Virus record (IMG/VR): IMGVR_UViG_3300009285_003312
Coordinates: 1 to 62,301 of that record
Length of the DNA stretch: 62,301 nucleotides
DNA from: a virus
Strand: one strand, 5' to 3'
In this document: piece after piece, positions 1 to 62,301 of the stretch
Layout: every line of letters begins with the position of its first letter
How positions within the stretch are numbered: position 1 is the stretch's first letter
Notes under the pieces: generated by a model
Database searches by the model: none
Seen by the model: only the letters and a program-made list of their open reading frames with translations
Told to the model about the DNA's origin: nothing
Program-made: the position numbers and the translations under genes

Positions 1-371
1 ATAGATTAAAATATTTTAAAGATTCTAAATTAAATCCAATTTTTACAGACAAGCCACAGGGGTGGTTTTTCCAACAGACTATTAGAAATGCCAAAAGAAG
101 AAAGGTCCTATTTACTTTAACTTACGAAGATTTTATTTCTAATTTTACTGGAGAATGTGCTTTGTCTGGAAGAAAGTTATTCTGTACTAAAACCTATCAT
201 CAGTCAGTTGGTAATCAGAATGCTTCTCCAGATAGAATCGACTCATCTAAAGGATATGAACAAGGGAATCTGCAGTGGGTTGACTGGGAGATAAATCACT
301 GGAAAAGCAACTTGCCAAACGGGGATTTTATAAATATGTGTGGAGAGGTGTACTTAAAAAATATTAATTAG
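1..371 (+). CDS. HNH-like endonuclease, partial (5' end outside window)
   Basis: The frame is open from base 3 to the stop at 369-371, so about 122 C-terminal residues are visible and the start lies outside the window. The pattern CALSGRK, then SPDRIDSSKGYEQGN, then LQWV is characteristic of small phage HNH-type endonucleases (Cys-x-x-[ST]-G followed by an Asp-Arg-Ile-Asp core). It probably acts as a homing-type DNA nuclease. It is the only rightward gene in the first 7.7 kb and converges on the tail gene next door, overlapping its stop by 8 bases. An internal TTG at 162 could be taken as a start, but the conserved upstream residues argue against that. Confidence 0.6.
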   Translation, partial: RLKYFKDSKLNPIFTDKPQGWFFQQTIRNAKRRKVLFTLTYEDFISNFTGECALSGRKLFCTKTYHQSVGNQNASPDRIDSSKGYEQGNLQWVDWEINHWKSNLPNGDFINMCGEVYLKNIN

Positions 372-2328
372 CTAACCAAGATGACGGACTGTTTCCACGC
401 GCCATTGGGATTCCAGAAACCTTCACCCCAAGTAATTCATAATTACTAGTCGCATCTGTGGTCCTTATTTCTAATTGTACGATACGAGATGATTTATAAA
501 GATATACTTTTTTTGGCAACTCTCCAGCAAAAGTAGTTGCGTCATTTGTGCTTAATCCCATGCCTATCCCACCCATAACATCAGTCCCGATACCAGAAGT
601 TCCAGAAGCTCCAGTTGAGGTGATACTAAAAGTCTTTGCAGATATTGTACTGCCACTCCTATCCTCTATGTAAATATTTATATTTATAGTCCCGATAACA
701 TTTCTAAAATTAAAGTACATCTCTTGTAGTGTCTTATAGATAGTCCAGTCGCCAAAGTCCTCGCGCTTACTCTTAAAAATGGTATTAATTGATTCTCCCT
801 TATCATCTTGGAAGCCCTTACTAAATTCGGTGACATAGTTATCATTTGAGTCAATAGCTATCCATCTATCCATTCCATCTGCGTCAACATATCTCGCCCA
901 CTTAGCTATACCAAACGGAGTAGTCCATGGGCCAACAAATGAAAGTCTTTCTCGATCAAAAACAATGCTCTGCTTACTGGATGGGAATGAGAGAATGTAT
1001 TTTTTATCCACATATAAAGCAGAACAGTGAGTCAGATCAAAGTTAGAAAGTGATTCGAAGAATGGTCTAATTTTAGCAGAGATTTCATTGGCATTAATAA
1101 CGTTAAGGAGCTGGGGTTCATATCTTAGAATATAAATTCCCTTACGATTTGAGAACATAATGTCATTTTCAACAGACTGAATAGATTTATGAGATGAACA
1201 ACCTTGTGAGCCAGTCAATAGTCGGTATGTTGGCGTTAAGATTGACGTATTCCCATATGTCACAGATGATAACTTAACTTCCCATACAGATGTTTCCTTA
1301 AACACAATAATGGTTTGAGTTGAGTTTGATGATTGGTAGTATGTAGCAAGACCAGTGATGCTTTCCCCAGAATCTGGCTCAATGAGCACCGATCCTCCAC
1401 CAGCATACCAATCAAATCTCTCGTGCTGGTCATACTTACCAGAAATTAATACCTTAGTTGGTTCTCCTGGAATACCAGCTAAGATGAGTCGGTCTTGATA
1501 CCTGATAATAAATTTAGCTTTTGGCCCACCAGTTGTGTTGGCAAGAGGAGCAATGCGGAGAGTATCATCAGATGGATAACCATAATCGTCAAAACCAGTA
1601 GTTGTTTTGTCTGTACCACCAACCCACACCTCATTACCTGGATTTCCACGATAAATATTGTATCCAGTAAGGACGCCAGAAGCCGCAGATACTGGGGTCC
1701 AGTTTAGGCGGATAGTTGTTTTTGTAAGATCCGTTGGTAGCGAGGCTAGTGAAACGGCAGTGGAGGCAATTGTTTCCCCACCAGAATTAGAATTAGCACT
1801 AACTCTCCATGACCATTCTGTTGTTCCAGTAACTCCAGATAGATTGGTTACCGCCAACCCCCCTGGAGAAGCGATTGTAATAAATCCTGTAAGCGTACTA
1901 AAATCATATTTAACTAGTTCCCGATCAGTTGAGACAATATAAACCTTGTTTCCAAGTTCGGTAGCATCTAGGTCATATCCAGAGGACCAAGAGGTCCCAG
2001 TAAGGGGGGTATATGAAGCGCCAGACTTCTTAACCATTATCCCCCAGTCGGTCATTGAGAGGATTTGTATATTTTCAGATGAATCTTTTGCGGCAAATAG
2101 AAATCTACCATACCCTGTTGCGCCCGAGAGATAATAGTTTTGAGTTCCCCACCTCTTTGTTGGAACACCAGAGCCAAGTAGAACCAGGTTTGTCGCCTGG
2201 GTCATTTCATCCCCATTAATCTCGTTTTCTCGCAGGAGGGTGTTCAGTCCTTTTCGGAAAGTATTCCAGGTAACCACTATGTCTTTGAGTGGTTTGAATT
2301 TAGGAGTGTCTAATTTTCTGATCGGCAT
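364..2328 (-). CDS. Large beta-rich virion protein, possibly tail hub/nozzle
   Basis: This 654-residue protein has no recognised catalytic motif. Residues about 60-150 and 290-500 contain repeated short beta-strand/turn units (for example YGRFLFAAK and NKVYIVSTDRE) that look like beta-propeller blades. Residues about 170-260 look like a fibronectin-III-type insert (WRVSANSNSGGE, GYNIYRGNPGNE). It follows the adaptor-like gene and the downstream HNH gene in the same leftward operon, 1 base after the HNH stop. A podovirus-type tail nozzle or DNA-stabilisation protein (P22 gp10-like role) fits size, fold and position, but this is inference. A tail fibre hub is the alternative. Confidence 0.5.
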   Translation of the reverse strand: MPIRKLDTPKFKPLKDIVVTWNTFRKGLNTLLRENEINGDEMTQATNLVLLGSGVPTKRWGTQNYYLSGATGYGRFLFAAKDSSENIQILSMTDWGIMVKKSGASYTPLTGTSWSSGYDLDATELGNKVYIVSTDRELVKYDFSTLTGFITIASPGGLAVTNLSGVTGTTEWSWRVSANSNSGGETIASTAVSLASLPTDLTKTTIRLNWTPVSAASGVLTGYNIYRGNPGNEVWVGGTDKTTTGFDDYGYPSDDTLRIAPLANTTGGPKAKFIIRYQDRLILAGIPGEPTKVLISGKYDQHERFDWYAGGGSVLIEPDSGESITGLATYYQSSNSTQTIIVFKETSVWEVKLSSVTYGNTSILTPTYRLLTGSQGCSSHKSIQSVENDIMFSNRKGIYILRYEPQLLNVINANEISAKIRPFFESLSNFDLTHCSALYVDKKYILSFPSSKQSIVFDRERLSFVGPWTTPFGIAKWARYVDADGMDRWIAIDSNDNYVTEFSKGFQDDKGESINTIFKSKREDFGDWTIYKTLQEMYFNFRNVIGTININIYIEDRSGSTISAKTFSITSTGASGTSGIGTDVMGGIGMGLSTNDATTFAGELPKKVYLYKSSRIVQLEIRTTDATSNYELLGVKVSGIPMARGNSPSSWLAN

Positions 2329-2329
2329 A

Positions 2330-2887
2330 TTATATAAATCCCCTAGTCATTAAATTAAAATTAAAGTAACTTTCCCACGATTGTTCGTCATAACTAACTA
2401 GTTTGACATGACAATTTTCACAAAGAGTGATTCCATTACCCTTATTTATTCTAAGATCTGGAAAATCTCTCCATTTTTTAATATGATGGCAGTTTAATTT
2501 ATTTCCATTAGTCCCACATATTTGGCATTCAAAGTTGTCCCTTTGGAAAATTTCTATTTTCCAATTTTTAACCTCAATCCTACGTCTTAATAAATTATTT
2601 ATTTTCTCAACTCCACCTTTCCAGTTTCTAGAAAGTTCTCCATATTTACCAATTAATGATTGGCTAATTCTATCCCTGTGATTTTGAGTAAAAATTTTAC
2701 CCCTTTTTCTACCAAGCTCTAGTCCAGTAAGATTGAGTTTAATTTTTCCCTCATATCTTAATTTTGAAAAATGACGAACACAACATTCCATAGAACAATA
2801 TTTTCCACGACCTTTTTTAAGATTATGTGGAGATAGTTGTCTTTTAAATTCTTTTTGACAATGGATACATTCCAATGTATATAACAT
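2330..2887 (-). CDS. HNH homing endonuclease between tail genes
   Basis: This 185-residue protein starts at an ATG preceded by GGGAGAG; a longer frame upstream only shadows the neighbouring gene. The N terminus has a zinc-ribbon pair (CIHC...YCSMEC). A NUMOD-like KYGELSRNWKGG segment follows, and the C terminus is a classical HNH domain with CQICG, LNCHHIKKW, N and CENCH. It lies exactly between the adaptor-like gene (stop at 2889) and the 654-aa virion gene (start 2328), so it looks like an intergenic insertion of a free-standing homing endonuclease that kept the operon intact. Confidence 0.85.
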   Translation of the reverse strand: MLYTLECIHCQKEFKRQLSPHNLKKGRGKYCSMECCVRHFSKLRYEGKIKLNLTGLELGRKRGKIFTQNHRDRISQSLIGKYGELSRNWKGGVEKINNLLRRRIEVKNWKIEIFQRDNFECQICGTNGNKLNCHHIKKWRDFPDLRINKGNGITLCENCHVKLVSYDEQSWESYFNFNLMTRGFI

Positions 2888-2888
2888 T

Positions 2889-3581
2889 TTAATCTCTCCC
2901 AATCCTCCAACCCATTTTCCTGAGTGGAGAGGTGGAAACATAGTTGGGATTACTATAAGAGTTATATTTTGATAAATTTGAGTCCTCCACCATTTGGAGC
3001 AACCTTTCCCTTGCCTTTGTTTCTTGTCCTTGAAAACGAGGATCAGATCGAGCCTCAAAAATGTAAGCGATAGTTCTATCAATGAGATATTCACTATCTG
3101 GAATTAATGGTTGATTGGCAGGAGAAGCTAGTGATGTTGGTATAGAAAAATATGTAATTAAAACTGAGGCTCCAGAAGAAAGTGTGCCTGGGTGGAAAAT
3201 CATAGAGAATCCCGTAGATGGATCTCCAGTTTCATAGATATATTTATCTGTGTAATTATAAACCCCACGCTCTTCCTCTAATACCTCTGGGAATGCCACT
3301 CCACCCTCAGAATCTCCATCTGAATATACCCTAGGGCTCTCTGCTAGTTTTTTATAATCTCCTGGAAGTGTAACGGTTGCCCATGATACTCCAGTGACTC
3401 CTGGGTTAAATGTTTTCTTTAAGATTTCCCAATCATTTGTTTCTGCCCACTCCCGAACTCCACGATTAAGGAACGCTAACCAAAGTGAGTGTTCTGTGCT
3501 TGTTGCAGCTGGACCGTCAGCCTCTTGGTTAACTGTAGCGGCAACTGCATCAAATATTTGAGATACTGTTAATCTTGACAT
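2889..3581 (-). CDS. Putative head-tail adaptor (connector) protein
   Basis: Starting at the ATG at 3581 (AAGGA about 8 bases upstream), the product is 230 aa. The N terminus (LTVSQIFDAVAATVNQ) and the WLAFLNRGVREWAETNDW helix, followed by a beta-rich middle part (VTLPGDYKKL, VLITYFSIP) and a helical C terminus with EARSDPRFQGQETKARERL, resemble tail-adaptor proteins that dock under the portal in P22/T7-like phages. I infer the role from this pattern and from the next gene being a large beta-rich virion protein. The frame is open 13 codons further upstream, but without a ribosome site. Confidence 0.45.
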   Translation of the reverse strand: MSRLTVSQIFDAVAATVNQEADGPAATSTEHSLWLAFLNRGVREWAETNDWEILKKTFNPGVTGVSWATVTLPGDYKKLAESPRVYSDGDSEGGVAFPEVLEEERGVYNYTDKYIYETGDPSTGFSMIFHPGTLSSGASVLITYFSIPTSLASPANQPLIPDSEYLIDRTIAYIFEARSDPRFQGQETKARERLLQMVEDSNLSKYNSYSNPNYVSTSPLRKMGWRIGRD

Positions 3582-3670
3582 TTTTTTCCTTATAAAACAA
3601 AAAATCCCACCACTCTTCAAGTTTTGGGATTTCTATAGTCTTGTTGACTGATTAGAAATTATCTATTGCA

Positions 3671-3699
3671 AGTAAAACACGCTAAATAGGCGGTGTCAA
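3671..3699 (-). promoter_or_regulatory. Promoter for adaptor gene
   Basis: On the minus strand TTGACA (3699-3694) is followed after 17 bases by TTTACT (3676-3671). It would give a leader of about 80 bases to the adaptor gene starting at 3581. Confidence 0.5.
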
Positions 3700-3724
3700 T
3701 TCAGAGACATCGGGAGAAAATAAC

Positions 3725-3753
3725 TTGACAAATTTGAGATAATATGTCATAAT
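3725..3753 (+). promoter_or_regulatory. Orphan rightward promoter-like sequence
   Basis: TTGACA (3725-3730), a 17-base spacer and CATAAT (3748-3753) form a good sigma70-like signal, but no convincing rightward gene follows. Any transcript would be antisense to the short tail fibre gene. Confidence 0.35.
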
Positions 3754-3892
3754 GTAGGCGGTCAATCTTTATAACAATAATCTGGCATTATTGGTTTGTG
3801 AAACAATTATATATTTTGTTATGAGGGGACTAGATATAATATGACCTATGCATGGTGGGAGTCCCAGTATAGCCGTAGGATTTTTAAGAACC

Positions 3893-4366
3893 TCATCCCA
3901 GCTTCACCCACGTTGCGGGAGTTCCAGTTACAGAGCACCCATAAAAACTTGTATCAGCTGAATTAAAGACAATTTCGGCTACAGTTCCGTTAGTCGCCGT
4001 CATTGGACCAGCGTCGTTTACTGTCTTGACAATCATTGAACCTGTAAAAGTTGCACCAGATAATAAAGCGAAAGATGAGGCATGTATTCCATCCACCATA
4101 TCAGCATTAAGATTGGTGTTTACCGTAGTTGAGGTTACGGCAAGCGGTGAAGTTCCTATGGCAAGTGTAGATATTAACTGCCCCGTCATTGTATCTCCCG
4201 CCTTATTTACTTTAGCTAGTAGTGCCGCAATCCCACCTATTAACTTATTTCCAGAAGCCGAACCAATATAAAGGTCAAGAGTATCTGTTGCCAGATAAAG
4301 TTCCCCAGCAGTCAGAGTGCCTATATTTGCGAGTGTATTTCTTTTAATTAAAATTGTTGTTGCCAT
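3893..4366 (-). CDS. Short tail fibre / appendage protein
   Basis: This 157-residue protein shows fibre hallmarks. An N-terminal attachment motif (KRNTLANIGTLTAGELYLATD, DLYIGSASGNK) is of the type seen in hyaluronidase-like and tropism-determinant fibres. The central GDTMTGQL and ATFTGSM repeats are typical of trimeric beta-stranded tail fibres, and it has an NADMVDGIHASSFA module. It starts one base downstream of the stop of the large lectin-like protein gene. It probably assembles as a trimer and helps receptor recognition. The C-terminal end (TPATWVKLG) is a usual fibre terminus, so the gene looks complete. Confidence 0.75.
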   Translation of the reverse strand: MATTILIKRNTLANIGTLTAGELYLATDTLDLYIGSASGNKLIGGIAALLAKVNKAGDTMTGQLISTLAIGTSPLAVTSTTVNTNLNADMVDGIHASSFALLSGATFTGSMIVKTVNDAGPMTATNGTVAEIVFNSADTSFYGCSVTGTPATWVKLG

Positions 4367-4367
4367 A

Positions 4368-6635
4368 CTAATTATTCCCGTCTATAGTTCCTATTAAATT
4401 GGTAGCCGTTATATTATTCTCAAAAGTAGCATTCATTATTCCACTACTGCTATTCTCAAAAGTTACTTCAATAGTTGCTCCACTTCCTGCCTGAACTGAT
4501 AGGGTATCAAGATATACCGTCTTATTAGCTTTGACCTTAACCCCATAATCTCTCGCTTCATTAGCTCCTGTTAAAGTTCCCGTAAGTCTATACCAGCCCG
4601 AACCCATATCAGTAAACGAAGTAGATATAACCGCTCCATTGTAGTAAAGATTAAGGTCTGCCGTAGTTACTGCCGCTCCAGTGGTGTAGGCATATCCAAT
4701 TAAAGTATAAGTTTCAGTATCCCCAACATTAAGTGATTGTAAGAAAGTAGCATCCGTTCCACCCGCCACCAATTTAGCACTAGCTGTCCCTGCGTATTTA
4801 GTCCCTGTATCTCTTGTAGCCACCAGCTCCTCAAACGGAGCATCGGTAAATTTAGTCGTCCCGCTTCCTCTAGGCCACAAAGTAAAGTCATCAAAACTAT
4901 TACCTGAATAGGTAGAGAATAACCCGTGTTTGGTGTTGGTATTGGCTGTCATGGTTAGTTCTGCTCCAACTAAAGCATTGTTCAAATACACTCTTAACTT
5001 TGTTCCCTCTCTAATTACCCGTAATGCTCCAGCTCCCAAAGCAACAGTGGTACTTTGTTTGTTGGTATAGACTCCAGCTACCGCTTCATCTACTTTGACA
5101 CTGGTGCCGTCATGATAAACAATGATGAAATTGGCAGGTGAGCTAGTTGAGTCCAGATTTAACACTAACCCTGCCTGTGTCCCTGCGGTTAAAGTAACAT
5201 TAGCATCTGCAATCACATCCGCATCACTGGTTGAGACAGAGGAGAAAAGGGAGGAGAGGGTGAGGGGTTTAAGGGAAAGATTATCATAAGTTGTTATCTC
5301 TCCCGCTGAAAAGTTTTTACCAATAATATAATTACCCGTGGCGTGAGTGGATCTAAATGTCATTGGAATAGATACAGGTGTTGCAGATGTTATTGGTGCA
5401 GAAACTACAGGGCCTGCAGAAATTTCAAGATTAGCACTTCCAGTATTTATACTTGCGTCTACTGAAAAACCATACCAATTCCCAATAGTTAAATCAGACG
5501 ATAAATCATAAGTATTACTAAACCAATTTTGTGAACCGAGTGAATCATTCACATAAGTTGTTTGTAATGTGTTTCCTACATTTGCGATGGTATTACTGCC
5601 TCTTACTACCCACGCATAAGTTCCGCTTGTAAACGCCGCCGCATCTGCGTCCCATAATTCACTCCCCAAAGTTGGGGTAATCACATTTTTATTAGAAGAT
5701 ATTGCTCCGCCTGTCCAGGCGAGGGAGGGAGTAGTTTGGGAGTCTGGGCCAGTTGTCTCACTGTTTCCAATCGCTCCGTCAGCACGGGTAAAGGTGTCGT
5801 AAGCTAGTGGCGTCGGGAGCCATGTGGCAGTAGGGATACGGATGTTGTCGGCGGTAAAGACAGCTACATCACTAGCATTTGTAAACATTGGATATAATGT
5901 TGCCCCGCTAGATGTTTTATCTATCCACAATAAAGTCCAATTTGTATATGTTCCCCCTTTAATATAAAAATATGAACCAGTTGAACGTAAGACAACCGCA
6001 AGGGAGTAATTTACTCCATTTGTTCTAGCTCCCATACTTGTTATATTAGGTAATGTATACACCGCCTCAGAAGTACTACCGAAATAGTATAAAGGGCCAC
6101 CTACTGCTGATGTTGCAGATGTGCTAAACCCAAGGAATCCACTACTGGCAGTGATTGGTGTCCAATTAAATACGAGCATTTTTCCAGCAGTTCTTGATAA
6201 CGACGAATATGTTAATCTTGGGTCGTTTGATACAGTCCCCCCCGTTGCAAACGATAATTGAGAACTGCTAATTGATAATTTGGAATTTGTATCCACCACT
6301 GTCCTTGTTCCCCCGGTTGGTTCAGCCGAAGTGCCATTGACAGCTCCTGCGGCCCGGTCGGTGGTGAATTGGTCGTTGAGGGTATAGGACAAAGTAGAAG
6401 TCCACGAAGTTAAGTCAGTTTCAAACCCACTATTTAAGAGTTTATTATCAGGTTCTGGTGAGTAGTGGTCGTACTTTACAATATTGGTGTTGTGTTTGAT
6501 TGACCACTTTTTAAGTCCTGCGGTATCACGCATGGTTACAGCATCGGTGTTGACGGCTTCACTCACATCATTATTGGGGTCAAAGGAGTCCTGAATCCCA
6601 ATTCCTAAAAGTGGATTATATTTTTTGAATGCCAT
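4368..6635 (-). CDS. Large lectin-like tail/receptor-binding protein
   Basis: This 755-residue, Ser/Thr/Gly-rich protein contains several carbohydrate-binding-like beta-sandwich segments. One, at about residues 65-120, begins LLNSGFETDLTSWTS, the usual start of CBM4/9-like or discoidin-like modules. A jelly-roll pattern recurs at 270-470, and DDFTLWPRGS at about 590 ends a concanavalin-type module. A DTFTRADGAIGNSE stretch also points to a laminin-G-like fold. No catalytic residues stand out. Its position next to the short fibre and its composition suggest a virion surface protein that binds host glycans; function is inferred. Confidence 0.6.
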   Translation of the reverse strand: MAFKKYNPLLGIGIQDSFDPNNDVSEAVNTDAVTMRDTAGLKKWSIKHNTNIVKYDHYSPEPDNKLLNSGFETDLTSWTSTLSYTLNDQFTTDRAAGAVNGTSAEPTGGTRTVVDTNSKLSISSSQLSFATGGTVSNDPRLTYSSLSRTAGKMLVFNWTPITASSGFLGFSTSATSAVGGPLYYFGSTSEAVYTLPNITSMGARTNGVNYSLAVVLRSTGSYFYIKGGTYTNWTLLWIDKTSSGATLYPMFTNASDVAVFTADNIRIPTATWLPTPLAYDTFTRADGAIGNSETTGPDSQTTPSLAWTGGAISSNKNVITPTLGSELWDADAAAFTSGTYAWVVRGSNTIANVGNTLQTTYVNDSLGSQNWFSNTYDLSSDLTIGNWYGFSVDASINTGSANLEISAGPVVSAPITSATPVSIPMTFRSTHATGNYIIGKNFSAGEITTYDNLSLKPLTLSSLFSSVSTSDADVIADANVTLTAGTQAGLVLNLDSTSSPANFIIVYHDGTSVKVDEAVAGVYTNKQSTTVALGAGALRVIREGTKLRVYLNNALVGAELTMTANTNTKHGLFSTYSGNSFDDFTLWPRGSGTTKFTDAPFEELVATRDTGTKYAGTASAKLVAGGTDATFLQSLNVGDTETYTLIGYAYTTGAAVTTADLNLYYNGAVISTSFTDMGSGWYRLTGTLTGANEARDYGVKVKANKTVYLDTLSVQAGSGATIEVTFENSSSGIMNATFENNITATNLIGTIDGNN

Positions 6636-6637
6636 AG

Positions 6638-6910
6638 TTATACATCTTTAGACTCTTGATAATTAGTTGTAGTTTTTAGGTAGTCATACATAGGTTTTCT
6701 AACGGGTACTACTTTTTCGTCTATTGGAAGTACTACTTTACGGATATAGACAGGAGGTTTGTTAGTCTCTTTACTTAATTGATCGCAATAAATCCCTATT
6801 CGTAATGTAACAGTCATGTCAGTATAGTTAAAGTTAGCCTCAAGGATTTTGTGATAGGCTTCTTTTAAAGACGCTCCGTAAATTGACTCCCAATTGTTTT
6901 GTAGACTCAT
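6638..6910 (-). CDS. Conserved-looking virion-region protein, unknown
   Basis: This 90-residue protein is not recognised. It starts MSLQNNWESIYGASL and is compact, with alternating beta strands (TVTLRIGIYCDQL, PVYIRKVVLPID). The gene overlaps the upstream reading frame by 4 bases (ATGA type) and ends 2 bases before the lectin-like protein start, so it is co-translated with tail genes. A small tail assembly or baseplate component is possible. Confidence 0.55.
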   Translation of the reverse strand: MSLQNNWESIYGASLKEAYHKILEANFNYTDMTVTLRIGIYCDQLSKETNKPPVYIRKVVLPIDEKVVPVRKPMYDYLKTTTNYQESKDV

Positions 6911-7245
6911 GTTTTTTCTCCTGTAGATAATGTTTTTTTAGTAGAGTCTGTGTAAGTAAGTGTAATGGTTGATACTGTTGTACCCCCAGAACCCCCAGTC
7001 TTAAAGACAAAAGTATCTGTAGTTGACCCTGATGTGTAGGTGAAATAGTCATACGCAGACGGTAAAAACCCCGCTATTCCTTGAAGTAGGGTAGTCTGGG
7101 TATCTTGTTTGGCAGAGGTGGAGGCTCCTGTGGGGAGGGGCAGGGAAGTAACCGTAATAGGGGTATCGCCGATTGGCTCTATATATGTAGGAATCTTATT
7201 GGGATTCCATTTTGTTGGGATGCGGTTTCCACTACCATTTGGCAT
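6907..7245 (-). CDS. Small Ser/Thr/Gly-rich structural protein
   Basis: This 112-residue protein has low-complexity Thr/Ser/Gly content. It contains PTGASTSAKQDTQTTLLQ, a segment often seen in phage structural proteins of metagenomic origin, and a C-terminal beta hairpin region (TDTFVFKTGG, TITLTYTDSTKK). It overlaps both neighbours (14 bases at the start, 4 at the end), so it belongs to the tail operon. No catalytic motif is present; a minor virion protein is the best guess. Confidence 0.55.
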   Translation of the reverse strand: MPNGSGNRIPTKWNPNKIPTYIEPIGDTPITVTSLPLPTGASTSAKQDTQTTLLQGIAGFLPSAYDYFTYTSGSTTDTFVFKTGGSGGTTVSTITLTYTDSTKKTLSTGEKT

Positions 7246-7690
7246 TTGGATCCCTTTGGAAAGCAGACATGGCCTTTTTAATTGAGTTGTCTTGAGCTGC
7301 TAATCTTGCGTACTTGAATAAGTTCGTATACCTTTTTTCATCCCACCCTGGGCGTTGCACCATGTCTTCTGCCATTCTCAATTTAAATAAAATATCTTCT
7401 GTTTTATGAACATCAAATTTTTCAACTATCCAATCCATAATGGTGGCTAGTTTTGGGGCGGCTTGGTCATAGTCGCGGGGATCAATATTAAAATACTCCG
7501 CAACCTCATAGAAGAATGGATTTGTTTTATAATATCCATCTAATAATGGATCTACCTTACCAACTTCTGGGTCAGTTTCAATTTTAGGAGTTTCCTCTCC
7601 CTCTTTTATAGGTTCCTCTAATTTGGGATCAACAATCGCCCCATCTGCTACAAGAGCTTCCTTTACGGGGTCTACTATTTTTTCTTCCAT
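7232..7690 (-). CDS. Acidic protein of unknown function, start of tail operon
   Basis: This 152-residue protein has a strongly acidic, proline-containing N-terminal half (PKLEEPIKEGEETPKIETD). The helical C-terminal half (ATIMDWIVEKF, EDILFKLRMAEDMV) ends in LARLAAQ-like and MSAFQRDPNAKW segments. It is the first leftward gene downstream of the inserted rightward HNH gene. An assembly chaperone or tail-associated factor would fit, but nothing decides this. Confidence 0.5.
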   Translation of the reverse strand: MEEKIVDPVKEALVADGAIVDPKLEEPIKEGEETPKIETDPEVGKVDPLLDGYYKTNPFFYEVAEYFNIDPRDYDQAAPKLATIMDWIVEKFDVHKTEDILFKLRMAEDMVQRPGWDEKRYTNLFKYARLAAQDNSIKKAMSAFQRDPNAKW

Positions 7691-7720
7691 TGGTATGGTA
7701 TATCAGCCTACTATGATATA

Positions 7721-7749
7721 TTGCAAGTGAATAGGTTGTTAGTTATAAT
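7721..7749 (+). promoter_or_regulatory. Promoter of leaderless HNH gene
   Basis: TTGCAA (7721-7726), a 17-base spacer and TATAAT (7744-7749) lie just ahead of the ATG at 7756. Only 6 bases separate the -10 box from the start codon, so transcription should begin at or next to the ATG. Confidence 0.65.
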
Positions 7750-7755
7750 AAGTAC

Positions 7756-8265
7756 ATGGCAAATTGTTTGTATTGTAAATTTCACTTTGAGAGCCAAGAC
7801 AAGAGGCAACAATACTGTAATAGAAGGTGTTTCTATCAATCTAGAAAAAAACCCAATATTATCATTAGATGCCAATGGTGTGATAAAGATTTTATTCCTA
7901 AAAAAAATAGGAGCTATAAAGTCGGACAAAAGTTTTGTTCTCAGGGGTGTTATGGTTTATATAGAAGTAAAAACTATTCTAGGGAGAACCATAATTCTTG
8001 GAAAGGAGGAATTATATATTGGAATGGGTATAAATATCTTTATCGTCCAAAACATAAAAACTGCACGAACCACGGCTATATAGCAGAGCATAGATTAATA
8101 ATGGAAAAACACATGGGGAGATTATTAGAAACGAAACAAGAAGTTGTCCATCATATTAACGGGAACAAATTGGATAATAAAATAGAAAATTTATTATTAT
8201 TAAACAGATCTGATCATTTATTATTACATCATCATCCAGATAAATATGAAAGCCTTGGCCATTGA
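7756..8265 (+). CDS. HNH endonuclease with own promoter
   Basis: This 169-residue protein has two N-terminal zinc-finger-like pairs (CLYCKF...YCNRRC and CQWCDK...FCSQGC). A HNHSWKGG link follows, then an HNH core (GYIAEHRLIMEKHMGR, VVHHINGNKLDN, IENL, HLLLHHH) typical of phage HNH_3-type nucleases. It is coded against the direction of the surrounding tail/glycan operons. It carries its own promoter and has no leader or ribosome site. Its 3' end overlaps the convergent glycosyltransferase gene by 34 bases. It is best read as a mobile free-standing homing endonuclease. Confidence 0.85.
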   Translation: MANCLYCKFHFESQDKRQQYCNRRCFYQSRKKPNIIIRCQWCDKDFIPKKNRSYKVGQKFCSQGCYGLYRSKNYSRENHNSWKGGIIYWNGYKYLYRPKHKNCTNHGYIAEHRLIMEKHMGRLLETKQEVVHHINGNKLDNKIENLLLLNRSDHLLLHHHPDKYESLGH

Positions 8266-9035
8266 CCTGATTTTATTAATCTTTTTTTTATCTCTTCGTA
8301 TTTACCATTCGTTAGATTATTATTGCCATCCCATTTATCATCTCCGCCATATGAATCCCTATTATGTCTAAGCGTCATGGAAATATTATCTTGATCAATA
8401 TAAAACTTATAACCAAGTTTATCCAGTCTTTCATTGACTTGATAGCCGTCCATTCCAAACCCGCTATCTAACTCTTCACAAAAACCACCAACATCTACTA
8501 ACATGTTTTTTTTCAAAGCTCCCCAGTTCCACTCAAAATCCTGCGGGAAAATTTCATAAAAACTTCCATATTTATCATTGATGCGAGGGTCACTCCATAT
8601 TTGACATTCTGGTTTTCCATAATCTCCCAACTGAGAAAATTGATTACCCACTCCAGAAACTGCAACATCTCCAAATTCTTCAATAATATCTACAAACTTT
8701 CTAATACCATCAACTCCAATGTAGATCCAATCTTGAAGTGTAACTATAATTTTCCCATGGGAACTTTTAATCAAACGATTATAAGAATAATTAAGATCCC
8801 ACACCTTTCCTTCGCCAATGGGTGGATTGCCAATAAATTTATACGGGAAAATATTACCAATGATCTCTTTGGCTTCTAGCCTATATTTTTCTGGCATACA
8901 GATTAACCATTCTATGTTTTTATAGCTTTGACGCTTCAGTGATTCTGCCGTCATTTTAAGTCCCAGTGGGCGGACGGAGGGAGTTATGGCACTTACCAAT
9001 GGTTCCATAGTGGTTTTTATATCAAAATCTATCAT
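8232..9035 (-). CDS. Family 2-like glycosyltransferase
   Basis: This 267-residue protein has the GT-A layout. The N terminus is PLVSAITPSVRP, then SLKRQSYKNIEWLI, and a nucleotide-sugar/metal region IVTLQDWIYIG. In place of the usual DxD there is a QD pair. The acceptor side has GFCEELDSGFGMDGYQVN, the ED-like motif of GT2 enzymes. It should transfer a sugar from a nucleotide donor in the cytoplasm. It is the last gene of the glycan island. The start at 9035 has no clear ribosome site; an alternative ATG lies at 9008. Confidence 0.75.
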   Translation of the reverse strand: MIDFDIKTTMEPLVSAITPSVRPLGLKMTAESLKRQSYKNIEWLICMPEKYRLEAKEIIGNIFPYKFIGNPPIGEGKVWDLNYSYNRLIKSSHGKIIVTLQDWIYIGVDGIRKFVDIIEEFGDVAVSGVGNQFSQLGDYGKPECQIWSDPRINDKYGSFYEIFPQDFEWNWGALKKNMLVDVGGFCEELDSGFGMDGYQVNERLDKLGYKFYIDQDNISMTLRHNRDSYGGDDKWDGNNNLTNGKYEEIKKRLIKSGQWPRLSYLSG

Positions 9036-9117
9036 TTAAGTTATATACTACTAGAGGTATTGACAGTACAATCAATCCTACGGTCAATAAATATGGTTAT
9101 GGTATGTAGAGTCATCT

Positions 9118-9708
9118 TTATTGTTGATTTATCTCAAGTGCACGCTGTACTGCGAGCTTCTTGTGTTGTATATGATCTTCCTGCATAGAAAGAGCAAACT
9201 CATCATCCTTCCCCCGTAGGTGCTGTATATCTCCCAATACAAAATTATGCTTCTGATTCCTTAATAGTGAAAAAATTCTATCGGTCTCGCGAAGGAAGCA
9301 ATAGTCTTTTCCATATTTATTAATATATTTATCTAAAATACTAATCCACCCCTTTTGACAAAATGATCCCCACCCCGCTAACGCCATTTGAGCATCATAG
9401 TACATATTATTCTCAATAGCATTAGCATACTCCTGAGTACCAGAGTGACAAATCCTAGACGGGTCTTCTATAAATTTGTTATACACATCGTCTAGATTAT
9501 TAATAACACAATCATCATCTTGAAAATAAACCATATCGTTTCTTGCTCTCTCCGCCAATTTATATCTACCATACGACATTATATTCTCAGACTTACCATG
9601 GTCTGTAATCATAATCTCATCAATAAAATCCCACCTAGATAGAGACTTAATTATTTCTGGTAGATTATATTGTCTCTTCCAAGTTATTAAACAGGCCGTC
9701 ACCTTCAT
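9118..9708 (-). CDS. Glycosyltransferase (GT-A fold, DDD motif)
   Basis: This 196-residue protein begins VTACLITWKRQYNLPEIIKS, the GT2 N-terminal strand-turn. It contains MVYFQDDDCVINN, with the DDD metal/nucleotide-sugar motif, around residues 60-70. A later GWGSFCQKGW segment and ETDRIFSLL fit the acceptor-binding half. It overlaps the epimerase gene by 4 bases. At under 200 aa it is short for the family but has both key regions. The acceptor is unknown. Confidence 0.75.
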   Translation of the reverse strand: MKVTACLITWKRQYNLPEIIKSLSRWDFIDEIMITDHGKSENIMSYGRYKLAERARNDMVYFQDDDCVINNLDDVYNKFIEDPSRICHSGTQEYANAIENNMYYDAQMALAGWGSFCQKGWISILDKYINKYGKDYCFLRETDRIFSLLRNQKHNFVLGDIQHLRGKDDEFALSMQEDHIQHKKLAVQRALEINQQ

Positions 9709-10562
9709 AAATTCTCTCTATACCAAGCCACCGTCTCTTTTATTCCATCTAAGAGAGTATATTCTGGCTTGAATCCTAGTTTGTCTAGTGTGGTAGTATC
9801 CGCGCATAGGCGTGTATTATTAGTTTCCCCAGCTCTCATTGAATAGTGGACTATTTTAGACTTACTATCAGCTTCCGCCACAATCATGTCCGCTAGTTTA
9901 TTAACAGTAGTCTCTTCTCCACTTCCAATCTCAATAGTTGTCCCCTCTAGGGACTTTTCTCCAGCCACAAGGATTGTCGCTCTTACGGCATCTTTGGCGT
10001 GAATTAGATCTACTGTTTGTTCTCCATCTCCCCATATTCCAATGTCGTGATCTTCTAGTGCCCACCTGGTAAAGAATGGGACTGCCTTCTGGCAATGGAA
10101 TGACTGGTTTGGACCATAAACATTAAACCATTTAATTGACACGGTTGGGAGACCAAACTCATCATGATACATCTTTGTGAAAGACTCTCCCGCCGATTTA
10201 GTAATAGAGTATGTGTTATTCCAAACATTTGGCTTAGTTATCTCTATAACTTTTGTATTATTTTTCCTAGCGCCGTCTAGGATATTAACTGTTCCAATAA
10301 TATTAACCATAGAGGCCTCATAGGCTTTTTCGATTAATTCACTGGTCCCAAGTAGACCAGCTAAGTGATAGACCATATCAAAATCTTGGATAATATCTAG
10401 TATGGCCTTGCGATCTGTAATATCGGCAAAGATAATCCCATCTGAGATTTCGGTATTGCGATCATTCGTAAGGACCATAACCTCGTGCCCATCCTTCTCT
10501 AGTTCTGAAACCAAGAAACTTCCGATAAACCCTGTGCCACCTGTAACTAGTATTTTGCTCAT
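9705..10562 (-). CDS. NAD-dependent sugar epimerase/dehydratase (extended SDR)
   Basis: This 285-residue extended short-chain dehydrogenase has the Rossmann glycine motif TGGTGFIGSF at residues 7-16, D-I-T-D after strand 3, and YHLAGLLG. Its active-site YSITK (Tyr-x3-Lys) is followed by the NVYGP and DLIHAKDAV segments of nucleotide-sugar epimerases. It would interconvert or dehydrate an NDP-sugar for the nearby glycosyltransferases. The upstream Ser/Thr of the usual catalytic triad falls in an EITKPNVWNN stretch and is not obvious, which might mean altered chemistry. Overlap of 4 bases with the DegT-family gene indicates coupled translation. Confidence 0.9.
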   Translation of the reverse strand: MSKILVTGGTGFIGSFLVSELEKDGHEVMVLTNDRNTEISDGIIFADITDRKAILDIIQDFDMVYHLAGLLGTSELIEKAYEASMVNIIGTVNILDGARKNNTKVIEITKPNVWNNTYSITKSAGESFTKMYHDEFGLPTVSIKWFNVYGPNQSFHCQKAVPFFTRWALEDHDIGIWGDGEQTVDLIHAKDAVRATILVAGEKSLEGTTIEIGSGEETTVNKLADMIVAEADSKSKIVHYSMRAGETNNTRLCADTTTLDKLGFKPEYTLLDGIKETVAWYRENL

Positions 10563-11686
10563 ATTTCTCCTGTCATTATGTTTATAATAGTTGTAATGTC
10601 TTGATTGGTAAAATCTGGGTTATTTCCTATATATAATCCAGTTTCATGGATCTTTTTTGCGTTAGGACAGTCAGCCTTATTCTCACCATAGAATGGTTGG
10701 TTTGTTAGGTCCCCGCCAACTATGGGCCTAACCTCTATTTTTCCATCACATCTATTAATTAGTATATCTCGCTCCTTGACTGATTTGCAAATAAATGGGA
10801 CGGCAAAGTTAGAATAAGTCATATACTTGTGCCCTTTTCCAGAAATCATCCGATAGTTTGCTTGTCTCTTCCCAATAATCTCATTTAGGTAAGGTAACTG
10901 GAGCAGACCAAGAAATCCCTGAATTTCTGTGGGTCGTAGGTTATATCCATTAGAGTAGAATGTGTATCTTGAGTAAAATGACTTTCCAACTCCATACTCA
11001 TGTCTAATCTTCTTCTGAGTTCTGACATCCAAGTTTCTATCCCATCCATGAGCCCTCACGATTCTCAGTTCTTGGGCTAGTTGGCTGTCGTCTGTACAAA
11101 TCATACCTCCTTCAATTGTAGACATGTGATGTCCCACATAGAAAGAGAATGTTGAGGCAAGTCCCCAGTTGCCAAGTTTCTTTCCTCTGTAAACAGTCCC
11201 TATTGATTCACAATTATCTTCTAGAAGAATGATATTATGTTTCTTACACTTTTTAGCAATATTCTCTATGTCTCCACAGCCCCCTAGGAGGTTAGTTAAA
11301 AATAAAACCCCAATGTCAGTGGGCACACTTTCTGAATGAACATTTAAGCTCTCTAGGCCAACATCAATGGGCACTGGAGTAAGCCCTAATTCTATTAGCG
11401 GCATAACTGTTGTTGACCATCCAAGAGCAGAAAAACCAACGCGGTCTCCCTTTTTAATCCTACCTAGATTAAGTAGTGCCTGAATAACCGCAAGGTTGGC
11501 GCTTGAGCCAGAGTTAACAAAGATAGAGTCTCTTCTGCCTTGCCAAGCTGAAAACTGCTTCTCAAACTCTATGCACTTTTCCCCAAAGCTAAGCTGTTTA
11601 GCCCATAATATAAACCACGCCAACCTAATTTTAGTCCATAGTTCATGATAAAAAGTTGACTTTATAAGTGGAATCATAGTGGCCAC
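10559..11686 (-). CDS. DegT/StrS-family PLP enzyme with His in place of Lys (3-dehydratase type)
   Basis: This 375-residue protein is a fold-type I PLP enzyme of the DegT/DnrJ/EryC1/StrS family. It shows NSGSSANL (phosphate-binding turn, about 58-65), LLEDNCESIGT with the ring-nitrogen aspartate near 157, and FYVGHHMSTIEGG at about 182-194. Ordinary sugar aminotransferases carry the Schiff-base lysine where the first His of GHH sits (about residue 186). His is the hallmark of ColD and E1-type 3-dehydratases, which make 3-deoxy sugars. I therefore infer a nucleotide-sugar 3-dehydratase, not an aminotransferase. It overlaps the DUF6625-like gene by 13 bases. The donor sugar is unknown. Confidence 0.8.
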   Translation of the reverse strand: MATMIPLIKSTFYHELWTKIRLAWFILWAKQLSFGEKCIEFEKQFSAWQGRRDSIFVNSGSSANLAVIQALLNLGRIKKGDRVGFSALGWSTTVMPLIELGLTPVPIDVGLESLNVHSESVPTDIGVLFLTNLLGGCGDIENIAKKCKKHNIILLEDNCESIGTVYRGKKLGNWGLASTFSFYVGHHMSTIEGGMICTDDSQLAQELRIVRAHGWDRNLDVRTQKKIRHEYGVGKSFYSRYTFYSNGYNLRPTEIQGFLGLLQLPYLNEIIGKRQANYRMISGKGHKYMTYSNFAVPFICKSVKERDILINRCDGKIEVRPIVGGDLTNQPFYGENKADCPNAKKIHETGLYIGNNPDFTNQDITTIINIMTGEI

Positions 11687-12420
11687 CTCTTAGTAAAGCT
11701 AAAATGAAAGATCATCATCTCCTCGCCGTCTTTGTCTACAAGTGAACCGTCTGGTTTAATAGTTAGTTGTGGCAATGGTTTATGTTGTGGTTGGCGATCA
11801 TACTGAAGCCAGTGAGCTGATCTAAAGTTAATATCTCTCCTATCTTGAGCCTCAAGGACGGTATTGGTAAACATCTGTTCTTCAAATGTATAAACATTAG
11901 TAGAGTTCTCAAATACATCCTTCCAAGCAGGATGTTTCGAAAAAAGACGGTTGATATAGTCGGTGTTTCGATAAAGAGAGAAAACTCCGTTAATCGCACC
12001 TGGGTCATTCCCGAAAATATCACATCCATTAAGGAATTCATCTGTCAGCCATTTGTCTAGGCGACCATAAACCACATCCCAGTTAACGTGACCCCACCAG
12101 TCAAAACCCTCAACATATTCGGGGAGAACGGCGGCTAAAGCTGGGGCATAGTCAGTCATTAACTTTCGAGGGAACCCAGTCTCTGGGTTAATAAAGTTTG
12201 TTGGGATTGCCCCAGTGTACTTCTCCACCCTAGAATTAAATTCATCCAGAGTCATAGGTATAATTTCTACATTACCCTTTGACTCAATTTGATTAGGAGT
12301 AAATATCTTCCAGTACCACCCATACTTTTTGAGATGTTGAACATTATTAATAAATCCATTTATCCATTCATCTGGATATGGCTTCCCAAATAATGTGTTT
12401 AAGATAACTTTCTTAATCAT
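11674..12420 (-). CDS. DUF6625-like putative glycosyltransferase
   Basis: This 248-residue protein has the WWGHVNWDVVYGRLDKWL segment (about residues 107-125) that resembles the WG-x-x-D-x-D-x-x-G hallmark of DUF6625 proteins in polysaccharide loci. It also has a NDPGAINGVFSLYRNTDYIN stretch typical of inverting GT-A-like enzymes. It lies within the island between the deacetylase and the DegT-family gene, with 4- and 13-base overlaps. A sugar transfer role is inferred from family context. Confidence 0.6.
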   Translation of the reverse strand: MIKKVILNTLFGKPYPDEWINGFINNVQHLKKYGWYWKIFTPNQIESKGNVEIIPMTLDEFNSRVEKYTGAIPTNFINPETGFPRKLMTDYAPALAAVLPEYVEGFDWWGHVNWDVVYGRLDKWLTDEFLNGCDIFGNDPGAINGVFSLYRNTDYINRLFSKHPAWKDVFENSTNVYTFEEQMFTNTVLEAQDRRDINFRSAHWLQYDRQPQHKPLPQLTIKPDGSLVDKDGEEMMIFHFSFTKRWPL

Positions 12421-12974
12421 TTCTTCCTGTTAAAACTGATATATTCTGGGCCTCTATCATTTGCCTCAAAGAATTGAGGATTAATCTTAAGTTGTGACTT
12501 ATAACACTGTAGGGCCAAGTGTTTCTTTTCTTGTTCATCTTTGGTTCCATTAATTCTAAAATCTCCAGTAGGACAGTCGCTGCCCTTACTATATGTCCCA
12601 TAGTACAATACTATCATACTATTCCCCCAACACTCTTCTACTATCTCTGAGATTAGATCGTGATGTGGGTTGCCACCTTCAGTGGCGGGAGCTAAAACTA
12701 TTCCTGGGCCATCCTGAGCTCCTAGGATAGATTCCATAAGAGTCTGTTTTTCAAAGCAAGTGTCTGAAACACCCCCAAACTCTACCCCATAAGCTCCAAG
12801 TATCTTGAGAGCATCAATGCTCTCCCATCTTCTTTGTTCTATTGGGATTAGAAACTTTTCTTCGTGTTGTACTCCGTCGGTAACAATAAAGACAAGTGGC
12901 TTTAGGCGCTGGATAAGGTATGATCCAAATAGTGCCTCATCATCATTGTGCGGCGCGATAAAGAGATTAACCAT
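12417..12974 (-). CDS. PIG-L/LmbE-type N-acetylglucosaminyl deacetylase
   Basis: This 185-residue protein starts LFIAPHNDDEALFGS, matching the zinc-binding AHPDDE motif of the PIG-L family (residues about 7-13). It carries the second metal site GGNPHHDLISE at about 100. It should remove an acetyl group from an N-acetylated sugar or sugar conjugate using zinc. The protein is a little shorter than typical bacterial members. Overlaps of 4 and 8 bases with neighbours show it is co-translated with the glycosyltransferases, so its substrate is probably a product of this island. Confidence 0.85.
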   Translation of the reverse strand: MVNLFIAPHNDDEALFGSYLIQRLKPLVFIVTDGVQHEEKFLIPIEQRRWESIDALKILGAYGVEFGGVSDTCFEKQTLMESILGAQDGPGIVLAPATEGGNPHHDLISEIVEECWGNSMIVLYYGTYSKGSDCPTGDFRINGTKDEQEKKHLALQCYKSQLKINPQFFEANDRGPEYISFNRKK

Positions 12975-13836
12975 CTAACTCCCTGTCTATAAATTGTTCA
13001 CCAGTGTGTTCTTCAATAAACTTTAATATAGTTGAAATACGATGTTCATAGGTATGGTACATTAGGGATTTCCTTCTCCCATTAATAGCCATCTGCTCGG
13101 CGAAAGCGGGGTCATCAATGAGCATCCCCATCTTAGTAATCATTTCCTCATCATCCTTATACCAAAAGAAGTCCTTTCCCTCTTCCAGCCCTAGGTTTTC
13201 TAAGTCTGGATGGTAGTCTTTTAGTACTGGGCCGATAGCTAGACACTCAAAGAAGCGCTGTTCTACCTGGCTTGTAAATGGCTTCTTGGCTGCAGAGCGA
13301 ATAAATTGCACTCTGGCATCATTAAGTCTTTTAACATACTCCTGGGGGGTATGCCCTTTCTGGTGGTCGCAGAAGGTAAATCCAGCATCCCTGAGAGTCT
13401 TGATACTCCTGGCTCTCTCGTCATATACATCTAGCCCCATAGAGCCAGAGAAAACAAAATCATATTTTTTCTCATACCCAGGTATCCTTTTGTGCATATC
13501 TGGTTCGCAGGCCTGGAACATTGTTATAAGTTCCCCCTGAAAAGTTTTCATCCTTTCTGGTAAGTTTGAATTTGCTATAAAAACAGTATCACAGGCCACC
13601 CAATTACTTACACTCATTTCTTGGCGATCAAACATCACGTCAATCTCCCAGATAGATGTAAACTTATCCCCCTTAATAAAATTAAAGAATGGTTCTATAT
13701 TTAGAACATAATCAACGCTTCCTCCGGTATATGGAACAATTACATCCTCCATCCCCATTTTTTTAGCAGCATGCAGTAGATAATTCTTTTTATTCCAAGT
13801 AATATCATTATTATATGCATTAAGATAAAGCTTCAT
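12967..13836 (-). CDS. CgeB-like glycosyltransferase (GT-B)
   Basis: Starting at the ATG at 13836, which overlaps the upstream stop as ATGA, the product is 289 aa. The segment GYEKKYDFVFSGSMGLDVYDER, followed by RFFECLAIGPVLKDY and EDDEEMITKMGMLIDDPAFAEQM, matches the C-terminal nucleotide-sugar domain of CgeB/YkvP-type glycosyltransferases (family 1-like, GT-B). The N-terminal half carries WEIDVMFDRQ and VFIANSNLPERM. It should act in the cytoplasm on an unknown acceptor. An eight-residue upstream extension is open but unlikely. Confidence 0.75.
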   Translation of the reverse strand: MKLYLNAYNNDITWNKKNYLLHAAKKMGMEDVIVPYTGGSVDYVLNIEPFFNFIKGDKFTSIWEIDVMFDRQEMSVSNWVACDTVFIANSNLPERMKTFQGELITMFQACEPDMHKRIPGYEKKYDFVFSGSMGLDVYDERARSIKTLRDAGFTFCDHQKGHTPQEYVKRLNDARVQFIRSAAKKPFTSQVEQRFFECLAIGPVLKDYHPDLENLGLEEGKDFFWYKDDEEMITKMGMLIDDPAFAEQMAINGRRKSLMYHTYEHRISTILKFIEEHTGEQFIDRELDG

Positions 13837-14375
13837 TTTGTAGCCCTCGCAAGTAAGCACCCCATGTCGTGTCCTTCGACCATCTTTTCTATGGCTATAT
13901 TCTTAAATCTGTTCCTTAATAAGAGATCTTCTAGTGATGATTTAATAAAGCCAGATTTATGATATTCCCCATTATGTGAGTGAGATCCATAAAAAATAGA
14001 TAGTAATCCATGTTCGCCCTCAAACTCGTAAAAATATCCATCTAATATTTGACCTTGAGCATATTTAATACATTGCCTACATGCCCATTCTAAGTCTGGG
14101 ACATTAATAATTATTTCTCCACCATCAACTAATTTAGAGTACCAAACTCCCAATATCCTATCTAGCTCTATGTGGGAAAAGTGTTCTAATAGGTGTGAAG
14201 TGTAAATTTTTTCCACCGTCGTGTCACCAACTTCCTCTAGCGTGGCAGCATCCCAGTTCTTTATATGTGGCTCCCTAACATAATAATCTACAAAGGTCCA
14301 CTCACTTGGATCTCCCATCACCCCTTTGTGTTGATTATGTAGCGGTCCTGGACCACATCCTAAATATAGCTTCAT
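13833..14375 (-). CDS. SAM-dependent methyltransferase
   Basis: This 180-residue class I methyltransferase has motif I LYLGCGPGPL at the N terminus, an acidic residue in VDYY near residue 31, KIYTSHLLEHF (motif IV region) and LVDGGEIIINVPD. The pattern matches methyltransferases of surface-polysaccharide loci that methylate sugars or lipid-linked glycans. It ends with an ATGA overlap into the CgeB-like gene. The substrate is unknown, but a glycan of this island is most likely. Confidence 0.8.
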   Translation of the reverse strand: MKLYLGCGPGPLHNQHKGVMGDPSEWTFVDYYVREPHIKNWDAATLEEVGDTTVEKIYTSHLLEHFSHIELDRILGVWYSKLVDGGEIIINVPDLEWACRQCIKYAQGQILDGYFYEFEGEHGLLSIFYGSHSHNGEYHKSGFIKSSLEDLLLRNRFKNIAIEKMVEGHDMGCLLARATK

Positions 14376-14986
14376 TAATAGATACCCCTTTCTTTCCTCA
14401 ATTTATCATATTCTCTCTGGTCTCTCTTATTCTCCTCTTCAACCGAGAAGCCTACTCGCCTGAGAGTCGCGGCTTTTTGATGGCTTATTCCTACGCGCCC
14501 CTCCTTAAAGAAGATGTCTTTTATCCTATAGTAATAATCATCATCTGAGGTAAAGTTTCTAAACTCTTCATTAAGCATTCCCCGCTCCCGCCATATCTCC
14601 TTCGGAACTACAAAATAGCTCCCAGTAAACCCTGGGTAGTTTAGGTTGATTATCTCTGGACATACCACCCTTCCCTCCACGCAAATATCCCTGATATTGC
14701 CCCTTACCAACTCCGTGTCAGAATTGGCTATAATTGTAAAATCTGAAGTAGAGAGAGCCCAGCCCCTATTCACGTTCTTAGTAAAACCAACGTTGTGTGG
14801 AGAATAGATATAAATGTCAGCTATGTCTCTCAACTTCCTACTGAATTTCCCCCCGTCCTCCGTTATTATAATTTGATTAACCTGATTCCTATGCGATTTG
14901 GCACAGGTTAGTGCTAGGTCTACGAGGCCCGCTGTTATACTATGGGTTGGTATTACCAACGTCTTAGTACGTTTATCTTCATCCAT
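14375..14986 (-). CDS. Family 2 glycosyltransferase (paralogue of 18155-19339 C-terminal part)
   Basis: This 203-residue protein has LVIPTHSITAGL, QIIITEDGGKF, NVGFTKNVNRGW and the donor-binding IIANSDTELVRGN (NSD motif). It matches the C-terminal 200 residues of the HNH-fused protein at 18155-19339 nearly along the whole length, for example GNIRDICVEGRV against GNLRDLCIEGKV. The two are clear paralogues inside one operon. It probably transfers a sugar using a GT-A fold; the acceptor is unknown. Confidence 0.8.
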   Translation of the reverse strand: MDEDKRTKTLVIPTHSITAGLVDLALTCAKSHRNQVNQIIITEDGGKFSRKLRDIADIYIYSPHNVGFTKNVNRGWALSTSDFTIIANSDTELVRGNIRDICVEGRVVCPEIINLNYPGFTGSYFVVPKEIWRERGMLNEEFRNFTSDDDYYYRIKDIFFKEGRVGISHQKAATLRRVGFSVEEENKRDQREYDKLRKERGIY

Positions 14987-15638
14987 ATCGAGGGTCCCTC
15001 ACATGTGGTTTTGTTGAAAAATCAGGGTTTCCCCTAGATATAGGAGTCATATATTTTATCTTTACATCCGTCATTCCAGCCGCATATGGGAAGCTAATTT
15101 GATCCCTTATGGTCCCGCTCATAAGTTGGTAGAACCATTCTTGGTTAAACAACTCTACGTCTAGGTTGTTCTTTCGAATAACAACTTTTGTCTCAGCCAG
15201 ATCTCCAGTAAACGGATAGTCACCTATGCGCTCAATGTGATTTTCTATAACACTGGGATTGTCTAGCTTTAACCTGATACATTCGGCAGCCTCCTCGCTT
15301 GGGAGTTTCCTCTCGGGGTGTCTAAACGTCATTATGTCAACATCCCCCATCTTCCCCACCAATTCCTCTGGAGTAATGTTTAATATAATAGAACCATCAA
15401 TCCAAATTGTGTGGTCATATTCTGGGAATATTTGGTGTGAAAGGAGTTTGTGCCACCTTGCATTCCTGCGCGGATCATTAAATAGGGCGGTAGCGGGGAG
15501 ATATTTCCACCCATCTGGGCTCGGATTATCTGGAAGCACTTGATCGGTAAACATATACCAATCAGCTACGCCCCAGTTTTGCTCTGTTTTACTGGTTTCA
15601 TGTCCTCCAGTGATACAACTATAAACGGCTATTGACAT
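14979..15638 (-). CDS. DUF616-like glycosyltransferase domain protein
   Basis: The ATG at 15638 has GCGGAG just upstream and is preferred over an upstream start. The product is 219 aa. NARWHKLLSHQIFPEYD and HTIWIDGSIIL match the core of DUF616 (TOD1/MUCI70-type) proteins, where WIDGS supplies the metal/donor-sugar aspartate. SIAVYSCITGGHE at the N terminus fits the first strand. It overlaps the following glycosyltransferase by 8 bases. Sugar transfer is the likely role. Confidence 0.7.
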   Translation of the reverse strand: MSIAVYSCITGGHETSKTEQNWGVADWYMFTDQVLPDNPSPDGWKYLPATALFNDPRRNARWHKLLSHQIFPEYDHTIWIDGSIILNITPEELVGKMGDVDIMTFRHPERKLPSEEAAECIRLKLDNPSVIENHIERIGDYPFTGDLAETKVVIRKNNLDVELFNQEWFYQLMSGTIRDQISFPYAAGMTDVKIKYMTPISRGNPDFSTKPHVRDPRYG

Positions 15639-15666
15639 GTTTCTCCGCGGACTCAATATATAACTA

Positions 15667-16185
15667 TTATTTATACGCCCTAATAATAAGTCCTGGACAC
15701 TTCAAGTTGCCCTCGTCATCTCTGTGTTTCCAGGTGCTTTTTACTTCTACTTTAGAGAATAGGGGATCAAAGAAATAGTGGACTAAATCTTCTGTCCAAA
15801 ATACCTTATGGAGATCTTCTATTTCTGTGTGTTTTGTTTTGTCTGCCAAATCTACTCCAAAGATCATTCTATTTAATTCATGGATGGATATTTTTCCGCT
15901 TACATATGAGTCCACATGTGCCTGGCCATTGTTGGTAACCATGTGAACTAATCCACCTGGTTTTAATGCCCTGAGCCACTCCCTGAGAACATCTGTAATT
16001 TCTCTGTAGTAAAAATGTTCAAGTATCCAATGTCCAAAAACTTCATCTAACTCTCCATCTTTAAATGGCAACTTTCGGACATCTCCAATAATATCAATGC
16101 CAGGAATTTTTTTAGCATCCATTTGGATGTATCCTGGATTCGGTCTAACGCCGCCGCCTATTTCAAGCTTTTGTAATGATTTCAT
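15667..16185 (-). CDS. SAM-dependent methyltransferase
   Basis: This 172-residue class I methyltransferase-like protein has LEIGGGVRPNPGYIQMDAK as motif I and the acidic loop, VRKLPFKDGELDEVFG and WILEHFYYREITDVL (motif IV and post-IV), and LKPGGLVHMV. Such small proteins are common in phage and bacterial glycan clusters, where they methylate sugars or sugar phosphates. It overlaps the upstream GT4 gene by 23 bases, so translation is coupled. Confidence 0.8.
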   Translation of the reverse strand: MKSLQKLEIGGGVRPNPGYIQMDAKKIPGIDIIGDVRKLPFKDGELDEVFGHWILEHFYYREITDVLREWLRALKPGGLVHMVTNNGQAHVDSYVSGKISIHELNRMIFGVDLADKTKHTEIEDLHKVFWTEDLVHYFFDPLFSKVEVKSTWKHRDDEGNLKCPGLIIRAYK

Positions 16186-17113
16186 TTACCCCCCTTGCGC
16201 AGGCGACCCATGAGTAATGATTAATATACGCTTTTCTCTTTTGCCAGATTTTAAATTCAGCCAACATAGCATCCTCTAGTTCTGTAATATTACCCAGGGT
16301 AAATTTCCTCGCATAGTGGGGGTCAACATCTGAGAATACTGGTAGGTCTGAGTGGATAATATGGCAACCAGCAGACATGGCCTCCCAAAGCGGAAGCGAC
16401 CAACCTTCTCGATTGGCATTTTTAATAAAAACATTATTCTTGGCATAAAGAGCATTTAAGTCAATCTTCTCAAGGTCTAAGTCAATGATATTAATCATCG
16501 GTAATTCTCCGTGATCTCTCCCAGCTCTTACCAGTTCTAGAGTTCTCACATATTCATCATAGTCTATATTATAGGACTTAATTGTTAATATGGTATCGTG
16601 TGCATTTTTACCATAAAAAGAATTGTAATATGCCGATATAGTATCTTTCCAATTTTCCCTACTCCCCTCTTTCCCAAGGGAATCATGTAGCGTGAGAATG
16701 GAGAACTTATATGGCCTGCATCCAGAAAAATCCTTAGCATTTACTCCAAGCGGAACCACATATATCGGCACAGTTACCCCATTATCAATAAATACTTTTC
16801 TATTCCATTCTGTTGGAGTAATAACGGCATCACACTTGTTTAGTAGTTCTGGCCAGTCTGATTTCCACCCCGTAAAGGTTTCTGTCTCATGCATCGTAAA
16901 GAATATATTCTTTTTTCCCTCTGCAAACTCTGGATATTTTATATAGTGGGGAGGCCTAATCCATAGCGCTACATCTTCTGTGTCTCCCTTCCTTGGGAAG
17001 AATATAACCTCATGCCCTAGCGCACGCAGGTTAGCCTCTAGTTGATATGCCATGAGCCCATATCCACTCTTTAGCTGGCGCCTCTGCCCAGCGTCGAAAA
17101 TCCTTACGCGCAT
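16163..17113 (-). CDS. Family 4 (group 1) glycosyltransferase
   Basis: The ATG at 17113 has GGGAGAAG 8 bases upstream and gives 316 aa. Evidence includes LKSGYGLMAYQLEANLRALG (N-terminal acceptor domain), FFTMHETETF, CDAVITPTEWNRKVF, VPIYVVPLGVN at the domain boundary, and NREGWSLPLWEAMSAGCHII. The last is the GT4 E-x7-E region that holds the donor nucleotide. The start lies 10 bases inside the end of an HNH gene, which therefore supplies its ribosome site. Confidence 0.85.
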   Translation of the reverse strand: MRVRIFDAGQRRQLKSGYGLMAYQLEANLRALGHEVIFFPRKGDTEDVALWIRPPHYIKYPEFAEGKKNIFFTMHETETFTGWKSDWPELLNKCDAVITPTEWNRKVFIDNGVTVPIYVVPLGVNAKDFSGCRPYKFSILTLHDSLGKEGSRENWKDTISAYYNSFYGKNAHDTILTIKSYNIDYDEYVRTLELVRAGRDHGELPMINIIDLDLEKIDLNALYAKNNVFIKNANREGWSLPLWEAMSAGCHIIHSDLPVFSDVDPHYARKFTLGNITELEDAMLAEFKIWQKRKAYINHYSWVACARGVNEIITKA

Positions 17114-17511
17114 ATTATTGCTTCTCCCTTCTTTGTTTTCCACCCCCTATTTACAATATCATCAACTTGATGATGACATTTAGAACACAGTTTAATCCAA
17201 TCGTTTATATCTTTTTTGTATTCTCCAGAAACATTAGCCCATTCAAATCTTTTGCTTACACCCTGACGCCTACATTGTTCACACTTATCAGCTTTCCCAT
17301 AATGATATTTTATCCAATCATGAATTGCCATATATCCAGCCTCGTCCCCCCTCCACGCGAAATGGTTTATCCCAGTCATTGCTGGTCTTTTTTTCCCAGC
17401 CCAATAACCATGATTCCCCTTCTTGAAAGCACTCTTTGGGATTATCCCAGTTTTGACTCCCTTGTTCCAGGGTATCATTCCTTTTTGAAAAACACCAGTG
17501 GTTTTTTCCAT
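17104..17511 (-). CDS. HNH endonuclease inside glycosyltransferase operon
   Basis: This 135-residue protein starts with FQKGMIPWNKGVKTGIIPKS, the NUMOD3/GIY-YIG-associated DNA-binding motif. It then has NHFAWRGDEAGYMAIHDWIK and a compact HNH-like zinc site CEQCRRQ...CSKCHHQVDD. An ATG with GAGGAA upstream begins 2 bases after the stop of one glycosyltransferase and ends within the start of the next. It is a free-standing homing endonuclease inserted between two genes without breaking either. Confidence 0.8.
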   Translation of the reverse strand: MEKTTGVFQKGMIPWNKGVKTGIIPKSAFKKGNHGYWAGKKRPAMTGINHFAWRGDEAGYMAIHDWIKYHYGKADKCEQCRRQGVSKRFEWANVSGEYKKDINDWIKLCSKCHHQVDDIVNRGWKTKKGEAIICA

Positions 17512-17513
17512 TG

Positions 17514-18158
17514 TTAATTCCTCGCAGCCCTTAATGCTCCAAACTTTTCTCTAGCAATCTTTCTTTCCTCTTGTTCGTTAATCTCCCCTGCTTCTTGAGC
17601 CTTTTTAACACTGGCTCCGCCGTAGTGCCACACATATGCGTCCTTGCGCCAATATTGCTTATATCCCTTCTCGGTTACCCTATCAATAAACGCAACCTCT
17701 TGACCATAGAACCCGAAGTCTTCTGGAAATCCACCAACTTCTTCCCATATCTTTTTGGAGAAGAAAATACAAAATCCACTTAAACACCATCCTGGATATA
17801 GCGCCCCAAAGTCAACAATCTCCGTATGATTTGACTTGGGCTCTTTACCCTGGGCGTTCTTAGACCCCTGTGGGCAGGTAGTTGGACCTACAACTCCAGC
17901 ATCATTATACATTTTGAATACTTCCATTAACTTACTCTCCCATCCTGGCTCTACAAGAGTATCGGTATTGAGGAGACAGATATACTCTGCCTCAGACTTC
18001 TTAATCAACTTATTCCATAGCTTACCCAGGTTCTCATTTTTTGGATAATTATCCCATACGGTTAGGTGATATGGGGAAAAGGTCTGACCCATCACAGAAG
18101 CCACACAGGCGTTTTCAAACTGTGGTGCATTATATTTAACAAGGATAATCTCAATCAT
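17514..18158 (-). CDS. Family 2 glycosyltransferase
   Basis: This 214-residue protein shows EIILVKYNAPQFENACVASV at the N terminus, a KNENLGKLWNKLIKK loop, YICLLNTDTLVEPGWES with the NTD donor motif near residue 63, and LSGFCIFFSKKIWEEVGGF plus GFYGQEVAFIDRV. These are the acceptor and ED-like motifs of rhamnosyl/galactosyl-type GT2 enzymes. It overlaps the preceding fusion gene by 4 bases. Donor and acceptor are unknown. Confidence 0.85.
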   Translation of the reverse strand: MIEIILVKYNAPQFENACVASVMGQTFSPYHLTVWDNYPKNENLGKLWNKLIKKSEAEYICLLNTDTLVEPGWESKLMEVFKMYNDAGVVGPTTCPQGSKNAQGKEPKSNHTEIVDFGALYPGWCLSGFCIFFSKKIWEEVGGFPEDFGFYGQEVAFIDRVTEKGYKQYWRKDAYVWHYGGASVKKAQEAGEINEQEERKIAREKFGALRAARN

Positions 18159-19339
18159 TTAGCTCTCCCTTCCTGTCTAAGTTTTGCATAAATCTCCCTA
18201 TCTCGCTGTTGAGTGACTCCTCCCTCTACTCCAGCCGCCTTTACGCTTTGAGCCATCTCATGGAAAATCTTTACCGATTGAACTTTTTGGAAAATATCTT
18301 TTACTCGTTCATCATACTCGCTGTCTGACGAATACATAACCATCTCTTCCATTAAATATCCATATTTTTTAGTAACCTCTCTCGGGGCACACCAGAATGG
18401 ACCAGCTAACCTGTCAATATATTGGTTGGCGATGAGAGGTGAAGTAACTTTTCCTTCGATACAAAGATCTCTTAGGTTTCCTTTGAGTAAAAAAGTATCA
18501 GAATTAACTATGGCAACATATTCCCCTTTTGCAAGTTTCCATCCAAAATTTACAGTTTTAGTAAATCCCTTATTCTTTCTAACATATATATAGGTATTGG
18601 CTATCTTTTGTAATCTAGGAGAATACATCTGCCCATCTTCTATAATAATAAGTTCATCTACAAATTTTCTATAAGAACAGGCTGCCGTGTATGCCAATTC
18701 TTCTAAATCCTTATTCTGAGTATAGGTTGGAATAACCATGGACAGATATGGGTTTCTATCCTTTTTATTACCATACGTTACAGTTTTTTTATGACATTCT
18801 ACGCAAAGGACTCTACCATTATCTAGATTCCATAAGTCGTCACATATTTCAGCATCTTCCAAACAGGTTATCTGGTACTTACTAAGCAAGTTACTAAATG
18901 ACCATATATGATCAACCTGTAGATTTTTACTACTTCCACACCAGTGGCATCTATAGTCATCAATCTCTAATACTTTTTTTTGCCAATCTTTATATACTTG
19001 CATTTTCCTAATACTCATAGATAAGGGTGTAATCCCACCTTTCCAAAAACCATTTAATTTCCCCTTCTTGGAATTGCTCAACTTCTCTCGTAGCTTTTTC
19101 GTGATAACTCTATTTTGAATTGGGTTTTTACCATTTTTCCATCTTAACTTTAGTTTCTCGGCAATATCGGGTCTTTTTTTACCTCTCCAAGGGGCTATTC
19201 CAGTTTTAATCCCCTTATTCCATGGAATCTGCCCAGATTTACCCTTATTTCCCGTACCGTTTTTGTTCCCCATTAGAGAATTACTAATTTTATTTTTTGT
19301 TTCGCTTGACATTGGTTTTCGTTTTATCGCTTCTTTCAT
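18155..19339 (-). CDS. HNH endonuclease fused in frame to a family 2 glycosyltransferase
   Basis: The 394-residue frame has two unrelated parts. Residues 1-195 are a homing endonuclease: NUMOD3-like repeats (MSSETKNKISNSLMGNKNG, GQIPWNKGIKTGIAPWRGKK), KLNGFWKGGITPLS, and an HNH core CHWCGSS, LQVDHIW, NGRVLCVECHKKT. Residues about 200-394 are a GT2 domain (LSMVIPTYTQNKD, LIIIEDGQ, NKGFTKTVNFGWKL, IVNSDTF) paralogous to the gene at 14375-14986. There is no stop between them. An internal ATG at 18739, at the natural start of the GT domain, has only a weak ribosome site. The insertion seems to have replaced the original start. Either a true fusion or two products are possible. Confidence 0.85.
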   Translation of the reverse strand: MKEAIKRKPMSSETKNKISNSLMGNKNGTGNKGKSGQIPWNKGIKTGIAPWRGKKRPDIAEKLKLRWKNGKNPIQNRVITKKLREKLSNSKKGKLNGFWKGGITPLSMSIRKMQVYKDWQKKVLEIDDYRCHWCGSSKNLQVDHIWSFSNLLSKYQITCLEDAEICDDLWNLDNGRVLCVECHKKTVTYGNKKDRNPYLSMVIPTYTQNKDLEELAYTAACSYRKFVDELIIIEDGQMYSPRLQKIANTYIYVRKNKGFTKTVNFGWKLAKGEYVAIVNSDTFLLKGNLRDLCIEGKVTSPLIANQYIDRLAGPFWCAPREVTKKYGYLMEEMVMYSSDSEYDERVKDIFQKVQSVKIFHEMAQSVKAAGVEGGVTQQRDREIYAKLRQEGRAK

Positions 19340-20154
19340 AGAATATCCATAATCCCCGATAGTAATTTACTTTTATAGTAATGGTGGTCGTATACAGGTC
19401 CATCTAATAATCCTTGTAATTTTGGATTATCATCAGCTATCTCAACTGTCTTCCCACACGCTCTCGCCTCAAGCACCGCCCTCTCTCCACCCCCATTGAT
19501 TTCAGCGGGAATGAAAACTTTATTGGCACAGTTGTAGAAGTTGCGTAGTTTTGATGGATATACCATATCTGATACGGCTACCCCCGCAAGTAATAGGTTA
19601 GAAATAATATCAAACGACTCAGACCAGTTATCCTTTTGGATTTCTCCAACAACCATCTTAGTTGTCCCTGGTTTAGAGATGATTGATTCATGTCTCTTCC
19701 AGTATGAGAAAGACCCAACTGAAATATAGTCCCAGATTACTGGAGCCTCTTTCCATGGGTTGAAGATGTCAGTGTTGACTCCAAAGGCATGTAACGCGTG
19801 TCTGTGCCCCTTTAACTGATCCTCATACCAATTTGTCTCATAGAATAAAACATCATATAAGTTCATGTTCTCTGGTGGGAATGCATTGCCAGCAATACAT
19901 AGGCCCACCTTAGTTTTTGGACTCTTCTGCTTAAGTTCCCTAAATGACAACTCTACTGGGCTATTAAAAGCTCCCCATCCAAGGATAAAGTCAAAGTCCT
20001 TTATAGGACCTATCTTCATATTCTTGCCCCTGTCCTGGAGATTGAATTTAGTCAGCTCATAATCTTCCTTGAGCAACTCAAGGGCTGCCCAAAGACCGTC
20101 TCTCAATAAGTTTGGGTACTTATGGTCGTATACGAACAGGACTTTTGGTTTCAT
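19336..20154 (-). CDS. Family 4-like glycosyltransferase
   Basis: This 272-residue protein begins KVLFVYDHKYPNLLRDGLW. It has KTKVGLCIAGNAFPPENMN and DVLFYETNWYEDQLKG in the N-terminal half, a boundary AFGVNTDIFNPW, YISVGSFSYWKRHE, and a C-terminal GGGERAVLEARACGKTVEIADDNP. The last equals the E-x-E donor motif of GT-B group 1 enzymes. It overlaps the downstream fusion gene by 4 bases. Confidence 0.8.
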   Translation of the reverse strand: MKPKVLFVYDHKYPNLLRDGLWAALELLKEDYELTKFNLQDRGKNMKIGPIKDFDFILGWGAFNSPVELSFRELKQKSPKTKVGLCIAGNAFPPENMNLYDVLFYETNWYEDQLKGHRHALHAFGVNTDIFNPWKEAPVIWDYISVGSFSYWKRHESIISKPGTTKMVVGEIQKDNWSESFDIISNLLLAGVAVSDMVYPSKLRNFYNCANKVFIPAEINGGGERAVLEARACGKTVEIADDNPKLQGLLDGPVYDHHYYKSKLLSGIMDIL

Positions 20155-20576
20155 TATTTTTTAATTTTTGCTTTCTTAGCTTCCCTTGCCTTGGCAAGAG
20201 CGGCTAGTCTTTGTGCTTTAATGGCTTCTGCTTTATTCTGTTTCTCAACTTCTAATTTAACATCATCCTTTAGAGTCTCAGCCGCACTTGGCGCTGCCGC
20301 CTCGGGCTTAACCTCAGCAACTGGAGCTTTATTTGATTTGAGATGACTTGAAATGTGATCATTAAATACCACTAATCCGTCCTGCTGTGCAAAACAAATT
20401 GGGCAGGTAAAAACCTGTCCTGGTAACTCTAATTCATTCCCAAACTTGTCTACCATAACGGCAAGACCAGTCCTAACTAGATTTTGATAATCAGTAACCT
20501 CAAGAGTATCTCCAATCCCTAGACTTGGATTCTCTGATGGGGACCATGACTCATTCACTTTTTTTAATAGTGTCAT
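20154..20576 (-). CDS. C2H2-type zinc-finger protein with Lys/Ala-rich tail
   Basis: This 140-residue protein has one clear zinc-binding site at about 58-80 (CPICFAQ, then FNDHISSHLKSN; Cys2His2 spacing). An Ala/Pro/Glu linker and a C-terminal Lys/Ala-rich helix (ALAKAREAKKAKIKK) follow. The ATG has an AAGGAGGTG site upstream. The tail could bind DNA or RNA. The gene sits with two other small genes between glycosyltransferases, and its role is unknown. Confidence 0.6.
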   Translation of the reverse strand: MTLLKKVNESWSPSENPSLGIGDTLEVTDYQNLVRTGLAVMVDKFGNELELPGQVFTCPICFAQQDGLVVFNDHISSHLKSNKAPVAEVKPEAAAPSAAETLKDDVKLEVEKQNKAEAIKAQRLAALAKAREAKKAKIKK

Positions 20577-20733
20577 TGGTTTTCACCTCCTTATTTTTCT
20601 GCGATACATCTAATTGTGAGGCCCGCAATAGCCCCTTCCAGACAAGAGCCGCGTGTTCACGAGACATAAAGTCCATGTCAACAGCTAGTGCTAACGAGTT
20701 AACTACATAATATAGTTCTTCTGTAACTTCCAT
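20551..20733 (-). CDS. Small helical protein, unknown
   Basis: This 60-residue protein is not recognised. It is mostly helical (MEVTEELYYVVNSLALAVD, REHAALVWKGLLRASQ) with a charged tail. It overlaps the next gene by 26 bases and begins one base after the upstream stop, so it is coupled to both. Confidence 0.5.
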   Translation of the reverse strand: MEVTEELYYVVNSLALAVDMDFMSREHAALVWKGLLRASQLDVSQKNKEVKTNDTIKKSE

Positions 20734-20734
20734 T

Positions 20735-20935
20735 TTATAACTCCAAAGTAGATTCTCTACTTGGTCTATCGGCTGGACCAGAGTTAGTCCCGCGGTATCT
20801 AGTCATATATCTAGCTTGTGCAGCACATACCCTAGAACAATACTGAGGCTTTTTATCCCTGCTAGAGCGAACAATTATCTCTTTCCCACAGGCTGGGCAA
20901 TTACCAATAGTGCGACCAAATTGATCAATTTCCAT
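20735..20935 (-). CDS. Small zinc-ribbon protein
   Basis: This 66-residue protein has a four-cysteine zinc site (CPACGKEI, then YCSRVCAAQ) at residues about 14-38 and a basic/polar tail. Such MYM/FCS-like ribbons are common in phage HNH proteins, but no nuclease domain follows. It might be a leftover HNH N terminus or a small regulatory protein. It overlaps the large glycosyltransferase gene by 11 bases. Confidence 0.55.
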   Translation of the reverse strand: MEIDQFGRTIGNCPACGKEIIVRSSRDKKPQYCSRVCAAQARYMTRYRGTNSGPADRPSRESTLEL

Positions 20936-23429
20936 TTGTTACCTCCTCGGCAATCATAAGTTCTGGATTTTGTAAGTTAATCCTAAATAATTTATCCCAT
21001 TCAAATGCAATTTTATCCCAAGTGAAGTGTTCCTGTGCCCATTTTATCATTGGCTCTCTTATTAATTCTTGTTCTTTATCGTTATTTAACATCTTTACTA
21101 TCTGTTCAAGATATTCTTTTTGTCCCTCTTCTGTTGTAATATCCATATCAACCTTGATGCCATTTTTAACCGTCTCTTTAAGGGCGGCGTAGTTTGTAAC
21201 CACTGGGATCGCCCCTAGCGCTTGTGCCTTCATTCCAGTGATACAGGAAATCTCTGTAAAGTCAGTTGGGTATGCCCATATTCCAGCTGACATCATAGCT
21301 GTCTCAAGTTCATCGTGCCCAACCCTTCCGTGGTAAGTAATGCCAGGCTGTTTCATCATATCAATGATCATCCTCTTCCACTTCATTCTTCCTGGGTTAC
21401 CCTTGTGAATTGCGTCAAATACATCAAACCCATAATAGACATCCAATAATGCTTCTGGAACGGCCTTAATAATCTCTGGCCACATTTTAAGTAGATAGAT
21501 AAGTCCTCTATCTGGTGATGATGAATAGATCATTCTCTTATTATTTCTAACAATTTTTGGATCAACCTCTAGTTTTTTAATTCCATTCCCAGACAAGAAT
21601 ACCTTCTTGGCTGGCATTGGCTCAAACTTACCATCGTTATTAAACATTAGTTGTTCTTTGTGGTATTCAGATAAAACCGCCACCTTGTTGATTTGGTCTA
21701 GTCTACTTTTGGTAAATTCTGGATTATTTGGAATATCATGCATCCACAACATTGTGAACTTAGACTTAGGATTAATATCAACAAATCCTACTCCTCTCCA
21801 AAGAATTAGTGTATTAAATGAATCATTTACATTAATCTCGTGCCACATCTTATATTGGACACCATCATAGTCTCCAGCCCCCTGTAGTGGATTTGCATAA
21901 ACAGTAACCTTCCAGCCAAGGGATTTTAGTTCTTGGGAAAGATATACAACGGCCTCCTCTGATCCACCAAGCCCAGTCTTAATTGAGTTGGGAGTCCATG
22001 GTTCAAACCCAGGTCCACAAAGGATAGCAATCTCATCGCTCCCCCACTGCTTTGGCAATAAGAATCTATGCTTCATCTCAGATACAAACTTTTCTTGTTG
22101 TAGTCCATTTGGAATAGCTTTAACAAGATGTTCTAGTTTTTCTGGACTAGCCTTCTCTGCTTCAAGATATTTACCCAAGAAAACAATACACTGAGAGGCT
22201 TTATTATCTGATGTTGCCTGAGCCATCATACCTATCCTATTTTTTAAATCTTCTCTATCTGGGAACATCTCATATATTTTTTCAGCATCCTTTTTGGCGT
22301 GTTCATATCTACCCTCTCTTATCGCAATTTGAAAATCAACCTCAAGGGCTCGGTATTTCATGTCTCTAGGAGTTGTAATCAGACTTGTGTCTGGCATATC
22401 AATGTTTGTTGCAACATTAAGCCAGTGTTTAGCCTTCTTCATGTCTCCAGATAAACTATAGGCCATTGCTAAGTCAATATAATAATTTGGGAACTGGGGA
22501 GCCTCATCTATTGCGGCTTGCATGGCTTGTATTGCTACTTCTGTATTCTTTGAGATAAGTGCAATTTCTCCAACATGAGACCACGCTATCGCCCTCTCTT
22601 CTGGCCAACCAGACCCCTCACTATAACCAGGAGAACCTGGTTTACCAAATCCTTCTAGATACTCATGGAATAATGTAAGTGCTAAGTCAAACCAAATCTT
22701 TTTCTTCTCTGGAACCTCTGCCATCTTACCCATATCAAAGTAGGCCTTGGCCAAATAAATAAGTGTCCTTGGATCTTGGTGGTTTTCTTTCCTTGCCTGA
22801 TTCTCCAATATTTCTATATTTCTTGTAATATTTTTATCATATCTTTCTTGCTCGCTTAGGTGAATCACCCGACAATCATTAAGTGCGATTTTAATAACAT
22901 TCTCACTCCTCTGTTCAATAAGGGTTTCGTGCAACATCCCAATCCACTTAAATGTCCCATCATTACGGATGATTCTTTCCCTCTTATGTTTAACCAAAAT
23001 CTCTTTTACATTGCCATCTTTATCCAACTGGACATTATATAGATAATCAAAGAACACGGCAGCTACTCCATTCTTCTCAGCATATACTGCAGCCTCATAT
23101 AATTTCTCTCCACCATCAATCACATCATCGGCATCCTGCCAATATATGTAGACATCTTCTCCATGGGGGACCTGATCCATCGCAAAGTTTCTAGCGGCAG
23201 CGAAATCCAATACCCACTGGAAAGTAGACACTTTCGTATCTATCTTCTTAAGGTACTTTATTAGAGGATTTGTGTCTTTTGGAGCTTTGTCAGTATATGT
23301 GACTGTAACGAAAACTCCGTCAACATACTGTCTAACAGATTCAATGGAACGTTTAACCAATTCGAGTGGCTCATCCTGTTTTAGGATCATGCTCAAATAT
23401 AGTTTAATTTTATCGTTTTTTACTGTCAT
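20925..23429 (-). CDS. Trifunctional-looking GT2-TPR-GT4 glycosyltransferase
   Basis: This 834-residue protein is the first and largest gene of the glycan operon. Residues about 8-200 form a GT2 module (LYLSMILKQDEPLELVKRSI, DFAAARNFAMDQ, YIYWQDADDVI, WIGMLHETLIEQ), the SunS/WaaE-like type that often works on proteins. Residues about 215-400 are TPR-like helix pairs (TLIYLAKAYFDMGKM, NYYIDLAMAYSLSGDMKKA). Residues about 455-820 form a GT4 module with KTGLGGSEEAVVYLS, YSSSPDRGLIYLLKMWPEI and EISCITGMKAQALGAIPVV. Two transferase domains joined by TPRs suggest processive or two-step glycosylation, maybe of a phage structural protein. Confidence 0.85.
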   Translation of the reverse strand: MTVKNDKIKLYLSMILKQDEPLELVKRSIESVRQYVDGVFVTVTYTDKAPKDTNPLIKYLKKIDTKVSTFQWVLDFAAARNFAMDQVPHGEDVYIYWQDADDVIDGGEKLYEAAVYAEKNGVAAVFFDYLYNVQLDKDGNVKEILVKHKRERIIRNDGTFKWIGMLHETLIEQRSENVIKIALNDCRVIHLSEQERYDKNITRNIEILENQARKENHQDPRTLIYLAKAYFDMGKMAEVPEKKKIWFDLALTLFHEYLEGFGKPGSPGYSEGSGWPEERAIAWSHVGEIALISKNTEVAIQAMQAAIDEAPQFPNYYIDLAMAYSLSGDMKKAKHWLNVATNIDMPDTSLITTPRDMKYRALEVDFQIAIREGRYEHAKKDAEKIYEMFPDREDLKNRIGMMAQATSDNKASQCIVFLGKYLEAEKASPEKLEHLVKAIPNGLQQEKFVSEMKHRFLLPKQWGSDEIAILCGPGFEPWTPNSIKTGLGGSEEAVVYLSQELKSLGWKVTVYANPLQGAGDYDGVQYKMWHEINVNDSFNTLILWRGVGFVDINPKSKFTMLWMHDIPNNPEFTKSRLDQINKVAVLSEYHKEQLMFNNDGKFEPMPAKKVFLSGNGIKKLEVDPKIVRNNKRMIYSSSPDRGLIYLLKMWPEIIKAVPEALLDVYYGFDVFDAIHKGNPGRMKWKRMIIDMMKQPGITYHGRVGHDELETAMMSAGIWAYPTDFTEISCITGMKAQALGAIPVVTNYAALKETVKNGIKVDMDITTEEGQKEYLEQIVKMLNNDKEQELIREPMIKWAQEHFTWDKIAFEWDKLFRINLQNPELMIAEEVTNGN

Positions 23430-23494
23430 ATTATGGAGGCGTAGAGGTGGCGAACCTACCTACCTACACTCTTCTATATTGCAGTCTTCTTATT

Positions 23495-23752
23495 TTAGCT
23501 AAGCTTAACGGCACTACCATCCATGGTAACTTTGCCATTTAGCCTGCTTGCCTTTTGAAGACTTGCCGAACTCGCATTAGTAACTTTATTCTTTGGCATT
23601 ATACTCTCTCCAAACGCCGCCTTGGGGGTGGTTACACGAGTAAGTGGAGCCTTACTCTTGTCTCCCTGGTGATAAGTTGACTGATTAAAAGCCTTCTCTT
23701 GTGAAGGGGCCTTTACTATTGGTTTTGAATTCATATCGTAAGATGTTTTCAT
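23495..23752 (-). CDS. Small Lys/Ser-rich protein, unknown
   Basis: This 85-residue protein is polar and low in complexity (KAPSQEKAFNQSTYHQGDKS, NASSASLQKASRLNGKV). It appears largely unstructured, with a basic charge. It has a strong AGGAGGTGAC ribosome site partly held in a small hairpin (23762-23781). It lies between the head genes and the glycan operon. A DNA-binding or virion-internal small protein is possible. Confidence 0.5.
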   Translation of the reverse strand: MKTSYDMNSKPIVKAPSQEKAFNQSTYHQGDKSKAPLTRVTTPKAAFGESIMPKNKVTNASSASLQKASRLNGKVTMDGSAVKLS

Positions 23753-23761
23753 AATTTTTTT

Positions 23762-23781
23762 GTCACCTCCTAATTGGTGAC
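23762..23781 (-). promoter_or_regulatory. Hairpin covering ribosome site
   Basis: In the minus-strand RNA GTCACC (23781-23776) can pair with GGTGAC (23767-23762), closing part of the AGGAGGTGAC ribosome site of the gene at 23752. It could tune translation. Confidence 0.35.
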
Positions 23782-23794
23782 CTCCTATAGCTAT

Positions 23795-23823
23795 AGTTAA
23801 TCTGACTAATGGTGCAGTGTCAA
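23795..23823 (-). promoter_or_regulatory. Possible leftward promoter
   Basis: TTGACA (23823-23818), 17 bases and TTAACT (23800-23795) lie about 45 bases before the start at 23752. The -10 box is imperfect. Confidence 0.4.
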
Positions 23824-23826
23824 CTA

Positions 23827-24129
23827 TTATGGAAGGTTAAGATATAATAAGCGCCTATTTTCATTCTCATAATTAGATGGAACAACTGATAACTCCGCTA
23901 CCGCCTGTTCCCATAATTGATATGCGGTTGGTGTTCCACCATTATCTACAATAACCTTCTTAAGAAATCTATTCTCCAGCTCTTTAAACCCAGTGGTTGG
24001 GGTTGATTGGATTCCCAAATACTGCGTATAGAACATGCGACGCATCTGGTTAATTGGTGTTTGAGCGGATACTCCCGTAAGGCGTGAACCTAAAAATTCT
24101 CGCTCTACTTGTCCTAAGTTTTTTGCCAT
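23827..24129 (-). CDS. Head-region protein, unknown
   Basis: This 100-residue protein is not recognised. It begins KNLGQVEREFLGSRLTG, contains TPINQMRRMFYTQYLGI and FKELENRFLKKVIVDNGG, and ends NRRLLYLNLP. It has mixed helix content and no catalytic motif. It lies two genes after the major capsid gene in the same leftward transcript, where head-completion or connector proteins are often found. Confidence 0.55.
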   Translation of the reverse strand: MAKNLGQVEREFLGSRLTGVSAQTPINQMRRMFYTQYLGIQSTPTTGFKELENRFLKKVIVDNGGTPTAYQLWEQAVAELSVVPSNYENENRRLLYLNLP

Positions 24130-24162
24130 CCTATACTGTATATTTCACTAAGCACTATATTA

Positions 24163-24537
24163 TCAAGTTTTGTCTGCAATTTTGAATCCTGGGTATCTGC
24201 GACTAAACTCATTGTAGAACTCCCTGTTAAAAGGGAGTTCATCGGCTTTGTACTGAGTTCTTACTAATAATTGTAATGATGTTGGAAATAATAGGGTGAA
24301 CCTTCTTTCCATATCTCCACCCCCAGATGTTTGTCCATACTTTTTATCTTTAAGCATCTCCCTTTGATCTGAAATATCAATCTTTACAGCCTTAACTTCT
24401 TCTGGTGACCTATCAATCCAAGACTTTACTAAAATATCTATTACCGCCCAAGTTCCCTTGCTCCTGGCCTTAAGAATACTATCCGCTAGCTCTATATCTT
24501 CCGACTTTCTTATTCTTCCATTGTCTAATATCAACAT
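24163..24537 (-). CDS. Head-region protein, unknown
   Basis: This 124-residue protein directly follows the major capsid gene after a 181-base structured spacer. It is not recognised. It has an N-terminal beta segment (MLILDNGRIRKSED), a helical part with WAVIDILVKSWIDRSPEEV, and a C-terminal FNREFYNEFSRRYPGFKIAD. Position suggests a capsid-associated or head-completion function. Confidence 0.55.
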   Translation of the reverse strand: MLILDNGRIRKSEDIELADSILKARSKGTWAVIDILVKSWIDRSPEEVKAVKIDISDQREMLKDKKYGQTSGGGDMERRFTLLFPTSLQLLVRTQYKADELPFNREFYNEFSRRYPGFKIADKT

Positions 24538-24718
24538 ATTTATTCCGCTATAAGTGGGCGGTGAGTATTAGCGAACTAATACCCACCAACATTTTTATGT
24601 ATTTGGCCGCTTGTGGCAAACCCCAGATACTTGTTTCTCTTCTGTCAGGGGCAACGGAGCGAGAAAGCCTCCGCGTCTTAGTATCCCCTCTAGCCTAAAC
24701 CTTTACTCCCTAGCGGTA
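24538..24718 (-). other. Structured spacer downstream of major capsid gene
   Basis: This 181-base stretch has no gene. The leftward RNA contains a perfect-loop hairpin (24587-24560; 12 pairs with one G-U and a UUCG loop) and a second possible stem around 24640-24690 (CGGAG/CTCCG inside GGGG/CCCC). There is no U-run, so it is more likely an RNA-stability or processing element after the abundant capsid message than a terminator. Confidence 0.5.
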
Positions 24719-27121
24719 TTAACCGTTTTGGTTGTATCCAGTTCTCTTAAGGTCAGCTTTCTCATTGAGTACTTCTAAAGTAAACTCAGTGATCCAGTGT
24801 CCACGATCAGCATCTCCAACTTTGCTAAGTTCCTCAAACATTGGTTTGTCTAAGTAAGCAACTTTGTGGAGCTCTTCACGAAGACCGTAAACGGTTGTAG
24901 AACCAGCACTGTTGCGCACATCTCTGTGATGCATAATGCGGTGTGAACCGACTGCGGAATCGTAAACGAGAACGTCTTTGATAAGGCGTCTATCTGAAGC
25001 GTTGATGTAACGAGTTGAGTTTCCTCCAAATCCAGCAATTGCTTGCTTGATTTTAACGGTACAAAGAAGCATGTCAAATACCTTGTCTGCTGAGACGGTA
25101 GTGTATGCATCACTTGCCATGTCATTAAGTTCTGCCTCAGAGTACGATGTACCTGAGTTACGAGCTGTAACAACGGAAGTAATGAATGCATCAAGACCGA
25201 CCATGTAGCGAGCAACACCTGAAGCACCAGACGCAGTTGTTGAGTTCAAAAGGTTGTACTCCATCTTAAGTTTAAGCTGGCGTAGTCCATCTGATTTCTG
25301 GAAAGCGTAAGGGTCCCCAACTGCAGCAACGTTTACACGGCGCTCAGTGCGAGATACTTGGATAGCCTGATTGAGAATGTGAGTCTTGTTGGTTACGCGG
25401 CTAGGAGCTGTAAGGTCGCCAAAAGTGGTGTCCGCTCCTTCAATAACGGCTGTTGTTGAAGTAGGACGAGAAATGTTATAAGTTAACCACTCGTGGAGTG
25501 TTCCTCTCGCGGTACTAGTACCGAAAAGCGTAAGCAATGGTGTCTCCAGTATTGTTATCGCGAGATGTCTATTTCTCGCTTCTCTATATTTCTATAGAGC
25601 TCAGGTCATATCTTCTCTTTCGAGTGAGGGCGCTAGTGAGCATTATTGTTTCCGCAGCTCTGACCGTCGAACCTTCTAAAAGCCTTTCGTAATCTTTTAG
25701 CTAGGCTGCTGATAACCCTTTCTGGGCTTCCCAGCAATTCACCCCCTATTTATTTCTGTAACCCTGAATGACATTTTGGACATAATATAGAAGCATTTTC
25801 TGGATCAAATCTTAAAGATGGATATGTGGCAAATGGCTTTATGTGATGGACCTGTAAATAAATTTTATTTACACAGTATTCACAAATACTACCATCTTTT
25901 ACACCACATGCCTCACATTTATTTTGTTTAAATTTCTTTGCAGCTAGTCTCCAACTTTTATATTGACTTGATTGTCTGATTAAATGTCGTCATTATATGA
26001 CTCTCCTCTAATCTCAATACCAAGGCGTTGGTTTTTATACTTACATTCTTTAGAACAAAATTTTCCTTCTCCATTTTTTATAGCCGATGGTTTCTTGTAG
26101 AATTTATTTCCACATTCTCCACAGACACAATTAGGATCTGGTTTATGATTTTTTCTAGATTCTTGATAACAAATAAATGAACAAAATAGATATTTTCTAC
26201 GTTTATCTTTTTTAATTATTTCAAAAAGCTCATTACAGTTACTACACGCTATTGTCATAGTCATAGTATACTGTAACCTATATTATATTGTCAATGTGCA
26301 TTTCAGTTTTATAGCCAGACAATTTATTTATCTGGTGAGACATCGGCTAAAACATCCATGAGATCTTCTCTACGAGAAGCATCGTCATAGGTAATTACTT
26401 GATTGTTACTACCCCTTTTGGGGTGGTTAGGATATTTCTACCTAACTCTTATGCTCTCACATAAGAACGGACTATATCTTATATTTAATAAATTAAATAT
26501 CAAAGCGTGTAGTCTCTGAGGATTCTGTCCCTCGGTATTTTGAGTTAAGTAAATTTAATTTATTTTTATACTCTAATACTTTTTCTGAATAAGTCTCTCC
26601 ATCTCTCTTATTTGTTTTAAATAAGATTCGGTAGTTACAAAAATCATTTAAGACTTTAATCCTTTCTAGTTTCCCGCTTGGGAATTTTAAAAGGAAATCT
26701 GTTAGTCTCTTAATTCTTTTTATACCACCCACCTCTATCCTGTAACCTATTGCTTTATCTCTTCCATGTAGTTTAGGTTGCCATTTAAGGTGTTTTATAT
26801 CTAGATTATTCAGTATGTCAGCTATTTTATCAATAATATATGGATTATTATTATAAATACTTATTCTAGGCCTATATATTGTATAGTTTTTGTATTTATA
26901 ACCAGAAGCTATTTGATAAGATCCTTCTCCATCAATTATTCCGAGTAGATAGCCTACATCGAAAAACAGTCTTTCCTGCTGATTGCCCATTATAATATCT
27001 TGAATATTTTTACTCATATATGACATGTATTATATGTCACAATATTAAGTAATGCAAGTTTTAGGGGTTTCCAGCATTTGGCTTTGTTTAAAGGGAACTA
27101 TTTTGTTAATCCCCATGTCAT
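24719..27121 (-). CDS. Major capsid protein (DUF5309/SU10 type), split by two group I introns
   Basis: The coding parts are 27121-27109 (13 bases), 26412-26330 (83 bases) and 25546-24719 (828 bases). Together they encode 307 aa starting MTWGCSNNQVITYDD. The start has GGGAGGTG upstream. The joined sequence reads through REDLMDVLADVSPD-ETPLLTLFGTSTARG, then HEWLTYNISRP and VIEGADTTF, RRVNVAAVGDPYAFQ. This is the conserved N-terminal and E-loop region of DUF5309 (SU10 major head protein) capsids with the HK97 fold. Without splicing, the last exon lacks its first 31 residues. Exon borders are set by reading frame and intron pairing and should be confirmed by cDNA. Expected location is the capsid shell. 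Confidence 0.85.
25547..26329 (-). ncRNA. Group I intron 2 in capsid gene (783 bases)
   Basis: The 5' exon end CCAGAT pairs with the intron guide GTCTGG about 10 bases inside the intron, with the expected U-G pair at the splice point (P1). The core lies at the 3' side. A GCTGGGAAGCCC P4-like block sits at 25735-25724. P7 is formed by GGTCA (25665-25661) and TGACC (25608-25604), the latter in the conserved AAGATATGACC context. The intron ends in G (25547). Splicing joins codon GAT to GAG in phase 0. A frameshifted HNH gene lies between P1 and the core. Each element was read by eye; no folding program was used. Confidence 0.8.
25750..26264 (-). pseudogene. HNH endonuclease of intron 2, frameshifted
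   Basis: The first frame (26264-25980, 94 aa) has three zinc-type Cys pairs (CSNCNEL, CGECGNK, FCSKECK) and stops after ESYNDDI. Immediately, in the -1 frame (25989-25750), a full HNH core continues: WRLAAKKFKQNKCEACG, YLQVHHIKPFATY and ILCPKCHSGLQK. Joined, they give a normal size of about 170 aa. One indel near 25980-25990 explains the break; there is no good slippery site. It is probably a decayed endonuclease, or a sequencing error. Confidence 0.75.
26413..27108 (-). ncRNA. Group I intron 1 in capsid gene (696 bases)
   Basis: The 5' exon end GGGGAT can pair with the guide region GTTCCC just inside the intron, giving a U-G at the splice site. An AATGCTGGAAACCCC block (P4-P5 region) follows. 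Near the 3' end, CAGAGACTACACGC (P7 5' strand, GACTA at 26514-26510) pairs with TAGTC (26474-26470) in the hallmark AAGATATAGTCC. A CCCC-AAAA-GGGG hairpin closes the intron, which ends in G at 26413. Splicing joins T of codon 5 to GT, restoring the frame. The LAGLIDADG gene occupies a loop, and its last codons overlap the P7 strand. Confidence 0.8.
26493..27026 (-). CDS. LAGLIDADG homing endonuclease of intron 1
   Basis: This 177-residue single-motif LAGLIDADG protein has YLLGIIDGEGSY (the LAGLIDADG helix, catalytic Asp/Glu at IDGEG) around residues 28-39. It has a beta-saddle pattern (YTIYRPRISIYNNNPYII, GYRIEVGGIKRIKRLTDFL). Such enzymes act as dimers and cut intron-less alleles, spreading the intron. 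The last 13 codons (RGTESSETTRFDI) overlap the intron core, so protein and ribozyme share sequence. No strong ribosome site is visible; starts at 27026 or 27017 are possible. Confidence 0.85.
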   Translation of the reverse strand: MSYMSKNIQDIIMGNQQERLFFDVGYLLGIIDGEGSYQIASGYKYKNYTIYRPRISIYNNNPYIIDKIADILNNLDIKHLKWQPKLHGRDKAIGYRIEVGGIKRIKRLTDFLLKFPSGKLERIKVLNDFCNYRILFKTNKRDGETYSEKVLEYKNKLNLLNSKYRGTESSETTRFDI

Positions 27122-27158
27122 ATAGTTATTTTCACCTCCCTCTAGTTATGATCCAATT

Positions 27159-27188
27159 CCCGTACCTTATAATTCCCCCAGGTACGGG
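27159..27188 (-). other. Perfect inverted repeat before capsid start
   Basis: CCCGTACC (27159-27166) and GGTACGGG (27181-27188) are perfectly complementary with a 14-base loop. It lies between the scaffold-like gene stop and the capsid ribosome site. With no U-run it is more likely an RNA processing or stability element than a terminator. Confidence 0.5.
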
Positions 27189-27208
27189 GACGGGTCCGTA
27201 CTAGAAGG

Positions 27209-28105
27209 TTAGCGTGTAGTCTCTTGTGGAACAGTATGTTCCACTTGAGCTAAACGTTTGGCGAGAGCCTCTAAGTTACCCTCTCGGGTAGCTCTGACAA
27301 GTGCTTTTCTATCTTCACCGTCATATTGCTGCGGGCTGCGTTGTGGTTGTGATTGGCCCTGGATTGTCGCTGACGCTTGATCCTTAATGGCCTGTGCCTG
27401 ATCCAACATAGCTTGATCTGCTCCTTGTGGAGTAGTCGGTGTTGGAGTACCCTGCACTGTAGCAGCTGGCTCTAACACGACATTCCTCTTGGTTGATTTT
27501 GTTACGAAATCTGCTGCATCCCTAAATTCTAGTGGCCTTCCCCCATAATCTTGTGGGTTAATCAGTGAGTCATAAATAATGGCTCTTGTCTGATTGCTAA
27601 AGGCAACATCAAACTGTGGTCTGCTAGGGTCTAGTTCGGGATATGACTTAAAAGTCTCCCTACTTTGTCTATCAGCTTCGCGATCTTCCGCTGTTCTTAG
27701 GTAGCGGCTAATAGCCTCTTGCGCTTGAGTTGTTTTATTGTTCAACTCATTAATCTTGGCCTGGAGTTTATCTTCGCTAATATAGCGCTCTCCTGTAACC
27801 GAATCTACCTCAATAAAATCTTGAGGATTGACTGGTTCTGACCTTGGTTGTGGCACGGGTGGCTGATTAATCGTCGCAAATTGCTGATTAACGTTGGCCC
27901 TATTTGTCAACTCCTTGCGCAGTAACTCATTAGCTTCGTAAAGCTGTTTATTACTACCAAGTAGTTTTTCAAACTGCTCAGATGTTCTATCTGCTACTGG
28001 GGCAGCTGGAGTAGCGGTGGTCGCTGGTGCGACTGGTGTCGGCGTACTCTCTGCTACTGGCACAGAACTAATAACTGTTACATCACCTTGTGGTGTGTCG
28101 TTCAT
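27209..28105 (-). CDS. Putative scaffolding protein
   Basis: This 298-residue protein lies directly upstream of the major capsid gene, the classic scaffold position. It is highly charged and Pro/Thr/Gln-rich. It has a disordered N terminus, a long helical stretch (LLGSNKQLYEANELLRKELTN, KLQAKINELNNKTTQAQ, YLRTAEDREADRQSRETFKS), another disordered linker (TPTPTTPQG), and a C-terminal charged helix (RATREGNLEALAKRLAQVEH). This is typical of scaffolds, which guide shell assembly and leave the head. No sequence motif proves it. Confidence 0.65.
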   Translation of the reverse strand: MNDTPQGDVTVISSVPVAESTPTPVAPATTATPAAPVADRTSEQFEKLLGSNKQLYEANELLRKELTNRANVNQQFATINQPPVPQPRSEPVNPQDFIEVDSVTGERYISEDKLQAKINELNNKTTQAQEAISRYLRTAEDREADRQSRETFKSYPELDPSRPQFDVAFSNQTRAIIYDSLINPQDYGGRPLEFRDAADFVTKSTKRNVVLEPAATVQGTPTPTTPQGADQAMLDQAQAIKDQASATIQGQSQPQRSPQQYDGEDRKALVRATREGNLEALAKRLAQVEHTVPQETTR

Positions 28106-28190
28106 GGTTCACCTCCTATATATATAATGCCCTGTTAAGTTTGGGAGCTCGAGCATCTCTCCCTCGGGTTGTGAAATCCGTATTAAATTG

Positions 28191-28472
28191 TTAAATCCCT
28201 ACTGGTTCCCCTTTGTGTAAAAGCTTGCCATTAGAGATTTCGAAAATGCCGATAAGGCCGATATGGCACGTTTTGCATTCCACGCCATCGCCCTTTTTAA
28301 TAAAATAGTGTTCACAAGTAGGAAAATCTTTAAGTTCTTCGCGAATGAGTTTAGCCTTACCCCAAAAGTCTCTAGTTCTAACATCGTAATAATGGTCTTT
28401 TTTGTTCCACTCAAGACTTCTTGGGTCACTTGATGGCATTGGTGGTAAAGTTTCTTGTCCATAGTCTGCCAT
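28191..28472 (-). CDS. Small Cys/His protein, unknown
   Basis: This 93-residue protein has a possible zinc site (TCEHYF then VECKTCHIGL) at about residues 53-73. Its N terminus (PPMPSSDPRSLEWNKKDHYYDV) is Pro/Ser-rich. It begins with a TAAATG junction 1 base after the preceding small gene. It is located between portal and scaffold genes. Role unknown. Confidence 0.55.
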   Translation of the reverse strand: MADYGQETLPPMPSSDPRSLEWNKKDHYYDVRTRDFWGKAKLIREELKDFPTCEHYFIKKGDGVECKTCHIGLIGIFEISNGKLLHKGEPVGI

Positions 28473-28574
28473 TTATTTTTTACGTCTTGATTTAGACTTC
28501 TTTCTCCTCGTGGGAGTTTTACTTTTAATATCTTCTCGACGCAGTGCGTCTTGGTATGTAGTTAATCCACTCAT
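28473..28574 (-). CDS. Very small basic protein
   Basis: A 33-codon frame starting MSGLTTYQDALRRED ends in a strongly basic tail (RRKKSKSRRKK). It lies tightly between two genes with a stop directly next to the following ATG, which supports it, but no ribosome site is visible. A nucleic-acid-binding peptide is possible. Confidence 0.45.
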   Translation of the reverse strand: MSGLTTYQDALRREDIKSKTPTRRKKSKSRRKK

Positions 28575-28583
28575 AGTAAAATA

Positions 28584-28922
28584 CTATCGGATTACCATTG
28601 ACTTCCTTTGTATCTCACCAGTTCTTATTTTGTCAAGGTACTCGCTTCTAGAAATTGATTTATTAATATTCTCCAAGATCTCTTTTGATGCGTTGGCAGC
28701 ATGAAACGCATTAAGCTCTCTCCACTCCCAAGCCTCCTTATTATCTGCTTCGCGGGGATCAACCCAGCTGTGATAAGCCATTCCCTCTAACCATCCCTGA
28801 ATTACTTTCCAACCAAGATTTGATTGGACCATCTCATAGAGAGCTCTTCCCTCACTTAACTCTTTTACTTCTTCGTCTTGTAATTCAACCTTGTCTTTTG
28901 ATGCCTGTTTTGGATCTTCCAT
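28584..28922 (-). CDS. Portal-adjacent protein, unknown
   Basis: This 112-residue acidic, helical protein starts 2 bases after the portal stop. Helices include ALYEMVQSNLGWKVIQGW and EWRELNAFHAANASKEILEN. It is not recognised, but small helical proteins in this slot are often head or connector assembly factors. Confidence 0.55.
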   Translation of the reverse strand: MEDPKQASKDKVELQDEEVKELSEGRALYEMVQSNLGWKVIQGWLEGMAYHSWVDPREADNKEAWEWRELNAFHAANASKEILENINKSISRSEYLDKIRTGEIQRKSMVIR

Positions 28923-28924
28923 CT

Positions 28925-31078
28925 TTATTCTCCTGGTCCATATTTATTAATTAATTGATTATAAAATTTAGGATTTGGCTCACCAAGGCTCTGTTGTGGG
29001 GACGCCTGTGTTTGTTGTGGAGGCATAACCCTAGACATTTGGTTTGCTCCAGTACCCTCATTTATTTGAGGAGAAGCTCCGTCACCCTGTCCGCCAAGCA
29101 TCTTTGCCATTTCACCCATCTGGTCTCCACCTGGTGCCCCTAGTGCTCCTGGTGCTTGTGCCTGTGGTGCGCTCTCAAAGTATTTCTCAGCATCATTAAA
29201 TCCAAGATCCTCAAGCCAAGTAACAAATAGCTCTTTAAATTTAGGCTTAACTCCCTCTTGTTGAAGAAGGGCGATAATATTTGGATTAGATACAAGTAGT
29301 GAGACGGCAGTTTGGCGAGCCTGTTTGCGCTCTTCATCCGCAGTAACGGTCATAGACTCAACATCAATGCTGAAGTCAAATTGTCCTTTAATATCTTCTG
29401 GCTCAACATAGATAGTTGCGCCTTCTCCCTCTTCAATCTTAAGCTTAGGAGAAATCTCTGGCTTCTCCTTAGTACCAATATTAACTGGATATTTTGGAGT
29501 AGCAAATTGAGTAGCATCAATACCAGCACTGGCTGATTCAATGGCGCTTCCGCCAAATGCCATCTCATTCTGTGAGTTCATTAGGTCTTGTGCCTCATCA
29601 CCAATTTCCATCTGATCAAGTCCCTTGGTCTGGAAATATTTGATTGCATCTTTACCAACAATTCTTATAATATAATGTTGTTTTTCTGGATCTGAAAAAA
29701 GAAGTAGTTGGTTCATACTGTGCCAGAGCATTAATTGTCGCTCCATGGCTCCAGAAAGCATTAGTTGATTGTAGTTATCTCTAGCATTGCGTTGAATTTG
29801 TAGTGCCTTAACTTCGGTGGCAGTCTTATCTCCCTGCATTGGTTGAATATTAGAAACTCCAAGAGATGATTCTCCAAGTGCATTCATCATCGCAGAGACC
29901 AACACAGAGTAGGTGTTGTTGAAGAATTGTGCGGCGTTTGAACGAGATTCAACAAGACGGAAGTCGGTCATTGGATTGTTCATAATCCAGCGAGCGCCCT
30001 TACCCCATTCTAGTGTATGTTGTCTAACTCCTGGGCCTATAGCAATTGGAGAATAAAGGTTCTGGTTGATCTCATCGACATACTGACAAAGAAGAGCGTT
30101 GATGGCTTTTTGAAGACCCTTAACTGGCTCAATCTCTGAAAGTCCATATAGATCATCATCAATAACATAATACCGAAGCATTACGATTGGCAACTCATTA
30201 TTCATGTATGGATTTGCGATGTCCCTAAGCACAACTCCATGTTTAGGTGCAAAAGTGATCCAACGATCACGGCGATATTCAGTGATTATTTCAACTGTCT
30301 TAAATACAATGTCTTTCCCCACTGGATCAGTCTCTAGATGAGAAATCTGTCTATTGCGAGAAATCCAGTTTGAAGAACGAGTGTCTCCTCCGCCACCACT
30401 TGTAGAGTCACTTCCAATTGCCTGTCTTAGAACGCTAAGGTTTTTATATACTGGCTTCTTCCTTGCGTGGTCATTAACGCGCTCCAATTCTTGGAATGTG
30501 ACATACTGACGGACCTGGAACCAATTACAGTTTTCGATTGATGTACCAGATAAATCATGAGCAACATCTCTGTTATTAAGGACCTCCATCTCTGGTCCAT
30601 CAAACACAACTCTACCATCTTTATCAACTTCATATCGCCATTTATTAATTGCAAATGCAGCCCCATACTTACGGGTATTAATATCCATGAGAGCCCATTT
30701 TGAGAGCATGGTTCCGCCATTATTGGCAACATCCCACTGATAGTCCAATAGTGAATTATTGATTTTAGCCGAAACGGCATCAGCCCCTTCTCGGGGAATT
30801 AATTTGGCCTTTGGTTTATTAGCAATTAGGCGGGAAGTCTTTTCAAAAATGAAAGTAAAAATACGAGGGTCAAAAAGAAGGGCATCATATGGCCACTTAT
30901 TCTCATCAATATAAGACCTAAATAGTTCGTCTGCCTCATCAAATGAAATAGATCCCACGCGACCAGTCCCAGTAGTTCTTTTGTCTGTTTCATCAAATCC
31001 AAGATCTGCGTGATTCTTGACTTCGTGAAATATTTGTTCTTCTGCCCTTTTTGTGGGAGATAAGTCTGTTATTGCCAT
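28925..31078 (-). CDS. Portal protein
   Basis: This 717-residue protein matches P22-like portals in length and segments. The N-terminal wing has WPYDALLFDPRIFTFIFEK and TSRLIANKPKAKLIPR. The core has YYVIDDDLYGLSEIEPVKGLQKAINAL followed by MNNPMTDFRLV. The stem/crown region has SSLGVSNIQPMQGDKTATEVKALQ and MERQLMLWHSMNQLLL. A Gln/Pro/Gly-rich tail ends it. Twelve copies would form the DNA channel at one capsid vertex. It lies between large terminase and scaffold, as expected. A weak promoter precedes it, and its ribosome site is poor. Confidence 0.85.
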   Translation of the reverse strand: MAITDLSPTKRAEEQIFHEVKNHADLGFDETDKRTTGTGRVGSISFDEADELFRSYIDENKWPYDALLFDPRIFTFIFEKTSRLIANKPKAKLIPREGADAVSAKINNSLLDYQWDVANNGGTMLSKWALMDINTRKYGAAFAINKWRYEVDKDGRVVFDGPEMEVLNNRDVAHDLSGTSIENCNWFQVRQYVTFQELERVNDHARKKPVYKNLSVLRQAIGSDSTSGGGGDTRSSNWISRNRQISHLETDPVGKDIVFKTVEIITEYRRDRWITFAPKHGVVLRDIANPYMNNELPIVMLRYYVIDDDLYGLSEIEPVKGLQKAINALLCQYVDEINQNLYSPIAIGPGVRQHTLEWGKGARWIMNNPMTDFRLVESRSNAAQFFNNTYSVLVSAMMNALGESSLGVSNIQPMQGDKTATEVKALQIQRNARDNYNQLMLSGAMERQLMLWHSMNQLLLFSDPEKQHYIIRIVGKDAIKYFQTKGLDQMEIGDEAQDLMNSQNEMAFGGSAIESASAGIDATQFATPKYPVNIGTKEKPEISPKLKIEEGEGATIYVEPEDIKGQFDFSIDVESMTVTADEERKQARQTAVSLLVSNPNIIALLQQEGVKPKFKELFVTWLEDLGFNDAEKYFESAPQAQAPGALGAPGGDQMGEMAKMLGGQGDGASPQINEGTGANQMSRVMPPQQTQASPQQSLGEPNPKFYNQLINKYGPGE

Positions 31079-31122
31079 AATTTTAAAATAGACGGTTGTA
31101 TCCTATAACCAATTAACCTTAA

Positions 31123-31150
31123 GTTATCAGCCCACTGATATGGTTGTCAA
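31123..31150 (-). promoter_or_regulatory. Possible promoter for portal and head genes
   Basis: TTGACA (31150-31145), a 16-base spacer and GATAAC (31128-31123) lie about 45 bases upstream of the portal start. It would allow transcription of the head genes separately from the terminase. Confidence 0.45.
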
Positions 31151-31156
31151 CAATTG

Positions 31157-31480
31157 CTATTGACCGATCTTTGGTCTGATTAATAATTCATTTAATTTTG
31201 TAGATTCTTCTCCCCTAATAAATGTCACAACCCCATCTTCAATCTGAATTGTCACCATGCCATATTTACTTCCCATAGCAATATTATTTGCATGCCTAAT
31301 AGTTTGAAAAATAACTAATGGATTAAATTTAACTTTATCAATCATATCCATAAGGACATAAATATCTGGGCGCAGGAGGCGAATGGTCTCCTTAAAAACA
31401 TATTCATTATTATTAACCTCTTTTGAATACTGGCTCTCTAGTTCTTCCTCAACCTTTACTGCCGATTTTTTCTTTGCCAT
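31157..31480 (-). CDS. Packaging-region protein, unknown
   Basis: This 107-residue protein has a lysine-rich, acidic N terminus (AKKKSAVKVEEELESQ) and a compact domain with LLRPDIYVLMDMIDKVKFNPLVI and MVTIQIEDGVVTFIRG. It overlaps the terminase nuclease gene by 1 base and is followed by the portal. It is not recognised. Confidence 0.55.
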   Translation of the reverse strand: MAKKKSAVKVEEELESQYSKEVNNNEYVFKETIRLLRPDIYVLMDMIDKVKFNPLVIFQTIRHANNIAMGSKYGMVTIQIEDGVVTFIRGEESTKLNELLIRPKIGQ

Positions 31481-32166
31481 TATTTAAATCTCCACTTAGC
31501 GCGGTGTTCTTTTAATGCTTCTGGATTATATTCACCAAGGTCGTTATCTGGTGTTAATTGAGCAATTTGCCAGGCTCCCGCAGTCGCCATCACAATATCG
31601 TCATGTTTATTTTGTGATGCTTGAGCTCTACCCTTTACTATAACAAACGATTTTAATTGTTTGATTTGTTCTGGATCATATAGTTTAAATTTTTCCTGGT
31701 TGATACCCAGGGCAAGATCATCTAGCATTTTTCTACGAGTACCCTGGAGTTCTCCTCCAGAAATATGGCCAGTTGTCATCCACCCAATATCCCCCCCCTC
31801 GTGCGGGGCCATGGAAGTAAAGTCAACCATGCGGAACATGTCTGGGTAGTTTAGTTGTTGTAGAACAAAGATGGTGGCCTGACCAGTGTTGCGCTCAACG
31901 GCAAGCTTAGGAAAGTTGTTGGTTCTAACTTGAATATACTTTCCTAAGTTATATAGCTCATGCCCAAATTGGGATGACTCCATCACTTCGTTAAATACGA
32001 TTGGAAAATCAAAGTGTTTCTTGGAGAAGGCGACAGCGGCACAGAAGTCCTGAGAGTCAGCTGGATCAGCAAACATAACAAGTTGCTCATTAACATCTAG
32101 GTCGCGATAAACACGAGTCTGGTAATGGATGGTTGGGTCATATTTATTTATAATGTCGTTTTTCAT
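31480..32166 (-). CDS. terL: Large terminase, C-terminal nuclease part (split gene)
   Basis: This 228-residue protein has only the RNase H-like nuclease domain of a large terminase. It shows LVMFADPADSQDFCAAVAF (first metal Asp), VERNTGQATIFVLQQL (Glu region), and KHDDIVMATAGAWQIA (last Asp pair). GWMTTGHISGGELQGTRR matches the region before the flap. The ATPase half is a separate gene at 32709-33620, with an HNH gene between. This part has its own ATG and a GGAGG site lying in the end of the HNH gene (ATGA overlap). The two parts likely work together in DNA packaging. Confidence 0.85.
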   Translation of the reverse strand: MKNDIINKYDPTIHYQTRVYRDLDVNEQLVMFADPADSQDFCAAVAFSKKHFDFPIVFNEVMESSQFGHELYNLGKYIQVRTNNFPKLAVERNTGQATIFVLQQLNYPDMFRMVDFTSMAPHEGGDIGWMTTGHISGGELQGTRRKMLDDLALGINQEKFKLYDPEQIKQLKSFVIVKGRAQASQNKHDDIVMATAGAWQIAQLTPDNDLGEYNPEALKEHRAKWRFK

Positions 32167-32699
32167 TTTTTACTTTTACCTCCATATGTGGTAGTTTTCA
32201 TATGACATTTTTTACAAAGAGTAACTCCATTATTTATATCCCACAGTAATAAACAACTAATTGCCTGAGTTAAAGTTTTAATATCATTATCATTAATAAT
32301 CCTAATATATGGACATATATGGTCTGCGTGCAATTCTCCTCCAACCACAGAACAGTGTTGACAAGTATGGCTATCTCTACTAAAAACTTCTTTTCTCCAT
32401 TTTATATATTCTGGCAACTTCATAACTTTTTGTCTAAAGGTTCTATAGATTCCCCCAGACCAAGATGGGTTTTTATTCCCCCTTGGGAAAATATAGGCAT
32501 TATTTGGCTTACCACCACCAGCCTTAAACTCTGTCTCTGGGCTATTATGAATTCCTTTTCTTTTTTTAGACCACATCTCTTTAGTTTCCAAGCTATGTTT
32601 TTTGCCGAGCATACCACTCCGCTTAAGTCTTTTAGCTCTTATCTCGGGATTTTGCCACTCTTCCCTCCTTAATTGACTTCTAGTTTTTATCTCTACCAT
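32163..32699 (-). CDS. HNH endonuclease interrupting large terminase
   Basis: This 178-residue protein has NUMOD/zinc-less N-terminal repeats (SQLRREEWQNPEIRAKRLK, KRKGIHNSPETEFKAGG) and an NPSWSGGIYRTFR link. Its HNH core is CQHCSVV, LHADHICPYI, NGVTLCKKCHMKT. Its ATG has GAGGAAA upstream and begins 9 bases after the ATPase-half stop. Its end overlaps the nuclease-half start and supplies that half's ribosome site. It is a free-standing homing endonuclease placed within a single essential gene. Confidence 0.85.
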   Translation of the reverse strand: MVEIKTRSQLRREEWQNPEIRAKRLKRSGMLGKKHSLETKEMWSKKRKGIHNSPETEFKAGGGKPNNAYIFPRGNKNPSWSGGIYRTFRQKVMKLPEYIKWRKEVFSRDSHTCQHCSVVGGELHADHICPYIRIINDNDIKTLTQAISCLLLWDINNGVTLCKKCHMKTTTYGGKSKK

Positions 32700-32708
32700 A
32701 TTATTTCC

Positions 32709-33620
32709 TCAACAAAAATGTCCATCGGGAGCGATCCTCCCATACTCGGTTGGCTCAGCCTTCTCATCCAACATTTTATTTAATACAAGCGCGTTAAAAT
32801 ACGGAGAACCAGAGGTAATAAAGGCTTCTTCTGGAGTATATGGATACTCCTGTCCAGCCATTTTTTCACTTGGGAACTCTTTCCTCTTTTCTTCTACCCA
32901 CTCTGCACTATAGAACTCTTGCCATCCAAAAAACCTGGGTTTATAAATACTCCTACCCTCACTGGCTCTCTCCCATTCTGCGTGATAATAGTTACCCTCG
33001 CCATTAGCGGTAGATTCAATAAAGATCATTCCCTTGCCCTGTGGCACCTGTTGGGCGGTAGCGAGAATCATTTCGTGGGCCTTAAGCATCTCGGTGTCTT
33101 GATAGAAAGCAGCCTCAGAGAAGTGAACGTTGCGGGCAGAACCACCACGACCACCAACCTTGGCGCCAGCGGTACCAATATAGAAAGTCGCATCATTGGT
33201 AGAGTTTGTAATCATGCCCTTATTATCAGATGCCAACCAGCTCTTAAGAGTTTCTTCTGTGTATATTTTTTTCTCTTCCTCAGCCTTCTTCTGGAGATAA
33301 CTCTCTAGGTAAAAACGGACTTTCTTAAATAGCAACTCCGTAGAGTCCCTGCGGTGAGAGATACAGATAGAAACAGAGTATGGGCGCATTATAAAGTCCG
33401 CAGTAAAGAGGGCTAAGATAAATGACGAGAATCCTTGTTGTCGAGCTTTTAAAATAATTTCTCGAATACCTTCTTGATTAGGATACTCCTGGTTAAGCAT
33501 CTCTAAATATTTTGCCTGTACCTTATTTAAAACAAAGGGGACTGGGACCTGATTTTCTCGGTCAATAACCATGAAATAATGTTCAATAAATTTTTTATAA
33601 TCAATCTTGATCGGCTTCAT
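32709..33620 (-). CDS. terL: Large terminase, N-terminal ATPase part (split gene)
   Basis: The product is about 303 aa (ATG at 33620; 33632 is an alternative). It carries the terminase ATPase: IREIILKARQQGFSSFILALF (deviant Walker A), ISHRRDSTELLFKKVRFYL, GKVGGRGGSARNVHFSEAAF-type Walker B with catalytic Glu, and IFIESTANGEGNYYH (coupling motif III). It stops at YGRIAPDGHFC, exactly where the linker to the nuclease would begin. The protein is normal for an ATPase half but too short for a full TerL (450-500 aa). Confidence 0.85.
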   Translation of the reverse strand: MKPIKIDYKKFIEHYFMVIDRENQVPVPFVLNKVQAKYLEMLNQEYPNQEGIREIILKARQQGFSSFILALFTADFIMRPYSVSICISHRRDSTELLFKKVRFYLESYLQKKAEEEKKIYTEETLKSWLASDNKGMITNSTNDATFYIGTAGAKVGGRGGSARNVHFSEAAFYQDTEMLKAHEMILATAQQVPQGKGMIFIESTANGEGNYYHAEWERASEGRSIYKPRFFGWQEFYSAEWVEEKRKEFPSEKMAGQEYPYTPEEAFITSGSPYFNALVLNKMLDEKAEPTEYGRIAPDGHFC

Positions 33621-34080
33621 CTTCTTCTCCATCTCCCTCTATTAACCTTTGAAGCTCTGGATCAATTTCATCTTCCTTAACCTCTGCCATAATTGCCTCT
33701 GTAATTTCTCCCTCTTCTATAAAGCCCTTAAAATCATCTCTCCTATTCTCAGCCGTGAGAATATTAACATTGACTCCCCCAGTAGATGCCTTACTCATAA
33801 AATCCTCATATCCAGCTATTTTCATGAGCCTATCCCACCATTCCGTATTTTTAGAATTCTCTGCCTTCTCTAGTGCTATCTCTAACAATCTTCCATAAGT
33901 GGCACCCTTCTTCTCGAGGAACAATCTAGCAGTAGCCTTTGCTTCCTTTAAATATCTACTAGCAATTACCGAGGCGCTTGCTCTATTAGTAATACCAAAG
34001 GCATCGGTAACAGCTTGGGTGGCATTACCTCCATTTTTTAAAAACTCCTTTAGAAATACATCAACCTTCTCAACCTGCAT
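33601..34080 (-). CDS. terS: Small terminase subunit
   Basis: From the ATG at 34080 (GGGGAAG upstream) the product is 159 aa. The N-terminal part has VDVFLKEFLKNGGNATQAVTD followed by ASASVIASRYLKEAKA, a helix-turn-helix of the type used by small terminases to bind pac/cos DNA. A central helical region and a highly acidic C terminus (EEGEITEAIMAEVKEDEIDP, GDGEEDEADQD) would contact the large subunit. It overlaps the ATPase gene by 20 bases, the normal order terS-terL. Confidence 0.8.
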   Translation of the reverse strand: MQVEKVDVFLKEFLKNGGNATQAVTDAFGITNRASASVIASRYLKEAKATARLFLEKKGATYGRLLEIALEKAENSKNTEWWDRLMKIAGYEDFMSKASTGGVNVNILTAENRRDDFKGFIEEGEITEAIMAEVKEDEIDPELQRLIEGDGEEDEADQD

Positions 34081-34133
34081 AATCTTCCCCGTACGATTTT
34101 CCCTAACATTTAACGATCTAGACCTTATGTCTC

Positions 34134-34499
34134 TCATGTTAAACTTTGTCTGAGTGGAATAGTGGCGCTTGGTTTAGGGGGTGACCACTTGGAGATAGTA
34201 AAGGTGTCAGAACCTCTCTCTATACTCTGATTACCAAATTGAGCCACCCTATCTAATAACTCGTCTAGTACTGGCTCATCGCTTCCAAGAAACATTTCTC
34301 TCCTGACTTTCCCACAATGATTACACTCCCATATTGTAGTAGTAATACCAAACAAAGCCTTCTCCAGCGTATCTCCGCTAAGTATCTGCAATATACCTAT
34401 TTCAAGCCTTGGCCTAGCATAGGTCTTCCCCGTTAGGGTCCAGGTATGATCTTCTGATTTCTCTTTTTTACTAAAAATCTTAAGCAGGTTTATCCCCAT
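34134..34499 (-). CDS. Zn-ribbon-like protein, unknown
   Basis: The ATG at 34499 has GGAGG 8 bases upstream; the product is 121 aa. It contains one CxxC pair (WECNHCGKVRREMFLG) and is otherwise unrecognised. It overlaps the small ribbon-helix-helix gene by 20 bases and precedes terS, so it is transcribed with the packaging genes. Confidence 0.55.
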   Translation of the reverse strand: MGINLLKIFSKKEKSEDHTWTLTGKTYARPRLEIGILQILSGDTLEKALFGITTTIWECNHCGKVRREMFLGSDEPVLDELLDRVAQFGNQSIERGSDTFTISKWSPPKPSATIPLRQSLT

Positions 34500-34647
34500 C
34501 TTGGTCCTCCTCAATTAAAATTTTCTTTGAAATAATCGCGCGCATAGAATGCCTAATAAATTCTGAACGATTGTATTCGTTCTCTTTACAATAGACATCC
34601 ACCTTAACTAATAGTTCATCTGGAAGACTAATAATTACTTTTGCCAT
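34480..34647 (-). CDS. Ribbon-helix-helix (CopG-like) DNA-binding protein
   Basis: This 55-residue gene reads MAKVIISLPDELLVKVDVYC, then NEYNRSEFIRHSMRAIISKK. That is the beta strand (KVIISLP), helix A and helix B of the MetJ/Arc/CopG ribbon-helix-helix fold. It is the first gene of the packaging operon, directly under the promoter at 34656-34683, with the -10 box ending 8 bases before the ATG. An autorepressor that controls this divergent promoter pair is a reasonable inference. Confidence 0.75.
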   Translation of the reverse strand: MAKVIISLPDELLVKVDVYCKENEYNRSEFIRHSMRAIISKKILIEEDQDGDKPA

Positions 34648-34655
34648 GCATAAGG

Positions 34656-34683
34656 TATATATAACTAAGATATGTTATGTCAA
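34656..34683 (-). promoter_or_regulatory. Promoter of packaging/head operon
   Basis: TTGACA (34683-34678), 16 bases and TATATA (34661-34656). The start codon of the ribbon-helix-helix gene lies 8 bases beyond, so the mRNA has almost no leader. Confidence 0.6.
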
Positions 34684-34703
34684 TAACTATAGGGCTTTAG
34701 CAC

Positions 34704-34732
34704 TTGACTTCTTTGATTGATTGCAGTAGGAT
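34704..34732 (+). promoter_or_regulatory. Rightward promoter of HNH gene
   Basis: TTGACT (34704-34709), 17 bases and TAGGAT (34727-34732), or alternatively TATAGT at 34734-34739. In both cases the ATG at 34745 is within about 6 bases of the predicted transcript start. It is divergent from the packaging promoter. Confidence 0.5.
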
Positions 34733-34744
34733 ATATAGTATATT

Positions 34745-35203
34745 ATGCCGATAAGACAATATATTGTTAATTGCTATAAATGTAAAATAGAACAACTTAG
34801 ACCGACTACCAGGAAGTTCTTATGTGGATCTTGTAAACTTCCAAATAAAATTTATCCTAGATCTTTTTATTATAATAAAAAGAAGTCTCTTGCGAGAGAT
34901 CTAGGTAGATGCCAATGTTGTGGTAAAAAAGAAGAATTAGTGACCCACCACCTCGATTGCAACAAGCAAAATAGTAGTATTAGTAACCTAATTACTCTTT
35001 GTAAGAGTTGCCATTTATCTCTACATCATAGATATACTAAAGCTCAACTAAGATGTAGTATTATTTATAATTTATTTCCAGATCTTTTTAAGTGGGCAGA
35101 AAAAAGAAAAAAAGCTAGAGAGGATGGAATTAAAAAATTACAAGAAATGATTCCTAGGAAACAACCAAAATATTTTATCAATACTAAGTATAAATCAAAA
35201 TAA
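34745..35203 (+). CDS. HNH endonuclease with own promoter
   Basis: This 152-residue protein has a zinc ribbon (CYKCKIEQ...LCGSCKL) and an HNH core: ARDLGRCQCCGKK, LVTHHLDCNKQN, SISNLITLCKSCHLSLHHR. A charged helical tail follows. It is coded against the surrounding operon, directly divergent from the packaging promoter, and overlaps the opposite gene at its 3' end by 9 bases. It is a free-standing homing endonuclease near terS. Confidence 0.85.
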   Translation: MPIRQYIVNCYKCKIEQLRPTTRKFLCGSCKLPNKIYPRSFYYNKKKSLARDLGRCQCCGKKEELVTHHLDCNKQNSSISNLITLCKSCHLSLHHRYTKAQLRCSIIYNLFPDLFKWAEKRKKAREDGIKKLQEMIPRKQPKYFINTKYKSK

Positions 35204-35467
35204 CATTCTCTCTTTTCTACTATTGAACATGTTTGTCCATTGATTTTCGCTGATAGGCCTATAAACATCAATGGGTTGGGGTGATGGAGCATAAAATTGT
35301 ACTGGTTTAATATTAGCTATCTCTTTTCTTACTTCTTCCAACTGAGCCACAGACCTATCATAAATAATGTGTTCTACTTTATGATGAGTAAATAATTCTG
35401 GAGAACCAACCACTCTTAGTTCTGGGCTTCTTACTGATTCTTTACCATTCAATGCAGAGTAGGTCAT
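35195..35467 (-). CDS. Unknown small protein
   Basis: This 90-residue protein is not recognised. It contains PELFTHHKVEHIIYDRSVAQ, then a helix AQLEEVRKEIANI and a Pro-rich part (YAPSPQPIDVYRPI). It overlaps the upstream gene by 4 bases (ATGA), so they are co-translated. Confidence 0.5.
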   Translation of the reverse strand: MTYSALNGKESVRSPELRVVGSPELFTHHKVEHIIYDRSVAQLEEVRKEIANIKPVQFYAPSPQPIDVYRPISENQWTNMFNSRKERMLF

Positions 35468-35676
35468 ATGTCCTCTACAACTTCTGGAGCATTTTTATAT
35501 ATCAAGACTTCTAGATTATGTCCTGGGTGCCTTTGTTCGTGATATACTGCTTTAGAATTAACTAGGTCGATGATTGCCTGAGTAATAAGACCCCTATCAT
35601 ATCTTAGTAACGTATTCCAACACGTCTCACAGCGGACCTGGGCTTTTTGCATCGGGGTAGTCTCTTGTCTGATCAT
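35464..35676 (-). CDS. Unknown small Cys-containing protein
   Basis: This 70-residue protein has a CETCWNTLLRYDRG motif and a YHEQRHPGHNLEVLIYK stretch. One CxxC plus two His could bind zinc. It overlaps genes on both sides by 4 bases. Role unknown. Confidence 0.5.
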   Translation of the reverse strand: MIRQETTPMQKAQVRCETCWNTLLRYDRGLITQAIIDLVNSKAVYHEQRHPGHNLEVLIYKNAPEVVEDI

Positions 35677-36050
35677 TTTTTCTTGTGTTTATTATAAATA
35701 GGCGTTACCCTGAGTTGCCTAATGGCAAAATCATTCTGACACTCTTGTAAACCAATCTTCCCAGCCTCCCCCTTAACATCCTCATGCATGTGCAGGTGCT
35801 CTGGAACAGTCACACAAAGGCCACGACTAGCTTCATTATATGTCTCATCTTTAGTATGGTCAATATGTGCCATGTGTAGCATCCATCCATCCCAGAATGA
35901 CTTCCCCGATAACTCAGACTTCCACCCAGCCCTAGTGCCAATCTCTCTCGCTGTCTTTTTAGAAAATGCTAATCCCAACCCAAATACGAACATCGCCATA
36001 ATGGTAACTTCTGAATTCTCCCCGACAAATTGTAGAATTTCCTTTAACAT
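35673..36050 (-). CDS. Single-pass membrane protein, unknown
   Basis: This 125-residue protein has an N-terminal hydrophobic segment (VTIMAMFVFGLGLAF, residues about 15-29) followed by a basic stretch. The soluble part is rich in His (WMLHMAHIDHTKDE, PEHLHMHEDVKG). GGAGG lies just before the ATG, and a promoter is 33 bases upstream. The His/Asn/Cys pattern faintly recalls an HNH or metal site, but the Cys pairs are missing. Confidence 0.5.
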   Translation of the reverse strand: MLKEILQFVGENSEVTIMAMFVFGLGLAFSKKTAREIGTRAGWKSELSGKSFWDGWMLHMAHIDHTKDETYNEASRGLCVTVPEHLHMHEDVKGEAGKIGLQECQNDFAIRQLRVTPIYNKHKKK

Positions 36051-36082
36051 CTAAACCTCCAAGAATAGTTACCAATAGCTAT

Positions 36083-36112
36083 ATAATATCTGGCTCTCCA
36101 TAGTTGGTACAA
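36083..36112 (-). promoter_or_regulatory. Leftward promoter
   Basis: TTGTAC (36112-36107), 18 bases and TATTAT (36088-36083) precede the membrane protein gene starting at 36050. Confidence 0.45.
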
Positions 36113-36206
36113 GGAGTAAACTATCTATATCCTGGCATTATTACCATCAAAGATGTGGATAAGAAGTTGTCGGATCACGATTAAATATTAATATATTTTG
36201 TAGTAA

Positions 36207-36236
36207 TTGACCCACCTCGGGGTGGCTGTTTATAAT
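36207..36236 (+). promoter_or_regulatory. Rightward promoter of MazG-like gene
   Basis: TTGACC (36207-36212), 18 bases and TATAAT (36231-36236). The start codon at 36267 has a GGAG site in a normal 25-base leader. Confidence 0.55.
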
Positions 36237-36266
36237 AGAACTAGATTAGATTTTTGCCGGAGACCC

Positions 36267-36626
36267 ATGTTAGAGATACAACAACTTATAGGCGACTTCC
36301 TCGCCGATAGGCCAGTTATGGCCCAAAACAACACTCCAGCCGAGGTTTTTAAACTACTTAAGGGGGAGGTTAACGAGGCGGAAGCGGAGATAGATGATCC
36401 AGAAGCCATGGCTACAGAATTAGCAGATATTATGTTTTTTACCATGACCATTGCTAACCTATATGGAATTGACTTAAAGAAAGCCACTATGGAGAAGACA
36501 GCTAGAAATCATCTAAAATATCCAGCGGCATTATTCTCTAACGGGCGCACATACAGCCAGGCTAGAGAAGTTGCATTACAACAATGGCAAGAGTCGGGCG
36601 GAGATAAAACATTCTATGGGGAATAA
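36267..36626 (+). CDS. MazG-like nucleotide pyrophosphohydrolase
   Basis: The ATG at 36267 (GGAG upstream) gives 119 aa. The all-alpha MazG/dUTPase-like core is seen in VFKLLKGEVNEAEAEIDD (E-x-x-E) followed by MATELADIMFFTMTIANLYG, carrying the E-x2-D metal-binding pattern. KKATMEKTARNHLKYP is the usual C-terminal K-N segment. Such enzymes hydrolyse nucleoside triphosphates and, in phages, may lower (p)ppGpp or remove damaged nucleotides. It is an isolated rightward gene, convergent with the phosphoesterase gene and just touching it. Confidence 0.8.
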   Translation: MLEIQQLIGDFLADRPVMAQNNTPAEVFKLLKGEVNEAEAEIDDPEAMATELADIMFFTMTIANLYGIDLKKATMEKTARNHLKYPAALFSNGRTYSQAREVALQQWQESGGDKTFYGE

Positions 36627-37154
36627 CTACTTCTTTCTCTGCAACTTCCAATCGGCAAGAATCTCATAGATAGGTTTTGGTGTAAAGTCCAGTGGTTCGC
36701 AGCTCACATTAAAATGTCTCTCGCTTAATTCAAACTCAGTTACAACTCCTCGGTGAATATGCCCATGGATATTGTACCAATTTTTGGGTAGGTCCCGCAC
36801 TGGTTCGTGGGTAAGTAGGGTGGGGTAATCTCCAGCAGAATTAATAAAGACTTTATAGATTGGCTCAGACACTTGGAATCCTAGATCCTCATACCATCCT
36901 ATAGTATTTCCATCATGGTTCCCTAGAATTAAACACTTCTGCCCCTTCATGCGCCCAATAACATCCATGGTCTTTTCTTTGTTCGCAAAAGAAAGATCCC
37001 CTAAGAAGAGAACCTTGTCGTTGTCCGTAACAACCTTATTATGGTTTTTAATCAGGAGACCTATATATTCCGCTGGCCTCTTCGCATACTCAATAATATT
37101 ATTATGAAAAAAATGGTGATCAGAAATCACATATGTTTGTGGGGTTATCTTCAT
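36627..37154 (-). CDS. Calcineurin-like metallophosphoesterase
   Basis: This 175-residue protein has the metallophosphoesterase motifs in order: VISDHHFFH (D-x-H), VLFLGDLSF (G-D), LILGNHDGN (G-N-H-D/E), LLTHEPV and NIHGHIHRG (G-H-x-H). Two metals would hydrolyse a phosphodiester or phosphomonoester. This short type is common in phages next to nucleotide-metabolism genes. Its substrate is unknown. Confidence 0.9.
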   Translation of the reverse strand: MKITPQTYVISDHHFFHNNIIEYAKRPAEYIGLLIKNHNKVVTDNDKVLFLGDLSFANKEKTMDVIGRMKGQKCLILGNHDGNTIGWYEDLGFQVSEPIYKVFINSAGDYPTLLTHEPVRDLPKNWYNIHGHIHRGVVTEFELSERHFNVSCEPLDFTPKPIYEILADWKLQRKK

Positions 37155-37156
37155 CG

Positions 37157-37369
37157 TTATTCTTCTCTTGGTTCAAGGGAAGACATAACATAATATTCCT
37201 TTACCCCTTCTTTATTATCATTATAAAATATATAGAGTCCAGACGCTATTGTGTCTTTTGTAATTCTATGTACCAATTCTGGATTTAACTTGATATGAAG
37301 GTATTTATTTCCCTTCTTACTTTTTCCAGAATATGCCCTACCTACGCGCCTAAATGCAGCCTCAGCCAT
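37157..37369 (-). CDS. Unknown small protein
   Basis: This 70-residue protein has AYSGKSKKGNKYLHIKLNPE and GLYIFYNDNKEGVKEYYVM, a compact mixed beta domain. It is in a run of short co-directional genes with 1-2 base spacing. Not recognised. Confidence 0.5.
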   Translation of the reverse strand: MAEAAFRRVGRAYSGKSKKGNKYLHIKLNPELVHRITKDTIASGLYIFYNDNKEGVKEYYVMSSLEPREE

Positions 37370-37370
37370 A

Positions 37371-37679
37371 TTATTCCTTTTTATGGGCTATCATTGATTT
37401 TAGGATAGCCATATAGTTAATAATATCATCAATAGTGTCAAATACGGTTTCATCCTTTACGTCGTTATCCTTATCTAGTAGGTTACTCACGCGGGCGAGC
37501 TTGTCGGCTACGCGCACAAGGTTGGCTCTCTCTGGACTAACTCCAACCATCTCAGATAGGCGGAAATTGGCGAAGGCGTCTGAGGTTGTGGCATAGTCTC
37601 TATTTTTTACCTCTACCAAGCCAAGACACCCATCAAAAGTTGCCTTGATGTCTGATACTAGGGTTGCTCTACTTGTCAT
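37371..37679 (-). CDS. DUF1599/nucleotide-modification-associated-like protein
   Basis: This 102-residue helical protein has KNRDYATTSDAFANFRLSE, VRVADKLARVSNLLDKDND and KDETVFDTIDDIINYMAI. This matches the DUF1599 type of phage proteins (K-x-x-D-Y, then D-K-x-x-R, then D-E/D-T-x-x-D-x-x-N-Y), thought to be associated with nucleotide modification or MazG-like hydrolysis. The acidic residues could bind a metal. Confidence 0.7.
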   Translation of the reverse strand: MTSRATLVSDIKATFDGCLGLVEVKNRDYATTSDAFANFRLSEMVGVSPERANLVRVADKLARVSNLLDKDNDVKDETVFDTIDDIINYMAILKSMIAHKKE

Positions 37680-37681
37680 AT

Positions 37682-37885
37682 TTACTCCTCTTCCCCATTT
37701 ATTGGGGTATCTAATTTAATATATTTATTAAGCAATGCTTCTTTGTCTTCCGCAGATAAGAAGAAGTTCATCCTCTTGGAAACAACCGACCTCTTGTGGG
37801 GAGAAAGGGTTTGGTAAAACTTCCTCACCGCGGCTTCCCTTGAGCCGAAGATCTTCCTAATTTTTTTGACCATTTTCTGGTTCAT
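37682..37885 (-). CDS. Unknown small basic protein
   Basis: This 67-residue protein has a basic N-terminal half (KMVKKIRKIFGSREAAVRKF) and SAEDKEALLNKYIKL. It overlaps the next upstream gene by 29 bases. Not recognised; a nucleic acid-binding role is possible. Confidence 0.45.
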   Translation of the reverse strand: MNQKMVKKIRKIFGSREAAVRKFYQTLSPHKRSVVSKRMNFFLSAEDKEALLNKYIKLDTPINGEEE

Positions 37886-38051
37886 CTTTTTTATTCAATT
37901 CTTGTATTTTAATTATAGCCTCATCCTCAGTAGAAAACCAATGCTGTGTCTGCCTGACATCATGCTTGCTAGATATTCCTTTAACATTCTCAATAACAGT
38001 GATACACCACTGATTAGCTTTTTTAACCCACTTGGGTCTAGTTATCTTCAT
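37857..38051 (-). CDS. Unknown small protein
   Basis: This 64-residue protein shows KWVKKANQWCITVIENVKG followed by HWFSTEDEAIIKIQEL, which looks like a small phage-integrase-N/AP2-like beta-beta-beta-alpha unit with an E-x2-A helix. It overlaps the upstream gene by 4 bases. Confidence 0.5.
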   Translation of the reverse strand: MKITRPKWVKKANQWCITVIENVKGISSKHDVRQTQHWFSTEDEAIIKIQELNKKDEPENGQKN

Positions 38052-38338
38052 TTTCTACCCCCACCAAGAGCTTCCTCTGCTTTAGTTATCTTTTCTTCCT
38101 CAACTTCCTTCTCCGCCGCCTCTCTCTCTTGTTCATCCTTGGTAAAAATGTCTAACATCATAAGCGCAGCACACCTTGGACCACATAAAAAGTATTGACC
38201 CCTGACTGGTAGTGTCTCAATAACTTTAGCTCCGCCACTAACGGAAATTCTGGCAATACTATTTGGGTGGAGAGTAATAATTATTTTTGGGTCTGGTTGT
38301 AGGGTGTTACATCCTACGCAGTGGTAAAGATCACTCAT
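38048..38338 (-). CDS. Zinc-binding protein with charged tail
   Basis: This 96-residue protein has two Cys pairs (YHCVGCNTL at the N terminus and FLCGPRCAAL at about residue 50) that could form one zinc site. A long Glu/Lys helix follows (KDEQEREAAEKEVEEEKITK). Unknown function; first gene of a small leftward operon. Confidence 0.5.
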   Translation of the reverse strand: MSDLYHCVGCNTLQPDPKIIITLHPNSIARISVSGGAKVIETLPVRGQYFLCGPRCAALMMLDIFTKDEQEREAAEKEVEEEKITKAEEALGGGRK

Positions 38339-38372
38339 TTTTACTCCTTTTCATAATATTATTTATATCATA

Positions 38373-38401
38373 TTGACACATATTTTTCAAGCGTTTATAC
38401 T
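38373..38401 (+). promoter_or_regulatory. Promoter of leaderless membrane peptide gene
   Basis: TTGACA (38373-38378), 17 bases and TATACT (38396-38401), a near-consensus promoter. The ATG at 38409 lies 7 bases further, so the mRNA should be leaderless. Confidence 0.7.
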
Positions 38402-38408
38402 TTCAACT

Positions 38409-38498
38409 ATGAAAGACCTAATGATAGCATTTTGTCTAGGAACAATGTTTGGAATAGGGCTTATGGTTGGTTTAATGACTTTCTTAACAATGATATAA
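38409..38498 (+). CDS. 29-residue membrane peptide
   Basis: The frame encodes MKDLMIAFCLGTMFGIGLMV followed by GLMTFLTMI. It is almost entirely hydrophobic and would form one membrane helix with a charged N-terminal end. It has its own strong promoter ending 7 bases before the start and no ribosome site. It lies between two leftward genes. A holin-like, signalling or superinfection role is possible, but nothing decides it. Confidence 0.5.
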   Translation: MKDLMIAFCLGTMFGIGLMVGLMTFLTMI

Positions 38499-38504
38499 AC
38501 CATA

Positions 38505-40217
38505 TTATTCCCTTCCCTGTTGGTCCCCTCCGTCACTTAAGCCATCATAGCTGGGAGACGGCATAGATGCAATAGAATGATTATCTCCCCTCAACACACA
38601 AATTCTACGGCTTAATTGTTGTCTTATCTTATTTAAGGTCTTCTCTGTTTTTATCTTTTCATCCTGGATCTCAATACATTCTTTGGCAACCTTAGTCTGC
38701 TTCTTGAGTCTTGTCCAGCCAAACTTATTAATCCTACTAAGATAAAAATTAATAACTTCCTCTGGCAACTCAAGTAACTTAAACACCTCAACTATCTTCT
38801 TATCACTTATTTCTTTATCAAACAACTTCTTTACAACCTTTGGATCATACTTATTCATTACATAGTCAAAGATAGATTTAATAAATATCATCCAGTTTAT
38901 AATCTTTACTGGATCTATCGTCCCCGCATGGATTCTAACCTCAATGGTTCCGTGCTTTTCTAGCGAGGCTATATTGAGAGCTGAATAGCGATCCTTATTG
39001 CGCATCTCTCTAATCAGACTATCTTTAGCGGCTGGGATCTCTTTATCATAATCTTGAATGTACTGGAATAGGGTTCGCTTGCAATAAGTGTTGTTAAAGC
39101 GGGAGCGGGGCTGGGTAGACACAATAACATCTTCTATACTAATCCAGAACATAAGAAGCTTCTTTATATATGTTGCATCAAAGAACTTGGGATGTGAGGT
39201 GTGCATGTGGAAACCACACGACTTATTAACCCCGCACTTTTTCTTCTCTAGATATTCCATTAACTTAATCACTAGATTATGTATATCCTTAAATTTGAGA
39301 GGAGAGGTCCGACATTCAAATCCCTCCTTATTATGTGGAGGCTCTATACTGTCATCTGTTCCAAAGTTAACGCCCTTCATTTTCATCCTTGAATCCTCTG
39401 GACGATAAGCCTCAAACTCAAGGCCGAATCTATATGTGCGTGGACTAGATATTCTTGACACAACCCTATCAATAATATTTAAACCATCATGGAACCCACT
39501 CATAAAGGGGGTTTCATATGGATCTGAAGGTATCTCCCCTCTCCTCCTGGGCTGATTACTCTCAAGCGTCATATTCATCTCTGTGGCCATCTGTCTCATT
39601 ACAGAGTCTCGTTCTCGACCCATTCGCTGTTGTACAGCCATTGCAGTCATTTGTTGATCTGCCATCTCAGTAGCAGTCATTTGTAATCGACTTCCTTCTG
39701 CGCGCTCGCGGGAGGATAATAAGTTTTTAAGTATCTGGAGTGTTCTAAATTCATCTCCAACAATTGGATTATGAGATTCATATCTACTAAGCATCCCAAG
39801 ATAGGTTTCTCCCTCGCGGCCCTCTCGTCTGGCGCTTCTTAGAAGATTAAGCATCCTACCCTGTTCTTCCATTGAATAACAAGGATCTTCGATGGTGCGC
39901 GGCTCAACTAAGTTTCTGATGTAATTAAGTAATTCTCGATCCTCGCTCTCCCTTATCTCTCGAAGATGTTCAATGCGATATAATGATTCTTCTGTATCAA
40001 TAAGGGGGTTTTCAGCAATATATCTCTCATAAGCATCTGCTTGAGAATATCCTTCTGGACACTCTATGGTGTCGCGGGCCATTAAGTCTGATGGTGCGGT
40101 AAGTTCTGAGTCATTAAGTTGAATTGGTCTATAGCTTCTGGGGAATACAAATCTTCTAAGTCTGGGTGGTCTATCATCCGCTTGGGACAATTGTAAATTA
40201 GATAGATTTAAGGGCAT
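38505..40217 (-). CDS. Amidoligase-like protein (ATP-dependent ligase fold)
   Basis: In this 570-residue protein, residues about 265-450 match the putative amidoligase family, a glutamine-synthetase/ATP-grasp-like group. They show RFGLEFEAYRPED (first Glu pair), GFECRTSPLKFKD, NKSCGFHMHTSHPKF (the SCG-x-H-x-H motif), SALNIASLEKHGTIEVRIHAGTID (E-x-R). The first 250 residues are Arg/Glu-rich helices, perhaps unstructured. Such enzymes are proposed to form amide bonds on proteins or small metabolites. A second amidoligase is at 49678-50970. Confidence 0.75.
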   Translation of the reverse strand: MPLNLSNLQLSQADDRPPRLRRFVFPRSYRPIQLNDSELTAPSDLMARDTIECPEGYSQADAYERYIAENPLIDTEESLYRIEHLREIRESEDRELLNYIRNLVEPRTIEDPCYSMEEQGRMLNLLRSARREGREGETYLGMLSRYESHNPIVGDEFRTLQILKNLLSSRERAEGSRLQMTATEMADQQMTAMAVQQRMGRERDSVMRQMATEMNMTLESNQPRRRGEIPSDPYETPFMSGFHDGLNIIDRVVSRISSPRTYRFGLEFEAYRPEDSRMKMKGVNFGTDDSIEPPHNKEGFECRTSPLKFKDIHNLVIKLMEYLEKKKCGVNKSCGFHMHTSHPKFFDATYIKKLLMFWISIEDVIVSTQPRSRFNNTYCKRTLFQYIQDYDKEIPAAKDSLIREMRNKDRYSALNIASLEKHGTIEVRIHAGTIDPVKIINWMIFIKSIFDYVMNKYDPKVVKKLFDKEISDKKIVEVFKLLELPEEVINFYLSRINKFGWTRLKKQTKVAKECIEIQDEKIKTEKTLNKIRQQLSRRICVLRGDNHSIASMPSPSYDGLSDGGDQQGRE

Positions 40218-40275
40218 ATGGTCTTATCTCATTTATAAGTATATATACTATATATACCATAATAGGCTATATTCG

Positions 40276-40728
40276 TCAATCCCAAAGAGCTTCAATCCAT
40301 TCCGCAAATAGGGAGAGACCAGTTTTCATTGTCTTGTCAAGCTTTTTATACTGTTTGATTGGAGGGAACTCAGCCTTGGCATTAACGGCCTCAAATCCTT
40401 GAGCCATCTGCTCCAATATCTTCTCCCACTCTTTTCTAGACTTAAGACCAGAAGGACATCCAGCCATACAACCATTATCATCTTTTAATTTTCTAATAGC
40501 CTCTGGCATCCAACTAGAAACATAATATCCAAGATCCCAGACATCTTCATCTGAATATCCACGAACCCCTCTTTGGTAGAAGCTCTTAATATCGCGCCAT
40601 GCCCCACTGGTAATCCACGCCCATGCGCGAATAAGCGCATATTTAGGAGAATTACTAAATAACCTCTCCCATTCGTTAATAAATCCCTCGGTAAACTCTA
40701 CCTTGTTAATCTTTTTTTTCATGATCAT
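40276..40728 (-). CDS. Unknown protein, Trp-rich
   Basis: This 150-residue protein has AWAWITSGAWRDIKSFYQRG, DEDVWDLGYYVSSWMPEAI, GCMAGCPSGLKSRKEWEKIL. It is mainly helical and not recognised. It overlaps the upstream small gene by 23 bases. An ATG two codons downstream (40722) is an alternative start. Confidence 0.5.
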   Translation of the reverse strand: MIMKKKINKVEFTEGFINEWERLFSNSPKYALIRAWAWITSGAWRDIKSFYQRGVRGYSDEDVWDLGYYVSSWMPEAIRKLKDDNGCMAGCPSGLKSRKEWEKILEQMAQGFEAVNAKAEFPPIKQYKKLDKTMKTGLSLFAEWIEALWD

Positions 40729-40870
40729 CCCACATATTAATTAAAATATCATCAGCATACATCCCAGTCCTAAGTTCGAATCTTTCTACTAAATCAGATA
40801 GACTCTCGTATTCTCCGATTGTAGAGACAAAGCCATCTCCATCTTTAGTGATTGCATATACATAAATCAT
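40706..40870 (-). CDS. Unknown small acidic protein
   Basis: A 54-residue frame reads MIYVYAITKDGDGFVSTIG then EYESLSDLVERFELRTG, a plausible beta-alpha fold. Its ATG overlaps the HD-domain gene stop as ATGA, giving translational coupling. Confidence 0.5.
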   Translation of the reverse strand: MIYVYAITKDGDGFVSTIGEYESLSDLVERFELRTGMYADDILINMWDDHEKKD

Positions 40871-41295
40871 AGGTCGCTCCCATCCTTCCAGAATTTAGTT
40901 TTACGGAGATAGTGATTCCTGCGCTTCTCACTCCAACTCTGCATTCTAGAGATATTAGATAATCTATTTGCCAAATTTATCATAATCGCGGTTTGGGATT
41001 TTAGCCTAGGGAAGTAATAACCATATTCATCTTCCTGACCCTCATGGGTTACCTCGTTTACCAAATCAGCAACCCTATGGCCAAAGTTCTCTTTGAGTTC
41101 TTCATAAGTTGTATCGGTATCTTCAATGGTGTCATGGAGTAGGGCGGCAGCGAGGATCTCTTCATCGTTGGTAACATTAGATATAATCTGGAGGGTGTTA
41201 ACTAGATGAGCCTTTACATAAAGCTCCCCATTATCATCTAGGGTATCCCCATGTTTCTCGCAAGCGAATAATAGTGCCTTACCTACTATGTCCAT
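40867..41295 (-). CDS. HD-domain hydrolase (SpoT/MESH1-like)
   Basis: This 142-residue protein has EEILAAALLHDTIEDTDTTY, the H-D metal site followed by an E-D pair characteristic of (p)ppGpp hydrolases. ADLVNEVTHEGQED and AIMINLANRLSNISRM follow. The upstream LACEKHGD-like helix carries the first His. It would hydrolyse guanosine (p)ppGpp or a related nucleotide, which could blunt the host stringent response. It overlaps both neighbours. Confidence 0.8.
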   Translation of the reverse strand: MDIVGKALLFACEKHGDTLDDNGELYVKAHLVNTLQIISNVTNDEEILAAALLHDTIEDTDTTYEELKENFGHRVADLVNEVTHEGQEDEYGYYFPRLKSQTAIMINLANRLSNISRMQSWSEKRRNHYLRKTKFWKDGSDL

Positions 41296-41753
41296 AAACT
41301 CTCCACGCAGTGTTGAATAATCTTTCTAAATTGTTTAGGTTTAAGATCCTTCTGGTATTCCATACCCCTACCTATCCACTTATACCAACGGACCCAATAT
41401 CCATTGGGCTTATAGTAAAATTGTGGAGCTCCTCCCCAGTCGGCGCACTCCTGGCCAAATCTCTTCTTAATTTCATTATTCATCTTTGTATAGTTTGGAT
41501 TCTCTAAGGGACTATTCATCATACACCAGAGACAAGAGTCTTCTTCCATACACCAGCAATATGTCCTCATCATAAACACATCATTCTCAAAATCAACTCC
41601 ATATCCATAGGTTCCCCCTAGTCCAAGACTAACCGAGTCTTCTGATACTTTACCACTATCCACAATGGCCTTAGCTAGATCAACCAACATACAATCTTGA
41701 TCACTCTCTGCTATTTCTGGAAATACAATCTCAAGTTTATTTACCTTCTTCAT
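41286..41753 (-). CDS. Unknown Cys/Trp-rich protein
   Basis: This 155-residue protein has LGLGGTYGYGVDFENDVFMM, then YCWCMEEDSCLWCMM (a Cys cluster that may bind metal) and FYYKPNGYWVRWYKW. Not recognised as a family I can name. It overlaps genes on both sides by 10-17 bases. Confidence 0.5.
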   Translation of the reverse strand: MKKVNKLEIVFPEIAESDQDCMLVDLAKAIVDSGKVSEDSVSLGLGGTYGYGVDFENDVFMMRTYCWCMEEDSCLWCMMNSPLENPNYTKMNNEIKKRFGQECADWGGAPQFYYKPNGYWVRWYKWIGRGMEYQKDLKPKQFRKIIQHCVESLWT

Positions 41754-41940
41754 GTGTTAACTCCTGATTCCATAATTCATTAATAATATTCTGTGCATGT
41801 CGTATTTGCTCTTCGGTTGGTATAACCGCCTCAGCCTCCCTATCTGCCAGCGTGTGGCTACCCCAGTCGCCTTTATGTTTGCCTTTGTCTTCAGCATTTC
41901 TTCCATCTCCTATTATTTGCTCCCTATTCTTCGGGGTCAT
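41737..41940 (-). CDS. Unknown small protein
   Basis: From the ATG at 41940 the product is 67 aa, Asp/Glu/Lys-rich with GDWGSHTLADREAEAVIPTE and a helix EEQIRHAQNIINELWNQEL. It overlaps its neighbours by about 17 bases each. Not recognised. Confidence 0.45.
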   Translation of the reverse strand: MTPKNREQIIGDGRNAEDKGKHKGDWGSHTLADREAEAVIPTEEQIRHAQNIINELWNQELTHEEGK

Positions 41941-42139
41941 CTTTTTTACCAATACGTCCTATAATAATTCCATACTCTGGATTAGTGTAATACTGTATGG
42001 CCCTGGCCTTTACTATCGCTCCCCTAAGAGTCTTCTTCTCACAAATACTATATGGAGATCCCATGCACTCAATATCTCCATGCTTAATATCATAATGATC
42101 TTTATACCAAGAAACCATAATTACCGAATTATCACTCAT
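41924..42139 (-). CDS. Unknown small protein
   Basis: This 71-residue protein has SVIMVSWYKDHYDIKHGDIE and LRGAIVKARAIQYYTNPEYG. Its C-terminal end is acidic. It directly follows rtcB with a one-base gap. Not recognised. Confidence 0.5.
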   Translation of the reverse strand: MSDNSVIMVSWYKDHYDIKHGDIECMGSPYSICEKKTLRGAIVKARAIQYYTNPEYGIIIGRIGKKDDPEE

Positions 42140-42140
42140 A

Positions 42141-43346
42141 TCATCCTTTCACCACCGCAAGCGGGGTTAGCTCTACTTTAATATCTACTAGGTCTGTTTG
42201 ATTAGCCATGACGGTAGCAATATCTTTATAAGATCCTGGCGCCTCATCTAGGTCGCGGACATTTCTAACCGAGTGGATAACCCCCTCTAGTTTCTTCTGT
42301 TCATCTTCTAGGTTAAGTGTGCGCTGAGCTTCTTTGCGACCCATCTTACGCCCCGCCCCATGTGAGCATGACTCAAAGGAATCTAGGTTACCCTTGCCCT
42401 CAACAATATAACTTTTACTCCCCTGAGATCCAGGGATAATCCCGATAGTGCCCTTGCGCGCGAGCGTAGCACCCTTGCGATGCACCCAGACATTCTGACC
42501 AAAGTGGTTTTCAAGGGCGGCATAGTTATGGGCGATATTAATCATCTCCTCAAACTCTACCCCATATTGTCCACCAAACTTATCTTCGATGGTATCTGCC
42601 ATAATCATCTTAATGCGGTCCATCATTAGTTTGCGGTTGGCGAGAGCAAACTCGACGCAGTAGTTCATTTCGGCGATATAGGCTTGTCCCTCTTCGCTGT
42701 TGGTGGGCAGGAAGGCGAGTTCCCACTTTTTATCTACCCCAGACATCCATTTGTCGTTTAACTCTACAGCTAGTTTGTTGTAGTAGTTGGCCACAGTAAA
42801 ACCTAGGTTGCGAGAACCAGAGTGAATCATTAACCAGATGTGTCCATCTGATCCTTTTTGGATTTCTATAAAGTGGTTTCCTCCTCCAAGTGTTCCTACT
42901 TGAGATTGAGCCTTTGTAAACTCCTGAAAGATAATTGGCATCTCTGTTGACCAATTGTTCCGACCCTCACATGGCACTGGTAACATCTCTCTTGGTTGGG
43001 TTGTTTTGTGGTGGGCAAAACCAACTGGTATAGCTTCGCGAATCTTACCCATGATGGTTTTAAGTTCTTCGGTACTAATTTCTGTAAGAGTGGTCTTGAC
43101 GGCACACATACCACAACCAATGTCTACGCCAACAAGAGAAGGAACTATTACTCCTTTTGTTGGGACAACAGATCCTATACTAGCTCCTATTCCCAAATGT
43201 CCATCTGGCATTAAGGCAACGTGGTGATGTAAAAATGGAAGAGAACTAACAATCTTCATTTGTTCTATACATTGTTCTTCGATGGTATCTTCACCAGAAA
43301 ATACCTTTAATGGAACCTTCATATCATTGGTTTTAATTGTATACAT
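42141..43346 (-). CDS. rtcB: RNA-splicing ligase RtcB
   Basis: This 401-residue protein has the RtcB landmarks: HHHVALMPDGHLGIGASIGS, VGVDIGCGMCAVKT (metal-binding Asp and Cys), GTLGGGNHFIEIQ, MIHSGSRNLGFTV and SCSHGAGRKMGRKEA, whose His is guanylylated. It joins RNA 2',3'-cyclic phosphate (3'-P) to 5'-OH ends with GTP and Mn2+. In phages it is taken to repair tRNAs cut by host nucleases. It is about the length of bacterial RtcB. A second ligase type lies at 44561-45193. Confidence 0.95.
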   Translation of the reverse strand: MYTIKTNDMKVPLKVFSGEDTIEEQCIEQMKIVSSLPFLHHHVALMPDGHLGIGASIGSVVPTKGVIVPSLVGVDIGCGMCAVKTTLTEISTEELKTIMGKIREAIPVGFAHHKTTQPREMLPVPCEGRNNWSTEMPIIFQEFTKAQSQVGTLGGGNHFIEIQKGSDGHIWLMIHSGSRNLGFTVANYYNKLAVELNDKWMSGVDKKWELAFLPTNSEEGQAYIAEMNYCVEFALANRKLMMDRIKMIMADTIEDKFGGQYGVEFEEMINIAHNYAALENHFGQNVWVHRKGATLARKGTIGIIPGSQGSKSYIVEGKGNLDSFESCSHGAGRKMGRKEAQRTLNLEDEQKKLEGVIHSVRNVRDLDEAPGSYKDIATVMANQTDLVDIKVELTPLAVVKG

Positions 43347-43348
43347 AT

Positions 43349-43618
43349 TTAGTATTCCTCATTGTGGTGGATAAAATGACAATTAGCACATAATAATTCA
43401 CATTTATTAATTTCCTTTAATATTTTTGTCCAAGCATAAGTTATTAATGTTCTAGTATTTATAATAAAACATTTTTCCATAGGATCTATGTGGTCTACCT
43501 GAAAAATACAAGAGTTTTTACCATTATATTTTAATTCACAGTGTTTACACATTCCTCCCATTAATTCAATAATTTTTTTCTTTAATCTATGACTCCTTAT
43601 GTCCACTGATATATTCAT
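43349..43618 (-). CDS. HNH endonuclease next to rtcB
   Basis: From the ATG at 43618 (GGAAGAG upstream) the product is 89 aa. It contains LMGGMCKHCELKYN, SCIFQVDHIDPMEKC and CELLCANCHFIHHNEEY, a minimal HNH zinc-finger nuclease. It ends 2 bases before the rtcB start, overlaps the previous small gene by 32 bases, and is likely a free-standing homing endonuclease. Upstream ATGs extend it only into the neighbour's sequence. Confidence 0.8.
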   Translation of the reverse strand: MNISVDIRSHRLKKKIIELMGGMCKHCELKYNGKNSCIFQVDHIDPMEKCFIINTRTLITYAWTKILKEINKCELLCANCHFIHHNEEY

Positions 43619-43715
43619 GATCTCTTCCATAGTTATCTTTAATAGGAATAGATCCACCACAACCACATTTACATAATTTTATTTTGACTAGTTTTTCAGT
43701 TGTAATTACTTTCAT
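43587..43715 (-). CDS. Small zinc-knuckle protein
   Basis: This 42-residue frame reads MKVITTEKLVKIKLCKCGCG then GSIPIKDNYGRDHEYISGHK, with four Cys/His in the C-K-C-G-C-G...H...H arrangement common in tiny phage proteins. It has GGGGAA upstream and overlaps the previous gene stop as ATGA. A zinc-binding role is likely; partner unknown. Confidence 0.6.
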   Translation of the reverse strand: MKVITTEKLVKIKLCKCGCGGSIPIKDNYGRDHEYISGHKES

Positions 43716-43864
43716 TTCTTGTTCCCCATAAAGCTACTAAACAGATCTTCAAAATCTGGCGTTTTAGACCTCTTACCACACTTAGTACACATATCTTTAT
43801 AGTGTATGGTAGTGCTCTTACAATTATCACAATATTTAGGGATCATAGCGGCTTGAGCATTCAT
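43712..43864 (-). CDS. Small zinc-ribbon protein, leaderless
   Basis: This 50-residue frame reads MNAQAAMIPKYCDNCKSTTI then HYKDMCTKCGKRSK, a four-Cys zinc ribbon. The promoter -10 box (43876-43871) ends 6 bases before the ATG, so it should be translated from a leaderless mRNA. It is followed by another zinc-binding small protein with ATGA overlap. Confidence 0.6.
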   Translation of the reverse strand: MNAQAAMIPKYCDNCKSTTIHYKDMCTKCGKRSKTPDFEDLFSSFMGNKK

Positions 43865-43870
43865 ATATAA

Positions 43871-43899
43871 ACCATATCATCTATTCATATATTTGTCAA
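43871..43899 (-). promoter_or_regulatory. Promoter of small zinc-protein/HNH/rtcB cluster
   Basis: TTGACA (43899-43894), 17 bases and TATGGT (43876-43871). The ATG at 43864 is 6 bases further on. Confidence 0.6.
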
Positions 43900-44113
43900 C
43901 AGTACCCATATAACCACGCTGCCCATGAGCCTTTTGGCTAATTTTACTATTATTTTTTGTTTTATTATGATCCTCCGCTTGTAACATTGTGGCAATAGCT
44001 ATTATTGGTTCTCGATCTCTAGAATCTCCATTAATAGAGGCCTCATCACTAGTCCACTCATTAAATATAGTTTCCGCCTCTTTTAGATAGTTAAATATTT
44101 TTATACTTTGCAT
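43877..44113 (-). CDS. Unknown small protein
   Basis: This 78-residue protein has IFNYLKEAETIFNEWTSDEA, PIIAIATMLQAEDHNK and a Gly/Lys-rich tail. Its stop overlaps the promoter of the following zinc-protein genes. Not recognised. Confidence 0.45.
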   Translation of the reverse strand: MQSIKIFNYLKEAETIFNEWTSDEASINGDSRDREPIIAIATMLQAEDHNKTKNNSKISQKAHGQRGYMGTVDKYMNR

Positions 44114-44559
44114 TAATATAAGTCCTCGCTATATAAAGTTGTGCCCTCATAACCATGTTCTGCCACACTGGGTATTCCAGCAGCGTCCTGAAGCTTACGC
44201 CCAACCTCACGGGTTACATATCTATTCTTAGAGGTAATAAACCCCTGGGCAGACTGGGAACTTGAGGGCCTCATGTCTCTGGCTAGTATCGCCTTAAAAC
44301 AATCTCCATGGCGGTGACCGCGGATAATTCTTCCAGTTGTAGATTTAACTGCGGCACAGATTACTATTTCTAAACCCCCTTTTTTCTTGGTTATTTTATT
44401 GGCCTGCCATCCGTCAGCTATTTTTTCCAGTATGTTTCCCTTACATTCTGGACACTGGGTCGGCCAACCAGCAATCTGAGTTGTGCCACTAATACCAAAG
44501 GCAACATTCATCTTGTGGCCACAGCCCTTACATTCTAGGGTTGATTGGATAAAACTCAT
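44113..44559 (-). CDS. Zn-ribbon protein with GHRH-x-DC motif, unknown
   Basis: From the ATG at 44559 the product is 148 aa. The N terminus has a zinc ribbon (ECKGCGHKMN and QCPECKGNILEK). The C-terminal part has GRIIRGHRHGDCFKAILAR then RYVTREVGRKLQDAAGI, a conserved-looking block common in phages but without known function. It ends 1 base before the next gene and starts 1 base after the RNA ligase stop. Confidence 0.55.
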   Translation of the reverse strand: MSFIQSTLECKGCGHKMNVAFGISGTTQIAGWPTQCPECKGNILEKIADGWQANKITKKKGGLEIVICAAVKSTTGRIIRGHRHGDCFKAILARDMRPSSSQSAQGFITSKNRYVTREVGRKLQDAAGIPSVAEHGYEGTTLYSEDLY

Positions 44560-44560
44560 A

Positions 44561-45193
44561 TTACTCCTTATTTTCTTTATGCGTCTCTTCTGACCAGTCG
44601 AACATATCTCGGCGCAGTTTGGCCATCCTGACTCCATCTGGGTGGTAGAAGACTACTCCTTCAGCAAATATCTTCTTTTTCTTATCTACGCCATACTTTT
44701 GGGCCATAAGTGAAAATAGGTATTCCCTAAACCATCCCGACCAGTTCTCAAAGGTTCTCTCGTGTTTATAGAAACTAGTATACATTAACCTGCTTTCCGC
44801 CAGTACAAACGGCATCCACACCCTATCCTTAAGATTAAGTGGATTTGCCTGGATCTTCTCCCCAACTGCCTCACCATAATATTGACCATCCCTAAATTTA
44901 AGCCATCCCTTTTCGGTGCTATTTAATAAACAAGACACTATGGGGGAACCAGACCAGAATCCAACTCTATTCTCTCGGTTATAAATCTGAGTTACCTCTC
45001 CATTTTCTACAACCACACTTACATTGGTCCCATCCAGTTTCTCGATTGCTTTCACGGCAGGCTCATCAAACACCCATTGGTAGTCTGGGTCAATCTCTGG
45101 GGTCACTACATATTTACCATTAATCGTCTTGCGGATAAATGGGCTATGGAGTTTGGGCATGTCTAATATAGCGGCAGCGGTGTTTACTTTCAT
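44561..45193 (-). CDS. Adenylyl-transfer RNA ligase family protein
   Basis: From the ATG at 45193 (GGAGGGAAG upstream) the product is 210 aa. Nucleotidyltransferase motif I is IEKLDGTNVSV with Lys52 as the expected adenylylated lysine. QIYNRENRVGFW and YYGEAVGEKIQANPL cover motifs Ia/III, and IFAEGVVFYHPDGVRMAKLR covers motifs IV and V. It would join 3'-OH and 5'-phosphate RNA ends using ATP. It lacks a C-terminal extension, similar to Rnl5-like minimal ligases. Together with RtcB it covers both types of RNA break. Confidence 0.8.
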   Translation of the reverse strand: MKVNTAAAILDMPKLHSPFIRKTINGKYVVTPEIDPDYQWVFDEPAVKAIEKLDGTNVSVVVENGEVTQIYNRENRVGFWSGSPIVSCLLNSTEKGWLKFRDGQYYGEAVGEKIQANPLNLKDRVWMPFVLAESRLMYTSFYKHERTFENWSGWFREYLFSLMAQKYGVDKKKKIFAEGVVFYHPDGVRMAKLRRDMFDWSEETHKENKE

Positions 45194-45372
45194 TCTTCCC
45201 TCCAGGTTAGTCTTTTCCAAATAATAAGTAAGATATTAGTATCTTTGTCTACTCCATGTATCTGTGCCATATGTTCGTCGCGGACTCTCTCGCTTATATA
45301 TATATCTTGGCAAACCGAGCAGGGATAACCAGCGAGATTACCATATCCAACTCCTACGCTTAAAACATTCAT
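45190..45372 (-). CDS. Small C2H2-like zinc-finger protein
   Basis: This 60-residue protein has CSVCQDIYISERVRDEHMAQIHG, a single Cys2His2 finger (positions about 18-40). It ends with ATGA overlap into the RNA ligase gene. A DNA/RNA binding or small regulatory role is possible. Confidence 0.6.
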   Translation of the reverse strand: MNVLSVGVGYGNLAGYPCSVCQDIYISERVRDEHMAQIHGVDKDTNILLIIWKRLTWREE

Positions 45373-45394
45373 ATTACCCCCTTATTATCTTTAA

Positions 45395-45715
45395 TCACCT
45401 ATCTTGCCATCCGCCTTGACACTCAAAGCAGAGTCCTTGATATTTATCACATGTCTCTTCTATGGCATCCATGTTGCACTCAGTACACGAGTGGTCTGGA
45501 TATTCACAATCACACCACTTACACCTTGGTTTTTCTTTTATCTTTTTGTCTTTCATATCCGCCTTACTCCTCTCATCACTTTTATATTCTTCCACTAACT
45601 CAAGTATCTGGGTTACTAAATTGTCGGCCTTGTTGAGGTAATCGCCTTGATAATCAGCTTCCCTCGCCAGTTCAATAATATGCCTTGCTTTTACGACCAG
45701 TTCGGATAGCTTCAT
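45395..45715 (-). CDS. Helical protein with Cys-rich C terminus
   Basis: In this 106-residue protein the N-terminal half is helical (ELVVKARHIIELAREADYQG, VTQILELVEEYKSDE). The C-terminal half has CKWCDCEYPDHSCTECN and GLCFECQGGW, enough for two zinc sites. Not recognised. Confidence 0.5.
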   Translation of the reverse strand: MKLSELVVKARHIIELAREADYQGDYLNKADNLVTQILELVEEYKSDERSKADMKDKKIKEKPRCKWCDCEYPDHSCTECNMDAIEETCDKYQGLCFECQGGWQDR

Positions 45716-45728
45716 GTCTTACTCCTTA

Positions 45729-45908
45729 TTAGGCAAACCACCAAGTATAATCTTTTGTAATCCTATCTAGTTTCTTCATCAGCGCAGGTTCATACTCCCT
45801 GGCAATGAGGGTTATTATTTGATCATAGTAACTGTGAGTCCCTTCCCAATCCCTATCTTCCCCAGCTTTCTTCATCTTCTTAATTAATTCAGCTATTTTC
45901 TTCTCCAT
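45729..45908 (-). CDS. Small helical protein, leaderless
   Basis: This 59-residue frame reads MEKKIAELIKKMKKAGEDRD then WEGTHSYYDQIITLIARE. It has a promoter whose -10 box (45921-45916) ends 7 bases before the ATG, so translation should be leaderless. Not recognised. Confidence 0.5.
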   Translation of the reverse strand: MEKKIAELIKKMKKAGEDRDWEGTHSYYDQIITLIAREYEPALMKKLDRITKDYTWWFA

Positions 45909-45915
45909 AGACCAG

Positions 45916-45944
45916 ATTATCCTATACTTCTATATATTTGTCAA
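45916..45944 (-). promoter_or_regulatory. Promoter of leaderless small gene
   Basis: TTGACA (45944-45939), 17 bases and GATAAT (45921-45916), 7 bases ahead of the ATG at 45908. Confidence 0.6.
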
Positions 45945-45953
45945 TACTGGTAT

Positions 45954-46100
45954 CTACTTCCCCCTTCTATTCTCAAACTCTTCTTTCTGTGACCTAGCAT
46001 CGTAAAGCATTTCCCAGTCCCGCTCTCGCTTTATCCTTCGGTATTACCTTGCTTTAACCCAAATCAACAACAATATTAGTCCAACCACTACAAATATCAT
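45954..46100 (-). pseudogene. Small membrane protein interrupted by an in-frame TAA
   Basis: The ATG at 46100 follows GAGGAA. The first 18 codons encode one membrane helix (MIFVVVGLILLLIWVKAR). Then comes TAA (46046-46044), and the same frame continues as a highly charged tail YRRIKRERDWEMLYDAR, then SQKEEFENRRGK, ending at TAG. A helix plus charged tail is a natural small membrane protein, so the TAA looks like a mutation, a sequencing error, or a readthrough point. Two separate peptides are also possible. Confidence 0.4.
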
Positions 46101-46467
46101 GTTTTTCCTCTAATTATATAAATCATTATATATTATTTTCTCTTTCATTACCAGGCTCTCGCCCTACATCTATGTACTTAAGGTCGTGTAATGGGGCTAG
46201 AAGGGCTTGAATAGTATGGGAGTGGGGTATAGCGGGTTTGTAGGGCGGAAGCTTTGCTTAACAAGGCGGTAGCGGGGTAAAAGGGTAATTTTTTATTGGA
46301 AATTTTGATAATGTTTTATATTATAGGGTATCTTTTTGGCACAGTTGGGGTATGTTTCTGTAAAAAGTCATTTTAAGAGGTAAAATCCAAAAAATCCTGC
46401 AGATTATTTTCTCTTTTTATCCATTTACTATAGGATATTACCAATAATCAGATTATTTTTGGAAAAT
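46101..46467. other. Intergenic region with GC-rich repeat copy
   Basis: This 367-base stretch has no convincing gene on either strand. It has AT-rich ends and a purine-rich central part around 46175-46290 that contains one perfect copy of the 13-base word at 46265-46277. Near the leftward side there are several TATAAT-like boxes that could start the small membrane gene. No terminator was seen. Confidence 0.4.
46265..46277 (+). repeat. Copy of 13-base GC-rich word (GGCGGTAGCGGGG)
   Basis: GGCGGTAGCGGGG. Identical copies are at 15486-15498 and 59099-59111 (same strand) and 47421-47433 (opposite strand). The core GGCGGTAGC is also found at 33054-33062, and as reverse complement at 23897, 47948, 48909, 50149 and 52369. 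Confidence 0.65.
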
Positions 46468-46923
46468 TTAATTATATTTCTCTAAATAATCAATTGCTTT
46501 TTGAAGATATTGGATATTATCTCTGAAATTACCAAGTCCATGGTTACAATATTGACATAAAATACCCCTAGGAGTATTATTTTTATGGTTATGGTCAAAG
46601 TGTGACTCTCTTATCCCCTCTGGGAGTTTTTTCTGGCAGACGGCACACTTCCAGTCCTGTTGATCAAGTAACTCATGTTTAAGTTTTAGCGTTCCACCAA
46701 AACCATATTCTCTTAATTTTTGGTTATAGTGATAATTTTTACCATTTTCAGTCTGGATATATTTTTGTTGGTATCTTTTTCTCTCAGCCCTCCCTGCGGG
46801 GGTTTTACGATAGTATTTCCTATAACAATTTTTACACAGCCCCCTACCATCATGCGGCTTATCTACCGTCCCACATCTGGTACACGATTTATATTTTAGA
46901 CTCCACTGGTTTATTTTGGGCAT
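46468..46923 (-). CDS. Recombination endonuclease VII-like protein
   Basis: This 151-residue protein has an N-terminal zinc ribbon (CTRCGTVDKPHDGRGLCKNC) and a T4 endonuclease VII-like catalytic region: DQQDWKCAVCQKKLPEG, SHFDHNHKNNTPRGILCQYC and NHGLGNFRDNIQYLQKAIDY. This family cuts Holliday junctions or acts as a homing nuclease. It has a promoter with a -10 box 7 bases ahead of the ATG, giving a leaderless mRNA. Two more members are at 59045-59959. Confidence 0.85.
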   Translation of the reverse strand: MPKINQWSLKYKSCTRCGTVDKPHDGRGLCKNCYRKYYRKTPAGRAERKRYQQKYIQTENGKNYHYNQKLREYGFGGTLKLKHELLDQQDWKCAVCQKKLPEGIRESHFDHNHKNNTPRGILCQYCNHGLGNFRDNIQYLQKAIDYLEKYN

Positions 46924-46930
46924 TAATTAG

Positions 46931-46959
46931 AGTATAAAGCACCCCTATATTAAAGTCAA
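46931..46959 (-). promoter_or_regulatory. Promoter of endonuclease VII-like gene
   Basis: TTGACT (46959-46954), 17 bases and TATACT (46936-46931). The ATG at 46923 is 7 bases further, so the mRNA is predicted to be leaderless. Confidence 0.65.
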
Positions 46960-47308
46960 CCCCCATATTACTCCCCCCATATAAAACCTAAAAAATTTGG
47001 AAAAATTTATTCGACCTTTAAGGAAAACCACTTTTCAACGTAAACACCGAAGGCATCCAGTACTATATATCTACTCCTATACCCCGTTTCTGCCAGGAGG
47101 GTGTGCCCTTTTTACTATAGGACGTGGCTATGTGGCGTCTTATAGTATTATACCCCTCTCCCCCCTGCACGCAGGCTATCCGCGGGGGATTGTATGCGCC
47201 ATGTCGCACAATATATCTTTTATGACGTGGTGTACCAGAGGTGGCATGGTGTAGCTGTACATTATAGGCTGTATATTGGGTGGCTTGTGATCTGGACAAC
47301 CTAAGCGC

Positions 47309-47337
47309 TTGACATCATTGACAACTTATGCTACTAT
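47309..47337 (+). promoter_or_regulatory. Right-arm promoter 1
   Basis: TTGACA, 17 bases and TACTAT. The spacer itself contains a second TTGACAACTTATG, which is shared with the other right-arm promoters. Confidence 0.6.
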
Positions 47338-47420
47338 TTAACTGCACCTTAATAATAGAATAGCAAAAAACCCAAAAAGGGACGCGCGCAAAAGGGTGAA
47401 CCCATAGTAAAATGAGGTCA

Positions 47421-47433
47421 CCCCGCTACCGCC
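47421..47433 (-). repeat. Copy of 13-base GC-rich word, inverted
   Basis: CCCCGCTACCGCC on the plus strand, the reverse complement of the copy at 46265-46277. The two lie in inverted orientation about 1.15 kb apart across the control region. Confidence 0.6.
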
Positions 47434-47511
47434 TTGTAAAGCTAAAGCTGTAAAGTAATAATACATTATAAGTTATATGGAGGCCAATAAGTGGCTATAA
47501 GGGGAAATTAT

Positions 47512-47688
47512 ATGGAAAAAGCAAGCACAACCATCCTATTCTTATTTGAACGGGATGAGCGCGAACTAGCGGACGATCCCGAATATCAGGACATACAGGC
47601 CGAGATAGCGGGCGCGAACCGCGATAACCGCGAACTAGCCGAGCGTCTGAAAAAATACGGCGTTAAACTTAATATAAGCGAACTATAG
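47512..47688 (+). CDS. Small acidic protein, first gene of right arm
   Basis: The ATG at 47512 has AAGGGG upstream; the product is 58 aa. ILFLFERDERELADDPEYQD and a charged helix ANRDNRELAERLKKYG. GC-rich codons (GCG, CGC, GCC) are frequent, unlike the AT-rich left arm. Not recognised. Confidence 0.5.
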   Translation: MEKASTTILFLFERDERELADDPEYQDIQAEIAGANRDNRELAERLKKYGVKLNISEL

Positions 47689-47717
47689 GACGTAAGACCT
47701 ATAGTAAAGGAGGTAAT

Positions 47718-47882
47718 ATGAGTAATCTAACTAGAGCCGTCACAAAAAATGATCTTGACGGCTATTATATAGACGTGCTTGGTTATAGCACCCAGGATGT
47801 CGAGGCCATGACATACCGCGAAATGCTAGATCAGATATTCGCAAATCGCCTGGGGGAAGATATTGTCGCATGGCTATCATAA
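47718..47882 (+). CDS. Small acidic protein, unknown
   Basis: A 54-residue frame reads MSNLTRAVTKNDLDGYYIDV, then GYSTQDVEAMTYREMLDQIF. An AAAGGAGG site lies upstream. It is short and acidic, as early phage host-takeover proteins often are. Not recognised. Confidence 0.5.
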   Translation: MSNLTRAVTKNDLDGYYIDVLGYSTQDVEAMTYREMLDQIFANRLGEDIVAWLS

Positions 47883-47920
47883 TAAATTATTATAGGCCGT
47901 AAGGCCGAGGGGAGATAAAT

Positions 47921-48196
47921 ATGAAAGATGAAATAACTATAGGACGCGCTACCGCCTTAGAGATTATGCAATCCTTGCGCCAACTATACATTGTTAAACT
48001 TCGAGAGATACAGAGCGATTGTACAACTGACTTCGCGAACATAGAGAGGGAAATACAAAAAAATTCAATTGAGAATAAACCCTACACAATCGGAGGGACG
48101 GTGTATCTCGATAGTATAACCAAGTGTGCTGAGAGCGCCAAGCGAGCGCACACACAGCAGGTGAACTTATACCGCGAACTACAGGAACTTAACTAA
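47921..48196 (+). CDS. Unknown helical early protein
   Basis: This 91-residue protein has ITIGRATALEIMQSLRQLYI, NIEREIQKNSIENKPYTIGG and a helix SAKRAHTQQVNLYRELQEL. It carries a copy of GCTACCGCC in its Arg-Ala-Thr-Ala codons. GGGGAG precedes the ATG. Not recognised. Confidence 0.5.
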   Translation: MKDEITIGRATALEIMQSLRQLYIVKLREIQSDCTTDFANIEREIQKNSIENKPYTIGGTVYLDSITKCAESAKRAHTQQVNLYRELQELN

Positions 48197-48230
48197 CCTA
48201 TAGTATTATAAAATATAAAGGGGGGGAAAT

Positions 48231-48587
48231 ATGAAAACACAACAAGTCGGGAATATATCCGAAACTTGCGAACGCATAGCAAGGCGCGGGGTGGCGCGCA
48301 ATTATGGCCACACGATCTATAGTGAGCGAGTAGGGGCGCGGACGGTCGCGTACTCATACGGCAATCACTGGACGCTCGCCGTTATAGATGAGGACGGCAT
48401 AGCCTGGATGAACCCAGGGCGCTATAGTCGAACCACCGCCAAACACCGCAATATACTGGCGCGGGCGATCAGAGCCGAGGGACACGAAATAGCCTGGGTG
48501 GACAACGCCGAGCAAGTCGCGGGAGGCGCAAAGCCCAAGCTAAGCAATGAGGCCAGAAAAAAGGCCATGCGCGTAAACTACATATAA
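48231..48587 (+). CDS. Unknown early protein
   Basis: This 118-residue protein has VAYSYGNHWTLAVIDEDGI and PGRYSRTTAKHRNILARAI, a YSYG...YS-T-T-KH pattern also seen in small plasmid and phage proteins of unknown function. GGGGGGAA is the ribosome site. A strong terminator follows. The GC content is clearly above that of the left arm. Confidence 0.5.
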   Translation: MKTQQVGNISETCERIARRGVARNYGHTIYSERVGARTVAYSYGNHWTLAVIDEDGIAWMNPGRYSRTTAKHRNILARAIRAEGHEIAWVDNAEQVAGGAKPKLSNEARKKAMRVNYI

Positions 48588-48605
48588 CGCCTGTGGCGAG
48601 AAAAG

Positions 48606-48630
48606 GCGGGGAGAAATCCCCGCTTTTTTT
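48606..48630 (+). terminator. Rho-independent terminator
   Basis: GCGGGGA (48606-48612), loop GAAA, TCCCCGC (48617-48623), then seven T. It ends the first right-arm operon. Confidence 0.9.
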
Positions 48631-48749
48631 GTGCTTTTTTGGGTTATACCTGGAAATCGAGGCCGTACAATCAATTCTACGGCTCGAAGTGGCGCGGGGT
48701 GGTATGTATCATCCTCGATCACACCAGAGATAGCGCGATACATTGATAC

Positions 48750-48778
48750 TTGACGATCTTGACGACTTATGTTATAAT
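48750..48778 (+). promoter_or_regulatory. Right-arm promoter 2
   Basis: TTGACG, 17 bases, TATAAT. The spacer holds TTGACGACTTATG, closely related to the other copies. It drives the ArdA-like gene. Confidence 0.75.
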
Positions 48779-48809
48779 ATAATAGTTATAAAATAATAAG
48801 GAGGGACAA

Positions 48810-49109
48810 ATGAGCGATATATCAAAACAGGCCAAAGAAATGGCCGAGAAAAATGGACTAGAGCCAGAGGTGAACCAGGCCTATATTGATAATATAGGCG
48901 CGGAGCACGCTACCGCCGAGGCAGTCGAGGAGGCCTATAGTGGAGAGTTTTCGAGTGACAAAGAATTTGCAATGGATATGGCGGATCAGCTTGGGAGTAT
49001 AGACCATGACGCACAATGGCCATACACCTGCATAGACTGGGAGTTCGCCAGTCGCGAATTGATGTATGATTATTTTGAGGTGGACGGGTATTATTTTAGA
49101 AATCTATAG
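48810..49109 (+). CDS. ArdA-like antirestriction protein (short form)
   Basis: This 99-residue, very acidic protein has VEEAYSGEFSSDKEFAMDMA, then IDWEFASRELMYDYFEV. It matches the C-terminal two-thirds of ArdA proteins (F-x-E-x-Y-x-G-x-W/F region, then Y-I-D-W-x-x-x-A-R-E-L-M-x-D-Y). ArdA mimics DNA and blocks type I restriction enzymes. Typical ArdA is about 165 aa, so this is a shortened form. GGAGG precedes the ATG. Its early position right after an arm promoter fits. Confidence 0.7.
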   Translation: MSDISKQAKEMAEKNGLEPEVNQAYIDNIGAEHATAEAVEEAYSGEFSSDKEFAMDMADQLGSIDHDAQWPYTCIDWEFASRELMYDYFEVDGYYFRNL

Positions 49110-49148
49110 AGAGGGAGAAGTTAAAAATACTATAGGATAGGAGGACTT

Positions 49149-49319
49149 ATGTTTAAGAAAAAAGAGCCGAAATACCAGGGATATGTCAATATAACCAAGC
49201 AAGGGGAGAAGTGGGTGGTGAGTGATAGGATTATTGATATACCCATGACACAAGAGTTTGAGAGTGAGGCCGAGGCGCTAAGGTATGCGCGGGGAGTGAT
49301 AGATATAGGCTATGTTTGA
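49149..49319 (+). CDS. Small protein, unknown
   Basis: This 56-residue frame reads MFKKKEPKYQGYVNITKQGE, then KWVVSDRIIDIP and EAEALRYARGVIDIG. Its stop codon overlaps the next right-arm promoter. Not recognised. Confidence 0.5.
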   Translation: MFKKKEPKYQGYVNITKQGEKWVVSDRIIDIPMTQEFESEAEALRYARGVIDIGYV

Positions 49320-49344
49320 CACGCTTGACAACTTATGATATAAT
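49316..49344 (+). promoter_or_regulatory. Right-arm promoter 3
   Basis: TTGACA, 17 bases with an internal TTGACAACTTATGA, TATAAT. It is identical over 29 bases to the promoter at 49619-49647. Confidence 0.8.
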
Positions 49345-49379
49345 ATGGATATAGTCGAGAATAAAAGAAAGGCAAAAAT

Positions 49380-49622
49380 ATGCAAAAATATACTTTCCAC
49401 AATGATCCAGGGCATGGTTGGTTAGAGGTAGGCCGAGATGAGATTAAAGGCCTGGCCATATCTGGTTATAGCTATCAGCAAGGGGATAGGGTATATCTCG
49501 AGGAGGACGGCGATCTGGCGCTATTTTTGCAGGCACACCCAGAGATCAGCACAAGTGATTTTATTGATAAATACTATGATGAGGACGCGCCAATGAGATC
49601 AATGGACTGCTATAGCGCTTGA
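49380..49622 (+). CDS. Unknown early protein (DPGHGWLEV family)
   Basis: This 80-residue protein has TFHNDPGHGWLEVGRDEI and SYQQGDRVYLEEDGDLALFL. The HDPGHGWLEV and VYLEEDxD pattern is seen in other phage proteins of unknown function. It ends in a short acidic tail. Its stop region overlaps the next promoter. Confidence 0.55.
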   Translation: MQKYTFHNDPGHGWLEVGRDEIKGLAISGYSYQQGDRVYLEEDGDLALFLQAHPEISTSDFIDKYYDEDAPMRSMDCYSA

Positions 49623-49647
49623 CACGCTTGACAACTTATGATATAAT
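49619..49647 (+). promoter_or_regulatory. Right-arm promoter 4
   Basis: TTGACA, 17 bases with TTGACAACTTATGA, TATAAT. It drives the amidoligase/amidotransferase operon. Confidence 0.8.
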
Positions 49648-49677
49648 AAAATAAGTTAAATTGAATAGGAGGGCAAT

Positions 49678-50970
49678 ATGAAAGAAAAAATAAAATGCCA
49701 GTTGTGTGAACTAGAGATTGAACCAGGCCATGAGCAAAGTGATCCAGAGAAAAATAAGATTTGTGAGATTTGTCTGGAGGAGAAGTTTTTTACTTGTGAG
49801 GACTGCCAGGAGTTGTGGAGAATAGACGATAAACTAACTACGGATAGTGGGGATAGTATTTGTCAAAGTTGCTATGATAATGACTATATCACTTGTGAGG
49901 ATTGTGATAATATTTTTCACACCAATGATTGTCGGGAGAATGATCATGGTGGCTATGTTTGCGACACCTGTTTTTCTAATAATTATACTATATGCGCCCA
50001 TTGTGACGTAGTAATTAGCAATGATAACTCGGTGTATTGTGATGACTGTCAGGAGAGTTATTGTCAAGACTGTTATGATGATGATCACCAGCACGAGAAC
50101 TACGGAGATGTGAAGGAGAGAAGTGTGAGTAGTGTATTTTTACAATCCGCTACCGCCAAAAACATGGTACACAATAGGTGTGTGGGAGTTGAGATTGAGG
50201 TGGAAAAATGCAGTGATAGATATTCTATAACGTATGATTTGCCCCAGGTGGTGGGGGTGAGTGAGGATGGATCGCTTGACGAGAGTGGGATCGAAATGCA
50301 GACACCGCCAGCCTCGGGAGCGAAGTTTGAGAAAGTAGTCAAAGATACCCTGAAAGTTATATCCAGATATGGTTGCCAAGCCACTAGGAGTTGTGGGCTA
50401 CATATCCATATTGACGCCAGAGATGTGAGATATAACCCGACCAAGCTATCAAAGATCTTGCGGGCATATTATGCAGTCGAGCCATTGCTATATGCCATGT
50501 TACCAAAGAGCCGATATGGGAGTACGTTTTGCAAGCCACTACGCCAGAATTATACCTATGAGGACTTGATAACTAGAGGCCTAGATAAACTTGAGAGGAT
50601 TTGGTACAAAGAGCCAGACAAAGATAGGCGCAATCAGATGAAAAATAGCAAGTATGATGAAAAAGGCACGCGCTATACAGGCCTGAACTTGCACAGTCTA
50701 TTTTACAGGGGATCAGTGGAGGTAAGGTATCATAGTGGCACAACGGATTGGAATAAGATTAGACACTGGACTATCCTGAACTTGTGCATAGTTGAGTACG
50801 CGATAAACCACTACCAGGAGAAAGAGATTAAGGCGCTATCACTAGAACTACAGGAGCGCGCCCAGGCGAGTGGACTACTTGGTAAAATTGCTAAGATTAT
50901 CCGCATCCCCAACTCGACTAAAAAATACATTGCAGAGAGAATAGGTTATTTTAATACAGATAGGAGTTAA
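49678..50970 (+). CDS. Amidoligase with N-terminal zinc-ribbon array
   Basis: This is a 430-residue protein. Residues 1-140 contain at least seven Cys-x-x-Cys pairs (CQLCELE, CEICLEE, CEDCQEL, CQSCYD, CEDCDN, CDTCFS, CAHCDV), a LIM/RING-like array. Residues about 160-400 are an amidoligase domain: VGVEIEVEKC, DESGIEMQTPPASG, RSCGLHIHIDARD and GLNLHSLFYRGSVEVRYHSG. It is followed 3 bases later by a class II glutamine amidotransferase, so it likely forms amide bonds using ammonia from glutamine. Target unknown. Confidence 0.8.
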   Translation: MKEKIKCQLCELEIEPGHEQSDPEKNKICEICLEEKFFTCEDCQELWRIDDKLTTDSGDSICQSCYDNDYITCEDCDNIFHTNDCRENDHGGYVCDTCFSNNYTICAHCDVVISNDNSVYCDDCQESYCQDCYDDDHQHENYGDVKERSVSSVFLQSATAKNMVHNRCVGVEIEVEKCSDRYSITYDLPQVVGVSEDGSLDESGIEMQTPPASGAKFEKVVKDTLKVISRYGCQATRSCGLHIHIDARDVRYNPTKLSKILRAYYAVEPLLYAMLPKSRYGSTFCKPLRQNYTYEDLITRGLDKLERIWYKEPDKDRRNQMKNSKYDEKGTRYTGLNLHSLFYRGSVEVRYHSGTTDWNKIRHWTILNLCIVEYAINHYQEKEIKALSLELQERAQASGLLGKIAKIIRIPNSTKKYIAERIGYFNTDRS

Positions 50971-50973
50971 AAT

Positions 50974-51897
50974 ATGTGCGGACTATGTGGATATTATAGC
51001 AAAAACAAGGTAACGGCCAAGCATGTCACGGTGCTGAAAGGCCTACTGATAGCCAACCAACAAAGAGGCGCGGATAGTACGGGGGTGGCATGGTGTGGCG
51101 CTAAGATCACCACGCACAAAAAGGCCGAGAGCGCGCTAGATTTTATAAAGGAAATGCCCACCCATACAGAAATACCAATTACTATAGGACACACTAGACT
51201 AGCAACGCATGGAGTGATCAACGCCAAAAATGCCCACCCGTTTACTAAGGGGAATATAACTGGGGCGCATAATGGGATTGTGAGTAATTATCTGACGATC
51301 AACAATAAGGTGGAGGTGGATAGTGAGGTTATATTTGAGTTGATAGATCAAGAGGGATTTGAGAGCGCTTTTGCACAGCTAGAGGGGATGTTTGCGATTG
51401 TCTGGTATGACAAGAGAAAACCAGGGGAGATAAACCTTGTGAGATCAGGTAATCCCCTACACCTGGCCAAAGTACCTGGTTATGGTTATATCTGGAGCAG
51501 TGAGAACCTGCCACTACAGGCGATCTTGTCCCAGAACTTTACTAAGTACGAAATGATCCCGATAAAAGAGAATATAGTCTATACGCTAACGCCTAAGTCT
51601 ATAGTTATAACCTCGGTGAAGTTTAAACCCATGAAATATAACACAATGAAGTGGTCTGAAAAGGACTGGGAGAAAGAACTAGCAGAATATGATGGGACGG
51701 CCTACGAACCCAGGAGTATTTTTGATAGTGATCACCCAGAGAATGAAACGCTATTTGACATAGCAAATAATGAGGGATGTGCGGTGTGTGGGAGGATATT
51801 AACTAAGGTGGTCTGGACTGACGCTGATGGCTATGTGTACTGCTATCAATGCCAGAAAGATGGTGAGGGGATATTTGAGAAAAGGGAGATTTATTAA
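50974..51897 (+). CDS. Class II glutamine amidotransferase
   Basis: This 307-residue protein starts MCGLCGYYSKN, so Cys2 is the N-terminal nucleophile after Met removal. It continues with LLIANQQRGADSTGVAW, GHTRLATHGVINAKNAHPF and GAHNGIVSNY, the conserved Ntn-hydrolase glutaminase motifs of GlmS/PurF-type GATase II. The C-terminal part ends in a zinc ribbon (CAVCGRI...CYQCQ). There is no second synthetase domain, so it probably feeds ammonia to the amidoligase encoded just upstream. Confidence 0.9.
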   Translation: MCGLCGYYSKNKVTAKHVTVLKGLLIANQQRGADSTGVAWCGAKITTHKKAESALDFIKEMPTHTEIPITIGHTRLATHGVINAKNAHPFTKGNITGAHNGIVSNYLTINNKVEVDSEVIFELIDQEGFESAFAQLEGMFAIVWYDKRKPGEINLVRSGNPLHLAKVPGYGYIWSSENLPLQAILSQNFTKYEMIPIKENIVYTLTPKSIVITSVKFKPMKYNTMKWSEKDWEKELAEYDGTAYEPRSIFDSDHPENETLFDIANNEGCAVCGRILTKVVWTDADGYVYCYQCQKDGEGIFEKREIY

Positions 51898-52065
51898 ATG
51901 AAAAATAGAACGCGGGTGAGATTGAAAGGTAGGGATATGCCAGGGATAGTGTGTGCAGTGCAGACTAACTACCACGATAGATCAGAGCCGACAAGGTGCT
52001 GGGTGCTATGGCGCGATTGTAGTAAGACTTGCCACGCGGGAGAGCAATTAGAGGCTAGGGATTGA
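51898..52065 (+). CDS. Small protein, unknown
   Basis: This 55-residue frame reads MKNRTRVRLKGRDMPGIVCA, then CWVLWRDCSKTCHAGEQLEA. An SH3-like beta fold is possible (VRLKG, PGIV, CWVLW). Its ATG follows the amidotransferase stop directly (TAAATG). Confidence 0.5.
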   Translation: MKNRTRVRLKGRDMPGIVCAVQTNYHDRSEPTRCWVLWRDCSKTCHAGEQLEARD

Positions 52066-52068
52066 TAC

Positions 52069-52097
52069 TTGACAAGTATAACAACTTATAATATAAT
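52069..52097 (+). promoter_or_regulatory. Right-arm promoter 5
   Basis: TTGACA, 17 bases containing ACAACTTATAA, TATAAT. It belongs to the same family, with two changes in the spacer. Confidence 0.75.
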
Positions 52098-52123
52098 ACA
52101 AGGATAGTTAAAAGGAAAAAAAT

Positions 52124-52264
52124 ATGAATAAAGTACAAGAGAAAAACCTAGAGGACTACCGACAACAACTAGAAAGTCGCGGGACTATGCTACCAGAGGA
52201 GATTGACGAATTGATTAAGGAAAAAGTGCAGGAAATAGATTTATTAAATAACTGGGGAGAATAA
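52124..52264 (+). CDS. Small helical acidic protein
   Basis: This 46-residue frame reads MNKVQEKNLEDYRQQLESRG, then EEIDELIKEKVQEIDLLNNW. It has AAAGGAAA upstream. Two short helices; not recognised. Confidence 0.45.
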   Translation: MNKVQEKNLEDYRQQLESRGTMLPEEIDELIKEKVQEIDLLNNWGE

Positions 52265-52265
52265 T

Positions 52266-52433
52266 ATGAATTATACAGCACAGCTTATAGTAAAAGATAA
52301 GGTGATTGATACTATCACAGTCGCAGATGATAACCCAAAGATCGCGACACAGCTATTTTTTGCACTAGGCTACCGCCATATACTCGAAAGCGATAACTAT
52401 AAGATAGATATATTTGAGGAAAAAACAATATGA
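52266..52433 (+). CDS. Small protein, unknown
   Basis: This 55-residue frame reads MNYTAQLIVKDKVIDTITVA then ATQLFFALGYRHILESDNYK. It starts one base after the previous stop and overlaps the next start (ATGA). It carries a GCTACCGCC copy in a Gly-Tyr-Arg-His reading. Confidence 0.45.
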   Translation: MNYTAQLIVKDKVIDTITVADDNPKIATQLFFALGYRHILESDNYKIDIFEEKTI

Positions 52434-52606
52434 AAATGACAGTGATACAGCGCGAGGCGCTTGAGGCCATAGTTAAATGGCAAGAGGAAACGCTAAGGGG
52501 TACGCCTGAGAATGAGAGAGCGCTGATCGCGGGGACTATGGTGTGTACGCTGATACCACTAACTGGAGACCAGTTAAGTCAGATTGATAAAATTATAAAT
52601 TACTAA
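52430..52606 (+). CDS. Small helical protein
   Basis: This 58-residue frame reads MKMTVIQREALEAIVKWQEE, then LIAGTMVCTLIPLTGDQLSQ. It begins with an ATGA overlap. Not recognised. Confidence 0.45.
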   Translation: MKMTVIQREALEAIVKWQEETLRGTPENERALIAGTMVCTLIPLTGDQLSQIDKIINY

Positions 52607-52616
52607 GGAGGAGTAT

Positions 52617-52787
52617 ATGAAATACTATAAGATAACACTAGAGCTTACGGACGCGATAAAGGCTAAAGACTATGATACAGCAAAAGATAAAGTTATTTGG
52701 GATATATTGCCCGACATAGAATGGGGCGATTTTATGACAATCGAGGAGTGTAACGAAAAAGATTATAAAGAAAATACTAGACAATAA
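52617..52787 (+). CDS. Small acidic protein
   Basis: This 56-residue frame reads MKYYKITLELTDAIKAKDYD then VIWDILPDIEWGDFMTIEEC. It has GGAGGAG upstream. Not recognised; small acidic early protein. Confidence 0.45.
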   Translation: MKYYKITLELTDAIKAKDYDTAKDKVIWDILPDIEWGDFMTIEECNEKDYKENTRQ

Positions 52788-52862
52788 GGGGGATAATAGG
52801 CCAGAAACTTTATTACGAGGATATTAAAATAATCAAAGTGGGAACTAGTAGGATACTGCACT

Positions 52863-53144
52863 GTGGATAGTGGACAGATTATGATAGTTGACCCATGCTA
52901 TGTGCTACCAGATAAAGTTGGAGGGGTTGCGGGAAAAGATCAATATGTCTATCAAAACCTGATGGAGCGCGGACAGAGATGTAATTGGAAAAACACCCAA
53001 GAGGAGATTATATTCTCGGGGACTGGTGGGACTGGGATAAACCTAAGTGGATTTGGTGGGGATGGGAACTATCCAGTCTATGTCAAAAAGGATAAGAACG
53101 GACTACAACTTCAAGCTAAAATTATATTAAATGTGGAGGAATAA
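52863..53144 (+). CDS. Unknown early protein, uncertain 5' end
   Basis: The frame from GTG at 52863 gives 93 aa: VDSGQIMIVDPCYVLPDKV, FSGTGGTGINLSGFGGDGN, PVYVKKDK. VDSGQ...DPCY is a pattern in a family of small phage proteins that normally have a lead-in segment. Just upstream, in another frame, KIIKVGTSR is encoded (about 52828-52854), so a single-base frameshift or a different start may hide the real N terminus. Confidence 0.45.
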   Translation: MDSGQIMIVDPCYVLPDKVGGVAGKDQYVYQNLMERGQRCNWKNTQEEIIFSGTGGTGINLSGFGGDGNYPVYVKKDKNGLQLQAKIILNVEE

Positions 53145-53146
53145 AT

Positions 53147-53359
53147 ATGCCGACATACAATGGTAAATATCAGAAAGAATATGATCTGAAAAAAGATCAC
53201 GCGGAGATTAAGAAAGAAATTAAGGGATGGGAATTAAAAATTGATGAGATGTTAAAAAACTACGGAGAAAACCTGAATGATATGTATATGGACGATGGAA
53301 ATTCTATATCTGCAGAACTAGATCAGATGAGCCAGAATATGATGGCAATAAATATATAA
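53147..53359 (+). CDS. Small helical protein, unknown
   Basis: This 70-residue protein has KYQKEYDLKKDHAEIKKEIK and MYMDDGNSISAELDQMSQNM. A long helix is likely. It follows the previous gene by 2 bases. Confidence 0.45.
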   Translation: MPTYNGKYQKEYDLKKDHAEIKKEIKGWELKIDEMLKNYGENLNDMYMDDGNSISAELDQMSQNMMAINI

Positions 53360-53370
53360 GAAAGGAGAAT

Positions 53371-53532
53371 ATGAAAACATATACAGTAAAAGTAAAAGAG
53401 GTCTACACCTATGAGGGAGTAAAGGCCAAGAACGAGGAGGAGGCACAGGATAGGGTTATGAAAGCTGAGGGCTGGGACTACTGCGATAATCAATTAGAAG
53501 TTGATATAGAGGAGGACGAAAATGACAATTAA
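53371..53532 (+). CDS. Small protein, unknown
   Basis: This 53-residue frame reads MKTYTVKVKEVYTYEGVKAK then EAQDRVMKAEGWDYCDN, a beta-beta-alpha-like fold with AAAGGAG ahead. It overlaps the next gene by 11 bases. Confidence 0.5.
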   Translation: MKTYTVKVKEVYTYEGVKAKNEEEAQDRVMKAEGWDYCDNQLEVDIEEDENDN

Positions 53533-53695
53533 AGATTTACAAAAAAGACTATCTCTGTTTAATCCAGAGTCTAGGGTGCTAGTGTCAAGTGATGAGGAGT
53601 TAAACACTATGTATGGCGAATGGCAGGTAGCTGAACTATCAGATCGAGAAAACACAGTAGTAATTTATGGGCTTGACGGCTCACTGGAGGAATAA
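53522..53695 (+). CDS. Small protein, unknown
   Basis: This 57-residue frame reads MTIKDLQKRLSLFNPESRVL then EEWQ-like TMYGEWQVAELSDREN. It has GAGGAGG upstream inside the previous gene. The pattern of a short helix and a D/E loop is common in phage-encoded small proteins of unknown role. Confidence 0.5.
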   Translation: MTIKDLQKRLSLFNPESRVLVSSDEELNTMYGEWQVAELSDRENTVVIYGLDGSLEE

Positions 53696-53697
53696 AT

Positions 53698-54102
53698 ATG
53701 CCTAACTGGTGCTACAATAGTTTGAGAGTAACTGGAAATAAAAAAGATGTTGCCAAGTTTAAGAAAGATGTAAATAGTAAAAAAGAAAAGACCGTGCTTT
53801 GTCTAAATAATCTTGTGCCAATGCCTAAAGAATATAATGAGGGCGAGGGATGGTATTCTTGGAGAATAATCAACTGGGGGACTAAGTGGGATGTTGAGGA
53901 TAAATTGATTAAAGATCAGGCCAACCTATTGAAATATGAATTTGATAGCGCGTGGTCGCCTCCCATAAAATGGGTGCGTACAATCTCTGGCCAATACCCA
54001 GAACTATCATTTAGATTGGAATATGATGAACCAGGAATGGCATTTAACGGACACTACTCATGTAAGGATGGAGGGGGGAGCGATGTATTCCATCAAAAAT
54101 AA
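53698..54102 (+). CDS. DUF1281/Api92-like protein
   Basis: This 134-residue protein has MPNWCYNSLRVTGNKKDVAK, YSWRIINWGTKWDVED, FDSAWSPPIKWVRTISGQYP and YDEPGMAFNGHYSC. These are the landmarks of the DUF1281/Api92-like family (ferredoxin-like fold) found on phages and plasmids. The function is unknown. It starts 2 bases after the preceding gene. Confidence 0.8.
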   Translation: MPNWCYNSLRVTGNKKDVAKFKKDVNSKKEKTVLCLNNLVPMPKEYNEGEGWYSWRIINWGTKWDVEDKLIKDQANLLKYEFDSAWSPPIKWVRTISGQYPELSFRLEYDEPGMAFNGHYSCKDGGGSDVFHQK

Positions 54103-54115
54103 TAAGAAGTACAAC

Positions 54116-54144
54116 TTGACAGGTATGAGTATAGATGGTATGAT
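54116..54144 (+). promoter_or_regulatory. Right-arm promoter 6
   Basis: TTGACA, 17 bases, TATGAT. Consensus boxes but a different spacer from the first five. Confidence 0.65.
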
Positions 54145-54179
54145 ATGTAAGACGATATGTCAAGGTTAGTTACCATCGA

Positions 54180-54209
54180 CGGGGGCGTAACTGGGCAGAT
54201 ATGCCCCCG
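54180..54209 (+). other. GC-rich hairpin in leader
   Basis: CGGGGGC (54180-54186) pairs with GCCCCCG (54203-54209) with a 16-base loop. No U-run follows, so it is a leader structure between promoter 6 and the gene at 54240. Confidence 0.5.
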
Positions 54210-54239
54210 ACAATGAGAATTAGTTAAATATGGAGGTAT

Positions 54240-54413
54240 ATGAAAAAAGAGAATAGAACCTTGTGTTACTTTTGCAAGAAACCAATACACATTACTAAGT
54301 TTGCTGGAGTGTTTAGTCACGAGGGAGAACCAAGATTTATGTGTAATAACTTTGTTTGCCTGTCTGAATATGCAGAACTAAAGCGAAAGGAGGAAAATGA
54401 AAAAAAGATATAG
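54240..54413 (+). CDS. Small zinc-binding protein
   Basis: This 57-residue frame reads MKKENRTLCYFCKKPIHITK, then PRFMCNNFVCLSEYAELKRK, a four-Cys zinc site. It has a GGAGG site. It overlaps the next gene by 17 bases. Confidence 0.5.
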   Translation: MKKENRTLCYFCKKPIHITKFAGVFSHEGEPRFMCNNFVCLSEYAELKRKEENEKKI

Positions 54414-54606
54414 CCAGACTACCGTTATAAAAGCCCTATCTCTCTATAGAGATGGAAAGTCGCTTAAGGAGATACGGATTGAGCTTGATCTCCCAGAGGG
54501 GAATAACGGCGAAAGCTTGATCTCCCAATGGCGTAGACGAGCGGGGATGTCACCGCGCCAACAGGCTAAAAACTGGCAGGCGATTAGAAATGCTATAGGA
54601 GAATAG
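54397..54606 (+). CDS. Small helix-turn-helix-like protein
   Basis: This 69-residue protein has TVIKALSLYRDGKSLKEIRI, then ESLISQWRRRAGMSPRQQAK, a possible HTH for DNA binding. Strong AAAGGAGG upstream. Possible regulator, inferred only from the fold pattern. Confidence 0.5.
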   Translation: MKKRYSQTTVIKALSLYRDGKSLKEIRIELDLPEGNNGESLISQWRRRAGMSPRQQAKNWQAIRNAIGE

Positions 54607-54639
54607 CCTATAATAATTATTAAACATGAAAAGGAGAAT

Positions 54640-54966
54640 ATGCAAAAACATAATCCAAGAACTCTGTCCATGAAAATTGTTGAGAGGTTTCTTGGTAAGA
54701 GAGAACTCAACTCATTATTAGCCGAGTACAATGGTCATAAGCGCCAGGGGAGAGGTCTATACAATAGAACCGCGAACCTAAGTAAACCGCTAACCGCGTT
54801 TGAGAAGGCGAGTATTGACCACTACTACAACTCAACTGATGTATCTATGAGGCATTATGCCCATGAGAGTAAAAAATCAGTCGGGGAATGTATGACGGCA
54901 GTGCAACGAGGTACTAGAAAGCTAGTATTGCACAATATGGGAACTTTTAGTCAAGAAATTAGGTAA
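54640..54966 (+). CDS. Unknown basic protein with HTH-like end
   Basis: This 108-residue protein is basic (TLSMKIVERFLGKRELNSLL, YNGHKRQGRGLYNRTANLSK). Its C-terminal part AHESKKSVGECMTAVQRGTR is consistent with an HTH. AAGGAG precedes the ATG. It lies just before the structured element and helicase. Not recognised. Confidence 0.5.
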   Translation: MQKHNPRTLSMKIVERFLGKRELNSLLAEYNGHKRQGRGLYNRTANLSKPLTAFEKASIDHYYNSTDVSMRHYAHESKKSVGECMTAVQRGTRKLVLHNMGTFSQEIR

Positions 54967-54975
54967 AATGGGCTA

Positions 54976-55046
54976 TATTGCTCCCCTACTCGACTTGTTA
55001 CTGTTACACAAATTACGGTAAACATAGTAACGATAGGGGGGCAATA
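54976..55046 (+). ncRNA. Long stem-loop element upstream of helicase
   Basis: Bases 54976-54988 pair with 55034-55046 over 13 positions (one T-G). Bases 54995-55002 pair with 55026-55033 over 8 positions, stacked directly on the outer stem. A further four-base pairing (TTAC/GTAA) is possible inside the loop. There is no U-run or promoter on either side, so this is neither a terminator nor an ordinary leader. It may be a cis RNA element for the helicase gene or a replication structure. Confidence 0.55.
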
Positions 55047-55136
55047 ATAATCGCTTATTTTAATGATAAGAGATCATTTGGTTGCCTATTTATTATAACA
55101 AGTTACTAGCTAATTACAAGAGGTATGAGGACAAAA

Positions 55137-56831
55137 ATGAACATAGAATTGAGGCCATACCAACAAGACGCGATTGATAATATTAGAAATAATTATATCA
55201 AGGGTAAAAACAAACAAGTTGTGGTTATGGCCACAGGACTTGGTAAAACTATTGTATTTTCCAAACTTATATCCAACCTAGTCAAAAAGAGTGGCAAAAA
55301 GGCGCTCATCCTTGCCCATAGAGAGGAATTATTGACACAGGCCAAAGATAAATTGTTTTCTATTGATAAGAAACTCAAAGTAGATATAGAAAAAGCCACA
55401 GACTGGGCAGAAGATGGGGCTGATGTGATTGTGGCAAGTGTGCCAACGATTGGGAGAGAGCAATCAGAACGAATAAAGAGATTTGATCCAAAAGAATTTG
55501 GGATGGTAATAGTGGATGAGTGCCACCATACCTCTGCTGATACCTATAAAAATGTTTTAAGATACTTCGGGCTATTAAGAGGAGAGGCGGACTGGAACAA
55601 AACAACATTACTCCTGGGAGTTACCGCAACGCCATCGCGCAATGACAATAAGGGGATTGATAAAATATTTGATGAAGTGGCCTACGAATATGGAATTGTA
55701 AAAGCTATTAAGGATGGTTGGTTATCTAGGATCAAGGCTTGGAGAATAAACACCGACACCGATCTAACTAGTGTCAAGAAAACTGCTGGGGACTTTAACC
55801 TTGGTGAACTTGGAGATGCGGTAAACACCAAAGACCGCAACGCGCTGATTATCAAGGCCTACCAGAATATAGCCAACGGGACACAGGCGCTTTGTTTTGC
55901 AGTCAATGTTGAACACGCAATAGAACTGGCAAAAGACTTTAATACTACTGGGATAACCTCTGACTATGTAATTGGATCGAGCCAGAATAGGGCTGACATC
56001 TTGGATAAATTTTCCAAGAGGGAGATACAAGTCGTGGTGAACTGTATGGTATTGACCGAGGGATTTGACGAACCATCTATTGAAACAATCTTAATGGCTA
56101 GGCCTACCCAGAGTGGTATTCTTTTTCAACAAATGGTTGGTCGCGGTACAAGGCTATACCAGGGAAAAGAATATTTGACAGTTATTGATTTTGTTGATAA
56201 TACATACAAACAGAGTTTACAAACTACCTCATCCCTACTTGGGATGAGAGGGGCACTAGACTTTAAGGGGAGAGATATACTTGAAGTACAAGAGAGTGTA
56301 GACAAACTCCTCGAATTAGCGCCAAATGCTGATCTAGGTATACTAGACATTGATAAAATTAAATTTGCAATCGAGAAAGTAGACTTAATGTCTGGACTAC
56401 AAATACCAGACGAGATTGTAACCTTCACAAACTTAGACTGGTATAGATTTGATGAGGATGTTTACCGCATTGGGCTTGCTAATAACAAATCTATGATACT
56501 ACAAAAAAACCTCACTGGGCAGTATTTACTGACAGAACACGAATACGATAGGACTACTCGCATAGTCACCGACAAGCCGATAGGGATATGGGACGAACTC
56601 CAAGACGCCATTTCAAGTGCAGATCAATACATCTCCAAAGTACATTCCGACTCGATGGTGCTGGTGCGCAGTAATGCTAGGTGGCGCAGAGAGGAACTCT
56701 CCGATCAACAAATTGAACTACTTACTAAATTCAGAGTTAATCAGGTAATAATTGAACAACTAGATAAGGGCCAGGGATCAAGACTGATCTCACGCCTAAT
56801 TAACAGCTCAAAAAAATGGGGAAGGAGGTGA
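55137..56831 (+). CDS. Superfamily 2 DNA/RNA helicase (DEAH-like)
   Basis: From the ATG at 55137 the product is 564 aa. Helicase motifs in order are ELRPYQQDAI (Q/0), VVMATGLGKTIVFS (I), LAHREELL (Ia), VIVDECHHT (II, DEAH-box variant DECH), LLGVTATPSRND (III), MVLTEGFDEPSI (V) and QQMVGRGTRLYQG (VI). The pattern matches SSL2/RecG-type and type III restriction-like ATP-dependent helicases of phages. It is followed 8 bases later by the membrane protein gene. Likely involved in DNA replication or repair. Confidence 0.9.
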   Translation: MNIELRPYQQDAIDNIRNNYIKGKNKQVVVMATGLGKTIVFSKLISNLVKKSGKKALILAHREELLTQAKDKLFSIDKKLKVDIEKATDWAEDGADVIVASVPTIGREQSERIKRFDPKEFGMVIVDECHHTSADTYKNVLRYFGLLRGEADWNKTTLLLGVTATPSRNDNKGIDKIFDEVAYEYGIVKAIKDGWLSRIKAWRINTDTDLTSVKKTAGDFNLGELGDAVNTKDRNALIIKAYQNIANGTQALCFAVNVEHAIELAKDFNTTGITSDYVIGSSQNRADILDKFSKREIQVVVNCMVLTEGFDEPSIETILMARPTQSGILFQQMVGRGTRLYQGKEYLTVIDFVDNTYKQSLQTTSSLLGMRGALDFKGRDILEVQESVDKLLELAPNADLGILDIDKIKFAIEKVDLMSGLQIPDEIVTFTNLDWYRFDEDVYRIGLANNKSMILQKNLTGQYLLTEHEYDRTTRIVTDKPIGIWDELQDAISSADQYISKVHSDSMVLVRSNARWRREELSDQQIELLTKFRVNQVIIEQLDKGQGSRLISRLINSSKKWGRR

Positions 56832-56839
56832 ATAAATAA

Positions 56840-57489
56840 ATGAAAAAACAAATAGAAAAACAAGCGCCAAAGATGCGCTGGATAAAGGTTGTCGCGCTTA
56901 TACTTGGGATTGCCGTTGTTATACTTTTAATTAGTATCGTAGTCGGTATTTGCAACAAGGTGAATAATAGTTGGCAGGAAATCCAGTTTGCTTATAACAA
57001 TACGGAAGTCGTCCGCATAGTTAGAGTGGACTACGAAAATAAAGTAAATGAGATTGCAAAATCTTATGAAGAACAGAAATTGACGCCAGAACAAAAACTC
57101 ATTGAAGAAGTTGTAGACCAAATGAAAACGTCAAAATAAATCCACTAGTACCTGCTAGTGTAAAAGCGAAAACGATCAATGCCCAGGTTGTATCTGTAAT
57201 TGATGACGCAGAAAGAGAGAGCATTGTACAAATAATTAGGAATGAATTTGGAATACACGCGGACTCAGCACTCGCTATCGCTCAGTGCGAAAGCGGGCTT
57301 AACAAAACCTCAGTTAATTGGGGAGACGCCAAAATAACAGGAAACCCATCGTGGGGGATATGGCAATTAAATAGGCCACAGTTTGAGGGTTGGGATAACC
57401 CAGAACTTAATACGCGACTGGCAAAAGAGATGTTTGACCGCAGGGGTTGGCAACCTTGGTCTTGCGCCAGAAGATTAAATATAATATAA
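56840..57489 (+). CDS. Membrane-anchored lytic transglycosylase, -1 frameshift product
   Basis: The first frame (56840-57139, 99 aa, GGAGGTGA upstream) has a membrane helix (VVALILGIAVVILLISIVVG) and a periplasmic helical stalk. A second frame, -1 relative, continues through 57489 and has a SLT-type lysozyme domain with SALAIAQCESGLN (catalytic Glu), GNPSWGIWQLNRP, MFDRRGWQPWSCA. The second frame has no ATG/GTG start. A slippery A-AAA-TAA at 57133-57139 and a hairpin 6 bases downstream suggest programmed -1 frameshifting. That would give a 216-aa anchored peptidoglycan-cutting protein. A sequencing error is the alternative. Confidence 0.7.
57133..57160 (+). promoter_or_regulatory. Candidate -1 frameshift signal
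   Basis: The P-site Lys codon AAA (57134-57136) can slip one base back onto AAA (57133-57135) while TAA is in the A site. CACTAG (57143-57148) and CTAGTG (57155-57160) form a perfect hairpin after a 6-base spacer. Confidence 0.55.
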
Positions 57490-57511
57490 TGTGTTTAGGC
57501 ACAGACAGGAG

Positions 57512-57533
57512 CCCCTCGAGAGAGGGGTTTCTT
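57512..57533 (+). terminator. Rho-independent terminator
   Basis: CCCCTC (57512-57517), loop GAGA, GAGGGG (57522-57527), then TTTCTT. It closes the helicase/transglycosylase transcript; a new promoter begins at 57535. Confidence 0.85.
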
Positions 57534-57534
57534 G

Positions 57535-57562
57535 TTGACAAAAATGATGAGTATAGTATAAT
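57535..57562 (+). promoter_or_regulatory. Promoter of tRNA-like cluster
   Basis: TTGACA (57535-57540), 16 bases and TATAAT (57557-57562), followed 12 bases later by the first tRNA-like gene. Confidence 0.7.
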
Positions 57563-57574
57563 ATCCACCTAATT

Positions 57575-57642
57575 AGGTGATGCGCTGGGCGCGGACGACA
57601 CTCCAAACGTTGTCTTGCAAGGCTCGATTCCTTGATCGCCTG
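57575..57642 (+). tRNA. tRNA-Trp-like (anticodon CCA), shortened D arm
   Basis: The acceptor AGGTGAT pairs with ATCGCCT, and the T arm CAAGG-loop-CCTTG is intact. The anticodon stem closes a CTCCAAA loop with CCA (57603-57605), the usual Trp loop. The D arm is reduced to GCGC-TGG-GCGC with a three-base loop, so the gene is only 68 bases including G73. The pair next to the anticodon loop is A-C. No 3' CCA is encoded. It may be a degenerate or atypical tRNA. Confidence 0.65.
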
Positions 57643-57648
57643 CAGATT

Positions 57649-57688
57649 CATTTCAGATAATACAGTAATTGTGCCTTTTTCTGAAATG
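57649..57688 (+). other. Inverted repeat between tRNA-like genes
   Basis: CATTTCAGA (57649-57657) is perfectly complementary to TCTGAAATG (57680-57688). It may be a processing stem between the two RNAs. Confidence 0.55.
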
Positions 57689-57693
57689 AGAAT

Positions 57694-57776
57694 GCCAATT
57701 TCGCATAGTGGCCGATTGCACTTGTTTTGTAAACAAGAAGAGTAATCTCTCGTGGGTCCGAATCCTACAATTGGCT
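57694..57776 (+). tRNA. tRNA-Thr-like (anticodon TGT), long variable arm
   Basis: The acceptor GCCAATT pairs with AATTGGC. The anticodon stem CTTGT/ACAAG closes a TTTGTAA loop with TGT (57728-57730), and the T arm GTGGG-loop-CCTAC is present with a TCCGAAT loop. Between anticodon and T arms lies a 14-base variable arm with a GAG/CTC stem, a class II trait normally found in Ser, Leu or Tyr tRNAs rather than Thr. No 3' CCA is encoded. The assignment to Thr is by anticodon only. Confidence 0.65.
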
Positions 57777-57815
57777 CAAAATGACTCGAATTATTAGTGA
57801 GATAAACTCATTAAT

Positions 57816-58358
57816 ATGATCGAAGTTCAGTGCCTTAATTGTAAAAAGAAAATATTCAGAGCACCATCTCAAATTCCAGAGTCTGGCAATAATTTTTGTT
57901 CCCATAGTTGTTCCGCTCAGTCAAATAACCGTCGTAGGAGAATACCCATATTTTGTGTTTTTTGTGGAAAAGAATTATTAGCAAGTGGTAAGCAGAAAAA
58001 ATACTGCAATCATAAATGTCAGTTTTTATCTCAAAACCACAAAAGAATAAAATCTTGGAAAGATGGGATTATTTCTGGACTTACAAAAAACGGAGTGGTA
58101 ACGCCATTTGTAAAAAATTATCTTACTAGTAAAAGAGGAGATAAATGTGAGAGATGTGGTTGGTCCGAGATTAATCCATCCACTGGGAAAGTACCTATTG
58201 AAGCCAATCACATTGATGGTAACTGGCAAAATAATACAGAAGAAAATATTGAACTGATTTGTCCAAATTGCCACTCTCTAACCTCCACATATCGTTCATT
58301 AAATAAAGGACACGGGAGGTCTCGCAGAAGGAGTCTTGACAATATCTCCAGTGTTTGA
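57816..58358 (+). CDS. HNH endonuclease following tRNA-like genes
   Basis: This 180-residue protein has two zinc ribbons (CLNCKKK...FCSHSC and CVFCGKE...YCNHKC) and an HNH core: GDKCERCGWSE, PIEANHIDGNWQNN, IELICPNCHSLTS. Located just after the tRNA-like cluster, like tRNA-linked homing endonucleases in other phages. It shares the transcript with the tRNAs and overlaps the following promoter. Confidence 0.85.
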   Translation: MIEVQCLNCKKKIFRAPSQIPESGNNFCSHSCSAQSNNRRRRIPIFCVFCGKELLASGKQKKYCNHKCQFLSQNHKRIKSWKDGIISGLTKNGVVTPFVKNYLTSKRGDKCERCGWSEINPSTGKVPIEANHIDGNWQNNTEENIELICPNCHSLTSTYRSLNKGHGRSRRRSLDNISSV

Positions 58359-58364
58359 TATGTT
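58336..58364 (+). promoter_or_regulatory. Promoter of leaderless small gene
   Basis: TTGACA (58336-58341), 17 bases and TATGTT (58359-58364), inside the end of the HNH gene. The ATG at 58371 is 6 bases further on. Confidence 0.6.
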
Positions 58365-58370
58365 TATATT

Positions 58371-58475
58371 ATGTTTAGGATAAAAGTAAGTATATTAATT
58401 TGGATGGCAGAGAATCTTAATAGTATATGGGCTTGGAATAAACTTCTAGAAATATCTGGGTATAAAAATATATGA
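58371..58475 (+). CDS. Very small protein, leaderless
   Basis: This 34-residue frame reads MFRIKVSILIWMAENLNSIW then AWNKLLEISGYKNI. Partly amphipathic. It overlaps the next gene (ATGA). A small membrane-associated peptide is possible. Confidence 0.45.
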   Translation: MFRIKVSILIWMAENLNSIWAWNKLLEISGYKNI

Positions 58476-58780
58476 AACTACTCCGATGGAGATCTGAAAA
58501 AAATAAAGAAAATAATCACCTAAGCTTTTGGGAATTATTTTTACCCCTAGCTCCAATAACAAGGTTTATACAGAAAAGCAACGGAGAAGATTGTGGACCA
58601 GAACAATATGGGATTTCTATTGGATGGGGATTTAGGGGTTTCGCAGTAGATTTGAATGGAGATCCATTTTTCCAATCTACAAAATATGACTGGATAACTG
58701 ACAGTAAGAGCAATGATAAAACATATGCACTTGAGATTAAGAGTGCAAAAAAATTTTTTAAAGACCACCGCCAAGGATAA
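58472..58780 (+). CDS. Unknown protein
   Basis: This 102-residue protein has FWELFLPLAPITRFIQKSNG, YGISIGWGFRGFAVDLNGD, TYALEIKSAKKFFKDHRQG. A mixed beta fold is likely. Not recognised; follows the small gene with an ATGA overlap. Confidence 0.5.
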   Translation: MKLLRWRSEKNKENNHLSFWELFLPLAPITRFIQKSNGEDCGPEQYGISIGWGFRGFAVDLNGDPFFQSTKYDWITDSKSNDKTYALEIKSAKKFFKDHRQG

Positions 58781-58782
58781 CA

Positions 58783-58977
58783 ATGCAAATAATTAATTTT
58801 ATAAAAAAATATTTCATTTCCACAGCTGTTGACTCAAATGGAAATATTGCCCATAGAGAGTTGTTTATCCCCATTAAAAAAGTGCCAATTTATAATTATC
58901 CCAAAGAAGAAATTGTTGGATATGGTTATGATGGATTTTATTTTAACATTGGGTATCACTGGGTTGATGGAAAGTAA
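58783..58977 (+). CDS. Unknown small protein
   Basis: This 64-residue protein has AVDSNGNIAHRELFIPIKKV and YGYDGFYFNIGYHWVDG, a small beta fold. It starts 2 bases after the previous stop. Not recognised. Confidence 0.45.
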   Translation: MQIINFIKKYFISTAVDSNGNIAHRELFIPIKKVPIYNYPKEEIVGYGYDGFYFNIGYHWVDGK

Positions 58978-59044
58978 GTCTTGACAAATTCCGAGTAGTA
59001 TGATTGACTTAATCTTATAATAAGAATTATAAGGTGAATTAATT

Positions 59045-59527
59045 ATGCCCACTGCCCTGCCCAAGACTAAGAAGTGTAGTAAGTGTGGAGAGGTTAAGGC
59101 GGTAGCGGGGTTTTCAAAGAATAAAGTAAATAAAGACGGGTTGTGTTATTGGTGTAAAAAGTGTCAGGCTGAGTACCGCGCTAAGCCAGAGGTTAAGAAG
59201 AGGATGGCTGGGTATGGGGCTGAGTGGGGGCATAAGTGGTATACCAAACCAGAGAATAAGAAGAGGGTGTCTGAAAGGGATTTAAAAAGGAAGTATGGCA
59301 TTACACAAGAACAATGGGATAAAATGTTTGCTGATCAAAATTATTGTTGTGCTTCCTGTCAAAATAATGTTTCCAATGGTAAAGGATGGGTAGTTGACCA
59401 CAGCCATAAAACTGGGAAAGTAAGGGGAATATTGTGTGATAGTTGTAATAAAATGCTTGGTCACGCCAAAGACTCCCCCCCTATCCTCCAACTTGGTGCC
59501 GCCTACCTAGAAAAGTCGGAGCCATAA
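59045..59527 (+). CDS. Endonuclease VII-like protein (copy 2)
   Basis: This 160-residue protein has KKCSKCGEVKAVAGFSKN, YWCKKCQAEYRAKPE and a catalytic block NYCCASCQNNVSNGKGWVVD, then HSHKTGKVRGILCDSCNKML. Related to the genes at 46468 and 59531. AAGGTGAA precedes the ATG. The first codons carry a perfect copy of the 13-base GC-rich word. Confidence 0.85.
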   Translation: MPTALPKTKKCSKCGEVKAVAGFSKNKVNKDGLCYWCKKCQAEYRAKPEVKKRMAGYGAEWGHKWYTKPENKKRVSERDLKRKYGITQEQWDKMFADQNYCCASCQNNVSNGKGWVVDHSHKTGKVRGILCDSCNKMLGHAKDSPPILQLGAAYLEKSEP

Positions 59528-59875
59528 CCAATGAGCCTGCCCAGCAAATCTTCACAGTATCGTAAAAAACTCTCTCGTCGTCGCAAGATTAAAATTCCCG
59601 CAACATCCTATTGCTATAAGTGCAAAAAAACCAAATCCTCTAAAAACTTTGTAAAAGACAGAACCCGCAAAAGCGGGCTCAACAATCTGTGCCGTGAGTG
59701 TGCGCGGGATAAATCGCTTATGGGTAAATATGGTATAGGCTCAAAAGAGTTTGATCCCATATTAAGAAAACAAGGGGGGGAATGTGCAGTGTGTGGAGAT
59801 AAAGAGCCAGGTGGAATTGGTTGGGTTGTAGATCACGACCATGCTACTGGAAAAATTCGCGGGATACTTTGTGAT

Positions 59876-62301
<2,426 letters not shown>

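Follow-up and report, generated by a model that had tools for sequence, protein, structure and literature searches.

The window, as we call the whole stretch of DNA that was analysed, is a virus record of 62,301 bases in which the terminase genes lie on the minus strand. The ATPase half of the large terminase subunit (TerL) is encoded at 32709..33632 (307 aa) and matches the phrog_2 terminase large subunit family with an E value of 1e-13. It is followed by an HNH endonuclease gene at 32163..32699 (178 aa; phrog_8446 HNH endonuclease, E 8e-14), whose product also matches phrog_119 and phrog_589, and Pfam HNH only below the cut-off, and then by the nuclease half of TerL, with an RNase H fold, at 31480..32166 (228 aa; phrog_38 terminase large subunit, E 1e-4). 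A candidate gene for the small terminase subunit (TerS) at 33601..34137, also on the minus strand, overlaps the 5' start of the ATPase half. On the other side, 3' of the nuclease half and beyond a small gene, the minus strand encodes an SU10-type portal protein at 28925..31078 (Pfam SU10_portal, E 1.8e-7; phrog_1216 portal). The order terS - terL - portal is therefore present, the TerS match to the phrog_51 terminase small subunit being weak (E 0.0016). The initial annotation had described three ORFs at 31480-33620; the ORFs were found to be real and on the minus strand, although the ATPase half extends to 33632, so that the range given was slightly short. The stop codon of the HNH gene and the start codon of the nuclease gene overlap as ATGA (32163..32166), and a GGAGG stands upstream of the nuclease ATG, in agreement with the Shine-Dalgarno sequence that had been placed inside the HNH gene. 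Six-frame profile searches with both halves gave one place each, so that within the window, to which statements on a second terL apply, neither a further TerL piece nor a complete terL is present elsewhere.

The ATPase half contains a deviant Walker A motif (LKARQQGFSS), a Walker B-like stretch (NVHFSE) and the motif ESTA, and so possesses the Walker A, the Walker B carboxylate and the motif III of a packaging ATPase domain; its residues K57, R59, G62, S64, E168, E201 and T203 are invariant across 32 lineages. The AlphaFold model of the single chain had a pLDDT of 87.6 and matched the ATPase domain of T4 gp17 (2o0j) with an E value of 4e-11. The nuclease half has the acidic triad of an RNase H/RuvC-like nuclease, with D34, E91 and D190 invariant across the same number of lineages, and its single-chain AlphaFold model (pLDDT 83.6) matched the G20c TerL nuclease (5m1o, E 1e-7) and also T4 gp17. 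In their order and type, these three residues fit D401/E458/D542, the nuclease triad of T4 gp17 (PMC9958956). A sequence search of PDB chains with both halves gave nothing useful, apart from a weak match to the RB49 TerL nuclease (E 0.58), and the folds of both halves are for this reason predicted ones. Both halves can be modelled as whole TerL domains and look functional. The TerL proteins of T4 (gp17), G20c/P74-26, RB49 and HK97 consist of the same two domains, with matching acidic residues, but in these the domains are joined in one hinged polypeptide, whereas the chain of the window is cut within the hinge. In each of the 33 split representatives, as in the window, two ORFs were found in place of one, and the proposal that TerL is made here as two polypeptides is well supported.

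Relatives were found by scanning viral contigs with each half; when the scan was widened by means of an ATPase profile, 54 loci were obtained. Those that are split all stem from metagenome contigs of uncultured phages. The closest relative without the HNH gene is L002/L008 (L002, L008 and L043 are the same contig), in which the nuclease half is 84% identical to that of the window. The HNH gene had been proposed to have turned one gene into two, and a search for relatives with an uninterrupted terL had been suggested; however, terL of this relative already consists of two ORFs. The ATPase ORF ends ...GGACACTTTTTATGA, the nuclease ORF begins at the ATG contained in this sequence, and in L008 the stop and the start overlap as ATGA. 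The loci L009-L014 and L015-L017, as well as many more distant ones, lack the HNH gene too and are split at the same linker. Since relatives without HNH are cut at the same site, the HNH gene did not cause the split.

Compared with the empty site of L008 (GGACACTTTTT|ATGAAGAATGAC), the window contains about 547 bp of cleanly inserted sequence on the minus strand (32167..32713) between GGACATTTTT and ATGAAAAACGAC, the left border being uncertain by a few bases. The insertion is precise relative to the empty site, and the HNH ORF occupies nearly all of the inserted bases. The ATPase gene of the window obtained a new stop codon within the insert (TGT TGA), and the HNH gene terminates on the ATGA at which the two terminase genes meet in L008. 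The start codon of the second half predates the HNH gene, which only took over the role of the upstream overlapping partner. No intein is present at the window junction, since the ATPase ORF closes with a stop codon and HNH has its own start. In L002 the ATPase half (5983-7941) carries a LAGLIDADG-type intein whose insertion point falls at the Walker B stretch (RNVHF^SEAAF); from this and the HNH gene of the window, mobile elements have struck the gene pair at least twice.

The ATPase tail and the nuclease head around the break together comprise 47-81 aa (median 59) in the split loci. The hinge of intact L021, the TerL of Roseobacter phage CRP-7, and that of L072 comprise 61 aa each, and those of other intact TerL proteins 35 to 92. 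The similar lengths place the break within the interdomain hinge, with little or nothing lost. Where the halves abut, the genes overlap as ATGA or by 8-23 bases, or are separated by up to a few bases, the nuclease being read in the +1 frame in 16 loci and in the -1 frame in 9, where the starts are at 2441 in L054 and at 3989 in L064. At other loci the halves are not adjacent. Small ORFs separate them in L041, L051 and L070, in L048 a small ORF is accompanied by a methionine aminopeptidase-like gene, and in L044 the nuclease gene lies about 3.4 kb past the ATPase stop. Judged from the translated sequences, the methionine aminopeptidase-like gene of L048 occupies 3881-4684, and a gene of this kind is also found in L044, downstream of the ATPase half (5893-6690). 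It is very unlikely that such a pattern arose from errors of assembly or sequencing.

A tree of 55 ATPase domains, taken from the split representatives, from TerL of isolated phages and from matches in genome collections, separated 33 split rows from 22 single-ORF rows by one branch with support of 100/99, and the split or intact trait is explained on this tree by one change. The nuclease tree agreed, with the same support of 100/99 for the split clade. The distances in the two trees were correlated with r = 0.967 over 32 lineages, compared with a maximum of 0.30 in 2000 shuffled permutations, indicating that the two halves have been inherited together. The bacterial genome collection contained only distant TerL proteins, all encoded by single ORFs except in L088. 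This locus, a low-coverage MAG contig outside the split clade, was scored as intact in the tree, as its apparent break is probably an assembly frameshift. With the root fixed by the choice of outgroup, the tree is most simply read as a single fission event from which all split loci descend. The split clade is much older than the insertion of HNH.

The HNH gene was found at the terL junction in the window and in L007 only, i.e. in 2 of the 33 representative split loci. The L007 protein is located at the same site and is 68% identical to that of the window. A search for further relatives of HNH in viral contigs gave only three weak matches, L083-L085, in a scan that is incomplete, as it missed L007. 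We consider it very probable that in this uncultured clade terL has been two genes ancestrally and that HNH was inserted later at the stop/start boundary. Its product is probably a free-standing homing endonuclease, and the gene a late, probably selfish passenger that settled at an existing gene boundary.

Several other explanations of the locus have to be weighed against this. For nrdA of phage Aeh1, a homing endonuclease gene is taken to be the cause of the split, and the initial annotation drew on this likeness for terL. The window does resemble nrdA in having a free-standing endonuclease gene between the halves of an essential gene, an arrangement shared by L007. The comparison fails at the cause, however: the endonuclease is taken to have produced the split in nrdA, while in the window the split predates the endonuclease gene, and the near relatives without it (L002/L008, L009-L017), where an intact gene would be expected in the Aeh1 case, are divided. 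It is therefore highly unlikely that an intact terL was divided by HNH into a cooperating pair: the close L002/L008 is split without it, the entire clade is split, and HNH would have to be placed at the root of the clade and to have disappeared from nearly all of its members, leaving no trace. That HNH lies in a group I intron, or in an otherwise spliced insert, so that a single TerL is made, is extremely improbable. Endonuclease-bearing group I introns are known in terL (PMC10448857, PMC11878797, PMC12363816), but no intron matched the window at E <= 1, the Rfam search of the window returning one tRNA only, in line with the absence of intron features reported earlier. The insert is almost entirely HNH ORF, and its exact removal would merely recreate the two-ORF layout of L008. 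A group I intron with the HNH gene was discarded as a candidate, as no ribozyme core was recognised in the insert by Rfam.

It could also be argued that TerL is fused throughout the clade by a programmed ribosomal frameshift and that the insertion of HNH broke this in the window. The L008 junction, CAT TTT TTA TGA, has a classical slippery heptamer (T TTT TTA) close ahead of the stop codon, and its nuclease is read in the -1 frame. We nevertheless consider such a frameshift very improbable, since the nuclease frame is +1 more often than -1 at the abutting loci, no conserved slippery sequence was found among the split-locus junctions, and in a number of lineages the halves are separated by other ORFs. 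The intervening ORFs in L041, L048, L051 and L070 and the spacing in L044 mean that no frameshift can fuse the halves there, and a conserved programmed frameshift is ruled out by the variable frames and sequences at the junction. A rare fused product may, judging from the heptamer of L008, be made through frameshifting in single genomes. Finally, HNH could function in packaging, as HK97 gp74 does, and have been kept beside the terminase for this reason, which would be compatible with an older split. In HK97, an HNH nuclease encoded beside the terminase acts with terminase in cos cleavage (PMC10448857). The gene has been retained in the window and L007, and from dN of 0.26 and dS of 1.32, the latter near saturation, it seems to be maintained, dN being below dS. 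Against this, conservation beside the terminase does not extend past these two loci, HNH was not seen at the junction in 31 of the 33 split loci, the gene evolves more rapidly than the two halves of the terminase, for which dN is 0.08-0.12, and relatives of HNH occur at other places in the window genome. A role in packaging is very improbable.

Returning to terL as two ancestral genes with a later HNH insertion, one of the closest known counterparts is the TerL of phage CRP-7 (MK613349), the only isolated phage matching both halves by tblastn, which is encoded by a single ORF, unlike the window. Annotators of actinobacteriophages name the ATPase and nuclease domains of TerL separately, and because of these names other split TerL proteins may already be known. 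An ancestrally two-gene terminase lineage was not reported in the open-access literature searched, where reports of split terminases were intron cases only; an endonuclease-split reductase is mentioned there as well (PMC10448857). The terL genes of ICP1 (PMC10448857), Bastillevirinae (PMC11878797) and Jug phages (PMC12363816) are interrupted by introns and spliced. Like the window terL, they consist of several ORFs, often with endonuclease genes, but their ORFs are joined by RNA splicing, whereas the window has no intron. The packaging ATPase of the phi29 type retains an inactive, vestigial nuclease domain in its chain (PMC9410871). Like the ATPase half of the window, it is a packaging ATPase whose chain has no active nuclease domain; unlike phages of this type, the window clade encodes a nuclease with an intact active site separately. 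What stands out here is a terminase that is TerL by fold, sequence and gene order and yet is not encoded as one chain.

In the ancestor of the clade, the large terminase was very probably already encoded by neighbouring genes for the packaging ATPase and for the RNase H-fold nuclease, with the chain broken inside the interdomain hinge. The two polypeptides would probably be made by coupled translation at the stop/start overlap, and would most likely join without a covalent bond into one portal-bound motor, a non-covalent interface standing in for the hinge. HNH very probably entered a recent ancestor of the window and L007 at this ready-made, harmless stop/start boundary, where the insert gave the ATPase gene its new stop and the HNH gene came to overlap the nuclease start by ATGA; HNH neither made the split nor needs to be spliced out. 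We infer that the halves assemble into a complex, and likewise its stoichiometry and the lack of a fused product. In T4, the hinge between the ATPase and nuclease domains is reported to be essential for translocation and packaging, and domains separated at the hinge keep their ATPase and nuclease activities but lose DNA translocation (PMC9958956). The clade would therefore need either a strong interface or a translocation step carried out by the ATPase only. We somewhat favour a motor of separate, non-covalently associated ATPase and nuclease subunits, in which the nuclease perhaps joins only for the initiating and terminating cuts and the covalent hinge is dispensable.

TerL is among the most universal proteins of tailed phages and a standard marker gene, and pipelines that expect one TerL may score phages with a split terL as having a broken gene. 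A long-lived lineage with a cut hinge offers a natural way to ask if a link between the ATPase and nuclease domains is required, and of what kind, and if the nuclease takes part in translocation or does no more than cut. The locus also indicates that an endonuclease gene between the halves of a gene need not have caused their split.

Other endonuclease-like genes are present in the window, one of the LAGLIDADG type and two further ones of the HNH type (26493-27026 on the minus strand, 34745-35203 on the plus strand and 2330-3094 on the minus strand); one of these HNH ORFs lies upstream of the terminase genes and is encoded on the opposite strand. A 394-aa ORF at 18155-19339 (minus strand) has an HNH domain fused in frame to the N-terminus of a glycosyltransferase-like protein. 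This domain belongs to the same family as the terL HNH, with 35% identity over 103 aa, and a relative of the glycosyltransferase-like protein without HNH (41% identity) is encoded at 14375-14986. By their translated sequences, a long series of glycosyltransferase-like and sugar-metabolism ORFs extends over 8232-23429 on the minus strand, which also encodes an apparent GroEL-like chaperonin (60252-61883) and an apparent RtcB-like RNA ligase (42141-43346).
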